From Prevotella sp. (lineage in GTDB: Bacteria > Bacteroidota > Bacteroidia > Bacteroidales > Bacteroidaceae): a stretch of DNA of 43,365 bases. Both the position numbers and the translations under genes were made by a program. The notes under the pieces are model-generated. The model was not told the DNA's origin. It did not search any database and saw only the letters and a list, made by a program, of their open reading frames with translations. The stretch lies in contig JAFZUS010000020.1 in the NCBI GenBank assembly GCA_017618275.1, positions 1 through 43,365 of the forward strand, written 5' to 3'. Shown one piece after another: positions 1 through 43,365 of this stretch (position 1 is its first letter; each line of letters begins with the position of its first letter).

Positions 1-193
1 CAAGCGGTTTGGTATCCGACTGCAAAGATACAACTTTTTTTGAATGTCGATACCTCTTAACCCAAGTTCTTATCGTATGCGGGTTAACATTGTAGTACTC
101 TGCCAGTTCTTCTACGCTGTTGTCGCCACTTAAAAATACTGAGACAATCTCGTCTCTTTTCTCCTTCGGAGTCCTTTGATACATTCTTTTCAT
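1..193 (-). CDS. Partial transposase-like helix-turn-helix protein (OrfA type)
   Basis: The minus-strand frame opens with ATG at 193 and has no stop before the window edge, giving 64 visible codons. The protein starts MKRMYQRTPKEKRDEIVSVF and continues with VEELAEYYNVNPHTIRTWVKRY, a typical HTH_28/IS3-IS66 OrfA-like helix-turn-helix that would bind insertion-sequence ends. The catalytic DDE part would lie outside the window. From about codon 54 the DNA becomes A-rich, and at 23-30 (minus strand) it reads TATCTTTG, a Bacteroidetes -7 promoter box. The frame may therefore be a short fragment fused to the promoter of an off-window gene rather than an intact transposase. The HTH is clear; the family assignment is inferred. 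Confidence 0.6.
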   Translation of the reverse strand, partial: MKRMYQRTPKEKRDEIVSVFLSGDNSVEELAEYYNVNPHTIRTWVKRYRHSKKVVSLQSDTKPL

Positions 194-200
194 AAGTTTA

Positions 201-227
201 ACACATTTATTAAGTTCCTAAATGTGT
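201..227. repeat. Inverted repeat upstream of the HTH transposase ORF
   Basis: ACACATTTA at 201-209 pairs with TAAATGTGT at 219-227, a 9-base perfect stem with a 9-base loop. It lies in the leader of the transposase-like ORF and next to a GTTGAC motif (minus strand, ending about 230) that resembles the sequence before the right-edge transposase start. It may be part of an IS end or a hairpin that limits transposase expression. Boundaries and role are inferred. Confidence 0.4.
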
Positions 228-346
228 CAACCTATATCAGTATAAGACACACAGTGTGCTGGGGCAAGATCAGCCGTCTGAAACTCTCCCAACATTTTAG
301 TGTGAAATATTTGGGAAAAAGTGATGGTAGTTTGCGGGAAAATGTG

Positions 347-354
347 TACCTTTG
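347..354 (+). promoter_or_regulatory. Probable -7 promoter box of the large secreted-protein gene
   Basis: TACCTTTG matches the Bacteroidetes -7 consensus TAnnTTTG and is followed by CAGCGG, 32 bases before the ATG at 387. No good -33 TTTG lies at the usual 19-21-base spacing; a TTTG at 331-334 is too close. The rest of 194-386 holds only the IS-like end and no other gene. Confidence 0.6.
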
Positions 355-386
355 CAGCGGATTAATCAATTGAACACCATAAAATC

Positions 387-3300
387 ATGAGAAAAAACAG
401 ATTATCTCTTGTCAGGGCAGTGCTTACACTGTTCATGGGAGCGACTACCGTATTGACGGCAGAGGCCGCTTCATCGACTATTGACATCACTTTCAAGGGC
501 AGCGGCGAGGCCACTACCGTACAAAGTGTGACAGTAACTAACTTGACGCATACCGACATTGCACCGGTAACACTCTCCGGTTCCTACATCCTGCGTCTGG
601 CCTATACCTCAAGTTCGTCGGACTTGAAGGGCGACCTCAACGGCGACGGAAATGTGGATGCTGCCGACATCACGGCCTGCGTCGGTGCCATCGCCGGCAA
701 TCCCACCTATCAGAAGAATGCCGACGTCAACGGCGACAAGGTGATCAACATTGCCGACGTGCTGTGCATCACCAACATCATCAACGGCTCTACCGCCTCG
801 GCACGTGCCGCCGGAGACTGGTCATTCCAAAAGGCCTCCAAGAAGGTGAAAAAAATGAAATTCAATGAGGGCGACGTGCTGCGCTTCGAGGGAACCTCTG
901 GCGAGATGCGCACCATCGTGGTCAACGCTCCGAAGCAAGACCATACCATATCCTTCTGCTTCTATTCCTGTAAGGATGCCAGCGGCAACACCTACCCCAT
1001 CATCGAGGCCGGAGGTCTGCTCTGGATGGCAGAGGACCTGAAGTGCATGAAAGGCATCTCCGTTCAAAGCCAGGCTGCCAGATATGCCGATGCAGCACGC
1101 AATGGGGGCATGAATCTTGCCCTGAAAATGAGCAACGACGACATCTATTACACCTATTCCGCTGCAAAGAAGGCACTGCCCGAAGGCTGGTCGCTCCCCA
1201 CACTGGGCGAGTTGGATGCCTTTGTGAAGAAATTAGGCGGCTACGACGAGGCTGGCGACAAGATGCAACGCGCTGGCGACCATCCCTTATCGTTCCCCAG
1301 TAAGATCGGTGATCTGCCCGACTCGCTGCAACTGAGCATCAATGCGATGGGATATGTCGGTGAGGACGGCATAACGACCGACTACAGCAGCGGCTACATC
1401 ATGACCGGTACCCGCGAGAATGGCGAGGCGATCTGCATGAGGATTACCGACGGCTATAAACAGGGCTTTATAACTACAAAAGACGGAAACGGCAAGGATG
1501 TCCCCTTGACACTTAAGAGATGCCAAGCCGTACATGTGCGCGGCGTGCGCCCCGCTCCCAGCCCCTACACCGACATGATGGTAGCGCTCTGCGGCAAGAC
1601 GGCCGGAGCCCGTGAGGCAACCAGAGCCGAGGCTGACGGCAGCGCTGAGAAGAATCCCTGGACCGGTGAGGTGAACCCCTACACGGGCACACCCTACGGT
1701 GCATACTACACTGTCGATAACTCTATGAAATGGATATTCGCCGACATTAAGGGACAACACTTCGTCTACGACCAGAACTTTGCGAATGCAAACCGCGGCA
1801 TCTACCGTTATGACGACACACAGTTCTCGCAGATGGCTGAAGCCGACAGTTGGGAGAAGGATGACAACGGGAGGTTCTTGAACATCACCCGACTGAAGAA
1901 GATGTGTGCGCAGAAGATGGCTGACGGCACCTTCCATACCCTTAGGGTTTCTTTCGACCAGAGCGTGCGCGCCCCGGAGGTTGACAATGCTTGGAATAAC
2001 AAATATATGCAGTGGTTGGCCCGCGATATAGAGAATCGCCCCGGCTCGCTCATTTTGCAGGAATACGGCAATCAGGAGCAGGGCTTCGCCCTCCAAAAGA
2101 CCATTACGCTGCCCGGCACCTATACTATGGTGGAGGTGTATGGTTCTGAAAAATCTTTTTCAGATAATAGTGGAAACTTATGGTACACAGAAAATAACGG
2201 TCAATACGGAGATGAGATCTCCCTTAATGAATTCTATATGAAGCGCCTGAACCTTCTGGCTGCCGACTTCAACCAGGATGGCACAGACGACATTGTGGTG
2301 GGCTTCTGCGACAAGTGGATGGTGCTCGACGGAAGGGACTACACCACTGTGCTGGCTAAGCGCACCTTCCCCACCGACTGCGTGCGTGCCTGCGTGGGTG
2401 ACCTTGATGAGAACGGCTACACCGACCTCGGCTTCATCTACCAGTACAACAATCAAATCAATGTGCGCGTGCTGATGGACGATGTCAGCAAGATGGACGA
2501 GACCCAGAACCCCGACATCAATGTCGCTGCCAGTTACGCTGCCACACTGCCTGTGGCTAAGGACGACATCACCTCGTTTCTTGACATCAAGTTTGGCGAC
2601 ATTACCAACACAGGCAACAGCGTGTTATGTCTGGTCGTGCCTTTTGCAGAGTCTCTGAAATCCACTTTCTATGTCCTGGACAGAGGAGTGGGCAACATGC
2701 TTAATCAGACCTATAAACTGGATGAGCAAAGTTCTGTGGTAAGATCAGTACGTCGTGATTTAGATGAGGGTGCGATATACAAACATACCTGCAATTATCC
2801 CAACAGCACGATTGCCGTGGTTCACACCCGCGGATTGGGCGAACGCCCAGACGTGCTGCTGCATGGCGGACTTTATCGCCTTGACAACAGCAACAAATTT
2901 GTGCCCGTACAGATAGAGGGTGTAAAGAACAACCAGATTATCGACGCCGTCATTCCCAGCGACTGTGTGGCAGTAGGACGCTTCACCGCTGACCTTCCTG
3001 ACGGCTATGAGCAATTGGCCTATCTTGGTCATTATTATACTAGCATAGAAACGGCTATGTTTTTCGGCTCCGGTAGCGGGAAATTTGTTCAAGGTTGCGC
3101 TGCTTCGGTATGTTCCAATCTATTGACACCTGTGCCGTCTAATGGAACAATGAAACGTAAAGCGGGGAATGCGAAAGCCTCTGTTAACATAGGTGTTTTC
3201 GAACCCTATATTTTTTCACCTATGGATGGTCCTAAACTAAGATTATGCGCCTATTTCCCAGCGTTCTGCGCTCCATCTTACAGCGACTTGGATGTTCGCC

Positions 3301-4262
3301 GCTTCAAGTTAGTGTCGTGCCAGGCCACAATGACCGAGCCGCGCATCAAGTACATGCTTGCCGCCGCCCCCTACTATAAGGGCTACGAATACACCAACGG
3401 TCCTTCTACGGGGTGGGCGAAAGCAACAAGCGAGACTATTGCGGAAGGCCATTCCAACGGCACCAAGGCATCGCTGATCTTTGGCTACGAGCAGGAGAAC
3501 AAGATTTCCGTCTTCGGCATAGAGATAGGCAAGTTCGGCTTTGAGTTTGAGACAGAGATCAGCCACGAATGGGAGAAGAGCGTCAATACCGCCACCACCT
3601 TCACCTGGGAGTCGGGCTGCTCGACTGATGAAGACGATGTGGTGGGTCTGTCGATGACGCCCGTATGGCTCTACACCTACGAATGTATCGACAGCAACAA
3701 TCCTGACAACATCGGCGAGAAACTGGTCTGCGGCGCACCGTCCACTCCGCGCGACCTGTCAATCACGCTGACCGACTACATGAAGTTGCGTGGCGACCGT
3801 GATGAAATACCCGACCTGAGCACGGTGTTCACCCATACCCCGGGCTATCCCTTCACCTATATCGACAACCCTGATGATCTGGAGCGTATGGGCAGGGGCC
3901 ACATTTGGAGCAATAATAACAAGAACCAATACATGTCGACGGGTTCGGGTAGCACCAATTCGTTGAGTATCTCAATGACGGGTTCTGTAGAAGAAGAAAC
4001 GACGAACACCTTCAGCCTTGAGATGTCGCTTGTAGGCTTTGTAGGAGCATTGAACAACACGGTGAAGGCCGGTGTCGGCGCTGGCTATACCCACACCTGG
4101 TCTACCAGTTACACCACGGAAAAAGGCACCACAGTATCGGGCTCTGTGCCCACGCCGAAGCAACTGGGCGGCGTGCCGATGTTCAATTGGAACCTCTGCC
4201 GCTACGTCATGAACGTCGGTGGCCAGGAGTTCCCCGTAGTCAACTACGTGGTGACGCATTAA
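387..4262 (+). CDS. Large secreted multidomain protein: dockerin-like, FISUMP-like, FG-GAP-like, beta-rich C-terminus
   Basis: The 1291-aa protein starts with a Sec signal peptide (residues 1-27, cleavage after AEA). Residues 30-72 match an N-terminal domain I associate with Prevotella secreted proteins. Residues 82-134 form a type I dockerin-like pair of calcium loops (GDLNGDGNVDAADI and ADVNGDKVINIADV). Residues about 203-390 look like a FISUMP (Fibrobacter succinogenes major paralogous) domain, with GGLLWMAEDL, LPEGWSLPTLGEL and the terminal RGVRP. Residues about 620-690 hold FG-GAP/VCBS-like loops (ADFNQDGTDDIVVGF, GDLDENGYTDLGF). The last 250 residues are Ser/Thr-rich with alternating beta patterns. 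The N-terminal dockerin is unusual, as these are mostly C-terminal. The ATG at 387 directly precedes the signal peptide. Function unknown; an adhesive or polymer-binding surface role is inferred. Confidence 0.8.
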   Translation: MRKNRLSLVRAVLTLFMGATTVLTAEAASSTIDITFKGSGEATTVQSVTVTNLTHTDIAPVTLSGSYILRLAYTSSSSDLKGDLNGDGNVDAADITACVGAIAGNPTYQKNADVNGDKVINIADVLCITNIINGSTASARAAGDWSFQKASKKVKKMKFNEGDVLRFEGTSGEMRTIVVNAPKQDHTISFCFYSCKDASGNTYPIIEAGGLLWMAEDLKCMKGISVQSQAARYADAARNGGMNLALKMSNDDIYYTYSAAKKALPEGWSLPTLGELDAFVKKLGGYDEAGDKMQRAGDHPLSFPSKIGDLPDSLQLSINAMGYVGEDGITTDYSSGYIMTGTRENGEAICMRITDGYKQGFITTKDGNGKDVPLTLKRCQAVHVRGVRPAPSPYTDMMVALCGKTAGAREATRAEADGSAEKNPWTGEVNPYTGTPYGAYYTVDNSMKWIFADIKGQHFVYDQNFANANRGIYRYDDTQFSQMAEADSWEKDDNGRFLNITRLKKMCAQKMADGTFHTLRVSFDQSVRAPEVDNAWNNKYMQWLARDIENRPGSLILQEYGNQEQGFALQKTITLPGTYTMVEVYGSEKSFSDNSGNLWYTENNGQYGDEISLNEFYMKRLNLLAADFNQDGTDDIVVGFCDKWMVLDGRDYTTVLAKRTFPTDCVRACVGDLDENGYTDLGFIYQYNNQINVRVLMDDVSKMDETQNPDINVAASYAATLPVAKDDITSFLDIKFGDITNTGNSVLCLVVPFAESLKSTFYVLDRGVGNMLNQTYKLDEQSSVVRSVRRDLDEGAIYKHTCNYPNSTIAVVHTRGLGERPDVLLHGGLYRLDNSNKFVPVQIEGVKNNQIIDAVIPSDCVAVGRFTADLPDGYEQLAYLGHYYTSIETAMFFGSGSGKFVQGCAASVCSNLLTPVPSNGTMKRKAGNAKASVNIGVFEPYIFSPMDGPKLRLCAYFPAFCAPSYSDLDVRRFKLVSCQATMTEPRIKYMLAAAPYYKGYEYTNGPSTGWAKATSETIAEGHSNGTKASLIFGYEQENKISVFGIEIGKFGFEFETEISHEWEKSVNTATTFTWESGCSTDEDDVVGLSMTPVWLYTYECIDSNNPDNIGEKLVCGAPSTPRDLSITLTDYMKLRGDRDEIPDLSTVFTHTPGYPFTYIDNPDDLERMGRGHIWSNNNKNQYMSTGSGSTNSLSISMTGSVEEETTNTFSLEMSLVGFVGALNNTVKAGVGAGYTHTWSTSYTTEKGTTVSGSVPTPKQLGGVPMFNWNLCRYVMNVGGQEFPVVNYVVTH

Positions 4263-4284
4263 TAATGCAAACATTATATGCCTG

Positions 4285-4337
4285 AAAAAAGGATCTCTCA
4301 GTTTGCTCAAATCAGAGCGGCTGAGAGATCTTTTTTT
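4285..4337. terminator. Bidirectional intrinsic terminator between convergent genes
   Basis: GATCTCTCAG at 4292-4301 pairs perfectly with CTGAGAGATC at 4321-4330, followed by a T7 run (4331-4337) and preceded by an A6 run (4285-4290). It can end transcription of the secreted-protein gene on plus and of the PIN toxin on minus. Confidence 0.85.
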
Positions 4338-4395
4338 CGCACACAAAAAGGACGGTTCCTTCTTTGGGGAAAGAGTATCGGATGATGGAAGAAGG

Positions 4396-4803
4396 CTATC
4401 CTCGCAAGACTTTGATAAACTCGTCGATGCCCACCACGTCGATGTAGGGAAAAGGTGTCTGCTTGAGAATATCGTAGTGATGGTCTTCTGTAACGATATA
4501 GCGGGCATTAGCCTTGAAAGCACAATCTACGAATTTGTCATCATCGGGGTCTGCTGTAATAAGATGAAGATGATAGTAAACCTGAACCATCTTGGTGTTG
4601 GGCAAGTCAATGATAGCGGTTATAACGTTCGAGGCAATCTCTGGTCCAACTTTCTGAGTGAGAATCTCCTCATACTCAGCAAGAATCTCATTCGTGACAC
4701 AAAGTGTGTACTTTCCGTCGACGAAATCGCGCCAAACAGAATAGTAGGCACTACGCCGCGAAAGCGACATCAGCAGACAATTGGTATCGAGAACGATGTT
4801 CAT
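4396..4803 (-). CDS. PIN-domain toxin (putative TA system toxin, PIN family)
   Basis: The 135-aa protein opens with MNIVLDTNCLLMSL, the first acidic motif of PIN ribonucleases (Asp6). It continues with NEILAEYEEIL, which carries the conserved glutamate, then ADPDDDKFVDCA and YIVTEDHHYD, which supply the further acidic metal ligands. Length and motif order fit the 'putative toxin-antitoxin toxin component, PIN family' group (COG1569). Members are metal-dependent RNases, usually held inactive by a partner. The start codon overlaps the stop of the upstream antitoxin by one base (TAATG), which argues for translational coupling. All acidic motifs are present, so it is likely active. The RNA target cannot be read from sequence. 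Confidence 0.85.
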   Translation of the reverse strand: MNIVLDTNCLLMSLSRRSAYYSVWRDFVDGKYTLCVTNEILAEYEEILTQKVGPEIASNVITAIIDLPNTKMVQVYYHLHLITADPDDDKFVDCAFKANARYIVTEDHHYDILKQTPFPYIDVVGIDEFIKVLRG

Positions 4804-5039
4804 TACTGCTTGTATGGTGTGCGCATGTGTTCAGCCTTCCACTCTTCCATCACGCTATCGTTGAGTACACCATCGTCCCAAAGACGGTCGATGGCATCCT
4901 CGGCTCGCTTGGCGAAATACTGGCCAAGCATGCGGCGGATGTCTTGCATCTCCGTTTCTGATGATACTCTGGACACCAATTCCAGCATCTCAATCTGGAA
5001 TGGAGTGAACGGCTTTGCCTGTAAAGTTGCTGCTTCCAT
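4803..5039 (-). CDS. Antitoxin partner of the PIN toxin
   Basis: The 78-aa protein starts MEAATLQAKPFTPFQIEMLE and ends with a DAIDRLWDDGVLNDSVMEEW segment, the layout of small Bacteroidetes proteins encoded just before PIN toxins. It shows no obvious DNA-binding fold. The second half is probably the toxin-wrapping helix, with the conserved LWDDG core. A strong ribosome-binding site (GGAGAA, minus strand, 5045-5050) lies 5 bases before the ATG. The one-base overlap with the toxin gene fits an antitoxin-first operon. The role is inferred from the pairing and from resemblance to PIN-associated antitoxins. Confidence 0.75.
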   Translation of the reverse strand: MEAATLQAKPFTPFQIEMLELVSRVSSETEMQDIRRMLGQYFAKRAEDAIDRLWDDGVLNDSVMEEWKAEHMRTPYKQ

Positions 5040-5069
5040 AACGATTCTCCTTTATATACTATTTGGCTG

Positions 5070-5101
5070 CAAATATAATATAATTCTCTGAAACAAACAA
5101 A
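5070..5101 (-). promoter_or_regulatory. Promoter of the antitoxin-toxin operon
   Basis: On the minus strand TTTG (5101-5098), a 20-base spacer and TATATTTG (5077-5070) match the Bacteroidetes sigma-ABfr consensus. The -7 box ends 31 bases before the antitoxin ATG. Confidence 0.75.
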
Positions 5102-5162
5102 TAAAACAATAAAAACTTACATTTTATGACGAAACTTGAAAACTATACAGCATTATTGAGCG

Positions 5163-5243
5163 CTAGCATCCGTGCCCCGCAGAGGCAGCGCCTGCTATCA
5201 ACAGGGCTGCCCATGTGCGGATATTGCTGAAGTTCTGTGTCAT
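5163..5243 (-). pseudogene. Possible remnant of a third lipoprotein gene (signal-peptide fragment)
   Basis: A 26-codon frame reads MTQNFSNIRTWAALLIAGAA then SAGHGC and stop. It is the charged start and hydrophobic core of a signal peptide and ends at a cysteine, where the two intact neighbouring lipoproteins have NYIRFFSVMLITGVAIAAC. It sits downstream of the GGGG-palindrome copy, just as the next cassette follows the other copy. It may be the decayed start of a third lipoprotein. It is short, so a chance ORF cannot be excluded. The remainder of 5102-5377 holds no other gene. Confidence 0.4.
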
Positions 5244-5271
5244 AGTTATTTGTTTATCTGATTTCGAACCT

Positions 5272-5294
5272 CACACGGGGACAGACCCCGTGTG
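5272..5294. repeat. GGGGACAGACCCC-type palindrome, copy A
   Basis: CACACGGGG (5272-5280) pairs perfectly with CCCCGTGTG (5286-5294) around ACAGA. The core GGGGACAGACCCC resembles REP-like extragenic palindromes. A second related copy follows the neighbouring lipoprotein gene at 7566-7588, and both are flanked by 'acct' on the left. Confidence 0.7.
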
Positions 5295-5310
5295 TCCTCA
5301 AAAGAGTACA

Positions 5311-5345
5311 CAAAAGGGACGGCTCTTTGCAACAAAAGCCGTCCC
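5311..5345 (-). terminator. Intrinsic terminator of the lipoprotein cassette operon
   Basis: GGGACGGCT (5316-5324) pairs with AGCCGTCCC (5337-5345), a perfect 9-base stem, followed on the minus strand by TTTTG (5315-5311). It lies 32 bases past the stop of the lipoprotein gene. Confidence 0.75.
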
Positions 5346-5377
5346 GATGTTATTTTAGAAACGTCCCATTTTTATTA

Positions 5378-7333
5378 TTACGGTTGATAGGTGTAAGGGC
5401 TAGTACTGATACCGTCTGGATATACAGTACCACCGATAGTCACCGTACCGCAAGTGCCGTTATATGCCTTTCCGATGCTGTTGGTAGCATTAGAGCCCTT
5501 CGTAGCAGTAACACGGGTCACGGTGTTCTGAATAGTGATGGTGCCACAAGAGGATTCACTGGTGCCCATGCCTATACCGGAAGCATAACTTCCACCAGTT
5601 GCCTCAACCGTCCCTCCGCTGATTTCAATTGCTCCACAAGAAGAATTATTGTAGCCGCTTCCAATACCAGCACCATAACCTCCCCCTTGGGCCGTTACCG
5701 AGCCGCCGCTAATCTTGATATCACCACAAATGGTACGATTGACGCCGCTTCCGATGCCGGCACTATCATAACCGCCCGTAGCAGTAACTGTGCCACCGCT
5801 GATTTCGATATCACCGCAATTGGAGCCTGAGCCTGCGCCATTACCAATGCCCGTTCCCCCAGAACCACCTTTGGCAGTGACTTTGCCGCCGCTGATGGTG
5901 ATAGCTTCGCAAGTAGAACCAGAGCCGCAGCCGATACCGGGGGCATTATAGCCGCCCGTAGCCGTAATCGTACCACCGCTGATGCTGATGACTCCGCAAG
6001 TGGAGGAACCATAGGTGCCGCCTCCTATACCTGCAGCACCAACATAATTGCCATTTCCGCCCGTTGCCGTAACTGTGCCGCCGCTGATGGTAATATTGCC
6101 GCAGGATGTAGAACGTCCAGCACCGATACCAGCAGCAGCATCGGCGCCGGTGGCTATAACCGTACCGCTATTGATGGTGATGTTGCCGCAGGAGATACTA
6201 GAGCCACCGCCTATGCCGGCACCGTAACCGTTGCTGCTGGCATCGAGCGTTCCCGTTCCTTGTATGGTGAGCGTATATTCCTTGCCCTCACCAGCGCGTT
6301 TTGCAGCCTGAATGCCAGGGTAGGAATGGTAGAATCCCTTCACGGTGTTTGTTGTACCATCTGCCAAATTAATAGTAGCGTCGCCCAAGCATGTGAGGCC
6401 AGCCCATCGGTAACTACCGTCATTTGTGCCGTTGATAGTGACGCCGTTCAGCGTCACCGCTGCGCCGTCGGCGATGGAAATCTTCTTGTTCACACCCAGC
6501 GTTCCTGTCACAACGTCGCCATCAAACAACGTGGTGTTCTCAGTTACGTTTGTCAGATTAACTAAGTCACGATTCATCTTCACCGAAATATCGTAGTAAC
6601 TACCAGCGACCAAATTAGCCCCGGTCTTGTTATAAGAATAGGAGATGCCGCCAACAGTTGTACTGAGGTTCACGGTGCCGGTGGGGGGAATGGCCACGAA
6701 GAGCACATTTGTAGCAGACGTTGGCGTGATGGTATAGTCGTTGGTACCGTCGTTAACAGTCAGCGCAGTTGACGCAGGGATATTAACGTTGGAACCGTCG
6801 GCCTTCTGCTTCAGCGTGAACTTCACGATGGCCTGCTGATTCACAAAATTGGCATTACCAGTGGTGACACTGGTGCCAGAGACTGTAGCGGTAACGTTGG
6901 CCTCAGCGTAGTCGCAATGAGAAGCAATGTATTCCAATGTGCCGTTCTGATTCTCATAGTCCGGGCTGCAGAATTTTAGTTGCAGTTTGTCGCCGTCTTC
7001 GATAGTACCAGTGAGATTGCCTTTCAATGTTGTGGATACACCGCTACTCTGAGCAACAAGTGTACCTTCGAGATCGGCACCCTTTGTGACATTATAAACC
7101 GTCACAGCCTCACCAGCAGCCCATGTGGCATTAAGGGTAGAACCGTCAGGGGTCAGGGCACGGGTGCCTTCGCCTCCCTTTGAAGCCTGCACGGTCATGG
7201 TGTAGGTCTTCGGACCTGTCGGCTGCTGGGGTTCTTCTTTAACGATGTCATCGCTACTTGAACAAGCGGCAATGGCTACTCCTGTTATCAGCATAACAGA
7301 GAAAAAGCGGATGTAATTAAGATATCTCTTCAT
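5378..7333 (-). CDS. Surface lipoprotein: fimbrillin-like N-terminus plus Gly-rich beta-helix repeats
   Basis: I place the start at the ATG at 7333 (MKRYLNYIRFF), giving 651 aa, because TAAGGAGGG at 7349-7341 is a strong ribosome site 8 bases before it; a longer frame to 7384 has no such support. The signal peptide ends in a lipobox with Cys24, followed by SSSDD, which fits the acidic surface-export signal of Bacteroidetes lipoproteins. Residues about 35-290 resemble fimbrillin-type N-terminal domains. Residues about 358-637 contain roughly nine 25-30-residue repeats built on CGxIxISGGTVTATGG and AGIGxG, typical of a right-handed beta helix. The N-terminal half is almost a copy of the next lipoprotein upstream, while the C-terminus is unrelated. 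Likely a surface adhesin or glycan binder; ligand unknown. Confidence 0.8.
   Translation of the reverse strand: MKRYLNYIRFFSVMLITGVAIAACSSSDDIVKEEPQQPTGPKTYTMTVQASKGGEGTRALTPDGSTLNATWAAGEAVTVYNVTKGADLEGTLVAQSSGVSTTLKGNLTGTIEDGDKLQLKFCSPDYENQNGTLEYIASHCDYAEANVTATVSGTSVTTGNANFVNQQAIVKFTLKQKADGSNVNIPASTALTVNDGTNDYTITPTSATNVLFVAIPPTGTVNLSTTVGGISYSYNKTGANLVAGSYYDISVKMNRDLVNLTNVTENTTLFDGDVVTGTLGVNKKISIADGAAVTLNGVTINGTNDGSYRWAGLTCLGDATINLADGTTNTVKGFYHSYPGIQAAKRAGEGKEYTLTIQGTGTLDASSNGYGAGIGGGSSISCGNITINSGTVIATGADAAAGIGAGRSTSCGNITISGGTVTATGGNGNYVGAAGIGGGTYGSSTCGVISISGGTITATGGYNAPGIGCGSGSTCEAITISGGKVTAKGGSGGTGIGNGAGSGSNCGDIEISGGTVTATGGYDSAGIGSGVNRTICGDIKISGGSVTAQGGGYGAGIGSGYNNSSCGAIEISGGTVEATGGSYASGIGMGTSESSCGTITIQNTVTRVTATKGSNATNSIGKAYNGTCGTVTIGGTVYPDGISTSPYTYQP
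6859..6945 (-). repeat. 87-base tract identical to 9681-9767
   Basis: These bases are identical, including third codon positions, to 9681-9767 in the paralogous lipoprotein gene. They encode the segment around SHCDYAEANVTATVSGTSVTT, and the sequences diverge on both sides. This points to recent gene conversion or recombination between the two N-terminal domains. Confidence 0.85.
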
Positions 7334-7346
7334 GGTCATGCCCTCC

Positions 7347-7511
7347 TTATTTCCATTCCCATACACCTTGATCGTCTTTCTCACTTTGGTCTACGTCGGC
7401 ATTACCGTTGCTGTAACTATCGCGTATACCTCGCGTACTCTGCATGAGCATACCAGTTTGACGTAATTTGACGACCTGCATCGTCGGCTTCATGTAATCT
7501 TTTCGTTTCAT
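7347..7511 (-). CDS. Conserved 54-aa peptide preceding the lipoprotein, copy 1
   Basis: This short frame reads MKRKDYMKPTMQVVKLRQTG, then MLMQSTRGIRDSYSNGNAD, and ends in GVWEWK. A near-identical 55-aa copy precedes the other lipoprotein, with mostly conservative changes and an unchanged C-terminus, so it is a real gene. It has a basic N-terminus, an MLM patch and an acidic stretch (DVDQSEKDDQ), with no signal peptide or membrane helix. The stop codon TAA is the first part of the TAAGGAGGG ribosome site of the lipoprotein gene, so translation of the two is probably coupled. The MK-x-Y-MKP-x-MQVV start resembles short Bacteroidales proteins of unknown function; a RiPP-like precursor or leader role is only a possibility. 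Confidence 0.75.
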   Translation of the reverse strand: MKRKDYMKPTMQVVKLRQTGMLMQSTRGIRDSYSNGNADVDQSEKDDQGVWEWK

Positions 7512-7565
7512 TTCTGTGTTATTGTTTAAAAGTTTTTTGTTAGTTATTCATCTCATTGGGAACCT

Positions 7566-7588
7566 CACACTGGGACAGTCCCCATGTG
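7566..7588. repeat. GGGACAGTCCC-type palindrome, copy B
   Basis: GGGAC (7572-7576) and GTCCC (7578-7582) form a perfect palindrome around one A, inside an imperfect CACAC...ATGTG outer stem. It begins 8 bases past the stop of the upstream lipoprotein gene. It matches copy A at 5272-5294 in core and flank. Confidence 0.7.
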
Positions 7589-7596
7589 TCATTGTT

Positions 7597-10158
7597 TTAG
7601 TTCACGTCGCGAACGAGGCGGACGGAGTAGCCATATTGGCGCTGAGTGGCACCGAAATTAATATTATATTCATCGATGTCTTTATACCAACAATAGGGGA
7701 TCTCTGCGTTTTTATATACATCACTAGCCCAATATCTGAGACAATCTAAAGTCACGGTTGTGCCGTTACGAGAACCTGCTGCAGGCAAAAATACTACGCC
7801 TGCAGCCTCCATAGCCTCCCATTGCTCACTTGTATAGATATTGCCGTTAAAGTCTTGGTAGTATTGACTCACACTTTTGAACGCCTGGCTACCGTTATTT
7901 TTCATCGGATCAACAAACTCGTCAGGCAGCAGAATGATGCCATATACGCCCGCGACCCTTGCATAACCATACTTGTCTTTTCCGGTATTATAATGGAGGA
8001 GATAGTGCCACTCATCATAGGTCAGCGTACGCCAGCCGGAATTTTGGGCATTGCCACCATTGGTGATGGCGTTGTACCCCCAGTCGTGCTTCAGACCTTC
8101 ATTTTTTTTGTTGCCGTAATCAGAATAGGTGGTACTGTTGTAGATGCCGTAATTGTTGAATGACGACGAGTTACCGTTCCATCCGAACAGGTCAACCGTG
8201 CCGTTGGTCGAAACGGTCATTGAACCGTTAATCGCTGTGTTGGCAGTAGCATTGCCGACATAGTCCCACTGGTGCTCTGCAAATGACCATGTCCAGTTCG
8301 CGCCAAGGTCGGTAGTGGTTGCACGCAGGTTGCCCTTTGAGAAATACACTTGCTTGCCACTTGCGTTAACGGTAAACTTGCCGCTAAGGGCACCGATGGG
8401 GGGAATAATCGTCCAGCCGGAAGGGATGCCACTAACGCCTGTACCCCAGTTCGTACTTGCTGCCTTGGTGAAAGTACCGCTTGCGGCAACATTATTGAGC
8501 CATTCAGTTGTGCAATCCGCAGCAGAGATATCGGTGGCTAGGCATGTTATCCGATTCAGGCTTGTGCAATTCATAAACATCTGTGCGTAACAACCCGCAG
8601 ATAAGGTCGTAGCAGGAAGGTCAGGTGCAGTTGTAAGGTTCGTACAGCCCATAAACATCTGGTAATAGCACATGCCTGCTAGCGTTGTGGCCTGCAAGGC
8701 GGGAGCGGAGGTTAAGCCTGTGCAGCCCATGAACATGTCTCCATAGCAATAACCTGCCAGAATGGTGGCTGGAAGATTCGGCGCAGAGCCAAGGCTGGTA
8801 CAGCCGCTGAACATAAACTGGTAGCAGGCATTTGCCAATGATGTGGCAGGAAGGGCTGGAGCCGTGGTCAACCCAGAGCACCCGAAGAACATTCCCATAT
8901 AGCAGTCGTCAGCCATTGTCATCGCAGGCAGAACGGGTGCCGAGGTTAAACTGGAGCAACCATTGAACATATATGCGTAACAATAGTCGCTCAGCCCAGT
9001 TGCCGGTAATACCAGCGCTTTGGATTCATGGTTATAAATTTGGGTACAGCCATAAAACAGCCTGCAGAAAGCGTATGAGTTAACAGAAGTGGCAGTTGGA
9101 TATTCAGTTTCGCTCAACAGGCTCATGACATTTCCGTATACGTAGGCAGACCCATCGCACGAGAATTTACTGCAATTTCCATCGGACGGGGTTGATGCCA
9201 TCGCATTGTTTTCTCCGCGGAATGAGACTTTGTCTCCTGTATTTGCAAGTGTAATTGGAGATGAATATGTTTCCCAATCTATTCCGTTCCTACTGAACTT
9301 CAATATAGCGTCGGCCTTTGCATTAAAAGTTATTGTGGTGTTGGGATTCTTGGCCTCGAAGGTGAGAGGTGTATAACGATCATCGTAGGCCATTTTCACA
9401 GTAATCTCGTAGTACTTACCTTGGGTAAAGGTCACTCCCGACTTCTCATAAATGTAGTGGTCGCCACCATCGGTAGCGGTAAGGGTGATGGCCTTATCGC
9501 TGATGGCAGGAATGGCCACGAAGAGTACATTGGTAGCCGAAGCGGGCGTTACGGTATAGTCGTTGGTGCCGTCGCTAATGGTTAGTGCCGCTGCTGCCGG
9601 GATTACGAGATTGGAATTGTCTGTCTTTTTCTTCAACGTAAATTTCACAATGGCCTGCTGGTTCACGAAGTTAGCATCGTCAGTGGTGACACTGGTGCCA
9701 GAGACTGTAGCGGTAACGTTGGCCTCAGCGTAGTCGCAATGAGAAGCAATGTATTCCAATGTGCCGTCCTGCGAAGCGTAAGAGGGGCTGAGGAACTTGA
9801 GTTTCAATTCATCACCGTTATTAATGGTGCCTTTAAGTGTTCCTTTCAGCGTGGTCTCTGGGCCACTGCTCTGGGCCGTCAATGTGCCCAGACTGGTTTC
9901 GCCCTTATACACCGTCACTTCCTCACCTGCATCCCACGTTGCATTGAGCACGTGCGGAGTTGTTGACTCATCGAGCGACAGCGCACGGGTGCCTTCGCCT
10001 CCCTTACTTGCCTGCACGGTCATGGTGTAGGTCTTCGGCCCAGTTGGTTGCTGGGGTTCTTCTTTTACGATGTCGTCGCTGTCTGAACAAGCGGAAAGAA
10101 CTGCTCCTGTTATCAGCAAAACGGAGAAGATGCGGATGTAATTAAGATATCTCTTCAT
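7597..10158 (-). CDS. Surface lipoprotein: fimbrillin-like N-terminus, BspA-like Leu/Cys-rich repeats, FISUMP-like C-terminus
   Basis: Start chosen at 10158 (MKRYLNYIRIF, 853 aa), 8 bases after the GGAGG of the upstream peptide's stop region. The lipobox cysteine is residue 24, followed by SDSDD, which fits surface export. Residues 35-290 are the same fimbrillin-like module as in the downstream paralogue. Residues about 355-550 hold about seven 23-residue repeats of the form LPATTLxxxCYxxMFxGCTSLTxAP, a BspA/DUF285-type leucine-rich solenoid with regular Cys-Tyr and Gly-Cys positions. Residues about 586-853 start ALSGKFTVNASGKQVYFSKG and end RYWASDVY...YGYSVRLVRDV, a FISUMP/C-lectin-fold-like module frequent in Prevotella surface proteins. 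BspA-type repeats often mediate adhesion; the ligand is unknown. Confidence 0.82.
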   Translation of the reverse strand: MKRYLNYIRIFSVLLITGAVLSACSDSDDIVKEEPQQPTGPKTYTMTVQASKGGEGTRALSLDESTTPHVLNATWDAGEEVTVYKGETSLGTLTAQSSGPETTLKGTLKGTINNGDELKLKFLSPSYASQDGTLEYIASHCDYAEANVTATVSGTSVTTDDANFVNQQAIVKFTLKKKTDNSNLVIPAAAALTISDGTNDYTVTPASATNVLFVAIPAISDKAITLTATDGGDHYIYEKSGVTFTQGKYYEITVKMAYDDRYTPLTFEAKNPNTTITFNAKADAILKFSRNGIDWETYSSPITLANTGDKVSFRGENNAMASTPSDGNCSKFSCDGSAYVYGNVMSLLSETEYPTATSVNSYAFCRLFYGCTQIYNHESKALVLPATGLSDYCYAYMFNGCSSLTSAPVLPAMTMADDCYMGMFFGCSGLTTAPALPATSLANACYQFMFSGCTSLGSAPNLPATILAGYCYGDMFMGCTGLTSAPALQATTLAGMCYYQMFMGCTNLTTAPDLPATTLSAGCYAQMFMNCTSLNRITCLATDISAADCTTEWLNNVAASGTFTKAASTNWGTGVSGIPSGWTIIPPIGALSGKFTVNASGKQVYFSKGNLRATTTDLGANWTWSFAEHQWDYVGNATANTAINGSMTVSTNGTVDLFGWNGNSSSFNNYGIYNSTTYSDYGNKKNEGLKHDWGYNAITNGGNAQNSGWRTLTYDEWHYLLHYNTGKDKYGYARVAGVYGIILLPDEFVDPMKNNGSQAFKSVSQYYQDFNGNIYTSEQWEAMEAAGVVFLPAAGSRNGTTVTLDCLRYWASDVYKNAEIPYCWYKDIDEYNINFGATQRQYGYSVRLVRDVN
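9681..9767 (-). repeat. 87-base tract identical to 6859-6945
   Basis: Partner of the tract at 6859-6945. It lies in the shared fimbrillin-like N-terminal region; the two lipoprotein genes differ at many positions immediately outside it. Confidence 0.85.
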
Positions 10159-10171
10159 AGTCATGCCCTCC

Positions 10172-10339
10172 TTATTTCCATTCCCATACACCTTGTTCGT
10201 CTTTCTCACTATCTTCAACGTCGGCATTACCGTTGCTGTAACTATCGCGTAAACCTCGTACGCTCTGCTGCATAAGCATACCAGTTTGACGTAACTTGAC
10301 GACCTGCATCATCGGCTTCATGTAATCCTTTCGTTTCAT
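10172..10339 (-). CDS. Conserved 55-aa peptide preceding the lipoprotein, copy 2
   Basis: The frame reads MKRKDYMKPMMQVVKLRQTG, then MLMQQSVRGLRDSYSNGNAD, and ends EQGVWEWK. It differs from the 54-aa copy at 7347-7511 by a handful of residues and one extra Gln. It starts only 3 bases after the thioesterase stop (TGATAAATG), so it is in the ilv transcript unless a promoter lies inside the thioesterase gene. Its stop TAA overlaps the TAAGGAGGG ribosome site of the lipoprotein gene, again suggesting coupling. Function unknown; the fixed C-terminal GVWEWK and fixed position before a lipoprotein are the main clues. Confidence 0.75.
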   Translation of the reverse strand: MKRKDYMKPMMQVVKLRQTGMLMQQSVRGLRDSYSNGNADVEDSEKDEQGVWEWK

Positions 10340-10342
10340 TTA

Positions 10343-11092
10343 TCAATAATCTGGCTTAAAAATGATTTTGCTGCGGCAGGCTTCAATATCGCCGTCCTTG
10401 CAGATGCGGACGCAGTATTCATGGTCGCCCGTCTGTTCGCGATAGAATGAAAGTTGGTCGCCGGCATGGGCCTCGGCCACGTAGGCAATCTCGAAGCGAC
10501 GGATGCTGTGCGCCTTGTACCAGTCGAGCGGCCAGAGGTCGAGGACGTGCTCGATGTACTTCACGGAATTGATGTGGCCGTTGATGTCGACATCGTTATA
10601 CTGGGTGTCGATGGTGCGGACAAACTCTGCATTCTCGGACATCTTCACTCGCCCACCCTTGTCAATGGGACAGTCCTTGTCCTTCACGATCCAATCGTTG
10701 ATGGCACCATTGTCGATGGCAAAGATATCCGTAGGCTGACGGCTCTCCGTATCGATCATCGCCCAGATACTGCGGCCATAGCCGTATACCCTACCATCCT
10801 CCCCCACTACACGGAAGTTACGACTGGTGAAATAGCGCATGGCCGACTCCACCCACGTCTCCACATTGAACTTGGTGTACATCTGTGGCATCTCATCCAT
10901 CTCGATGGCCAGACGGGAGAGTACCCACGAACGGTTCATCGTCATCAGATACTTCATGCCGAAGCCACGGGCCGAGGAATGAAAGTCGGCCGCATTGAGC
11001 ATGTGGTTACCCAGATGACCCATGAAGAGCCGCTGCGAGACATCGCAGTGGAACGGCTCAGCCATAAACTCGTATGATCCTATCTTATCCAT
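10343..11092 (-). CDS. Acyl-ACP thioesterase
   Basis: This 249-aa protein has the double hot-dog layout of the acyl-ACP thioesterase family (PF01643, FatA/FatB-like). The N-terminal half contains YLMTMNRSWVLSRLAIEMD and FNVETWVESAMRYFTSRNF. The second half has DINGHINSVKYIEHVLDLWP, which carries the conserved Asn-His pair and nearby residues of the active site. The enzyme would release fatty acids from acyl carrier protein in the cytoplasm. As I recall, a gene of this family sits in the ilv operon of many Bacteroides, between ilvN and ilvC; its link to branched-chain synthesis is not established. It starts 22 bases after ilvN and ends 3 bases before a small peptide gene. Confidence 0.88.
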   Translation of the reverse strand: MDKIGSYEFMAEPFHCDVSQRLFMGHLGNHMLNAADFHSSARGFGMKYLMTMNRSWVLSRLAIEMDEMPQMYTKFNVETWVESAMRYFTSRNFRVVGEDGRVYGYGRSIWAMIDTESRQPTDIFAIDNGAINDWIVKDKDCPIDKGGRVKMSENAEFVRTIDTQYNDVDINGHINSVKYIEHVLDLWPLDWYKAHSIRRFEIAYVAEAHAGDQLSFYREQTGDHEYCVRICKDGDIEACRSKIIFKPDY

Positions 11093-11099
11093 TGTTCAG

Positions 11100-11127
11100 C
11101 CTCCCAGCCCCTACTTAGGGGGTTTGT
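11100..11127. repeat. Degenerate C-rich palindrome at the 3' end of ilvN
   Basis: CCCCTA (11108-11113) pairs with TAGGGG (11116-11121). The plus-strand sequence CCTCCCAGCCCCTACTTAG resembles the minus-strand half of the palindrome inside ilvD (14158-14204). It overlaps the last codons and stop of ilvN and fills the gap to the thioesterase gene. Confidence 0.5.
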
Positions 11128-11663
11128 TCTCTCTCTTCTAAGAACGCACTGACCTGCTCCTGCATGCCACGAGTAACGGCAATACGGCCCGAGCGGGTGT
11201 ACTGCAACACACAACCAAAGGTATCCAAAGCACGGAAGAGTGAGATGATATCCTCCGTGATGCCATGCTTCATGACGATGGTATAGGTGGGGTTCACCTC
11301 GATGATCTGGGCATCAAAACGCCGAATGGTACGGGATATCTCAGGATTCTCCAATACGATATCGGTGGCCAGTTTATAGAGACCCGACTCACGGATAAAC
11401 AACTGGTCGTCGGTGAAATAGTTGGCCTTCACCACATCGATCTTCTTCTCTATCTGACGGACGATCTTGACAATCTCATCCTCGTTGCTGCTCCATGCGG
11501 TGATGGTGTACTTATGCACACCGGGAATACTTGATGCCGACACGTTCAGACTCTCGATATTCACCTGTCGACGGGTGAACACGGCCGTCACCTGATTCAG
11601 AATACCGGCCACATTCTCTGAATACACCAATAAGGTATAGAGTTTTCTTTCTTCCTTTTTCAC
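11115..11663 (-). CDS. ilvN: Acetolactate synthase small (regulatory) subunit
   Basis: The 182-aa protein begins with an ACT domain (YTLLVYSENVAGILNQVTAVF, then RQVNIESLNVSASSIPGVHKYTITA), typical of IlvN/IlvH. This domain binds valine for feedback control of the large subunit. Residues about 75-170 match the C-terminal ALS_ss_C domain (LVATDIVLENPEISRTIRRF-like in position, ending RSGRIAVTRG). It follows ilvB by 29 bases. The start is GTG at 11663 (GTGAAAAAGGAA), which lies inside a run of GTAAAAA repeats. The final residues QTP and the stop come from a C-rich palindrome. Function in valine/isoleucine synthesis is well supported. Confidence 0.93.
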   Translation of the reverse strand: MKKEERKLYTLLVYSENVAGILNQVTAVFTRRQVNIESLNVSASSIPGVHKYTITAWSSNEDEIVKIVRQIEKKIDVVKANYFTDDQLFIRESGLYKLATDIVLENPEISRTIRRFDAQIIEVNPTYTIVMKHGITEDIISLFRALDTFGCVLQYTRSGRIAVTRGMQEQVSAFLEEREQTP

Positions 11664-11690
11664 TTTTTTACCTTTTTACTTTTTTACCCT
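11653..11690 (-). repeat. GTAAAAAG tandem repeats between ilvB and ilvN
   Basis: On the minus strand the spacer reads as consecutive GTAAAAAA/GTAAAAAG units of 8-9 bases, the last of which, GTGAAAAAGG, contains the GTG start of ilvN. A similar array occurs between the PP2C gene and metA (26068-26119). Confidence 0.7.
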
Positions 11691-11692
11691 TA

Positions 11693-13399
11693 TCAAATCT
11701 CTAACATCATTTTATCGACATCCATGCCTGGAGGTGTCATTGGCAACACATTGTCTTCCTCCTTGATGGCACACTCGAGGATAAACGGTCCATCCGTCGT
11801 GAGCATCTTCTTGATGGCAGCAGCAAGGTCCTTGCGGTCGGTAACCGCCTGATAGGGAATACCATAGCCCTGCGCTATATGGCTGTAGTCGGGGTTCATC
11901 ATCTTCGTGAACGACTTGCGACGCAGCCAGAACATATCCTGCCACTGACGCACATTGCCCAGATAGTGGTTGTTCATGACAATCATCTTGACCGGCGCCT
12001 TCTGTTCCATGATGGTGCCGAGTTCCTCGATACACATCTGGAAACCGCCGTCGCCCATAAAGCAGCAGACGGTGCGCTCAGGGGCCGCAAAGGTGGCACC
12101 GATGGCGGCAGGCATGCCATAACCCATCGTACCGAGACCGCCACTGGTGCAGATGCTCCGCTTGTGGTGGTACTTGAAATAACGGGTGGCAAAGAGTTGA
12201 TTCTGACCCACATCCGTCACGAGGACAGCATCGTCGGGGGCCTGTTCTGCCACCGCATGAACAATCTCACCCATCAACAGCGGTCCCTCCTTGGGATGGA
12301 TGGCGGGCTCTATCACTTTCGTACGTTCCTGTTCATCGAGAGCCTTGAACGAATCGCGCCACGCCTGGTGGTCAGCCTTATTTATCAGCGAGGTGAGTGC
12401 CGGCAGCGACTCCTTACAGTCGGCCACCACAGCCACATCGGTCTTCACGTTCTTGTCAATCTCACTGCGGTCGATATCGAGGTGGATGATCTTCGCCTGT
12501 TTGGCGTAGGTCTTCAGGTTACCCGTCACACGGTCGCTGAAACGCATACCGATGGCGATGAGTACGTCGCACTCCTGTTCCTTCAGGTTCACGGCGTAAT
12601 TGCCGTGCATACCCAGCATACCCACATTGAGGGGATGATTCGACGGCAGTGCCGAAAGACCCAACATCGTACGTCCGGCAGGGATATCAGCCTTCTCAAG
12701 GAAGGCCTTCAGTTCACTCTGGGCATTACCCAGTTCCACGCCCTGTCCTACGAGTGCCAAAGGTTTCTTGGCATTGTTGATCAGTTCTGCTGCCTGGCGC
12801 ACAGCCTCCTCCTCCAGTTTCGGATAAGGCACGTATGAACGGATAAAATCTACCTTCTGGGGATTATAGTCTATCTCCTCGACCTGGGCATTCTTGGCGA
12901 AGTCGAGCACCACAGGCCCCGGGCGCCCTGTCCGGGCGATATAGAAAGCACGACTGACGGCCCACGCCACATCCTCAGCATGACGGATCTGATAACTCCA
13001 TTTGGATATCGGCTGCGACACACCCACAAGGTCTACTTCCTGGAACGCATCAGTTCCAAGGGCCGAGATGGGCACCTGTCCTGCAATGACCACTATCGGC
13101 GTAGAGTCGAGCATGGCATCAGCGATACCCGTCAGGGTATTCGTCACACCAGGGCCGCTGGTCACCAAGGCCACTCCCACCTTACCAGACACTCTGGCAT
13201 AGCCTTCGGCTGCATGGGTGGCACCCTGTTCATGGCGCACCAGGATATGGTCAAAACACTTCTTTTCGCCTCGCGTATAATCGAAGAGCGCATCATAGAC
13301 GGGCATGATAGAGCCACCAGGATATCCGAAGATGGTCTTCACCCCTTCTGCCTGCAAGGCTCGCATCAGCGCCTTCGATCCGGTTATTTTATCTTTCAT
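11693..13399 (-). CDS. ilvB: Acetolactate synthase large (catalytic) subunit
   Basis: The enzyme joins two pyruvates, or pyruvate and 2-oxobutyrate, to give acetohydroxy acids, the first shared step of branched-chain amino acid synthesis. The N-terminal TPP domain has the catalytic glutamate in HEQGATHAAEGYARVSGKVG. The FAD/transhydrogenase-like middle domain follows. The C-terminal domain has the TPP/Mg motif GDGGFQMCIEELG...MNNHYLG. I chose ATG 13399 (MKDKITGSKALMRAL, 568 aa) because conserved sequence begins there. A longer frame to 13438 would translate a CCTAGG repeat array and an A-rich leader. The gene is the middle of ilvD-ilvB-ilvN, all on minus. Confidence 0.95.
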   Translation of the reverse strand: MKDKITGSKALMRALQAEGVKTIFGYPGGSIMPVYDALFDYTRGEKKCFDHILVRHEQGATHAAEGYARVSGKVGVALVTSGPGVTNTLTGIADAMLDSTPIVVIAGQVPISALGTDAFQEVDLVGVSQPISKWSYQIRHAEDVAWAVSRAFYIARTGRPGPVVLDFAKNAQVEEIDYNPQKVDFIRSYVPYPKLEEEAVRQAAELINNAKKPLALVGQGVELGNAQSELKAFLEKADIPAGRTMLGLSALPSNHPLNVGMLGMHGNYAVNLKEQECDVLIAIGMRFSDRVTGNLKTYAKQAKIIHLDIDRSEIDKNVKTDVAVVADCKESLPALTSLINKADHQAWRDSFKALDEQERTKVIEPAIHPKEGPLLMGEIVHAVAEQAPDDAVLVTDVGQNQLFATRYFKYHHKRSICTSGGLGTMGYGMPAAIGATFAAPERTVCCFMGDGGFQMCIEELGTIMEQKAPVKMIVMNNHYLGNVRQWQDMFWLRRKSFTKMMNPDYSHIAQGYGIPYQAVTDRKDLAAAIKKMLTTDGPFILECAIKEEDNVLPMTPPGMDVDKMMLEI

Positions 13400-13418
13400 T
13401 TCAGTTTTTTTTATTTTT

Positions 13419-13482
13419 ATAGGCATTCCTAGGATCACCTAGGATCACCTAGGAGTGCCTAGGATTGCCCAGAACTCCTAGT
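13419..13482. repeat. Period-10 CCTAGG tandem array between ilvD and ilvB
   Basis: CCTAGG occurs at 13429, 13439, 13449 and 13459, each followed by four variable bases, with decayed units at 13419 (ATAGG), 13469 (CCCAGA) and 13478 (CCTAG). Every unit is self-complementary. The array begins over the ilvD stop codon and ends before the ilvB start. A matching array is at 18231-18274. Confidence 0.85.
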
Positions 13483-15295
13483 CAATAATCCTAATACCTC
13501 CTTTATCAGCCGAGGATACGCTCTGGGCATAGGCGCGGAGGGCCTTCGATACCACACGGTTGCGCTTCAGCGGCTGCTGCGGACGGGCGGCCAGTTCCTC
13601 ATCACTGAGTTTCACGTTGATACTGCGGCTGGGGATATCGATGACGATGATGTCGCCATCCTTGATCTTGCCGATGTTTCCACCATTGGCAGCCTCAGGC
13701 GAGATATGTCCGATGGAGAGACCGGAGGTACCGCCCGAGAAACGACCGTCGGTAATCAGCGCACACTCCTTACCGAGATGCATCGACTTGATATAACTCG
13801 TGGGATAGAGCATCTCCTGCATACCAGGACCGCCCTTGGGACCCTCGTGGGTGATGACCACACAGTCGCCTGATTTTACCTTGCCGCCGAGGATGCCCTC
13901 ACAGGCATCTTCCTGAGAGTCGAACACGACGGCAGGACCTTCGAAGTGCCAAAGGCTCTCATCCACGCCTGCAGTCTTGACCACACAACCGTCCTGGGCG
14001 ATGTTTCCGAAGAGGACAGCCAGACCGCCATCCTTGGTATAGGCATGTTCGAGGTCACGGATACAACCGTTGGCACGGTCGGTATCGAGACTCTCCCACT
14101 CTTCCGACTGCGAGCCCATCTTCGTAGAGAAGCGGTTGCCGGGAGCAGAGTAATAAAGACCTACCCCCAACCCCTCACTTCTAGGGAGGGGTTTGGGGAG
14201 GGTCTCTATATCATATTCCTTCATAGCCTCAGACAGCGTCATACCATCCACGCGGATGGCAGAGCCGTCGATGAGACCACCCTTATTCAGTTCATTGAGG
14301 ATGCCGAGGATACCTCCCGCACGACCACACTCCTGCACACTGTACTTCTGCGTGTTGGGAGCAAGTTTGCAGAGACAGGGCACCTTACGGCTCAGCGCAT
14401 CGATATCCTTCATGGTGAAGTCTGCTCCGGCCTCCTGAGCCACAGCCAACAGATGAAGCACGGTATTGGTACTTCCACCCATCGCAATATCCAACGACAT
14501 GGCATTCATAAAGGCCTTGCGGGTAGCGATATTACGAGGCAATACGCTCTCGTCGCCGTCCTCATAATAGGCAAAGGCGTTCTTCACCACCTGACGGGCA
14601 GCGGCCTTGAAGAGTTCAATGCGGTTGGTATGGGTGGCAAGGATAGTACCGTTGCCAGGCAACGAAAGACCGATGGCCTCCGTCAACGAGTTCATCGAAT
14701 TGGCAGTGAACATGCCCGAACAAGAACCACATCCCGGACAAGCACAAGCCTCGATCTCCTTCATCTCCTCGTCGGATACAGAGGGGTCGGCACCCTTGAC
14801 CATCGCCGTAATCAGGTCGGCATTCTCACCACGCCATCTGCCGGCCTCCATCGGACCACCAGAACAGAACACCGTGGGGATATTCAGACGCATGGATGCC
14901 ATCAGCATACCTGGCGTCACCTTGTCACAGTTGGAGATGCAGATCATCGCGTCTGCCTTATGGGCATTCACCATATATTCCACAGAGTCGGCAATGATGT
15001 CGCGAGAAGGAAGCGAGTAAAGCATACCGTCATGCCCCATGGCAATACCATCGTCGATGGCAATGGTATTAAACTCGGCGGCAAAACAGCCCATCTTCTC
15101 AATCTCTGCCTTTACGATCTGACCTATCTCATGCAGATGCGTATGACCTGGTACAAACTGGGTAAACGAGTTGACGACGGCTATAATCGGTTTGCCAAAC
15201 TGTTCCTGTTTCATGCCTGTGGCCACCCAGAGAGCCCTGGCTCCGGCCATTCTTCTTCCTTCCGTGCAAACAGCACTTCTCAGTTGATGTTTCAT
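13478..15295 (-). CDS. ilvD: Dihydroxy-acid dehydratase
   Basis: The 605-aa protein matches IlvD throughout: [20 protein letters not shown] at the start, [14 protein letters not shown] with a cluster cysteine, [19 protein letters not shown] with further cluster ligands, [12 protein letters not shown], and [12 protein letters not shown] and [15 protein letters not shown] near the end. It dehydrates dihydroxy acids to 2-oxoisovalerate and 2-oxo-3-methylvalerate using an Fe-S cluster. It is the first gene of the ilv operon and has its own promoter. An odd feature is the segment [19 protein letters not shown] at residues about 363-381, encoded by a 47-base palindrome. As I recall Bacteroides IlvD, the segment there is different, so this looks like a repeat element tolerated in frame. 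Confidence 0.95.
14158..14204. repeat. 47-base palindromic element inside ilvD
   Basis: GACCTACCCCCAACCCCTC (14158-14176) is an imperfect inverted repeat of GAGGGGTTTGGGGAGGGTC (14186-14204), with CACTTCTAGG-type loop sequence between. It is read in frame as about 16 codons of ilvD. Confidence 0.75.
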
Positions 15296-15318
15296 AAATC
15301 GTGAGTTAATTTAGTTTG

Positions 15319-15349
15319 CAAAGATACATTAAAATCCCCTAATTCCCAA
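15319..15349 (-). promoter_or_regulatory. Promoter of the ilvDBN operon
   Basis: Minus strand: TTG (15349-15347) and TATCTTTG (15326-15319) separated by 20 bases. The -7 box ends 23 bases before the ilvD ATG at 15295. No leader peptide or attenuator hairpin is visible in the short leader. Confidence 0.75.
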
Positions 15350-15377
15350 CATTTTAATCTTTTTTTTGAAGAAAACA

Positions 15378-15409
15378 TTTGGATTATTGAGATGAATGTA
15401 TTATTTTTG
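15378..15409 (+). promoter_or_regulatory. Promoter of the XRE regulator gene
   Basis: TTTG (15378-15381), a 20-base spacer and TATTTTTG (15402-15409) form a consensus Bacteroidetes promoter, 45 bases before the ATG at 15455. It is divergent from the ilvD promoter about 30 bases away. Confidence 0.8.
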
Positions 15410-15454
15410 CAAACGAAAAATGATAATATCTACAAACAACCAAATTTTTATTTT

Positions 15455-15670
15455 ATGAATATCGGACGGAACATCAGGGAAGTGATGAAGAAAAAAGGGA
15501 TGAGTGTGACCCAGTTATCCAAGGAGATACCTTGTGAAAGAACGAATGTCTATAATATCTTCAACAGGAAAGACATCAGCACAAAACTGCTTTGGAGAAT
15601 CTCAGAAGTATTAGACTACAATTTCTTTGAAGATTGCTCCGATGAGTACATCAAGAAATCCCGGAAGTAA
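15455..15670 (+). CDS. Small XRE-family helix-turn-helix regulator
   Basis: The 71-aa protein starts MNIGRNIREVMKKKGMSVTQ and continues LSKEIPCERTNVYNIFNRKD, then LLWRISEVLDYNFFEDCSDE. This is a compact Cro/CI-type HTH with almost nothing beyond it, like many short Bacteroidales regulators. I chose ATG 15455 because HTH homology starts there; the frame upstream to 15392 runs through the promoter. It is divergent from ilvD across about 160 bases, so control of the ilv operon is possible but unproven. Targets unknown. Confidence 0.8.
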   Translation: MNIGRNIREVMKKKGMSVTQLSKEIPCERTNVYNIFNRKDISTKLLWRISEVLDYNFFEDCSDEYIKKSRK

Positions 15671-15676
15671 GAAAAG

Positions 15677-15712
15677 AAAAACGGCCTGAGCGAACGCTCA
15701 AGCCGTTTTTCT
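15677..15712. terminator. Bidirectional terminator between the XRE and OmpA-like genes
   Basis: AAACGGCcTGAGCG pairs with CGCTCAaGCCGTTT around an AA loop, followed by TTTTT on plus and AAAA on the far side. It serves both convergent genes. Confidence 0.85.
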
Positions 15713-15729
15713 TATTATCTGTTTCACTA

Positions 15730-16887
15730 TTATTTTGTCGTATCAGTGAACGTTGCCACACGGTTGAAGTCTATCTCATCGAAGAGTTCGTCTGTGGCAC
15801 CCATACCCTGAGTGGTCAAACGGCTGGCAGAAATGCCGTAACGAGTGACAAGCGCATTCTTCACAGAAGCAGCGCGAGCCTCAGACAGTTTCTGGTTCAA
15901 CTCAGGATTACCCTCAGGAGAAGCATAACCCTTGATCAGAATCTGCGACTCCGGGTGATTCTTCATATACTTTGCAATCATAGCCACACTGGCCATCTGG
16001 GCAGCATCCACACTACTCTTTCCCTGACCAAAGATTACCGTAGGCTGAAGCACGTTATTGTTGACCTTTACCACCTTCGTGACATTTGTCACCACCGTCG
16101 GCTTCACATTCTTAGCAACTTCCAAAGAGTCCTCAAGAGTGCCAATCATACGGATTCCCTGAGCGATACGCTTGTCCTTAGCCACCAACTCGCCCTTCAA
16201 CTCATTGATGAATGTATTCAAGTCGTCTATTTCAGTCTGGTCGCGCAGACTTGCAGTCTTGAAATTGTGCGTACCATTACTATTACCGAACTTGTAGTTG
16301 ATACCCACAAACAACTGGATTGCCGCCGTGTTCAGATCATAGTTGCAACGATGATTGACAGTCAGGTCATAACTGATGGCCGGTTCTACATAGAACTGCC
16401 ATGCACGGGCTTTATCCACATTCAGGAGGAAGTCAAGTCCGAACTTTGATGCCAAGCCATTCATCCTCCTATTCACTGCATCAGATACATGTTTCCATCC
16501 CAGACCGCCAAGGGCCACCACCTCAAAAGGACGAGGCTGTCCCGGATAGCCACCAAACCAGTTGCTGAGGTTCAATGTACCAAGGAAATTCAGATTGAAG
16601 CCCTTCAACCTCTTGGCTTGACTGTAATTAAAGTTCTTGTCACGAAGGAACAAATCACCTTCCAAGGCCCAACCTGCGACCGGGGTCCAATAACGCCCGA
16701 CACGAAGGCCGACAGACGGATTCAAAGACCCGCCAAAATCATTGTTGTGGGTGATTTTTGAACTAAGCCCTCCCTTGATTCCAAGGTACCAGTTGTCAGT
16801 GGTCTTGCTGTCTTCAAGCGCTTGCTGTGAATAAGCAGACTGGAATGACAGCAGCGTCACCATCAACATGAAAAGAGTCTTTTTCAT
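15730..16887 (-). CDS. OmpA-family outer-membrane protein
   Basis: The 385-aa protein has a signal peptide (MKKTLFMLMVTLLSFQSAYS, then QQ). An N-terminal beta-barrel-like region of about 170 residues (WYLGIKGGLSSKI, VGLRVGRYWTPVAGWALEGD) follows. A helical linker comes next (about 210-265, DLNTFINELKGELVAKDKRIAQ). The C-terminal OmpA peptidoglycan-binding domain contains ILIKGYASPEGNPELNQKLS and EARAASVKNALVTRYGISAS. It would anchor the outer membrane to peptidoglycan. It starts only 14 bases after the stop of the oxidoreductase gamma gene with an AAGGAA ribosome site and no promoter box, so it is probably the last gene of that operon. Confidence 0.88.
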   Translation of the reverse strand: MKKTLFMLMVTLLSFQSAYSQQALEDSKTTDNWYLGIKGGLSSKITHNNDFGGSLNPSVGLRVGRYWTPVAGWALEGDLFLRDKNFNYSQAKRLKGFNLNFLGTLNLSNWFGGYPGQPRPFEVVALGGLGWKHVSDAVNRRMNGLASKFGLDFLLNVDKARAWQFYVEPAISYDLTVNHRCNYDLNTAAIQLFVGINYKFGNSNGTHNFKTASLRDQTEIDDLNTFINELKGELVAKDKRIAQGIRMIGTLEDSLEVAKNVKPTVVTNVTKVVKVNNNVLQPTVIFGQGKSSVDAAQMASVAMIAKYMKNHPESQILIKGYASPEGNPELNQKLSEARAASVKNALVTRYGISASRLTTQGMGATDELFDEIDFNRVATFTDTTK

Positions 16888-16901
16888 AAATTCCTTATTA
16901 T

Positions 16902-17447
16902 TTATTTGACTTCTTCAATAATCTTAGCACCTTCCTTCAAGGCTTCCATGTTCAAGGGGATGAGGTCGTGATGGCGCTCGGGCAGCGTCTTCTTCAGAGC
17001 CTTCTCCACACCCTTGTCGCTCACGACGGGAGCCACCTTCAGCAGACCGCCAAGTACAATCATGTTAAACACCTTGCCGTTCTTCATCTCAGCAGCCTTG
17101 TCCATAGCGCTGATCTGATAGATGGTAATGTCCTTGCGGGTCGGCGGGTTGATGATGCCGAAGCCATCATAGATCAGGATGCCACCAGGCTTGATCTTCG
17201 GCTCAAACTTCTCCAGTGAAGGCTGGTTCAGTACGACAGCAATGTCGTACTTGCTGAGGATGGGCGAAGAGATACGCTCGTCGCTGACGATGACTGTTAC
17301 GTTGGCTGTACCACCACGCTGCTCAGGACCGTAGGCAGGCATCCAGGTCACCTCCTTATCCTCCATCAGTCCACTATAGGCCAAGATCTTACCCATCGAG
17401 AGCACACCCTGACCTCCGAAACCACTGATAATTATTTCCTTTTTCAT
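16902..17447 (-). CDS. 2-oxoacid:ferredoxin oxidoreductase, gamma subunit
   Basis: The 181-aa protein opens with EIIISGFGGQGVLSMGKILA and has MPAYGPEQRGGTANVTVIVS, the hallmarks of the POR/KOR gamma domain (PF01558). This subunit completes the CoA-binding site of the complex. It overlaps the upstream beta subunit by 4 bases (ATGA). With the neighbouring ferredoxin, alpha and beta genes it makes the four-part Vor/Kor enzyme that oxidises 2-oxoacids to acyl-CoA with ferredoxin, or runs in reverse. Substrate cannot be fixed from sequence; 3-methyl-2-oxobutanoate is the usual label for this Bacteroidales operon. Confidence 0.9.
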   Translation of the reverse strand: MKKEIIISGFGGQGVLSMGKILAYSGLMEDKEVTWMPAYGPEQRGGTANVTVIVSDERISSPILSKYDIAVVLNQPSLEKFEPKIKPGGILIYDGFGIINPPTRKDITIYQISAMDKAAEMKNGKVFNMIVLGGLLKVAPVVSDKGVEKALKKTLPERHHDLIPLNMEALKEGAKIIEEVK

Positions 17448-18214
17448 TTGTCTGTCGTATCTTTTAAGTCACCTTTGGGATAGAAGGCGAACATATTCTC
17501 CTTCATCCATTCATTTGCCTTAGCAGGAGAGAGTTTCCAACCACTGTTACAGGTAGAGACAAACTCCACGAGTGAACTACCCTTACCTGCCATCGAAGCC
17601 TCGAAAGCCTTGCGCAGGGCCTTCTTCGCCTTCAGGATAGAAGCCACGCTCTCGACACTCTGACGAGTGACGTAGCAGGTACCTTCCAAACCGGCAGCGA
17701 TATCAGCCATCTTCAGGGGATAGCCATGCAACTGCGGATCACGGCCATAAGGACAAGTAGAGGTTTTCTGACCAATCAGCGTCGTAGGAGCCATCTGACC
17801 GCCCGTCATGCCATAAATGGCATTGTTGACGAAGATAATCACGATGTTCTCGCCACGGTTCAAGGCGTGGATGGTCTCACAAGTACCGATACAGGCGAGG
17901 TCGCCGTCACCCTGATAGGTGAACACCAGACGGTCAGGCCAGCAACGCTTGATACCCGTTGCAATAGCGGGCGCACGTCCGTGGGCAGCCTCCTGCCAGT
18001 CGATGTCAATATAATCATAGGCAAACACGGCGCAACCCACAGGGCTCACGCCTACGGCCTTGTCTTCCATACCCATTTCCTCAATGACTTCGGCAATGAG
18101 TTTATGCACCACACCGTGACTACAACCCGGGCAGTAGTGCATATTTTTGTCGTTCATCAGCGTCGGCTTCTTGCAGACAATGTTCTCTGGTAAAACTATT
18201 TGATTTCTATCCAT
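17444..18214 (-). CDS. 2-oxoacid:ferredoxin oxidoreductase, beta (TPP-binding) subunit
   Basis: The 256-aa subunit has CPGCSHGVVHKLIAEVIEEM near the start. The thiamine-pyrophosphate motif is GDGDLACIGTCETIHALNRG, followed by NNAIYGMTGGQMAPTT. These match the TPP_enzyme_C domain of KorB/VorA-type subunits. It follows the alpha subunit gene across a 56-base spacer that contains a CCTAGG repeat array, and overlaps the gamma gene by 4 bases. It holds the catalytic cofactor of the complex. Confidence 0.9.
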   Translation of the reverse strand: MDRNQIVLPENIVCKKPTLMNDKNMHYCPGCSHGVVHKLIAEVIEEMGMEDKAVGVSPVGCAVFAYDYIDIDWQEAAHGRAPAIATGIKRCWPDRLVFTYQGDGDLACIGTCETIHALNRGENIVIIFVNNAIYGMTGGQMAPTTLIGQKTSTCPYGRDPQLHGYPLKMADIAAGLEGTCYVTRQSVESVASILKAKKALRKAFEASMAGKGSSLVEFVSTCNSGWKLSPAKANEWMKENMFAFYPKGDLKDTTDK

Positions 18215-18230
18215 AATTCTTTTCTTTTTT

Positions 18231-18274
18231 CTAGGTATTCCTAGGAGGGCCTAGGCTATCCTAGGTTTTCCTAG
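18231..18274. repeat. Period-10 CCTAGG tandem array inside the oxidoreductase operon
   Basis: CTAGG begins at 18231, 18241, 18251 and 18261, each unit ten bases long, with CTAG again at 18271. Like the array at 13419-13482, it begins over the stop codon of the upstream gene and ends shortly before the next start. Confidence 0.85.
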
Positions 18275-19350
18275 AATAATTTCTTTTTTAAAGCCTCGAC
18301 GATTTCTTCCGGCTCAGGGACAATACCGCCCAGACGACCGAACTGCTCTACAGGGATGGCACCGTTCACGGCGAGGCGCACATCCTGAACCATCTGTCCG
18401 GCGTTGATCTCAGCCACAAGGATACCCTTCTTGCCCTTTGCCAACTGGGCAATCTCCTTTGTGGGGAACGGCCACAGCGTGATCGGACGGAACAAACCCA
18501 CCTTGATACCCTCTTCACGGGCAATCTCGATGGCTTTCTCACCGATACGGGCGGCAGAGCCAAAGGCCACAATCACATATTCTGCATCGTCGCAGTGCTG
18601 GGTCTCGTAGCGAACCTCGTTCTCACGGATCTTCGCATACTTTTCCTGCAAGGCGATATTACGGGCCTCCATAGCCTCCGGCTTTAGTTCGAGCGAGGTA
18701 ATCACCACACGCTTGCGATCCTTCGGTTTACCGGTCGATGCCCAGAGACACTGTGCAATCACCTCCTCGTCGGTACGACGGGGCTTAAACGGGGGCAGCA
18801 CCACCTTCTCCATCATCTGACCGATCACACCGTCAGAGAGGATCATGGCAGGATTACGATACTTGAAGGCCAGTTCGAAGGCCAGATCGACAAAGTCGGC
18901 CATCTCCTGCACAGAAGCGGGAGCCAGCACGATCACATTATAGTCGCCGTTACCACCGCCACGGGTAGCCTGGAAATAGTCACCCTGTGAAGGTTGGATG
19001 GTTCCCAGACCGGGACCGCCACGCTGCACATTGACAAACACGCCCGGCAACTCGGCACCGGCCATATAAGTGATACCTTCCTGCATCAGGGCGATACCAG
19101 GAGAACTTGACGAGGTCATGGCACGCTTACCGGCTCCGGCAGCGCCATAGACCATATAGATAGAAGCCAACTCACTCTCAGCCTGCACCACCTGCATACC
19201 GGTGGTCTCCCAGGGCTTCAACTCAGCCAGCGTCTCAATCACTTCACTCTGCGGAGTAATAGGATAGCCGAAATAGCCGTCGCATCCGCAACGAATAGCA
19301 GCGTGGGCAATCGCCTCGTTACCTTTCATCAATACAACTTCTTTTTCCAT
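18271..19350 (-). CDS. vorB: 2-oxoacid:ferredoxin oxidoreductase, alpha subunit (VorB type)
   Basis: The 359-aa subunit starts with VLMKGNEAIAHAAIRCGCDG and YFGYPITPQSEVIETLAEL, the pyrimidine-binding domain of POR-family alpha subunits. GKRAMTSSSSPGIALMQEG and RGGPGLGTIQPSQGD are conserved family motifs. The C-terminal transketolase-like domain runs VIVAFGSAARIGEKAIEIA to GRLGGIVPEPEEIVEAL. It lies 3 bases after the ferredoxin gene. The gene symbol follows the common Bacteroidales naming (3-methyl-2-oxobutanoate dehydrogenase subunit VorB) and does not prove the substrate. Confidence 0.88.
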   Translation of the reverse strand: MEKEVVLMKGNEAIAHAAIRCGCDGYFGYPITPQSEVIETLAELKPWETTGMQVVQAESELASIYMVYGAAGAGKRAMTSSSSPGIALMQEGITYMAGAELPGVFVNVQRGGPGLGTIQPSQGDYFQATRGGGNGDYNVIVLAPASVQEMADFVDLAFELAFKYRNPAMILSDGVIGQMMEKVVLPPFKPRRTDEEVIAQCLWASTGKPKDRKRVVITSLELKPEAMEARNIALQEKYAKIRENEVRYETQHCDDAEYVIVAFGSAARIGEKAIEIAREEGIKVGLFRPITLWPFPTKEIAQLAKGKKGILVAEINAGQMVQDVRLAVNGAIPVEQFGRLGGIVPEPEEIVEALKKKLF

Positions 19351-19353
19351 ACC

Positions 19354-19584
19354 TTACTCCTCCACTTTTTTACGATACACTGTGATACATCCGTCGGGGC
19401 AGACTATACCGCACGAGGCACAGCCCACACAGGCCTCCTCGTTGACAGCCTCCACATACGGGTAACCGTGCAGATTCACTTTGTTGGCCAGTGCGATGAC
19501 CTTCTGAGGACAGGCAATGATGCACAACTGGCATCCCTTGCATCTCTCAGTGTTCACCACAATAGCACCTTTCATTTTTGCCAT
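19354..19584 (-). CDS. 4Fe-4S ferredoxin-type subunit of the 2-oxoacid oxidoreductase
   Basis: This 76-aa protein carries two 4Fe-4S motifs, CKGCQLCIIACP and CVGCASCGIVCP, each with the CxxCxxCxxxCP pattern, separated by about 30 residues. It is the delta subunit that passes electrons from the TPP centre to ferredoxin. It is the first gene of the operon, preceded by a consensus promoter, and its stop lies 3 bases before the alpha subunit start. Confidence 0.93.
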   Translation of the reverse strand: MAKMKGAIVVNTERCKGCQLCIIACPQKVIALANKVNLHGYPYVEAVNEEACVGCASCGIVCPDGCITVYRKKVEE

Positions 19585-19595
19585 ATTATCCTGTT

Positions 19596-19609
19596 ATTAA
19601 TGCATTAAT
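19596..19609. promoter_or_regulatory. 14-base perfect palindrome in the leader of the oxidoreductase operon
   Basis: ATTAATGCATTAAT is a perfect palindrome between the promoter and the ferredoxin ATG. It could be a regulator site or a chance AT-rich palindrome. Confidence 0.3.
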
Positions 19610-19624
19610 TTCTGAAATTGGCTG

Positions 19625-19656
19625 CAAAGGTACTAATAAGTGAACGAAAAACCAAA
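19625..19656 (-). promoter_or_regulatory. Promoter of the 2-oxoacid oxidoreductase operon
   Basis: Minus strand TTTG (19656-19653), 20-base spacer, TACCTTTG (19632-19625) followed by CAGCC; a full Bacteroidetes promoter, 40 bases before the ferredoxin ATG. Confidence 0.85.
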
Positions 19657-19739
19657 GAAAACCGATGAAAAGTTGCAAAAAACAAATTATTCTTGTATTT
19701 CACCAAGGCCAGGTAAAGGGTTAATACCCAGCGATGGCA

Positions 19740-22250
19740 TCAAAGATGAATGTTCACGTCGAGGCCGAACTGGAGAGGGTTGGCCCGTTGTGCAAAGTAG
19801 CGGGTACCACCGGCGGCTGACGACTGGACAGCGAAGGTGTTGTACTTCGTGTCAGTGAGGTTGCGACCCCAAAGGGTGACGATGACAGGACCGAAGTCGT
19901 AGTCGGCATGGGCTCCAAGGGTGGCATATAGTTTCTGATAGTAAGTGTTGGCCTCATCCCACCAGATCTTGCCCTGACCTGCGACATTGGCTCCGATGGT
20001 GAACTTGCCGATATGCCAGTCGGCCATAGCACTAAACGTATGCTGAGGCACAAAGGGAACGTAGTTATCCTTATAGTCAAAATGAATCGGCATTCTGGAG
20101 GTGTTTCCTGGATTGTCGTATTCATCATATTCATCGAATTTGGCACTGGTGAAAGCGTAGGTAATGCCCCAGTCGAGGGCATTATCGGCAACCTTCCCAC
20201 GCAGAGCAAGTTCAGCACCGAGGGAGTGACTCTTGCCCGCATTCACCATGATACGGCCGTAGTTGCTGTTGGGCTCCATGATGGAGAGTTGCTGGTTGCG
20301 TATCTGCATGTAGTAGATGGCAAGGTCGAAGTGAGTGCTGCCGCCAAAGAGGTTCAGGTGGGTACCAATCTCGTAGTTCCACGACTCCTCAGGCTTATAG
20401 GCGATAGTCTCCTCAATGGCATCGTAGTCAGCAGCAGTATGTTCCACATCGTAGTCGCCCTGCATGGCTTTCTGCTGGTTTGCATTGAGGTCTGTCTGCA
20501 GGATGTCACTGAACATCTGGATGTTGTACCCACCGGTGCGATAGCCTTTCGACACGAGGGCATAGACATTACCAATATTCTTATCGAAACTATAGGTGAG
20601 TCCCAACTTCGGCAGCAACTGGGTATATGTCTTCTGACGGCTGTCGATGACGTGCGAGGTAAGGTGGTAGGTGGCCTGACGCTCTGCGGTTCCACCCGTC
20701 ATGTTCATATAAGCAAGGGCATCGTACTCAATCTTGACCTTATCAACGTTGAAGCGCAAGCCGAGAGTAATCTTAAAACGGTCGCCTAAGAGGATGTTCG
20801 ACTCGTGGAAGGCGGCAAAGTTCATTGAAGGAGTCTTAAAGGACTCAGGCACAGCCATCTCGGCACTCATTGAGACACCGCCGATGGCTGCCTCTACGGC
20901 CTTCTCAGCAGCAGCCTGTGCCGACTTCTCGGCAGCGGCCTGTGCAGCCGCCTCAGGCATACCCTGAGCCAACATCTGTTCAAGCATCTGGTTGTACATC
21001 TGCTGATACATACGCGGGTACATCGACTGGCGCATGGCTCCCTGCATGGCATTAGTGATAGCCGTACCGATGGGACCGGTAATGGCATCACCGAAATAGA
21101 CGGGCGCATCTGTACGGAGCCACTGGTACGAACCGAAGAGTCCGCTGGCATGCTGCCAGTTGCTCTTGTCATGAGAGCGGAGCACAAACTCCTGAGTGAG
21201 AGCATTCATCTTCTGACGCTGTTCAAGACGCAGATAGTCGGGAGCCATATAGTCCTGATCCATCAGCATCCGGTCTTGCAGGAACTGGTAACTGGTGGTA
21301 GAGGTGAAGAGGAGTTTTTCTGTGTTGTAACTGATATTCAGGCCTGTGTTGAGCATGTTACGTTTGTAGCCGTTCATGATGGTCGTGGCAGGGGCTTCGA
21401 CATGACTGCAGGAAGGATCGGTAAGGAATTCCATGCCGTAGCCATCGCCCACTTCTTGGATCTCGCCATAACCAAAACCGTTCTGCGAAACCCACTGGTA
21501 ATCAGCCGTCCAGTCGAAAGTGAGTTTCTGATTCGGATGGAAAATGAGGCGCGCCTTACCACCCGCCTCCAGGCTCTTGTCGTTCTTCTCGTCGAACTGC
21601 GTATTGTTGATAAATCCCTTCAATCCGTTGTAGAAACCAGCCACCGTAAAGGCGAGTATCTCGCTGGGGCGATGGTAATGGGCCACCTCGACATTGCGGT
21701 AGAGGCCGTTGCCGATGCCCAAGCGGATGTCAGTTCCCTGGTAATTCATCGGGTTCTTGGAGTAGACGCGCACCAAACCGCCCTCGGTGTTCTGTCCGTA
21801 GAGCGTACCCTGAGGGCCACGCAGGACATCCACACGGTCCAACATATAGAAATGGTTGTTAAAGGCTGATTTCGACATAAGGGGGATGTTGTCATAATAG
21901 ACTCCCACGGCGGGATTGTTGATACGTGACCCGATGCCACGCACATACATCGACGAAGTGAGCCGCGAACCATAGGCCGGCATCACAAATGAAGGTACGT
22001 ACTGAGAGAGTTGGCTCAGGTCGTGAACATTCAACTGCTGCATCTGTTCACTGCCAAACACGCTACTACTCAGGGGCTGCAGGCGCAGGCGTACCTGTTC
22101 CTTAGGCTGAGCCACAATAGTCACTTCATCGAGATCGACCACACGGCTAGTGTCAGCAATCGCCTCGTCACTGGGATTCACAAGCGTAGAGCCGGCAGCC
22201 ATCAACTGGCAGCCCATTGCCCAAAACAAAATTATAATCTTTTTCATCAT
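19740..22250 (-). CDS. TonB-dependent outer-membrane receptor
   Basis: The 836-aa protein has a signal peptide (residues 1-19) and then a plug domain: VVDLDEVTIVAQPKEQVRLR, YVRGIGSRINNPAVGVYYDN and LDRVDVLRGPQGTLYGQNTE. The rest is a 22-stranded-type barrel ending in ...LQFGLDVNIHL with the usual terminal aromatic/hydrophobic strand. It lacks the long CarboxypepD_reg N-terminus of SusC and no SusD gene is adjacent, so a siderophore, cobalamin or other small-ligand receptor is likelier than a glycan one. Unusual is a Met/Gln/Ala-rich segment at residues about 390-465 (MYPRMYQQMYNQMLEQML, then PEAAAQAAAEKSAQAAAEKA), probably an extracellular loop. Confidence 0.9.
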   Translation of the reverse strand: MMKKIIILFWAMGCQLMAAGSTLVNPSDEAIADTSRVVDLDEVTIVAQPKEQVRLRLQPLSSSVFGSEQMQQLNVHDLSQLSQYVPSFVMPAYGSRLTSSMYVRGIGSRINNPAVGVYYDNIPLMSKSAFNNHFYMLDRVDVLRGPQGTLYGQNTEGGLVRVYSKNPMNYQGTDIRLGIGNGLYRNVEVAHYHRPSEILAFTVAGFYNGLKGFINNTQFDEKNDKSLEAGGKARLIFHPNQKLTFDWTADYQWVSQNGFGYGEIQEVGDGYGMEFLTDPSCSHVEAPATTIMNGYKRNMLNTGLNISYNTEKLLFTSTTSYQFLQDRMLMDQDYMAPDYLRLEQRQKMNALTQEFVLRSHDKSNWQHASGLFGSYQWLRTDAPVYFGDAITGPIGTAITNAMQGAMRQSMYPRMYQQMYNQMLEQMLAQGMPEAAAQAAAEKSAQAAAEKAVEAAIGGVSMSAEMAVPESFKTPSMNFAAFHESNILLGDRFKITLGLRFNVDKVKIEYDALAYMNMTGGTAERQATYHLTSHVIDSRQKTYTQLLPKLGLTYSFDKNIGNVYALVSKGYRTGGYNIQMFSDILQTDLNANQQKAMQGDYDVEHTAADYDAIEETIAYKPEESWNYEIGTHLNLFGGSTHFDLAIYYMQIRNQQLSIMEPNSNYGRIMVNAGKSHSLGAELALRGKVADNALDWGITYAFTSAKFDEYDEYDNPGNTSRMPIHFDYKDNYVPFVPQHTFSAMADWHIGKFTIGANVAGQGKIWWDEANTYYQKLYATLGAHADYDFGPVIVTLWGRNLTDTKYNTFAVQSSAAGGTRYFAQRANPLQFGLDVNIHL

Positions 22251-22293
22251 CGTTCATTTTACCGACTCGCAGCCGGTGTCTCAATTTCGGCTG

Positions 22294-22324
22294 CAAAGGT
22301 ACGGCTTTTTCCTGAGCCGTGCAA
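22294..22324 (-). promoter_or_regulatory. Promoter of the TonB receptor with an inverted repeat in the spacer
   Basis: Minus strand TTG (22324-22322), 20-base spacer, TACCTTTG (22301-22294). The spacer is almost entirely the inverted repeat ACGGCT-cctgagga-type loop-AGCCGT (22301-22320), which could be an operator or the terminator stem of the upstream membrane-protein gene. Confidence 0.75.
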
Positions 22325-22331
22325 TCCTCAT

Positions 22332-23315
22332 TTATAAGGATTTTTGCAGGGAGAGACGGTATAAAGCGAACACAAAGTAGGCAATCAGTAACGGATAACC
22401 TATATAATATAAGGTGGTAAGACTGAAGATGACATAATCGACAGCACAGACAGCCGCCAGACCTCCGAGATAAAGGATAACCTGACCCAACGACAGACGG
22501 TGGCGCACATCGTCGATAGTGGCAATAGCCACGATAACGATGGCCCAGACAGAGGTGATGAAGAGTCCGAGGTGCCAAGGCAGGACGAAGGGATTGAGCG
22601 AAGGATGATAGTAGAAGTGACGCCACGACTCTGGGGCAAAGAGTTGGATGCTACTATAAAGCACTGCCGAAGAAGCGACCAACAGACAGAGCAGTGTGGG
22701 ATAGAACGAGGGGATATCGTTGAAGTGAACGATTTTTGCTCCCTTGCGCATCAGACGACGCAGGCCATAGGCTCCCCCCACCAACACACAGATACCCAGG
22801 AAGATGAGCAGGTGGGAGTCGGAGAAGAAATCGATGAACTGGCTGATCGGATCGTCGGGTGACACATTAGCCAGCAAATCGGACTCATGCACCCATCCAA
22901 AGGTGTGTTGGTCACGAGCCACCTTCACCCACACAGAATCGATGGAGTCGGCAGGCACGGTCTTGATGTCTGCCACCACCAGATGGTCGTGCCTGCGAAG
23001 GATGATGGTATCGACCATCGACAGCATCGGCATGGTGACATCACCAGCCTGAAACTCTGCAGAGAGGATCTCCGGCACGGACATCATCTCCTGCTGCTGT
23101 TCTAATACGGGGAGAGAGTCCTTGCTCACCACGAAGTTGTAGCCCTGCGTATAGTGGTGGGTGGTATAGAAGGAGATGGAGTCGAGTTGCTGTTCCGTCA
23201 AGTCCCAGGCATCAGGTGTCAGAGGACCCTGATTGTAACACGCTATGCTAAATAATAAGTGATAAATAATAAATAACAAACTTATCACTAACTGCTTAAT
23301 CCTCCGCATAGACAT
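22332..23315 (-). CDS. Membrane protein with SH3-like extracytoplasmic domain
   Basis: The 327-aa protein begins with a hydrophobic signal (VISLLFIIYHLLFSIAC) whose SIAC could be a lipobox. An extracytoplasmic stretch holds an SH3-like segment (DSIDSVWVKVARDQHTFGWV, then HESDLLANVS). About five membrane helices follow from residue 172 to the end (LLIFLGICVLVGGAYGL, LLCLLVASSAVLYSSI, WHLGLFITSVWAIVIVAIAT, LGQVILYLGGLAAVCAV, IGYPLLIAYFVFAL). The start overlaps the end of the U32 peptidase gene by 20 bases. The signal peptide is encoded by a TTATTTAT-type near-palindrome. I do not recognise a function; the coupling suggests co-expression with the peptidase and metA. Confidence 0.7.
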   Translation of the reverse strand: MSMRRIKQLVISLLFIIYHLLFSIACYNQGPLTPDAWDLTEQQLDSISFYTTHHYTQGYNFVVSKDSLPVLEQQQEMMSVPEILSAEFQAGDVTMPMLSMVDTIILRRHDHLVVADIKTVPADSIDSVWVKVARDQHTFGWVHESDLLANVSPDDPISQFIDFFSDSHLLIFLGICVLVGGAYGLRRLMRKGAKIVHFNDIPSFYPTLLCLLVASSAVLYSSIQLFAPESWRHFYYHPSLNPFVLPWHLGLFITSVWAIVIVAIATIDDVRHRLSLGQVILYLGGLAAVCAVDYVIFSLTTLYYIGYPLLIAYFVFALYRLSLQKSL

Positions 23316-25146
23316 TCATCTGACAATGTTGACAATCGAACTCAAGACGGAAACGGCGACCATCGCCTAATACCAAAGAGAGGGGCTCACGCCAGATAGG
23401 GCGTTTGCCACCATGTTTGACGCAATAACCCAACGCATAGCGGATGCAATGTCGACACTGCATGATAGGACCTAAAACACCTTTCAGTTCGTAGGCCGTC
23501 AGTTCATGAGTGCCATAGAACTGTTGGGAGAGACGGTTGGAGATATTGTACAGGTAAGGATATGAGTAATGAGAAATGAGAAATGAGGAATGTTGATTAC
23601 TTCTATAAACAAAGTCTGGGCTTGTAGGGATATCATCATTTCTTATTTCACATTTCTCACTTTTCATTCGCTCTACGAGCGTCCGACGCATGTCGGAGAG
23701 AAGGCTGTTGGGGATGAAATAATTGAAGTCTTCAGGGATATCAACTTCCTCGCAAGTGAAAATAGTGTCACCCAACTTAGTGAGTTGGCGGATGATGTTC
23801 TCGCGAGGGGACTTCTTGGCTTGCTGGTGTTCGGCCATGATGTGAATCACGGTGTGGTTTGCAGACAATTCGAAGCCATCGGCAACAGCACGGAGTGAGA
23901 GACGGATGGGAATCTTACGCTCGGCACTCGAACGTGACAACAGACGGTCGAACTCCTGATCACTATTACGAAAGAGGCGTACACCAGGGCGCAACCCCTG
24001 AGGCATCCGGTAAGGATAGATACGGTTGCCCACTACCCTGTTCGCACGGAAGCCTTCCAGTTGGCGTTCCTCGTTAAAGAAACAAAGTCCATCGCCATTA
24101 GCAAAACTGGCAGTACCTGCCACATTGAAACTATCATAGCGAATTTCCTTTACAGTTCCGACAAATCCGCCAATGGCCTTCGGGGTATCGAAAGAGGCAA
24201 TGTCCGGCTGACGGCCATGCAGAAAATAGGTGGTATAGCCACGATTGAAAGTTCTGTTGAGATCAGGAGTGAACGTATAACGGCACACTCCCTGTGAACT
24301 GCGACAGTATTGGTCAGGATGGCGGCGAATAATCTGGTTAAGCCGTTGACTATATGCAGCAGTAACATTCTTTACATAAGACACATCCTTCAGACGTCCC
24401 TCTATCTTGAACGATGTGGCACCAGCCTCGATGAGTTCCTCCAGATGGTCGCTCTGGTTCATATCTTTCAGGGAAAGCAAATGCCGATCGTGTTCCACTT
24501 CCCTACCCTCTGCATCGACCAATGAGAATTTCATCCTACAGAACTGAGCACACTCCCCACGGTTGGCACTGCGACCAAAACAATACTGGGAGGCATAGCA
24601 GATGCCAGAGTAACTGACACACAGGGCTCCATGCACAAAGACTTCGAGTTCAACGTCAGGCACCTCGCGATGGATGGTAGCAATCTCTTCCACAGAGAGT
24701 TCTCTGGCCAAGACAACACGAGAGAAACCCAGGTCGCGAAGCCAGCGCACCTTCTCCGGCGTACGATTGTCTGTCTGTGTACTGGCATGTAATACGGGGA
24801 ATGAGTAATCCTCATTTCTCATTTCTAATTCCTCATTCCTCATTTCAAGCAGCGCCATATCCTGAACGAGAATAGCATCTACGCCTACCTGTTGCAAATC
24901 CTGCAGAAGTTGGCGCGTAGACTCCAGTTCATTGTCGAAGAGAATGGTATTGACTGTGACATAGACCTTCACACCGAAAGGGTGCGCATAGTCACAGAGT
25001 CGGCGGATATCATCGACACTATTACCAGCAGCGGCTCTGGCTCCGAAGCGCGAGGCTCCAATATAAACAGCATCGGCACCGTGGTCGATAGCCGCAATGC
25101 CACACTCCAGATTCTTTGCCGGGGCAAGTAGTTCTAATGCTCTCAA
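23296..25146 (-). CDS. Peptidase U32 family protein
   Basis: The 616-aa protein starts LELLAPAKNLECGIAAIDHG and has ADAVYIGASRFGARAAAGNS, FVHGALCVSYSGICYASQYC and FGRSANRGECAQFCR. These include the U32 signature and cysteines that may hold an Fe-S cluster. Members studied elsewhere (RlhA, TrhP/YegQ) hydroxylate RNA in E. coli, while others were called collagenases, so the activity here is open. The start is TTG at 25146, directly after the metA stop and in the same frame; no ATG fits. Two in-frame insertions made of ATGAGAAATGAG-type repeats give low-complexity segments: LLEMRNEELEMRNEDYSF and one around RMKSEKCEIRNDD to SSFLISHYSYPYLYN. Confidence 0.85.
   Translation of the reverse strand: MRALELLAPAKNLECGIAAIDHGADAVYIGASRFGARAAAGNSVDDIRRLCDYAHPFGVKVYVTVNTILFDNELESTRQLLQDLQQVGVDAILVQDMALLEMRNEELEMRNEDYSFPVLHASTQTDNRTPEKVRWLRDLGFSRVVLARELSVEEIATIHREVPDVELEVFVHGALCVSYSGICYASQYCFGRSANRGECAQFCRMKFSLVDAEGREVEHDRHLLSLKDMNQSDHLEELIEAGATSFKIEGRLKDVSYVKNVTAAYSQRLNQIIRRHPDQYCRSSQGVCRYTFTPDLNRTFNRGYTTYFLHGRQPDIASFDTPKAIGGFVGTVKEIRYDSFNVAGTASFANGDGLCFFNEERQLEGFRANRVVGNRIYPYRMPQGLRPGVRLFRNSDQEFDRLLSRSSAERKIPIRLSLRAVADGFELSANHTVIHIMAEHQQAKKSPRENIIRQLTKLGDTIFTCEEVDIPEDFNYFIPNSLLSDMRRTLVERMKSEKCEIRNDDIPTSPDFVYRSNQHSSFLISHYSYPYLYNISNRLSQQFYGTHELTAYELKGVLGPIMQCRHCIRYALGYCVKHGGKRPIWREPLSLVLGDGRRFRLEFDCQHCQMNVYAED
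23560..23669. repeat. ATGAGAAATGAG-type repeat array, inverted pair, inside the U32 gene
   Basis: Direct units of ATGAGAA/ATGAGGA run over 23560-23594, and the reverse-complement type (CATTTCTTATTTCACATTTC and so on) runs over 23634-23669, together able to form a long hairpin. The frame stays open through both. Confidence 0.65.
24799..24847. repeat. CTCATTTCTCATTTC-type repeat array inside the U32 gene
   Basis: About seven 6-7-base units of CTCATTT/CTAATTC/CTCATTC run through this stretch and are read as the Glu/Met/Arg/Asn-rich segment of the peptidase. Confidence 0.7.
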
Positions 25147-26064
25147 TTATTTAATATCCTCAATATTATAAGGTGTCTCTTGATAGACATAATAGTTCAC
25201 CCAGTTGGTGTAGAACAGGTTGGCATGTGAGCGCCACGACACCATCGGTGGATTCTTCGGGTCGTTATTCCGGTAGTAGTTCAGCGGAGGTGCCACATCC
25301 TTACGGATGTCCTTGTCACGCCTATATTCCTTGTCGAGCGTGTTGGGCGCATACTCCAGATGGCCTGTGATGAAGAACTCTCGCCCACCCCTTGCCATCA
25401 CGATACTGACACCGCTCTCCTCTGATTCGGCAATCAGGTTCAGTTCCGGATTAGCGAGAATATCCTCACGGTGGATCTCCGTATGACGGCTGTGAGGCAT
25501 CATGAACTCATCGTCGAACCCTCTGAAGATAGGCAGACGGGGATCCAAGGGCTTCTGTGGGAAGATGCCAAACATCTTCATCGGCAACGGATACTTGGGA
25601 ATACCATAATAATAATAGAGTCCTGCCTGTGCAGCCCAACATATATATAAGGTACTCGTGACGTGCGTGCGCGCCCACGCGAAGATCTCGGTAATCTCGT
25701 CCCAATAACTGACATCCTCGAACTCCAACTGCTCTACTGGAGCACCGGTAATAATCATACCATCATACTTCTCCTGACGCATCTCGGCAAAGTCACGATA
25801 GAACATCATCATATGCTCTATCGGCGTATTCTTCGGCGTATGGCTCTTCAACTTCATGAAACTGACATCCAACTGTAAGGGCGTATTCGAGAGCAGACGA
25901 ATCAGGTCTGTCTCCGTCGTAATCTTCAACGGCATCAAGTTGAGAATGGCTATGCGCAACGGACGGATATCCTGCGAATGAGCACGGGTATCATCCATCA
26001 CGAAAATATTCTCTTGTTTCAACAGGTCTATGGCCGGAAGTCTATCTGGTAATCTTAATGGCAT
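25147..26064 (-). CDS. metA: Homoserine O-acyltransferase, predicted O-acetyltransferase
   Basis: The 305-aa protein matches the MetA family: RIAILNLMPLKITTETDLIR, then Cys142 in YICWAAQAGLYYYYGI as nucleophile, and His235 and Glu237 in ITGHLEYAP. Residue 111, in ITGAPVEQLEF, is glutamate. In studied MetA proteins Glu111 favours acetyl-CoA and Gly111 favours succinyl-CoA, so this enzyme probably makes O-acetylhomoserine for methionine synthesis. It follows the PP2C gene by 40 bases of GTAAAAAG-type repeats and is followed directly by the U32 gene (TAATTG). Family assignment is firm; acyl donor is inferred from the residue. Confidence 0.93.
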   Translation of the reverse strand: MPLRLPDRLPAIDLLKQENIFVMDDTRAHSQDIRPLRIAILNLMPLKITTETDLIRLLSNTPLQLDVSFMKLKSHTPKNTPIEHMMMFYRDFAEMRQEKYDGMIITGAPVEQLEFEDVSYWDEITEIFAWARTHVTSTLYICWAAQAGLYYYYGIPKYPLPMKMFGIFPQKPLDPRLPIFRGFDDEFMMPHSRHTEIHREDILANPELNLIAESEESGVSIVMARGGREFFITGHLEYAPNTLDKEYRRDKDIRKDVAPPLNYYRNNDPKNPPMVSWRSHANLFYTNWVNYYVYQETPYNIEDIK

Positions 26065-26067
26065 ATC

Positions 26068-26119
26068 TCTTTTACCTTTTTACTTATTATCCTTTTTTAT
26101 TTTTTTACCTTTTTACTTT
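26068..26119 (-). repeat. GTAAAAAGG tandem repeats between the PP2C gene and metA
   Basis: Minus strand: AAAGTAAAAAGGTAAAAAAA, then further AAAAAAGG and GTAAAAAGGTAAAAG units up to the metA ATG. The first GTAAAAAGGTAA supplies the last codons and the stop of the PP2C gene. Same sequence type as 11653-11690. Confidence 0.7.
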
Positions 26120-26851
26120 TATCAGACAGGCTGACACATTATCAAAGCCTCCCCGTACGATAGCAGCATTGCAGAGATCATTGGCATCAGCGCCTTCCGT
26201 CAAAAGTATGTTCAAACGATGGTCGCTCATCATATCGGTCAATCCGTCGCTGCAGAGCAGGAAAGCATCGCCATCCTGAATGTCCTCTATCTGTACCAAA
26301 TCAATATAGGAACTAGTGCATCCGCCGCCAATACAGTTAGTGATAATACTGGAATGCTTCTTGTTGCCCATCAGACTACTCAGCGAGTGATCGGTAGTCA
26401 ACTGCACTAGTTCTTCATTTCTAATACGGTAAAGACGACTGTCTCCACAGTTCATGGAATAGAAAGCCCCCTCGTAATAGGCCAGTGCCACAAGAGTGGT
26501 TCCCATCCCCTTATACTGTTCATTAGCCTTTCCCTTCGAGTCGAGAACGATATTGATGGATTCAAGCCACTCCATAATCATCTCAATAAAAGAACTGGCA
26601 TCAAGCCCCACTGGAAGGTCGTTGAAAAAAAACTGCAAGTTGTGAAGCACGTCACTACTTGCCACCTCTCCGCTCAGATGACCTCCCATGCCATCGGCAA
26701 CAGCCATCATATAACGGTCTCCATCCCCCAGTTCAAGTAGTGTGCGGTATTCGTCGTTTCGGATGAACTGGTGACCCACGAGGATCATGTCCTCATTATC
26801 ATGTCTCACACAGCCGATTCTACAGGCTGCTGATATTTCCAATTCTATCAT
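26105..26851 (-). CDS. PP2C-family Ser/Thr protein phosphatase
   Basis: The 248-aa cytoplasmic protein has all the bacterial PP2C motifs: RHDNED (16-21), VADGMGGHLSGEVAS (51-65) with the metal-binding Asp, GMGTTLVAL, GDSRLYRIR, LLCSDGLTDMMSD and GGFDNVSACLIKV. It should remove phosphate from Ser/Thr residues in a metal-dependent way. It is the last of five tightly spaced minus-strand genes; the others encode a Ser/Thr kinase, an FHA protein, an AAA+ ATPase and a zinc-ribbon protein. Its natural role is the eraser for that kinase. Confidence 0.93.
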   Translation of the reverse strand: MIELEISAACRIGCVRHDNEDMILVGHQFIRNDEYRTLLELGDGDRYMMAVADGMGGHLSGEVASSDVLHNLQFFFNDLPVGLDASSFIEMIMEWLESINIVLDSKGKANEQYKGMGTTLVALAYYEGAFYSMNCGDSRLYRIRNEELVQLTTDHSLSSLMGNKKHSSIITNCIGGGCTSSYIDLVQIEDIQDGDAFLLCSDGLTDMMSDHRLNILLTEGADANDLCNAAIVRGGFDNVSACLIKVKR

Positions 26852-26864
26852 AGAGTCTTAAATG

Positions 26865-27449
26865 CTATCTGACTATCACCTGCAAATTGATATTTGCGAT
26901 AGTCAGGATATCACCATTGTTAAGGGCCATGTCCACATCCGGCTGCAACGGACGCTGATTAACCTTCGTACCGTTTGAAGAGTGCTTGTCGGTAATCAAC
27001 CAGCCGCTACCGGCCTTGTATTTCAACTGGGCATGAACACCAGAGACATAGGCATGCTGTTCGAAGAATTGGGTGTAAGGGCCTTTACGACGACCTATGA
27101 CAGCACCATTAATACCCACGATACGGATATTCAGGCTGTCGTTGGCCAGCGTCAGCACAGGGACACCTGACGAAGACGAACGCGGGTGCACCAGCGGAAC
27201 AGCCACGCCCCCTACGACAGATGCCGTCACAGCGGACACATTAGCCTGAAGGCTCTCAGACATGCCCGGATGAGCCTGGGATGGCTGCCGCTGTTCATTC
27301 GGAGACACCATCAGTCCTCCACAGCGTGTACAACGACGGCCTATACCCACGTGTCCACACTGGTTACAAAACAACAACGCCTGTCCACACTGGTCACAGA
27401 AATGGGAGTCATTGTCAATCTCTTCTTTACATGTAGGACAAATAATCAT
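26865..27449 (-). CDS. Zinc-ribbon and FHA-domain protein
   Basis: The 194-aa protein starts with two zinc ribbons: Cys4, 7, 18, 21 (CPTCKEE...FCDQCG) and Cys28, 31, 40, 43 (CNQCG...CTRCGG). After a Pro/Ser/Gln-rich linker, residues about 100-194 form an FHA domain with GRRKGPYTQF, VSGVHAQLKY and SSNGTKVNQRPL, the GR, SxxH and NG motifs needed to bind phosphothreonine. It starts 5 bases after the AAA+ gene and ends 13 bases before the phosphatase. It is the expected reader of the adjacent kinase's product, much as Fha proteins act in type VI secretion control, though no secretion gene is here. Confidence 0.9.
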   Translation of the reverse strand: MIICPTCKEEIDNDSHFCDQCGQALLFCNQCGHVGIGRRCTRCGGLMVSPNEQRQPSQAHPGMSESLQANVSAVTASVVGGVAVPLVHPRSSSSGVPVLTLANDSLNIRIVGINGAVIGRRKGPYTQFFEQHAYVSGVHAQLKYKAGSGWLITDKHSSNGTKVNQRPLQPDVDMALNNGDILTIANINLQVIVR

Positions 27450-27454
27450 ATCTC

Positions 27455-30400
27455 TTATTCAATATCTTCTGGTAATATTAACTGATAGGTCTCCTTCGTC
27501 ACCTGATCTGGCGGTAACTGAGACACACGCTCAGAGAGTTTCTGGATGGTCGAGTCAAGCAGGTTACGCATCTCACGGGCATTACCCCAGTTCGCATTCT
27601 TGTTGACAACCATGCGATAGATCTTATCCAACAACTTGAACTCTGCTTCCTGTGATAATGTGTACTGGTCTTTCTGGGCCATACCTTTGTAGATGGCCAG
27701 TAACTCGTCTTCATTATAGTCGTCGATCTGCAACTTATGGGTAAAGCGGCTGGCAAGACCAAGATTGATCTGCATGAACTCCTCCATCTTATCCTTGTAG
27801 CCTGCTGCAATGACCACGAACTTACCACGATCATCCTCCATACGCTTCATCAGGGTATCGATGGCTTCCTTGCCATACATATCGCCACCGTCACTCAGCG
27901 TATAGGCCTCGTCGATGAAGAGGATACCACCCATGGCCTTGTCACACATATTGTTGACAATCTTAGGTGTCTCACCCATATACTTACCGACAAGTGTTGC
28001 ACGACTAGACTCAATGACACGGGCTGTCGGCAGGATATCCATAGCCTGAAGCACCTCACCCATCTTACGGGCAATGGAGGTCTTACCAGTACCAGGATTA
28101 CCTGTCAGGATGAAATTCATCGACATCTGCTGAACACTACCGGCACCAGCAGCAGCACGTTGCTTCATGAACATACTCTGTACGGCCAGACGACGGATAG
28201 AGTTCTTGACAGAACGCATGCCGACAAACTCGTCCAGTTCGTTGAGAACCTCATCAAGCGGACGGGCTGTCTCATTCTGAGCCATCGGCAGGTCAGCCGT
28301 AGTCAGCCGATACATATCCTCCTCCTTGAAGTTCGGGTCGTTCATCTGCGAGACAAGACGCTGACTCTGTTTCTCAACGGCCTCGTTGAAGATACGGCGT
28401 GCCTCACGGGCATTACCGAAGTTCTTGTCGCGACGCAAATAAAGTTGCTCAAACTGACGATGGATGGATGCCTTCGTATTCTCGTCGACAGTGAATTTCT
28501 TGCCAGCAGCCAGGTTGAGGAATATCTGTGTCAGTTCGTCTGGTGTATAGTCGTCGAAATGTATCGTCTGTGTGAACCGACTCTTCAAGCCTGGGTTGGT
28601 ATCGATGAAGTCGTGCATCTGATCCGTGTAGCCTGCCACAATACAGATGAACTTTCCACGATCGTCTTCCAGACGCTTCAACAGGGTATCAATAGCCTCG
28701 GCGCCAAAGGAATCGCTATCGTTCGACTTCAAGGTATAAGCCTCATCGATAAACAGCACGCCACCGATAGCCTCATCCACCAACTGATTCGTCTTGATGG
28801 CCGTCTGTCCGGAATAGCCTGCCACCAGTTTAGCACGGTCGGCCTCCACCAGTTGTCCACGGGATACAATACCGAGTGTCTTGAAGACATCGGTCATAAT
28901 TCGGGCCACAGTGGTCTTACCTGTACCAGGATTACCCGTGAAGACATAGTGCTTACCCTGGAAGGTATTGGTCTCTCCACGCTTGATCTGCAAGTTGAGG
29001 AAGGCAGCCAGGTTGGAAATCTCCTTCTTGACGGCACCAAGTCCCACTAGACCGTCAAGTGCCTTGAGACATTCCTTATAGTCAACCGTCTTCGGAGCCT
29101 CATACGGCACATCCTGGTCTTCAATTGTCATCAACTGCTCGTTACTCATCGATGAGATGTCTGCACCCTGCAGGCGCTGGGCCTGTTTCTTACAAATCTG
29201 ATCGAAGAGAGTGCGCATCGTACGTCCGTTGGCAAAGTCCTTGCCACGTGAGTCGTACATCTCCTGGATCATCTTCTTCGTCTGGGCCTCAGCCTGTGGC
29301 GAGAAGATATATTTCTTCGCCTTTGCAAAGACGAGCATAATCTGATACAACTCATCGGGCGAGTAGTCCTCGATATTGAGGAAATAGTTGAAGCGGCTGC
29401 GGAAGCCCGGATTGATACGGAAGAGGTTTTCCATCTCCGTCCGGTAGCCGGCAGCGATGACTACGAACTTGCCACGATCATCCTCCATGCGCTTCATCAA
29501 CTTCTCCAGAGCCTGGGCACCTTGGTTGTCACGGTCACCGGCAGAACTGACAGGAGCCAACGTGTAAGCCTCATCCACAAAGAGGATACCACCCATCGCC
29601 TTGTCGCAAAGCCGGTCTACCACCTTCGGGGTCTCTCCCTGATAGGGACTGACCATCTTGGCACGGTCGACTTCTACCACATGACCACTGTCCAGATAAC
29701 CGATGGCAGCCAGAATCTCACCCAACTTACGGGCAATGGTGGTCTTACCTGTACCCGGATTACCTGTCAGGATGATATGCATCGACATCTTCTCCTGCTC
29801 ACCCAATCCACGCTCCTGACGCTGAACGGCATTCTGTACGGCGTATGCTATCTCACGGACGGCACTCTTCACCTCGCTCATGCCGATGAAGTTGTCGAGA
29901 TCCTTGAGTATGTCCTCAATCGTACGCTCCTCCGGCACATAACCCTTAATGTCTGATTTCTCCACGACCGTAGCCTGTGCACCTCGGGTGATAAACTGTG
30001 TGAAGATATCCTCAGCCGTTTTTGTTGCCAGATGGGCGTAGCCAAACGTCTCGTCCTTGATTTTTACCTGATATTTGAAGAAACGTTTCAGTTGATCGTC
30101 GGCCTCAGGTGTGAAGTCGGTAATGCCATAACGGATCTTCAGACTCATCTTACAAATATCCGTCAGTTCCGGATAGCCGGGCGACGGTAGACGGAACGTA
30201 TACTTAAAACGATTCTTTACCGCTGGGTTGTTCTCTAAGAAATCATCCAATCCTTTGGGAAGACCGGACATCATCACAATCGGATTGTCCTCCCACTTGT
30301 CCATCTCAACAAACAACTTGTCGAGGGGATTCACCTGATTGGAATACTTATCAGGCAGGAGTTTCTGCACATTGTCAAAGAACAGAATACCGTCCTTTGC

Positions 30401-30763
30401 CTTCTTGATGTTATCATCCCATTTGTCAACGAAACGCTGATAGTCAACAGCATCTACCATCGTCAACTTCGGTCTTGCAATAATCTTATTCTGGTAGAAA
30501 TAGTCACGGAGTATTTCTGCGAGCGCAGTCTTACCTGTACCTGTTTCACCGATAATGATTGCATTCACCGATACACGGGCTTTGGCAATGTCTTTTCTTG
30601 AACGCAAAAAAGTATAGGTGTCGACAATGGTCTTGAGTTGCTTTTTCACATCATCAAGACCAATGAGTCTGTCGAGCAGATTCTGACTGACCAGTGGCTG
30701 TCCGCACCACTTGCAGAATTTCGCTATGCTTCTGTTCTCTTTATGGCAATGTTCGCAAATCAT
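27455..30763 (-). CDS. Four-module AAA+ ATPase with N-terminal zinc ribbon (CbxX/CfxQ, SpoVK-like)
   Basis: The 1102-aa protein opens with a zinc ribbon (Cys3, 6, 17, 20) and then has four AAA+ modules. The first is divergent: Walker A GETGTGKTA at 72-80, and Walker B GILFFDNVQKL with Asn in place of the catalytic Glu. Modules two to four, with Walker A near 331, 607 and 886, are CbxX/CfxQ-type: each has GNPGTGKT(T/S)(I/V)AR, GG(I/V)LF(V/I)DEAYTL and a later RF of the arginine-finger region. Such proteins usually have one or two modules and form hexameric remodelling motors (EccA, rubisco activase CbbX). The start ATG directly follows the kinase stop (TAAATG). The client is unknown. Confidence 0.9.
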   Translation of the reverse strand: MICEHCHKENRSIAKFCKWCGQPLVSQNLLDRLIGLDDVKKQLKTIVDTYTFLRSRKDIAKARVSVNAIIIGETGTGKTALAEILRDYFYQNKIIARPKLTMVDAVDYQRFVDKWDDNIKKAKDGILFFDNVQKLLPDKYSNQVNPLDKLFVEMDKWEDNPIVMMSGLPKGLDDFLENNPAVKNRFKYTFRLPSPGYPELTDICKMSLKIRYGITDFTPEADDQLKRFFKYQVKIKDETFGYAHLATKTAEDIFTQFITRGAQATVVEKSDIKGYVPEERTIEDILKDLDNFIGMSEVKSAVREIAYAVQNAVQRQERGLGEQEKMSMHIILTGNPGTGKTTIARKLGEILAAIGYLDSGHVVEVDRAKMVSPYQGETPKVVDRLCDKAMGGILFVDEAYTLAPVSSAGDRDNQGAQALEKLMKRMEDDRGKFVVIAAGYRTEMENLFRINPGFRSRFNYFLNIEDYSPDELYQIMLVFAKAKKYIFSPQAEAQTKKMIQEMYDSRGKDFANGRTMRTLFDQICKKQAQRLQGADISSMSNEQLMTIEDQDVPYEAPKTVDYKECLKALDGLVGLGAVKKEISNLAAFLNLQIKRGETNTFQGKHYVFTGNPGTGKTTVARIMTDVFKTLGIVSRGQLVEADRAKLVAGYSGQTAIKTNQLVDEAIGGVLFIDEAYTLKSNDSDSFGAEAIDTLLKRLEDDRGKFICIVAGYTDQMHDFIDTNPGLKSRFTQTIHFDDYTPDELTQIFLNLAAGKKFTVDENTKASIHRQFEQLYLRRDKNFGNAREARRIFNEAVEKQSQRLVSQMNDPNFKEEDMYRLTTADLPMAQNETARPLDEVLNELDEFVGMRSVKNSIRRLAVQSMFMKQRAAAGAGSVQQMSMNFILTGNPGTGKTSIARKMGEVLQAMDILPTARVIESSRATLVGKYMGETPKIVNNMCDKAMGGILFIDEAYTLSDGGDMYGKEAIDTLMKRMEDDRGKFVVIAAGYKDKMEEFMQINLGLASRFTHKLQIDDYNEDELLAIYKGMAQKDQYTLSQEAEFKLLDKIYRMVVNKNANWGNAREMRNLLDSTIQKLSERVSQLPPDQVTKETYQLILPEDIE

Positions 30764-33754
30764 TTAGTTTTCGTTGTTATCTATCTGTTGAATAATCTCT
30801 GTGGGACTGGCTCCTTCCAAGACTTCACTGCTGGGGTTCTTCAAATTCATCATACTCGGACTATACAAAATGAAAACTATCACAAAGATGAGAGCCAGGA
30901 TACTCCACAACACATAGTGAAGTACACTCTCGCCACTGATAGAGCGCACCTGGTCAGTCACATCATCGAGAAGCCCGAACTTAGACCCCTTGAAGCGATA
31001 TGATTTTGTTTTGAATGTATAATAGAGCGGCTCAAGCAACGTCGACTTGATGTCGTTATCGAGCACTTCTGATATCAACTTACTGTCAGCCTTCTGATCG
31101 CCACGGAAATCCGTCAGATGACAGACTAGAATGTAGACCAACGAGATGGCTACAATTGCCAGACTGAACAAAGAAGGATGCGACTGTACGATATACTTTA
31201 GAATAATAATAGGTATAAACGATGAAGCCAATCCTAACAGTCCCCACAAAAGCGAGAAGAAGAAGCCGTAACCACGGAAATAGGCCCTCGTTGCCACAAT
31301 GATGGCCGTCATACCTCCCAACGGCAGACCAATGGTAAGGAACGGATGCGCCATCAGGTACTCATAATTCACACCGAAGATCAGCACCAACACGATCCAC
31401 GCACCTGACAACGCATAAAAAATCCAGCGCCAGACATTCTCCTTACCCTTGGCACGTCTCCAATTACTCTTCACTTCCTTCACCCTGTCGGATGTCTCCT
31501 GGCGGGCATCCACAAAACGCTTATAATAGGTTTGTGTCTTGTCTATCTTCCCGATATCATTCAACCAGTCCTCCAACGTATGCTCATAGGAGTATTCCTC
31601 CATAAAGTCGGCATTGGGGTCTTCATGGTAGAATGCTGCCATCCACTGTATGAACGAACCGTTACGGATTTCCTGACGAATCATACCATAGTAACGAGGA
31701 TCAATGTCCCGACCATCAGTCAGTTCCGTACCGTCAGACAACTGATAGACGGGAGTAGTACCCAGGATGCGGCAGAAACGGTAGAGCGCCGTCCTGGCGT
31801 CGTAGGCCCCCAGACGTTCCTTGTTCTCCTCGCTTTTGAAGTCAAAACAGCGGTTAGCCTCGTTGAGTATCTCGTTCCAGCCATGCAACTGGGCAAAATA
31901 ACAGAAGCGACCTCCTGGCTCCAAGAAGTCTTCCATCTCCTTAACGAACTCCTCATCGCTCAGGCTCTGGGATTCTATCAAGCGGTCTTTCAACAAGTCG
32001 CCAACGCCGAGTGGCGTATGGGCAAACCGTAAGTCGTAGGCAGCCTCACGATCCAGGTTATATAGCACCTTGTAAGCCAACGACTTTGAATAGGGCTGCC
32101 CCTGCGTCAGGATACGAAGACTCTCACAGGCCATTTTGTCCTCATGACTGTACATCCACGACAGCAGACGTCCGTCTGTCAGACTATGCCAATCGTCATC
32201 AGTAATGGATTCCCTACCGAAAGCCTTCACAATTTCCTTGAGTGTGGATGACGGGAAACGGGCCATCAGAGGAATATCGGGATCTATCTCATAAACAACC
32301 CGCATGACTGCTATACGGGGATCAAAGCCTTCCTTCTTCTCGAAATAAGAACGCAGACGTTTAACATTACATTTCGTATGCGACTCCAAATAAAGGAAAA
32401 GCGTATCATTAGGATTGGTCAACAACATGCCGTACTCCTTGGAATAACTGAGCATCGACATCGCCACGCTGTGAATGTCATCACAGAAACTGCCTTTCAC
32501 GTCCTTGTAGGCATAAGTTGGCTCCATCACGTAGATGGCAGCCATCAGTCCGGCATGCTGGTCGACGGGATACCTGTTGACCACGATATCTCTCACGATG
32601 GTACTGAGTTTCGTGTTGCCACACGATTCCAGCCAGTTGCCGATACGCCCGTTGTAGAGATAGCCGATAGCCAGTTTCTCATTCTCGATGAGCAGAGGCA
32701 CCAACTCGTGTATGTTGTCAGCCACCAGATTACGATCTGGATCTACAATAAACGTCTTATATCTCAAGAAGGGTGACGAGATGTCCACCTGCGGACTCTC
32801 CCCTTCGAACCATTTCTCCACTTCGTTATATCCCCAACGATTGATAGGATTCACAGAGGTGAGACCCTGCACAATCATGCGCACACGGTCGGGCAACTCA
32901 TTCAGGTGGGGCAGTCTGCCTTCGTTCTTCTGACGCATCATCACACGCTCATTACTACTCATGGGATTGCCGTCCAACCAGAGGGCCATCAGCGTGATTC
33001 CCAATGAATAGAAGTCGGCAGCAGGCGTAATCTCCACCACGCCGTCAATCACGTCGGCATACATCTCAGGAGCCGCATAGATTGGCGTACGGGCCTGGGT
33101 GGTGCGGTGCGACTTACCGTCCTGCTCCAACAGGCTGGAGATACCGAAGTCACCAAGCACCAGTTCTGTATGTTCCTTGTCACGGAAGAAGAAATTACTA
33201 GGCTTCACGTCCTTGTGCAGAATGCTGTTACCATGACAGTAGGCCAGTGCGGCAGCACCCTGAAGGGCAATCCTACGGAACTTGTCCAGATTGCCGTTGA
33301 GGTGATAGTGAGCCAGCGAACCTCCCACCAGATATTCCATCAACTCATAATAGCGGTGCTTGCCCTCCACGTAGGTCTTACCGTAGTCGATCAGACTGAC
33401 AATCATCTCAAAGTCAAGATTATGAATGGTCTGAAGCAGTTTCTTGTTAACATCGAAATTCGGATAATAGACTTTCAGTACATAATCGCATCCATCTTTG
33501 TCAACAAGGAACACCTGCGCCTCACCGCTATTGTCACTCAGGCATTTCTGGTTGTGGTACCTCTCCCCTTTCAGGTTAAAGTAGTCACTGTCATTGTTCA
33601 GCACGGTATCATTTACCATCGGTTCAGAAGGACGCCTCGTCGTGTCCTCCGCCGGCATCATATTACCAGCAGATACAGAACTGGACATAGCACGCATCGT
33701 GCTGTCCATATTCATATTCGCGTCTTCTATCGTCGTAGGTCTCAGTGTACTCAT
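30764..33754 (-). CDS. Membrane-anchored Hanks-type Ser/Thr kinase
   Basis: The 996-aa protein has a kinase domain at about 62-315: Lys94 in YVLKVYYP, LHKDVKPSNFFF with Asp182 and Asn187, GDFG with Asp202, and APE at 228-230. Lys181 replaces the usual Arg of HRD. The middle 450 residues are mostly helical, with no family I recognise. Residues about 770-965 contain five or six hydrophobic helices (IFYALSGAWIVLVLIFGV, FLTIGLPLGGMTAIIVA, SLLWGLLGLASSFIPIIIL, LFSLAIVAISLVYILV, LHYVLWSILALIFVIVFILY), so the kinase is tethered to the inner membrane. Its start overlaps the upstream zinc-ribbon gene by one base (TAATG), and its stop touches the AAA+ start. Confidence 0.9.
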   Translation of the reverse strand: MSTLRPTTIEDANMNMDSTMRAMSSSVSAGNMMPAEDTTRRPSEPMVNDTVLNNDSDYFNLKGERYHNQKCLSDNSGEAQVFLVDKDGCDYVLKVYYPNFDVNKKLLQTIHNLDFEMIVSLIDYGKTYVEGKHRYYELMEYLVGGSLAHYHLNGNLDKFRRIALQGAAALAYCHGNSILHKDVKPSNFFFRDKEHTELVLGDFGISSLLEQDGKSHRTTQARTPIYAAPEMYADVIDGVVEITPAADFYSLGITLMALWLDGNPMSSNERVMMRQKNEGRLPHLNELPDRVRMIVQGLTSVNPINRWGYNEVEKWFEGESPQVDISSPFLRYKTFIVDPDRNLVADNIHELVPLLIENEKLAIGYLYNGRIGNWLESCGNTKLSTIVRDIVVNRYPVDQHAGLMAAIYVMEPTYAYKDVKGSFCDDIHSVAMSMLSYSKEYGMLLTNPNDTLFLYLESHTKCNVKRLRSYFEKKEGFDPRIAVMRVVYEIDPDIPLMARFPSSTLKEIVKAFGRESITDDDWHSLTDGRLLSWMYSHEDKMACESLRILTQGQPYSKSLAYKVLYNLDREAAYDLRFAHTPLGVGDLLKDRLIESQSLSDEEFVKEMEDFLEPGGRFCYFAQLHGWNEILNEANRCFDFKSEENKERLGAYDARTALYRFCRILGTTPVYQLSDGTELTDGRDIDPRYYGMIRQEIRNGSFIQWMAAFYHEDPNADFMEEYSYEHTLEDWLNDIGKIDKTQTYYKRFVDARQETSDRVKEVKSNWRRAKGKENVWRWIFYALSGAWIVLVLIFGVNYEYLMAHPFLTIGLPLGGMTAIIVATRAYFRGYGFFFSLLWGLLGLASSFIPIIILKYIVQSHPSLFSLAIVAISLVYILVCHLTDFRGDQKADSKLISEVLDNDIKSTLLEPLYYTFKTKSYRFKGSKFGLLDDVTDQVRSISGESVLHYVLWSILALIFVIVFILYSPSMMNLKNPSSEVLEGASPTEIIQQIDNNEN

Positions 33755-34683
33755 TATATATCGTCTTTAATTTCTTGTCTTGAATTCTTGCCGAGGATAA
33801 TCCACTTGCCTCCCATCTGCGGTTTGGCACAGCCACAAGGACTAGAATGCAACGCATGCTTAAAGTTACATTCCCATGCCAGACGGACACCTTGGGGCTT
33901 GCAGGCCATCGCGTAGTTACGCACCTTGGCCGGCTGAGACTGAGGGGGCTGGGCCATCTTCTCCAACAGTTCTGTCAGACGGTTCACACGTACGCTCTTC
34001 TTGGCGTCCAATTCTTCCTTCTTGACACGCTTGGAGGGTCTTTCCACCACAGGTGTCGTAGAACCTTTATCCTGAGCCAACAATGTCAGTACACGCTCAC
34101 GCAACTTGCGGTTCAACTGGTCACGCACCAAGTCTTTCTCCGAAGAGAACGGGAGGGACATCTCCAGTTCATCCAACTCCTTGGCCAACTCCTGCATCTC
34201 TTTATACTCAGGCGTCATCTGCAGTTCTGCCAGCAACTGACGGGCATCTTCTGTCAAGGCTGTACCGCATTGCTTACAGAAAGCGAAGTCATTGAGGGTA
34301 TGGCAGACAGGACATACTATTCCGCCTCTCGGGCTACCGCATTCCGGGCAGAAAGCCTCCTGACCTGAAAGATAGGCACCACAGAAAGAACAGACATCTG
34401 TTCGGATATAATGATGGCAGACCTCACAGAAATCAGCATCAGGATCTATTTCTGCTCCACAGTTCGGACAAGTCATCTTACCAAGAGGTTGTCCACAAGA
34501 AGCGCAGAACATTGCATCTGGTTCATTGACTGTACCACAATAAGGGCACTGTCTGCCATTTGCTGTCTGGAATAACACAGCCTGCTGCTGTTCCACAGCG
34601 GGGCTGTCCATTACCAGTTCTTCCCGCTGAAGTTCTTGTACCCCTCTATCGGTCCTATCCGGATTAAGTGTAATATCGTTCAT
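33754..34683 (-). CDS. Multi-zinc-ribbon protein, first gene of the kinase cluster
   Basis: The 309-aa protein has a short N-terminal tail, then five CxxC zinc-knuckle pairs between residues 46 and 142 (CPYCG, CASCG, CPNCG, CEVCH, CSFCG, CPECG, CPVCH, CKQCG). These make about four double-zinc ribbons. A charged coiled-coil-like region follows (about 150-235, MQELAKELDELEMSLPF). The last 60 residues contain another Cys/His cluster (ACKPQG, ECNFKHALHSSPCGC) and a short conserved-looking end. I do not recognise the C-terminal domain. Zinc ribbons recur in three of the five cluster proteins and probably mediate their contacts. It has its own promoter and is translationally coupled to the kinase. 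Confidence 0.8.
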   Translation of the reverse strand: MNDITLNPDRTDRGVQELQREELVMDSPAVEQQQAVLFQTANGRQCPYCGTVNEPDAMFCASCGQPLGKMTCPNCGAEIDPDADFCEVCHHYIRTDVCSFCGAYLSGQEAFCPECGSPRGGIVCPVCHTLNDFAFCKQCGTALTEDARQLLAELQMTPEYKEMQELAKELDELEMSLPFSSEKDLVRDQLNRKLRERVLTLLAQDKGSTTPVVERPSKRVKKEELDAKKSVRVNRLTELLEKMAQPPQSQPAKVRNYAMACKPQGVRLAWECNFKHALHSSPCGCAKPQMGGKWIILGKNSRQEIKDDI

Positions 34684-34712
34684 AAAACTGGTTATTTAAC
34701 TTAAGTTTGGCG

Positions 34713-34745
34713 CAAAGTTAATAAAAATTTCTTAAACCAAACAAA
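34713..34745 (-). promoter_or_regulatory. Promoter of the zinc-ribbon/kinase/AAA+/FHA/PP2C operon
   Basis: Minus strand TTTG (34745-34742), 21-base spacer, TAACTTTG (34720-34713), 29 bases before the ATG at 34683. The -33 box falls in the T-run of the upstream terminator. It is the only promoter seen before the five genes. Confidence 0.75.
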
Positions 34746-34780
34746 AAAACCGCCGTAAATTTACATTTACGACGGCATTT
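34743..34780 (-). terminator. Intrinsic terminator after the M13 peptidase gene
   Basis: CCGCCGTAAAT (34750-34760) pairs with ATTTACGACGG (34765-34775), one mismatch, and on the minus strand is followed by T7 (34749-34743). It separates the M13 gene from the kinase operon. Confidence 0.85.
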
Positions 34781-34811
34781 TTATGATAAAAGCCAATAAA
34801 AATACTAAAAA

Positions 34812-36845
34812 CTACCACAATTGGAGTCTTTCTGCTTTCGGAATAAACATTTTATCGCCTTCTTTCACACCAAAAGCCTCATACCATGCATCAATGTGCG
34901 GAAGGGCTCCGTTGACACGCCAACGACCCAATGAATGGGGGTCACTCTTGGTGCGATTTCGGATCTCTTCATCCGTGATATTGCCTGCCCATACACCAGC
35001 ATAAGCATGGAAGAAACGCTGGTCGGCCGTCAACCCGTCCTTCTCACCAAGGGGAGCCAACTTTGTTGCATTCTTATAAGCAGCCCAAGCCACCTGAAGA
35101 CCACCGTGGTCGGCCAGGTTCTCACCTAATGTCAGACGACCGTTGGCATACAGTTCTGGCAACACCTCAATCTTCGAGAAGAAGTCGGCATACTTGTCTG
35201 TTCTTTCTGTAAAGTTCTTTCCATCCGTTTCTTTCCACCAGTCGTGCATATTTCCGTCCTTGTCGAAACGGCGACCCTGATCATCGAATCCATGGGTCAT
35301 CTCATGACCTATCACCACACCGATGGCTCCATAATTGAAGGCATCATCTGCTGTCATATCAAAGAACGGATACTGCAGAATACCTGCTGGGAAACAAATC
35401 TCGTTAGTTGTAGGATTATAGTAGGCATTCACCGTCTGAGGATTCATGTGCCAATCATCACGATCAACGGGTTTTCCAACGGTATGATCTAAGCGCCATG
35501 CCAGCCAGAACTTAGCACACTCCTGCATATTTTCGTAATAAGATTTCGCAGGATCTATTTCCAATTTCGAAAGGTCTGTCCATTTGTCTGGATAGCCTAC
35601 TTTCACATAGAAAGTATTCAGTTTCAGCAGGGCATTCACCTTCGTCGAGTCATCCATCCAGTCCTGGGCGGCGATACGTTCACCGAGGGCAATCTGCAGA
35701 TTCTTCACCAGGGTAATCATACGCTGCTTGGCAGCCTCGGGGAAGTACTTCTCCGAATAGATCTTGCCTAAAGCCTCACCCATCACACGCTCCACCTGAC
35801 TGGTGCTGCGCTTCCACAACGGGTGATTTTCCTTGCGACCCGAACGGATACGACCGTTGAAGTCGAAGTTCTCTGCCACCGTGGCATCACTCAGATAGTT
35901 GGCAGCGCCAGAGATAAAGCCCCACTCCATCACGTCACGGTACTCAGCAGGCTTGATGCCTGCCACCAATGCGTTGGCACCATCGAGGAAGGCTGGCTGT
36001 CCTACCACCATCTCCTGCAGATGCTTGGTCTCGACTCCTTGGGCATTCATCACCTTCACCAAAGGCAGGTTCGGATATCTGGTCTCAAACTCCTGAAGTG
36101 TCATCTTGTTGTAGTTGGCTTCTGGGTCACGAAGTTCTGTGCGCGACTTCGACACCTTGGCCAGAGCCGTCTCCACCTTCATGATGTTCTGCATCTTTTT
36201 CGTGGCTGCGCCTTTACTGAAGCCAAAGAGTTGGAACATCTTGACTACGTGTTTCTTAAAGGCCTCACGGATATCAGCCGTTGCCTTGTCATTGTCAAGG
36301 TAATACTCCTTCTGTCCCAATGACAAACCACCCTGATAAACGTTCAGAATATTCTGCGTGGCGTTCTTATCGTCAGCACCGAAACCACAGAAAAAGAACT
36401 CCTGCTCACCATAAGGGGCCCACTCCAGTTGGATATCCAACAACTGCTGATTGGTCTTGGCAGCCTCCAGTTTCTTGATCAGCGGCATCAGGGGAGCCAC
36501 ACCCTCGTTGTTACGCCGTGTGGAGTCCATAGCCAACTTGTAGAGGTCACTGAGTTTCTGCTCAATCGTACCCTTCTTGTAGGTGTTGCTCTGTAGTTCT
36601 TTCAGGATACCGTTGATACGCTTGTCGTTGTCCTCCTGAAGACGGTCAAAACTGCCATAACGGGAATAAGCCGCAGGCAGTGGATGAGCCTTCATCCAGC
36701 CACCACAGGCATACTCATAGAAATCATCACCAGGGCGCATGCTCTTGTCGAAATCAGCCGTATTCAGGCCCGACCCCAACGTATTCTGCGCCATTGTCAT
36801 CATGGAAATGGTTGCCATTGCCATCATCATTACAATTCTTTTCAT
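34812..36845 (-). CDS. M13-family (neprilysin-like) zinc metallopeptidase
   Basis: The 677-aa protein has a signal peptide (MKRIVMMMAMATISMMTMAQ) and the M13 N-terminal lobe (MRPGDDFYEYACGGWMKAHP). The catalytic lobe has VNAYYNPTTNEICFPAGILQ, the zinc motif VIGHEMTHGFDDQGRRFD at about residue 511, and GENLADHGGLQVAW with the third ligand glutamate. Bacterial members such as PepO cut small peptides in the periplasm or outside the cell. The length is normal. It stands alone between its own promoter and terminator. Confidence 0.93.
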   Translation of the reverse strand: MKRIVMMMAMATISMMTMAQNTLGSGLNTADFDKSMRPGDDFYEYACGGWMKAHPLPAAYSRYGSFDRLQEDNDKRINGILKELQSNTYKKGTIEQKLSDLYKLAMDSTRRNNEGVAPLMPLIKKLEAAKTNQQLLDIQLEWAPYGEQEFFFCGFGADDKNATQNILNVYQGGLSLGQKEYYLDNDKATADIREAFKKHVVKMFQLFGFSKGAATKKMQNIMKVETALAKVSKSRTELRDPEANYNKMTLQEFETRYPNLPLVKVMNAQGVETKHLQEMVVGQPAFLDGANALVAGIKPAEYRDVMEWGFISGAANYLSDATVAENFDFNGRIRSGRKENHPLWKRSTSQVERVMGEALGKIYSEKYFPEAAKQRMITLVKNLQIALGERIAAQDWMDDSTKVNALLKLNTFYVKVGYPDKWTDLSKLEIDPAKSYYENMQECAKFWLAWRLDHTVGKPVDRDDWHMNPQTVNAYYNPTTNEICFPAGILQYPFFDMTADDAFNYGAIGVVIGHEMTHGFDDQGRRFDKDGNMHDWWKETDGKNFTERTDKYADFFSKIEVLPELYANGRLTLGENLADHGGLQVAWAAYKNATKLAPLGEKDGLTADQRFFHAYAGVWAGNITDEEIRNRTKSDPHSLGRWRVNGALPHIDAWYEAFGVKEGDKMFIPKAERLQLW

Positions 36846-36871
36846 ACTGTTCTTTTATTGTTTTGCGCCTG

Positions 36872-36879
36872 CAAAATTA
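36872..36879 (-). promoter_or_regulatory. -7 promoter box of the M13 peptidase gene
   Basis: TAATTTTG on the minus strand, followed by CAGGCG, 27 bases before the ATG at 36845. A TTTTCG near 36899 is a weak -33 candidate. Confidence 0.6.
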
Positions 36880-36938
36880 GGCATTTTTTCTATTATAACG
36901 AAAAAAAAGCGAAAAAAAACGAATTACAAAATATGGAT

Positions 36939-38915
36939 TCAGAGTGAGAGGAGTTCCTCGCTCAGGCGCTCCCAACGCTCCATCTCCTCATCGAGGGTGC
37001 GCTTGGTGGAGGTGTATTCGGTGACAAGCACCATATCGGAGGCGTTTTCTGGCTGCATCAGCAGTTCGTCGAGTTCCTTCAGGCGTGCCTCCATCTTTTC
37101 AATTTTGGCTTCCGACTCCTTCACGGCCTTTTCTGCGCGGTTCTTACGCTTTTGCTGTTCCTTGCGTTCTGCATAGGAGAGGGCTTTGGATATTTCTTCT
37201 GGCTGTGGATCAGCAGTCCGTGCAGGACGTACTGGGAGTTCGCTAGTGACGGACTGAGAGTTCGCTAGTGACGGACTATTTCCCACCTTACCCAACTCAT
37301 TGAGTTCGCTGATCTTCTTCGTCTGAAGGAAGTCGTAAATTCCTCCGAGATGCTCCCTCACTCGTCCCCCACCAAACTCATAGACCTTTGTGACCAAGCC
37401 ATCGAGAAACTCACGGTCGTGGGAAACGATAATCGCAGTTCCGTCGAAAGCCCTGATGGCCTCTTTGAGCACATCCTTTGAGGGCATATCAAGGTGGTTC
37501 GTGGGCTCGTCGAGGATCAACAGGTTCACGGGTTCCAACAGCAGGCGGATCATGGCCAAACGACTCCGTTCTCCCCCACTGAGAACCTTGACTTTTTTAT
37601 CGGACTCCTCGCCACCAAACATAAAAGCCCCAAGGATATCGTTGATGCGCAAACGAATGTCACCCTTTGCCACGTTGTCAATCGTCTGGAATACGGTAAT
37701 ATTCTCATCCAGCAACTGCGCCTGATTCTGGGCGAAATAGCCGATCTGGATATTATGGCCTATCTTCAACTCGCCTGTATAGGGTATCTCGCCCATGATA
37801 CACTTGACCAGCGTGGATTTGCCCTCACCGTTCTTACCCACAAACGCCACCTTCTCACCTCTCTTGATGGTTAGCGTCACATGATCAAATACGGTATGAG
37901 CGCCATAGTCCTTACGCACCTCGTCGCAGATGATGGGATAGTCGCCACTACGTAGACAAGGCGGAAACTTCAGATGCATAGCAGAATTATCCACCTCGTC
38001 GATCTCGATGGGGACAATTTTCTCCAGTTGCTTGATCTTCTGCTGCACCTGAACAGCCTTCGTGGCCTTATAGCGGAAGCGTTCGATAAAATCCTTCATA
38101 TCAGCCACTTCCTTCTGTTGATTCTCGTAAGCCCTCAACTGCTGTTCACGACGTTCCTTGCGAAGCACAACGTACTCATTGTACTTCACCTTATAGTCTA
38201 TAATCTGTCCGCAGGAGATCTCCAGCGTACGGTTCGAAACATTATTGATGAAGGCCCTGTCGTGACTGACCAAGACCACAGCACTTGAACTCTGAGCCAA
38301 GAATTGCTCCAACCACTGGATACTCTCGATGTCGAGGTGGTTGGTTGGCTCGTCAAGCAACAACACATCGGGCTTCTGTAAGAGAATCTTCGCCAGTTCG
38401 ATACGCATACGCCAACCGCCAGAGAACTCAGACGTGGGCCGTTCAAAGTCTGTTCGCAAGAATCCGAGCCCCATCAGCGTCCGTTCTATCTCCGCCTCAT
38501 AGTTCTCAGCCCCCAGCATCAGATAACGGTCATGTTCCGTTGTGTATTTCTCAATCAGCGCCAGATAACCCTCGCTCTCATAATCGGTCCGCTCAGCGAG
38601 TTCCTGGTTCATCTTGTCAAGATGGTCCTTCATCCTCGTGATATCGGCAAAAGCCTTCTGAGCCTCCTGCCTCACCGTCGTATCGTCCTGCAAGATCATC
38701 ACCTGTGGCAGATAACCGATACGACAGTCGGCAGGCACACTCACGTTACCAGCCGTTGGTTTCTGCTGTCTGCAAAGGATTTTCAGTAGCGTCGACTTGC
38801 CTGCACCGTTCTTTCCCACCAGGGCAATACGGTCTCTATCGTTGACAACGAAACTCGCATCAGCGAACAGCGGCTTCACGCCAAACTCCACTTTCAGTCC
38901 TTCTACCGATATCAT
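36939..38915 (-). CDS. ABC-F family ATP-binding protein
   Basis: The 658-aa soluble protein has two ABC ATPase domains and no membrane helices. The first has ALVGKNGAGKSTLLKIL and EFSGGWRMRIELAKILLQKP, then LLLDEPTNHLD. A helical linker follows (KERREQQLRAYENQQKEVAD). The second has AFVGKNGEGKSTLVKCI, LSGGERSRLAMIRLLL and LILDEPTNHLD. A C-terminal coiled coil follows (KNRAEKAVKESEAKIEKME). ABC-F proteins act on ribosomes. This is the Uup/YheS-like housekeeping type rather than clearly a resistance factor. Its start overlaps the LolA-like gene stop by 4 bases. Residues about 547-560 (SPSLANSQSVTSEL) are encoded by a 20-base tandem repeat. Confidence 0.93.
   Translation of the reverse strand: MISVEGLKVEFGVKPLFADASFVVNDRDRIALVGKNGAGKSTLLKILCRQQKPTAGNVSVPADCRIGYLPQVMILQDDTTVRQEAQKAFADITRMKDHLDKMNQELAERTDYESEGYLALIEKYTTEHDRYLMLGAENYEAEIERTLMGLGFLRTDFERPTSEFSGGWRMRIELAKILLQKPDVLLLDEPTNHLDIESIQWLEQFLAQSSSAVVLVSHDRAFINNVSNRTLEISCGQIIDYKVKYNEYVVLRKERREQQLRAYENQQKEVADMKDFIERFRYKATKAVQVQQKIKQLEKIVPIEIDEVDNSAMHLKFPPCLRSGDYPIICDEVRKDYGAHTVFDHVTLTIKRGEKVAFVGKNGEGKSTLVKCIMGEIPYTGELKIGHNIQIGYFAQNQAQLLDENITVFQTIDNVAKGDIRLRINDILGAFMFGGEESDKKVKVLSGGERSRLAMIRLLLEPVNLLILDEPTNHLDMPSKDVLKEAIRAFDGTAIIVSHDREFLDGLVTKVYEFGGGRVREHLGGIYDFLQTKKISELNELGKVGNSPSLANSQSVTSELPVRPARTADPQPEEISKALSYAERKEQQKRKNRAEKAVKESEAKIEKMEARLKELDELLMQPENASDMVLVTEYTSTKRTLDEEMERWERLSEELLSL
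37234..37275. repeat. 20-base tandem repeat inside the ABC-F gene
   Basis: GAGTTCGCTAGTGACGGACT occurs at 37234-37253 and again at 37256-37275, period 22, read in frame within the linker before the C-terminal coiled coil. Confidence 0.85.
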
Positions 38916-39529
38916 CGTTTGTCTACAAATTTATAATCCTTGTACTTCTCAGCAGGGAACCGCAACATCTCATCTGTAATACCACCTGACCTGAAGTTGG
39001 AGATCTTGATGGTGGTCCAGATAATGGAAATCTTGATACGCACACTGATCGGCTCGTAGGTCTGCCGTTTCACCAGCGCATGAATCTCCTTGATACCCTT
39101 CGCTCCTTTCTTGGCTTTCAAAGTCAGCATCAGTCCGTCCTCATGGTTGGCAATACTATATGTAAAGTTCTCTGGCACGAACTTGAACTTGCTCGAATAC
39201 TTGTCCGACTTATTATTCTTTGCATCGTGGATCTCCACCTCTTTTTTCTTTTTCTTGATGGTATAGACCGTAGTGCCATCATTCCACGAATTCATCTTCG
39301 CATCAACGAACTTGCTCTTCTTACCTTTGTACCAGATATTTCCCCAGGTCTTATAGATACCCGTGATGTTCACGTCGTAGCGCAGGGTAGCCCCCTGATC
39401 GCCAAAGACTTGCAGGTATGCCTGATTGAATATACGCTTTGCCTGTCGCTCGTTAGCACTCTCTTCCGCCTGTATGGAAACAAGGGCCGACAATAGCAAC
39501 ATGACAACAAATATGATTCTATTTCTCAT
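38912..39529 (-). CDS. LolA-like periplasmic protein
   Basis: The 205-aa protein has a signal peptide (MRNRIIFVVMLLLSALVSIQ, then AEE) and a beta-rich body. Its pattern resembles LolA-like proteins of Bacteroidetes: TLRYDVNITGIYKTWGNIWY, KMNSWNDGTTVYTIKKKKKE, FVPENFTYSI and GIKEIHALVKRQTYEPISVR. Such proteins carry lipids or lipoproteins across the periplasm, but this assignment rests on overall layout rather than a diagnostic motif. It is the first gene of a two-gene operon with ABC-F (ATGA overlap) and is divergent from tex. Confidence 0.7.
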   Translation of the reverse strand: MRNRIIFVVMLLLSALVSIQAEESANERQAKRIFNQAYLQVFGDQGATLRYDVNITGIYKTWGNIWYKGKKSKFVDAKMNSWNDGTTVYTIKKKKKEVEIHDAKNNKSDKYSSKFKFVPENFTYSIANHEDGLMLTLKAKKGAKGIKEIHALVKRQTYEPISVRIKISIIWTTIKISNFRSGGITDEMLRFPAEKYKDYKFVDKR

Positions 39530-39550
39530 TTATTTTCCAGTTTCAGGGTG

Positions 39551-39558
39551 CAAAAGTA
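39551..39558 (-). promoter_or_regulatory. -7 promoter box of the LolA-like/ABC-F operon
   Basis: TACTTTTG on the minus strand, followed by CACCC, 21 bases before the ATG at 39529. No clear -33 box. Confidence 0.6.
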
Positions 39559-39580
39559 CACATTTCTCACGGATTATTCG

Positions 39581-39588
39581 TATTTTTG
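39581..39588 (+). promoter_or_regulatory. -7 promoter box of tex
   Basis: TATTTTTG followed by CAGC, 21 bases before the ATG at 39610; no good -33 box at 19-21-base spacing. Confidence 0.6.
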
Positions 39589-39609
39589 CAGCATAAATTA
39601 ACGATTTGT

Positions 39610-41802
39610 ATGGAAAAGAACATCTTTGCGAAACTGATTGCCCAGCAACTGAACTTGCAAGAACGGGCTGTTGATAACACACTCGCCCTACTTGACGAGG
39701 GGTGTACCATCCCCTTTATCTCCCGTTACAGAAAGGAACGCACAGGAGGCCTTGACGAGGTTCAGATTGCTGCCATCAGCAATCAGTATGAACGCTTCAA
39801 GGAGATACAGAAGCGCAAGGAGACGGTGGTCAAGACTATCACCGATCTCGACAAGATGACACCCGAACTGGAGAAGCGCATCAAGGACTGTTGGGATGCC
39901 ACCGAACTGGAGGATATCTACCTGCCCTACAAGCCCAAACGCAGGACAAGAGCACAGGTAGCCCGTGAACAAGGTTTGGAGCCTCTCGCCAAGATTCTCC
40001 TGCTCCAACGAGAGCGAGACCCAGAGCATGCTGCAAAGCGTTATGTATGTGGCGATGTTATCGCCACTCCCGCTGATGCCATCAAAGGTGCTCAGGACAT
40101 CATTGCAGAAATGGTCAGCGAGGATGAACGCAGTCGCCAACAACTCCGAGGTGCCTTCCGTCGTCAGGCAGTCATTTCTTCAAAAGTAGTAAAGGCGAAG
40201 GCTGATAGTGATGAAGCAGCCAAATACAGCGACTACTTCGACTGGTCAGAGCCTCTGAAACGCTGTTCCTCTCATCGTCTTTTGGCCATGCGTCGTGGCG
40301 AGAGTGAGGGCATCCTCCGCATCAGCATCTCCCCCGATGATGACGAGTGTATCGAACGTCTCCAACACCATTATGTCTATGGCAACACACCATGTGGCAA
40401 ATTAGTGGCAGAAGCGGTTGAGGATGGTTACAAACGTCTGCTCAAACCCTCCATCGAAACGGAGTTTGCTTCCCTCAGTAAGGAGAAAGCCGATGATGAG
40501 GCCATCCGCGTCTTCGCAGAAAACCTGCGCCAACTGCTGTTGGGCGCACCTTTGGGTCAGAAACGGGTGATGGGTATTGACCCTGGTTTCCGCACGGGTT
40601 GTAAGGTGGTGTGCCTCGACGCACAGGGCAATCTGCTTCACCATGAGGCCATCTTCCCCCATCCGCCTGTCAATAAACGTATGGAAGCAGCGATGAGTAT
40701 CCAGAAGATGCTGAAGAAATACCAAATTGAAGCCATATCCATCGGCAACGGCACGGCTAGTCGCGAGACCAACAATTTCATTCGCGATGTCCTCGCAGGA
40801 CGATATGATGTTTCCTCCTCCCCCAAGAAATCTGTTGGCGGTGATTTGCAATCCCCGCCCCAAGTCTTCACAGTTTCCGAAGATGGTGCCTCCGTCTATT
40901 CCGCCTCGAAGATTGCCCGTGACGAGTTTCCTGATGAGGATGTCACCGTACGTGGTGCTGTCTCCATAGGTCGTCGTCTGATGGATCCTCTCGCAGAACT
41001 TGTCAAGATCGACCCTAAGAGCATTGGCGTAGGACAGTACCAGCACGACGTGGATCAGACGAAACTCAAGCACTCGTTGGATCAGACCGTCGAGAGTTGC
41101 GTCAACAATGTGGGTGTCAACCTCAATACCGCCTCGCAACATCTGCTGATGTATGTCAGCGGTCTTGGTCCTACCCTCGCCAAGAACATCATCGATTATC
41201 GTAAGGAAAATGGTGCCTTCACCTCACGTGCTCAACTGAAAAAGGTGCCTCGCCTCGGACCATCCGCCTTCCAACAGTGTGCTGGTTTCCTCCGCATCCC
41301 TGGGGCCAAGAATCCGCTCGACAATTCTGCCGTCCATCCTGAGAGTTATGCCATCGTCGAACAGATGGCGAAGGATCAGGACTGTACCGTTGCAGACCTT
41401 ATTAATAATAAGGACAAACGCGAGACTATCAACATCCAGCGATATGTAACAGCAGAAGTGGGCATCCCCACCCTGACGGATATCATGATGGAACTGGAAA
41501 AGCCTGGTCGCGACCCACGCCAACAAATTGAGGAGTTTGAGTTTGATTCGCGTGTAAACACCGTCGATGATCTCGTCGAGGGAATGGAGTTGCCTGGTAT
41601 CGTCACCAACATCACCAACTTCGGAGCCTTCGTGGATATTGGCGTTCATCAGGATGGTCTCGTACATATCTCTCAGATGGCCAACCGTCGCATCGCCCAT
41701 CCCACCGACGTGGTGAAACTCCATCAGCACATCCGTGTTCGTGTCATTGAAGTTGATCACCGTCGCAACCGCATCTCATTGAGTATGAAAGGATTTAGTT
41801 AG
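39610..41802 (+). CDS. tex: Tex family RNA-binding protein (S1 domain)
   Basis: The 730-aa protein matches Tex throughout: TIPFISRYRKERTGGLDEVQ at the start, DIYLPYKPKRRTRAQVAREQ, VMGIDPGFRTGCKVVCLDAQ in the YqgF-like domain, GASVYSASKIARDEFPDEDV and TVRGAVSIGRRLMDPLAELV. Helix-hairpin-helix motifs (NVGVNLNTASQHLLMYVSGL) and a C-terminal S1 domain (GIVTNITNFGAFVDIGVHQD) follow. It is a nucleic-acid binding factor linked to transcription. I start it at 39610 (MEKNIFAKLIAQQ), not at the in-frame ATG at 39586, which lies inside the promoter. Residues about 407-422 (SPKKSVGGDLQSPPQ) look like an insertion and are encoded by a palindrome. Confidence 0.94.
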   Translation: MEKNIFAKLIAQQLNLQERAVDNTLALLDEGCTIPFISRYRKERTGGLDEVQIAAISNQYERFKEIQKRKETVVKTITDLDKMTPELEKRIKDCWDATELEDIYLPYKPKRRTRAQVAREQGLEPLAKILLLQRERDPEHAAKRYVCGDVIATPADAIKGAQDIIAEMVSEDERSRQQLRGAFRRQAVISSKVVKAKADSDEAAKYSDYFDWSEPLKRCSSHRLLAMRRGESEGILRISISPDDDECIERLQHHYVYGNTPCGKLVAEAVEDGYKRLLKPSIETEFASLSKEKADDEAIRVFAENLRQLLLGAPLGQKRVMGIDPGFRTGCKVVCLDAQGNLLHHEAIFPHPPVNKRMEAAMSIQKMLKKYQIEAISIGNGTASRETNNFIRDVLAGRYDVSSSPKKSVGGDLQSPPQVFTVSEDGASVYSASKIARDEFPDEDVTVRGAVSIGRRLMDPLAELVKIDPKSIGVGQYQHDVDQTKLKHSLDQTVESCVNNVGVNLNTASQHLLMYVSGLGPTLAKNIIDYRKENGAFTSRAQLKKVPRLGPSAFQQCAGFLRIPGAKNPLDNSAVHPESYAIVEQMAKDQDCTVADLINNKDKRETINIQRYVTAEVGIPTLTDIMMELEKPGRDPRQQIEEFEFDSRVNTVDDLVEGMELPGIVTNITNFGAFVDIGVHQDGLVHISQMANRRIAHPTDVVKLHQHIRVRVIEVDHRRNRISLSMKGFS
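40837..40859. repeat. 23-base palindrome inside tex
   Basis: GGCGGTGATT (40837-40846), loop TGC, AATCCCCGCC (40850-40859): one mismatch in ten pairs. It is read in frame as part of the extra segment VGGDLQSPP. Confidence 0.75.
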
Positions 41803-41836
41803 TGTTTACTGATTAAACATCGAAATCAGCAAGCAT

Positions 41837-42466
41837 CTATCGTAGGCTGAACAGGAATTTCTGGTCAGTGTATTCCCATTGGGCGGTACCAAAGCGGATG
41901 AGGCGGGCAAGAAGAATGATAACCTTATGACGGGGGATACCCGAACGGCGGACAATCTGGTTGAGGGTAAGGCATTGGCCTTCCATAGCATCCAACAGTT
42001 TCCTGACGGTATCGGTATAGGTCATCATGGTGCCGTTTGGTGTCTGCGACTCGCGCCAGATAGCAAGATGTACAGGGGAGGCAACGATGTTCTCATCGGC
42101 AATGCGGAGGTAGGCGCGTGGCTTTTCATCTGCATTGACGACACAGATGGGACGTTTGTCGGATGGTGGGACGGTGGCGATAACGATGGTACGTCCATCG
42201 ATGTGGTAAGTGTCGAACTTGATACTGGCCTCTGGACGACAATAGCGGTAGGCGGCCTGATGCATCATATAGATCTCCTCCTCAGAACGAACACCCGACA
42301 TCTGACCGTCATCACGAACACCAATGAGTAATCGTCCTCCGTCTGTATTGGCGAAGGCTGATACCGATTTTGCCAATTTCAGGGCATCGGAAACACGATA
42401 CTTGAAGTCCTGCTGCTGGTGTTCGCCCTCATTGATCAGGCTCTGAAGATACCTTTTGTCGTCCAT
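41837..42466 (-). CDS. AlbA_2 (Schlafen-like) domain protein with C-terminal winged helix
   Basis: The 209-aa protein has the AlbA_2/divergent AAA-4-type N-terminal domain: EHQQQDFKYRVSDALKLAKS, FANTDGGRLLIGVRDDGQMS, and later RPICVVNADEKPRAYLRIAD. The last 50 residues (CLTLNQIVRRSGIPRHKVII) look like a winged helix. Members are DNA/RNA-binding regulators or nucleases of poorly known function. It is convergent with tex across 34 bases. The -7 box lies only 7 bases before the ATG, so the mRNA would have almost no leader. Confidence 0.8.
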   Translation of the reverse strand: MDDKRYLQSLINEGEHQQQDFKYRVSDALKLAKSVSAFANTDGGRLLIGVRDDGQMSGVRSEEEIYMMHQAAYRYCRPEASIKFDTYHIDGRTIVIATVPPSDKRPICVVNADEKPRAYLRIADENIVASPVHLAIWRESQTPNGTMMTYTDTVRKLLDAMEGQCLTLNQIVRRSGIPRHKVIILLARLIRFGTAQWEYTDQKFLFSLR

Positions 42467-42473
42467 ACGACTG

Positions 42474-42504
42474 CAAAGATACGGAAAGTCGAATGAAATA
42501 CAAA
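42474..42504 (-). promoter_or_regulatory. Promoter of the AlbA_2 gene, nearly leaderless
   Basis: Minus strand TTTG (42504-42501), 19-base spacer, TATCTTTG (42481-42474). The ATG at 42466 is just 7 bases beyond the -7 box. Confidence 0.75.
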
Positions 42505-42512
42505 AGGAAAAC

Positions 42513-42544
42513 TTTGGAAGTTTCAGAAATTATGTTTAATTTTG
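42513..42544 (+). promoter_or_regulatory. Promoter of the small lipoprotein gene
   Basis: TTTG (42513-42516), 20-base spacer, TAATTTTG (42537-42544), 28 bases before the ATG at 42573; a full Bacteroidetes promoter. Confidence 0.8.
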
Positions 42545-42572
42545 CAACAGAATATCAAATAAGTATCGCGCT

Positions 42573-42863
42573 ATGAAGAAATTTTTGGTTTCTATCGTGT
42601 TGACTTGCTCAGCCATGGTTATGCTGAGTGGTTGTATCGTGTCGGAAGACAAGTTGACGGACAAGGTAAAGGAGGCGATGGTGGAATATGAACAAGAACA
42701 GGGTAAACGCCTTGTAGTGACTGACCTTAAACTCGAGAAGAGCGAAGGAAACAACTACAAGGGTGTACTGACAGGAAGGCTCGACGGTGTGGATGTGACC
42801 TATGACGTGACCGTCGATGATTCTGGCAGCGACTTCGACGTAGATTGGGAACCAAGGCAGTAA
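42573..42863 (+). CDS. Small lipoprotein of unknown function
   Basis: The 96-aa protein has a signal peptide with lipobox LSGC (Cys21) in MKKFLVSIVLTCSAMVMLSG, followed by IVSEDKLTDKVKEAMVEYEQ. The C-terminal half alternates in a beta pattern (GVLTGRLDGVDVTYDVTVDD) and ends acidic (SGSDFDVDWEPRQ). The helix-then-sheet layout resembles small DUF4333/DUF4352-type lipoproteins, but I cannot name a family. It is followed after 6 bases by the YgjP-like gene, perhaps one transcript. Confidence 0.75.
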   Translation: MKKFLVSIVLTCSAMVMLSGCIVSEDKLTDKVKEAMVEYEQEQGKRLVVTDLKLEKSEGNNYKGVLTGRLDGVDVTYDVTVDDSGSDFDVDWEPRQ

Positions 42864-42869
42864 GACTGA

Positions 42870-43232
42870 TTGGCCATACAGGTGACATATAGAAGGACGA
42901 GCCGATTGTCGATGCGCATCACGAAGAATGGCGATGTGCATGTATCGGCTCCCATTGGTCTGCCCAAGAAACAAGTCGTGGATTTTATTGAACAGCATCA
43001 AGACTGGATAGACGAAGCCAGAAAGAAAACCAGCGAGAGACAGAAACAACGGGCCAATTTCTACAATCAATTGTCTCTGACGACGCAGGCTCAAAGGATT
43101 GAGGCTTGGAAGAAGTTGAAGGTTATATTGGAACCAATGGTGGAGAAGTATTCAAAGGAGATGGGTGTCACCCCCTCTACGGTATCCTGCAAACCGATGA
43201 TCTCCCGTTGGGGGCGATGCAACGTGTCTTAG
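42870..43232 (+). pseudogene. Truncated YgjP-like (DUF45) metallopeptidase
   Basis: The frame covers 120 codons from TTG 42870 (or GTG 42882) and matches the first half of YgjP/DUF45 proteins: SMRITKNGDVHVSAPIGLPK, QVVDFIEQHQDWIDEARKK and CKPMISRWGRCNVS. In intact relatives the RWGxC motif is followed by about 90 more residues with HExxH zinc ligands. Here the frame stops right after RWGRCNVS, and no other frame continues it. A transposase-like start begins about 60 bases later, so insertion has probably removed the catalytic half. The product should be inactive. Confidence 0.75.
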
Positions 43233-43293
43233 CCTGACTGATGTTGACTCCCACAGAGCCTTAAATGTTAAATTATTAAAGTTATTTAAGCAA

Positions 43294-43365
43294 ATGGTAA
43301 AGACAAAATTCAGTCGCTCTTTAAAGCGCAGTATCTGCATCGAGTACATGCAGAGTGGCAAGTCA
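43294..43365 (+). CDS. Partial transposase-like OrfA start at the right edge
   Basis: From ATG 43294 the frame stays open for 24 codons to the window end: MVKTKFSRSLKRSICIEYMQ then SGKS. The RSLKRSICIEYMQSGKS stretch looks like the first helix of IS3-type OrfA HTH proteins, and it parallels KEKRDEIVSVFLSGDNS of the left-edge ORF. The leader holds GTTGAC followed by CTTAAATG, similar to the left-edge leader. It breaks the YgjP-like gene. Only the N-terminus is visible, so the family is tentative. Confidence 0.45.
   Translation, partial: MVKTKFSRSLKRSICIEYMQSGKS

Follow-up and report, generated by a model that had tools for sequence, protein, structure and literature searches.

Post-translational control of the type VI secretion system (T6SS) is exerted by the PpkA/Fha/PppA set, which unites a membrane kinase, an FHA protein and a PP2C phosphatase. 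Overlapping sets of domains are found in other described systems. The TerY-P triad, with a Ser/Thr kinase, PP2C and zinc ribbons in the system, is described in part of PMC11090510 as a TerY-like vWA protein together with a kinase fused C-terminally to a zinc ribbon. KKP has PP2C, kinase and FHA functions in one cluster and, according to a portion of PMC11341870, two kinases, one fused to FHA and the other to a cold-shock domain. A survey of conflict systems lists, in the section consulted, triads of kinase, PP2C and vWA with zinc ribbons, and not the set reported here (PMC7159879). By analogy, the nearest worked precedent is the archaeal ArnA/ArnB pair of Sulfolobus, in which ArnA has an N-terminal zinc ribbon followed by FHA. 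As presented in part of PMC12852372, ArnA binds its partner loosely by means of the zinc ribbon, and a tight contact through FHA comes in addition when the kinase ArnC phosphorylates; the zinc-ribbon contact and the FHA-phosphothreonine contact alternate, and both the kinase and a phosphatase act on the ArnA/ArnB complex. The phosphatase is PP2A.

Here we analyse a block of five genes in a stretch of 43,365 nucleotides of Prevotella sp. DNA (contig JAFZUS010000020.1), referred to below as the window. An earlier note, made from the letters of the window, had reported five genes for a zinc-ribbon protein, a membrane kinase, a four-module AAA+ protein, a zinc-ribbon/FHA protein and a PP2C phosphatase at 26105..34683, with gaps or overlaps of 13 bases or fewer. 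Open reading frames and Pfam agree with this observation, which is confirmed, and the junctions ZR/KIN, KIN/AAA+, AAA+/FHA and FHA/PP2C measure -1 (a 1-base overlap), 0, 5 and 13 bases. The layout is as follows.

34749..34776, minus strand: terminator-like hairpin of the M13 peptidase gene, upstream of the block (12 pairs, then TTTTTTG)
34713..34745, minus strand: presumed Bacteroidetes-type promoter TTTG-N21-TAACTTTG (pattern count and upstream alignment)
26105-34683, minus strand: whole block of five genes, in the order ZR, KIN, AAA+, FHA, PP2C from the promoter side
33754..34683, minus strand: ZR, multi-zinc-ribbon protein, 309 aa (ORF, Pfam and alignment of 19)
30764..33754, minus strand: KIN, membrane Ser/Thr kinase, 996 aa (ORF, Pfam and alignment)
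27455..30763, minus strand: AAA+ protein, 1102 aa, N-terminal zinc ribbon and four modules (ORF, Pfam, NCBIfam and alignment)
26865..27449, minus strand: zinc-ribbon/FHA protein, 194 aa (ORF, Pfam and alignment)
26105..26851, minus strand: PP2C phosphatase, 248 aa (ORF, Pfam and alignment)
25147..26064, minus strand: metA (homoserine O-succinyltransferase), flank downstream of PP2C (Pfam)

The Pfam matches are a double zinc ribbon in ZR (1.4e-19), Pkinase in KIN (4.8e-28), AAA in four stretches of the AAA+ protein (2.7e-59) plus three AAA_lid_6, FHA (1.9e-13) with DZR (2.6e-7) in the FHA protein, and PP2C_2 in the phosphatase (4.3e-11).

The FHA protein shares the layout of ArnA, and the best solved match of the FHA profile is ArnA, across zinc ribbon and FHA together; against this likeness, the single FHA sequence of the window does not retrieve ArnA when used as query. 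The Arn system differs in having the vWA protein ArnB, in lacking an AAA+ motor and in the family of its phosphatase, which is other than PP2C, and Pfam revealed no vWA partner of the ArnB type in the cluster. Membership of TerY-P was rejected: no TerY-like vWA was matched by Pfam in the five cluster proteins and 20 further proteins of the window, and the kinase-zinc ribbon fusion is absent as well, as no zinc ribbon is among the Pfam matches listed for KIN and its C-terminal part carries membrane spans. KKP membership was also discarded, since the block has one kinase, an FHA domain on a separate protein and an AAA+ protein in addition. Compared with PpkA/Fha/PppA, the AAA+ and ZR proteins are extra here, and a scan of 25 window proteins, a subset of its ORFs, turned up no T6SS structural gene. 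Within that same scope no secretion, vWA or Ter gene was detected, which supports the view that the block does not fit these systems. No description of the five-gene combination was found in the open-licence literature, which is weak evidence of novelty. The signalling and motor families are known ones; what we regard as new is their conserved combination, together with a site code that can be read from the sequence.

Conservation, gain and loss of the block

The analysis covered 30 loci (the window, L037-L047, L059-L066, L070-L072 and L184-L190). All five genes were found in the same order and on the same strand in 24 of them; PP2C alone is absent in two (L038 and L043), and a contig end cuts the remaining four (L041, L042, L060 and L066). 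As the genes recur together in 24/30 loci with kinase identities down to 23 %, the five genes are a conserved unit, beyond what chance would give, and they stay together in different neighbourhoods, a check that the earlier note had proposed. The distant members, whose kinases are 23-28 % identical to that of the window, are spread over other genera, over further families within the order and further classes within the phylum, and have differing neighbours (the neighbour comparison took in 19 of the 30 loci, with Pfam run on 20 neighbour ORFs). At the near end, the block is present in at least three named relatives, from assemblies of Prevotella and Prevotellaceae (L070-L072), and the KIN of L070 is 91 % identical to ours. 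Pairwise distances of the five proteins correlate with r of 0.86-0.97 across 23 loci, a result that plain vertical co-inheritance would also produce.

Small variations of the layout were observed: an extra small ORF lies between ZR and KIN in L059 (where it is of the SUKH type) and L060, another between KIN and AAA+ in L066, and L064 has a second, short AAA piece. Several kinase loci were rejected as members. L067 (genome G667), with a 732-aa kinase ORF scoring 142 bits and a PP2C-like ORF, gave no ZR, AAA or FHA match and was left out of the 30 loci. The tandem kinase arrays L050-L055 had no ZR-, AAA- or FHA-type BLAST match; PP2C-like matches do occur in L050, L052 and L054. The tandem kinases on contig C180 of the Prevotella genome itself were set aside too, L209 being without a ZR-, AAA- or FHA-type profile match.

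Within the genus, the site between the M13 peptidase gene and metA was compared in 30 genomes, and it is filled in 8 and empty in 11. Filled sites have an M13-to-metA interval of about 8.7 kb, and all seven that were fetched besides the window hold the five genes; at the 11 empty sites the two flanks lie 57-298 bases apart. Another genome (G842) has 2.3 kb of other sequence between them, three lack an M13 match, three have M13 but no metA match, and in four (G838, G840, G844 and G858) the two genes are not a simple adjacent pair. In the genus, the block comes and goes as a whole. Its presence is patchy at every rank sampled. The family sample has it in at least 12 of 151 genomes (own genome counted, all with E 1e-74 or better), the order sample in at least 4 of 295 (own genome counted, one weaker match set aside) and the phylum sample in at least 7 of 395 (own genome and G005 counted). 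All three are lower bounds; at most two candidates per genome were scored in the alignment searches.

A phage or plasmid origin received no support from the plasmid, phage-collection or viral-contig matches. Plasmid kinase matches were generic, none covering 80 % of the query, and ZR had no plasmid match. Three of the 11 phage-collection records that match the AAA+ protein (L150-L152) showed no other cluster profile; a fourth such contig, L153, was read from its annotation.

The earlier note had proposed one promoter for the block. The pattern TTTG-N21-TAACTTTG, that of a Bacteroidetes-type promoter, occurs six times in the window against 0.5 expected, and a pattern search of the window revealed no second copy within the cluster. 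Its TAnnTTTG box is invariant in 7/7 aligned regions upstream of ZR and is present 5' of ZR in 8/8 filled genus sites. The hairpin ahead of it is weak evidence on its own (11 of this type in the region against 8.6 expected); similar sequence stands at the same place upstream of the block in several relatives. The proposal of a single promoter holds for the start of the cluster, but the transcript probably runs past PP2C into metA, since the 150 bases preceding metA hold no TAnnTTTG box in the window or in 7/7 filled relatives. Such a box precedes metA in 5 of the 11 empty sites.

Modules of the AAA+ protein

The AAA+ protein was previously described as a four-module protein of the CbxX type. 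The four modules and the family hold, with NCBIfam cut-offs passed for SpoVK (4.8e-234), EccA (9e-210) and CbbX (1.6e-189), these values being sums over repeated modules, and with EccA1 and CbbX as the nearest solved chains. The modules are not equal, however: the first is degenerate, and in relatives it is followed by two to four intact ones.

29975..30679, minus strand: module 1, Walker A GETGTGKT, Walker B ILFFDN (alignment)
27464..29908, minus strand: modules 2-4, intact Walker A and B (DEAY) (alignment)

At the Walker B position of module 1, among 20 proteins, 15 have D-N, L045 and L046 have D-D (L046 being taken from the alignment) and L047 has D-S; L066 has an intact D-E, and L064 is left out of this tally. 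With the exception of L066, all examined proteins have a Walker A in module 1. As Walker A is kept and Walker B is mostly D-N, module 1 is probably hydrolysis-dead. It is followed by two intact modules in L045 and L046 and by four in L059, L062 and L063; all other complete proteins have three. Because the total thus varies from 3 to 5, stacked or serial modules would fit better than one fixed ring per chain, and a dynein-like ring of modules in one chain is disfavoured. The N-terminal zinc ribbon is absent among the 25 Pfam matches listed; its cysteines C3, C6, C17 and C20 are invariant in 10/10 aligned relatives.

Characterised members of the SpoVK/CbbX/EccA clade typically have one module. 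The protein described here resembles the clade in its family-model matches and nearest solved chains, and is unlike it in its 3-5 modules per chain, its zinc ribbon and its probably dead first module. The clade is defined, in the part of PMC10659427 that deals with it, by a GY at sensor 1 and by Asn/Arg-finger features, and its members are presented there as chaperones acting on narrow targets. Judged by eye, modules 2-4 have this signature (GY at sensor 1, an Asn four residues before the first Arg finger, and the second Arg finger) in stretches of the types AGY, N-P-G-x-R/K-S-R and N-A/G-R-x-x-R, and module 1 is without the GY signature. Figure 3A of the same paper, which shows operons including zinc-binding proteins, may contain an earlier sighting of a related operon. 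Two- and three-module AAA+ proteins exist on phage contigs. Bacillus phage G was rejected as a carrier of a four-module protein: the match spans about 1.2 kb, and the long query coverage came from repeated matching of a few modules.

Tail motifs and the signalling proteins

The earlier note had also put forward a kinase that writes, an FHA protein that reads and a phosphatase that erases. As the key residues of all three are conserved, this scheme is plausible. In KIN, Lys94, H-x-D-x-K-x-x-N and DFG are invariant in 19/19 aligned sequences; in the FHA protein, R120 and S136, presumably phosphate-binding residues together with N159, are invariant in 16 sequences and N159 is nearly so; and the active-site residues of PP2C are invariant in the alignment. 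The eraser is not universal, since two clusters are without PP2C. The genomes of those two loci, L038 and L043, gave no match to the PP2C profile of the block, so no substitute was matched, and the PP2C of the block is the sole PP2C_2 match in the Prevotella genome. ZR has a conserved C-terminal motif, W-x-C ... H-x-x-P-x-x-C-x-x-P-x-x-G-G-x-W, in the alignment of 19. Further features of ZR and KIN are these.

34645..34659, minus strand: T-x-R motif DRTDR near the ZR N-terminus (motif scan)
33584..33754, minus strand: flexible N-terminal tail of KIN, with three [DE]-x-T-x-R motifs (motif scan)
32819..33499, minus strand: kinase domain of KIN (profile match; invariant catalytic residues)
31505..32752, minus strand: middle region of KIN, helical, related to a unit of about 95 residues that is repeated in some relatives (repeat search; low-confidence model)
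30869..31426, minus strand: about five predicted membrane spans of KIN, residues 777-962 (hydropathy)

The unit of about 95 residues is clearly repeated in L061-L063 only (second copy at E 5e-12 to 2e-13); in the KIN of the window it is too diverged to call as a repeat, and the repeat stretch of L062 matched no Pfam family better than E 0.2. The AlphaFold2 model of KIN is of low confidence (mean pLDDT 51), with helices at about 65-83 in parts of the middle region. Bacterial SH3 domains often bind the cell wall, and one lies in the long C-terminal kinase tail of L065 (E 1.2e-12). Other relatives also have long C-terminal tails, three of which gave no Pfam match, and the kinase of the window has only 34 residues beyond its last span. 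The C-terminal part of the kinase looks like a variable sensor across the membrane. Other kinases exist in the genome, four in tandem on contig C180 and one below cut-off on contig C89, and cross-talk with them is therefore possible.

The motif [DE]-x-T-x-R, of which DDKTIR is an example, occurs 53 times in the 30 kinase N-terminal tails (2166 residues), against a mean of 1.9 and a maximum of 6 after shuffling. The ZR tails hold 8 motifs against a shuffled mean of 0.8 and a maximum of 5; this count refers to 29 loci and includes one overlong tail, with the ZR of L188 read as 449 aa and that of L190, missed by ORF calling, recovered by tblastn. Among 16 aligned FHA proteins, four have the motif at the end and one more has it in a linker (the tally in the shuffle test is 3, as the tail of L061 crosses the region boundary). 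Elsewhere the motif stays near background: 10 against a mean of 8.5 in KIN outside the tail, 2 against 1.7 in PP2C (which appears to start late in the ORF calls of L061, L070 and L071) and 21 against 19.8 in 162 other ORFs. The AAA+ proteins show no excess (6 against 14.4). In the window itself there are three motifs in KIN, one in ZR and none in the FHA protein, and no protein with two or more motifs of the strict form was found in the other loci compared.

The strict motif is found in the kinase tails of 20 of the 30 loci. As several tails that lack it carry related repeats, the T-x-R feature seems to be kept while its letters drift; such repeats are DKTLKP in L064, HATGRAV in L045 and SGTQRP in L065, which has one strict motif, and L040 is the sole locus among the 30 without any T-x-[RK] in the kinase tail. 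A genome-wide phospho-code was rejected for the one motif form searched: the exact DNA pattern for D-K-T-x-R (limited x) was counted 59 times in five genomes against 88 for the reversed control, with no excess, and matches less than 300 bases apart occurred only in the contigs of the block. We regard the motifs of the tails as probable phospho-threonine sites for the FHA domain, and read the pattern as a largely closed circuit in which the kinase would mark its partners as well as its own tail, with the FHA domain as the reader of the mark. The T-x-R tails and the degenerate module 1, both missed by the earlier note, suggest a mechanism; the earlier interpretation as a whole is partly supported.

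A proposed phospho-threonine switch and its alternatives

We propose, with a probability of about 0.5, that the block encodes a self-contained phospho-threonine switch and, under its control, a remodelling machine of its own at the inner membrane, the AAA+ protein. The kinase domain of KIN would be turned on by a signal that reaches its membrane or C-terminal part, and KIN would phosphorylate the T-x-R threonines of its own N-terminal tail and of those ZR or FHA tails that carry one. The FHA domain would then bind these phospho-threonines. The zinc ribbons of the FHA, ZR and AAA+ proteins may keep the partners loosely tethered, as in archaeal ArnA/ArnB. The complex would then pass from loose to tight, and the AAA+ motor would be brought to the membrane or activated there. 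The intact modules would hydrolyse ATP, with module 1 as a nucleotide-bound anchor, and PP2C would reset the switch where it is present. Judging from its analogues CbbX, EccA and SpoVK, the motor probably serves one or a few targets as a chaperone. The shared docking through zinc ribbons that the earlier note suggested has an experimental precedent in ArnA/ArnB, in the part of PMC12852372 cited above, from which tethering would be extended here by analogy; a two-step tether of this kind would be the simplest role for the zinc ribbons that three of the five proteins carry. Several observations count against the switch: 10/30 kinase tails are without the strict motif, two clusters are without PP2C, and the genome has at least four other kinases. 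As the motif is not in excess in the AAA+ protein, a putative coupling of this protein to the phospho-signal would have to run through ZR/FHA or the zinc ribbons.

SUKH-type and DUF1963 families are known as immunity proteins, and both occur at some loci: L059 and L063 (and L060 by similarity) have SUKH-type genes within the block or next to it, and DUF1963 is next to that of L064. This is among the observations in favour of an anti-phage or conflict defence, in which an infection sensed by the kinase would lead, by way of phospho-signalling, to the release of a destructive AAA+ activity. The patchy, all-or-none presence of the block, the resemblance of the kinase domain to MAD6 and PD-T4-6 in PADLOC and the existence of kinase-phosphatase defence modules (KKP, in the portion of PMC11341870 cited) point the same way. 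However, PADLOC matches were limited to the kinase and AAA domains, with none for ZR or FHA and one for PP2C at E 0.004; none of the five proteins has a nuclease or toxin domain, a second cluster gene was found in 0/77 viral-contig loci, and the surroundings in the window are housekeeping-like in the scan of 25 proteins, with one exception, a Schlafen/AlbA_2 gene at 41837. We consider defence unlikely. An envelope checkpoint, in which the motor chaperones one cell-envelope enzyme (compare SpoVK/MurG) and the kinase reports the envelope state through its spans and C-terminal tail, seems improbable to a similar degree. The five spans, the long C-terminal tails of some relatives, one with the SH3 domain, and the precedent of the AAA+ clade (in part of PMC10659427) would suit it, but the kinase of the window has just the short stretch noted above after its last span, and no envelope enzyme recurs beside the block save the M13 peptidase at the genus site and an outer-membrane efflux-type set at two loci of one genus.

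The domain types shared with known systems (kinase, FHA, PP2C and an EccA-like AAA+) could also mean that the block regulates a secretion or stress system encoded elsewhere, of the T6SS PpkA/Fha/PppA, T7SS or TerY-P type. With a kinase that has neither a zinc ribbon nor a vWA partner, and no T6SS, vWA or Ter family among the window proteins scanned, this is very improbable. VipB had no match in the genome either, which is a weak test, as a Bacteroides control genome was also without a match to the model; the VipB model may miss Bacteroidetes sheaths. The least probable reading is that the block regulates methionine supply by co-transcription with metA: metA follows PP2C without a TAnnTTTG box of its own in 8/8 filled sites and also follows the block in L040, from another genus, but in most other neighbourhoods it is not beside the block.

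Returning to the phospho-threonine switch, its most far-reaching form is that a membrane kinase with a built-in T-x-R array would, with a zinc-ribbon/FHA adaptor as the reader, bring about the assembly of an AAA+ motor whose single chain holds several modules, one of them locked and two to four active. This would be a new class of bacterial signalling machine. We advance this tentatively, at rather below even odds. To our knowledge, few outputs of Ser/Thr phospho-signalling have been described beyond a small number of model bacteria. The five genes would supply writer, reader, eraser, probable sites and effector together, and as the block supplies its own probable sites, those to mutate first can be read from the tails. 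How linked AAA+ modules work can be studied here in a natural experiment, since the number of intact modules changes and the degenerate one ahead of them stays constant. If the proposal is true, a phosphate mark would switch a mechanical machine directly, and not a transcription factor or a secretion system, and the block would join the zinc-ribbon/FHA switching of archaeal motility control to an ATP-driven chaperone.

Genes accompanying the block in relatives

In relatives carrying the five-gene block (loci L059, L060, L063 and L064), genes of two further types were found at it, the SUKH-type genes lying inside or beside the block and the DUF1963 gene adjoining it:

L059:7304-8083, SUKH-type gene
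L063:10445-10966, SUKH-type gene
L060:4665-5132, SUKH-type gene, assigned by similarity to the L059 gene
L064:16931-17575, DUF1963 gene

Other genes of the window

The other genes of the window include two with the domains listed here and two ORFs that gave no Pfam match at E 0.001:

387-4262 (+), 1291-aa ORF with dockerin type I and Fib_succ_major domains
7597-10227 (-), 876-aa ORF, no Pfam match
41837-42466 (-), Schlafen/AlbA_2 domain gene (E 5.9e-20)
42609-43094 (-), 161-aa ORF, no Pfam match

Kinase and FHA genes elsewhere in the genome

Another contig of the same genome contains four Hanks-type kinases of 467-746 aa in tandem, with N-termini that are alike (locus L209, G000:C180:5000-24900; kinases at ~6554-16274 of the locus). 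Similar arrays were present in relatives (L050-L055), some of them with PP2C-like genes. The second FHA protein of this genome, encoded on contig C119 (L210:11730-12260), also starts with a zinc-ribbon-like stretch.

Phage AAA+ genes

SpoVK/CbbX-type AAA+ genes resembling modules of the block's motor, its multi-module AAA+ protein, were detected in Bacillus phage G (gp596, JN638751) and in Mycobacterium phage Adler (L153), the latter annotated as similar to Rv3868 of ESX-1.
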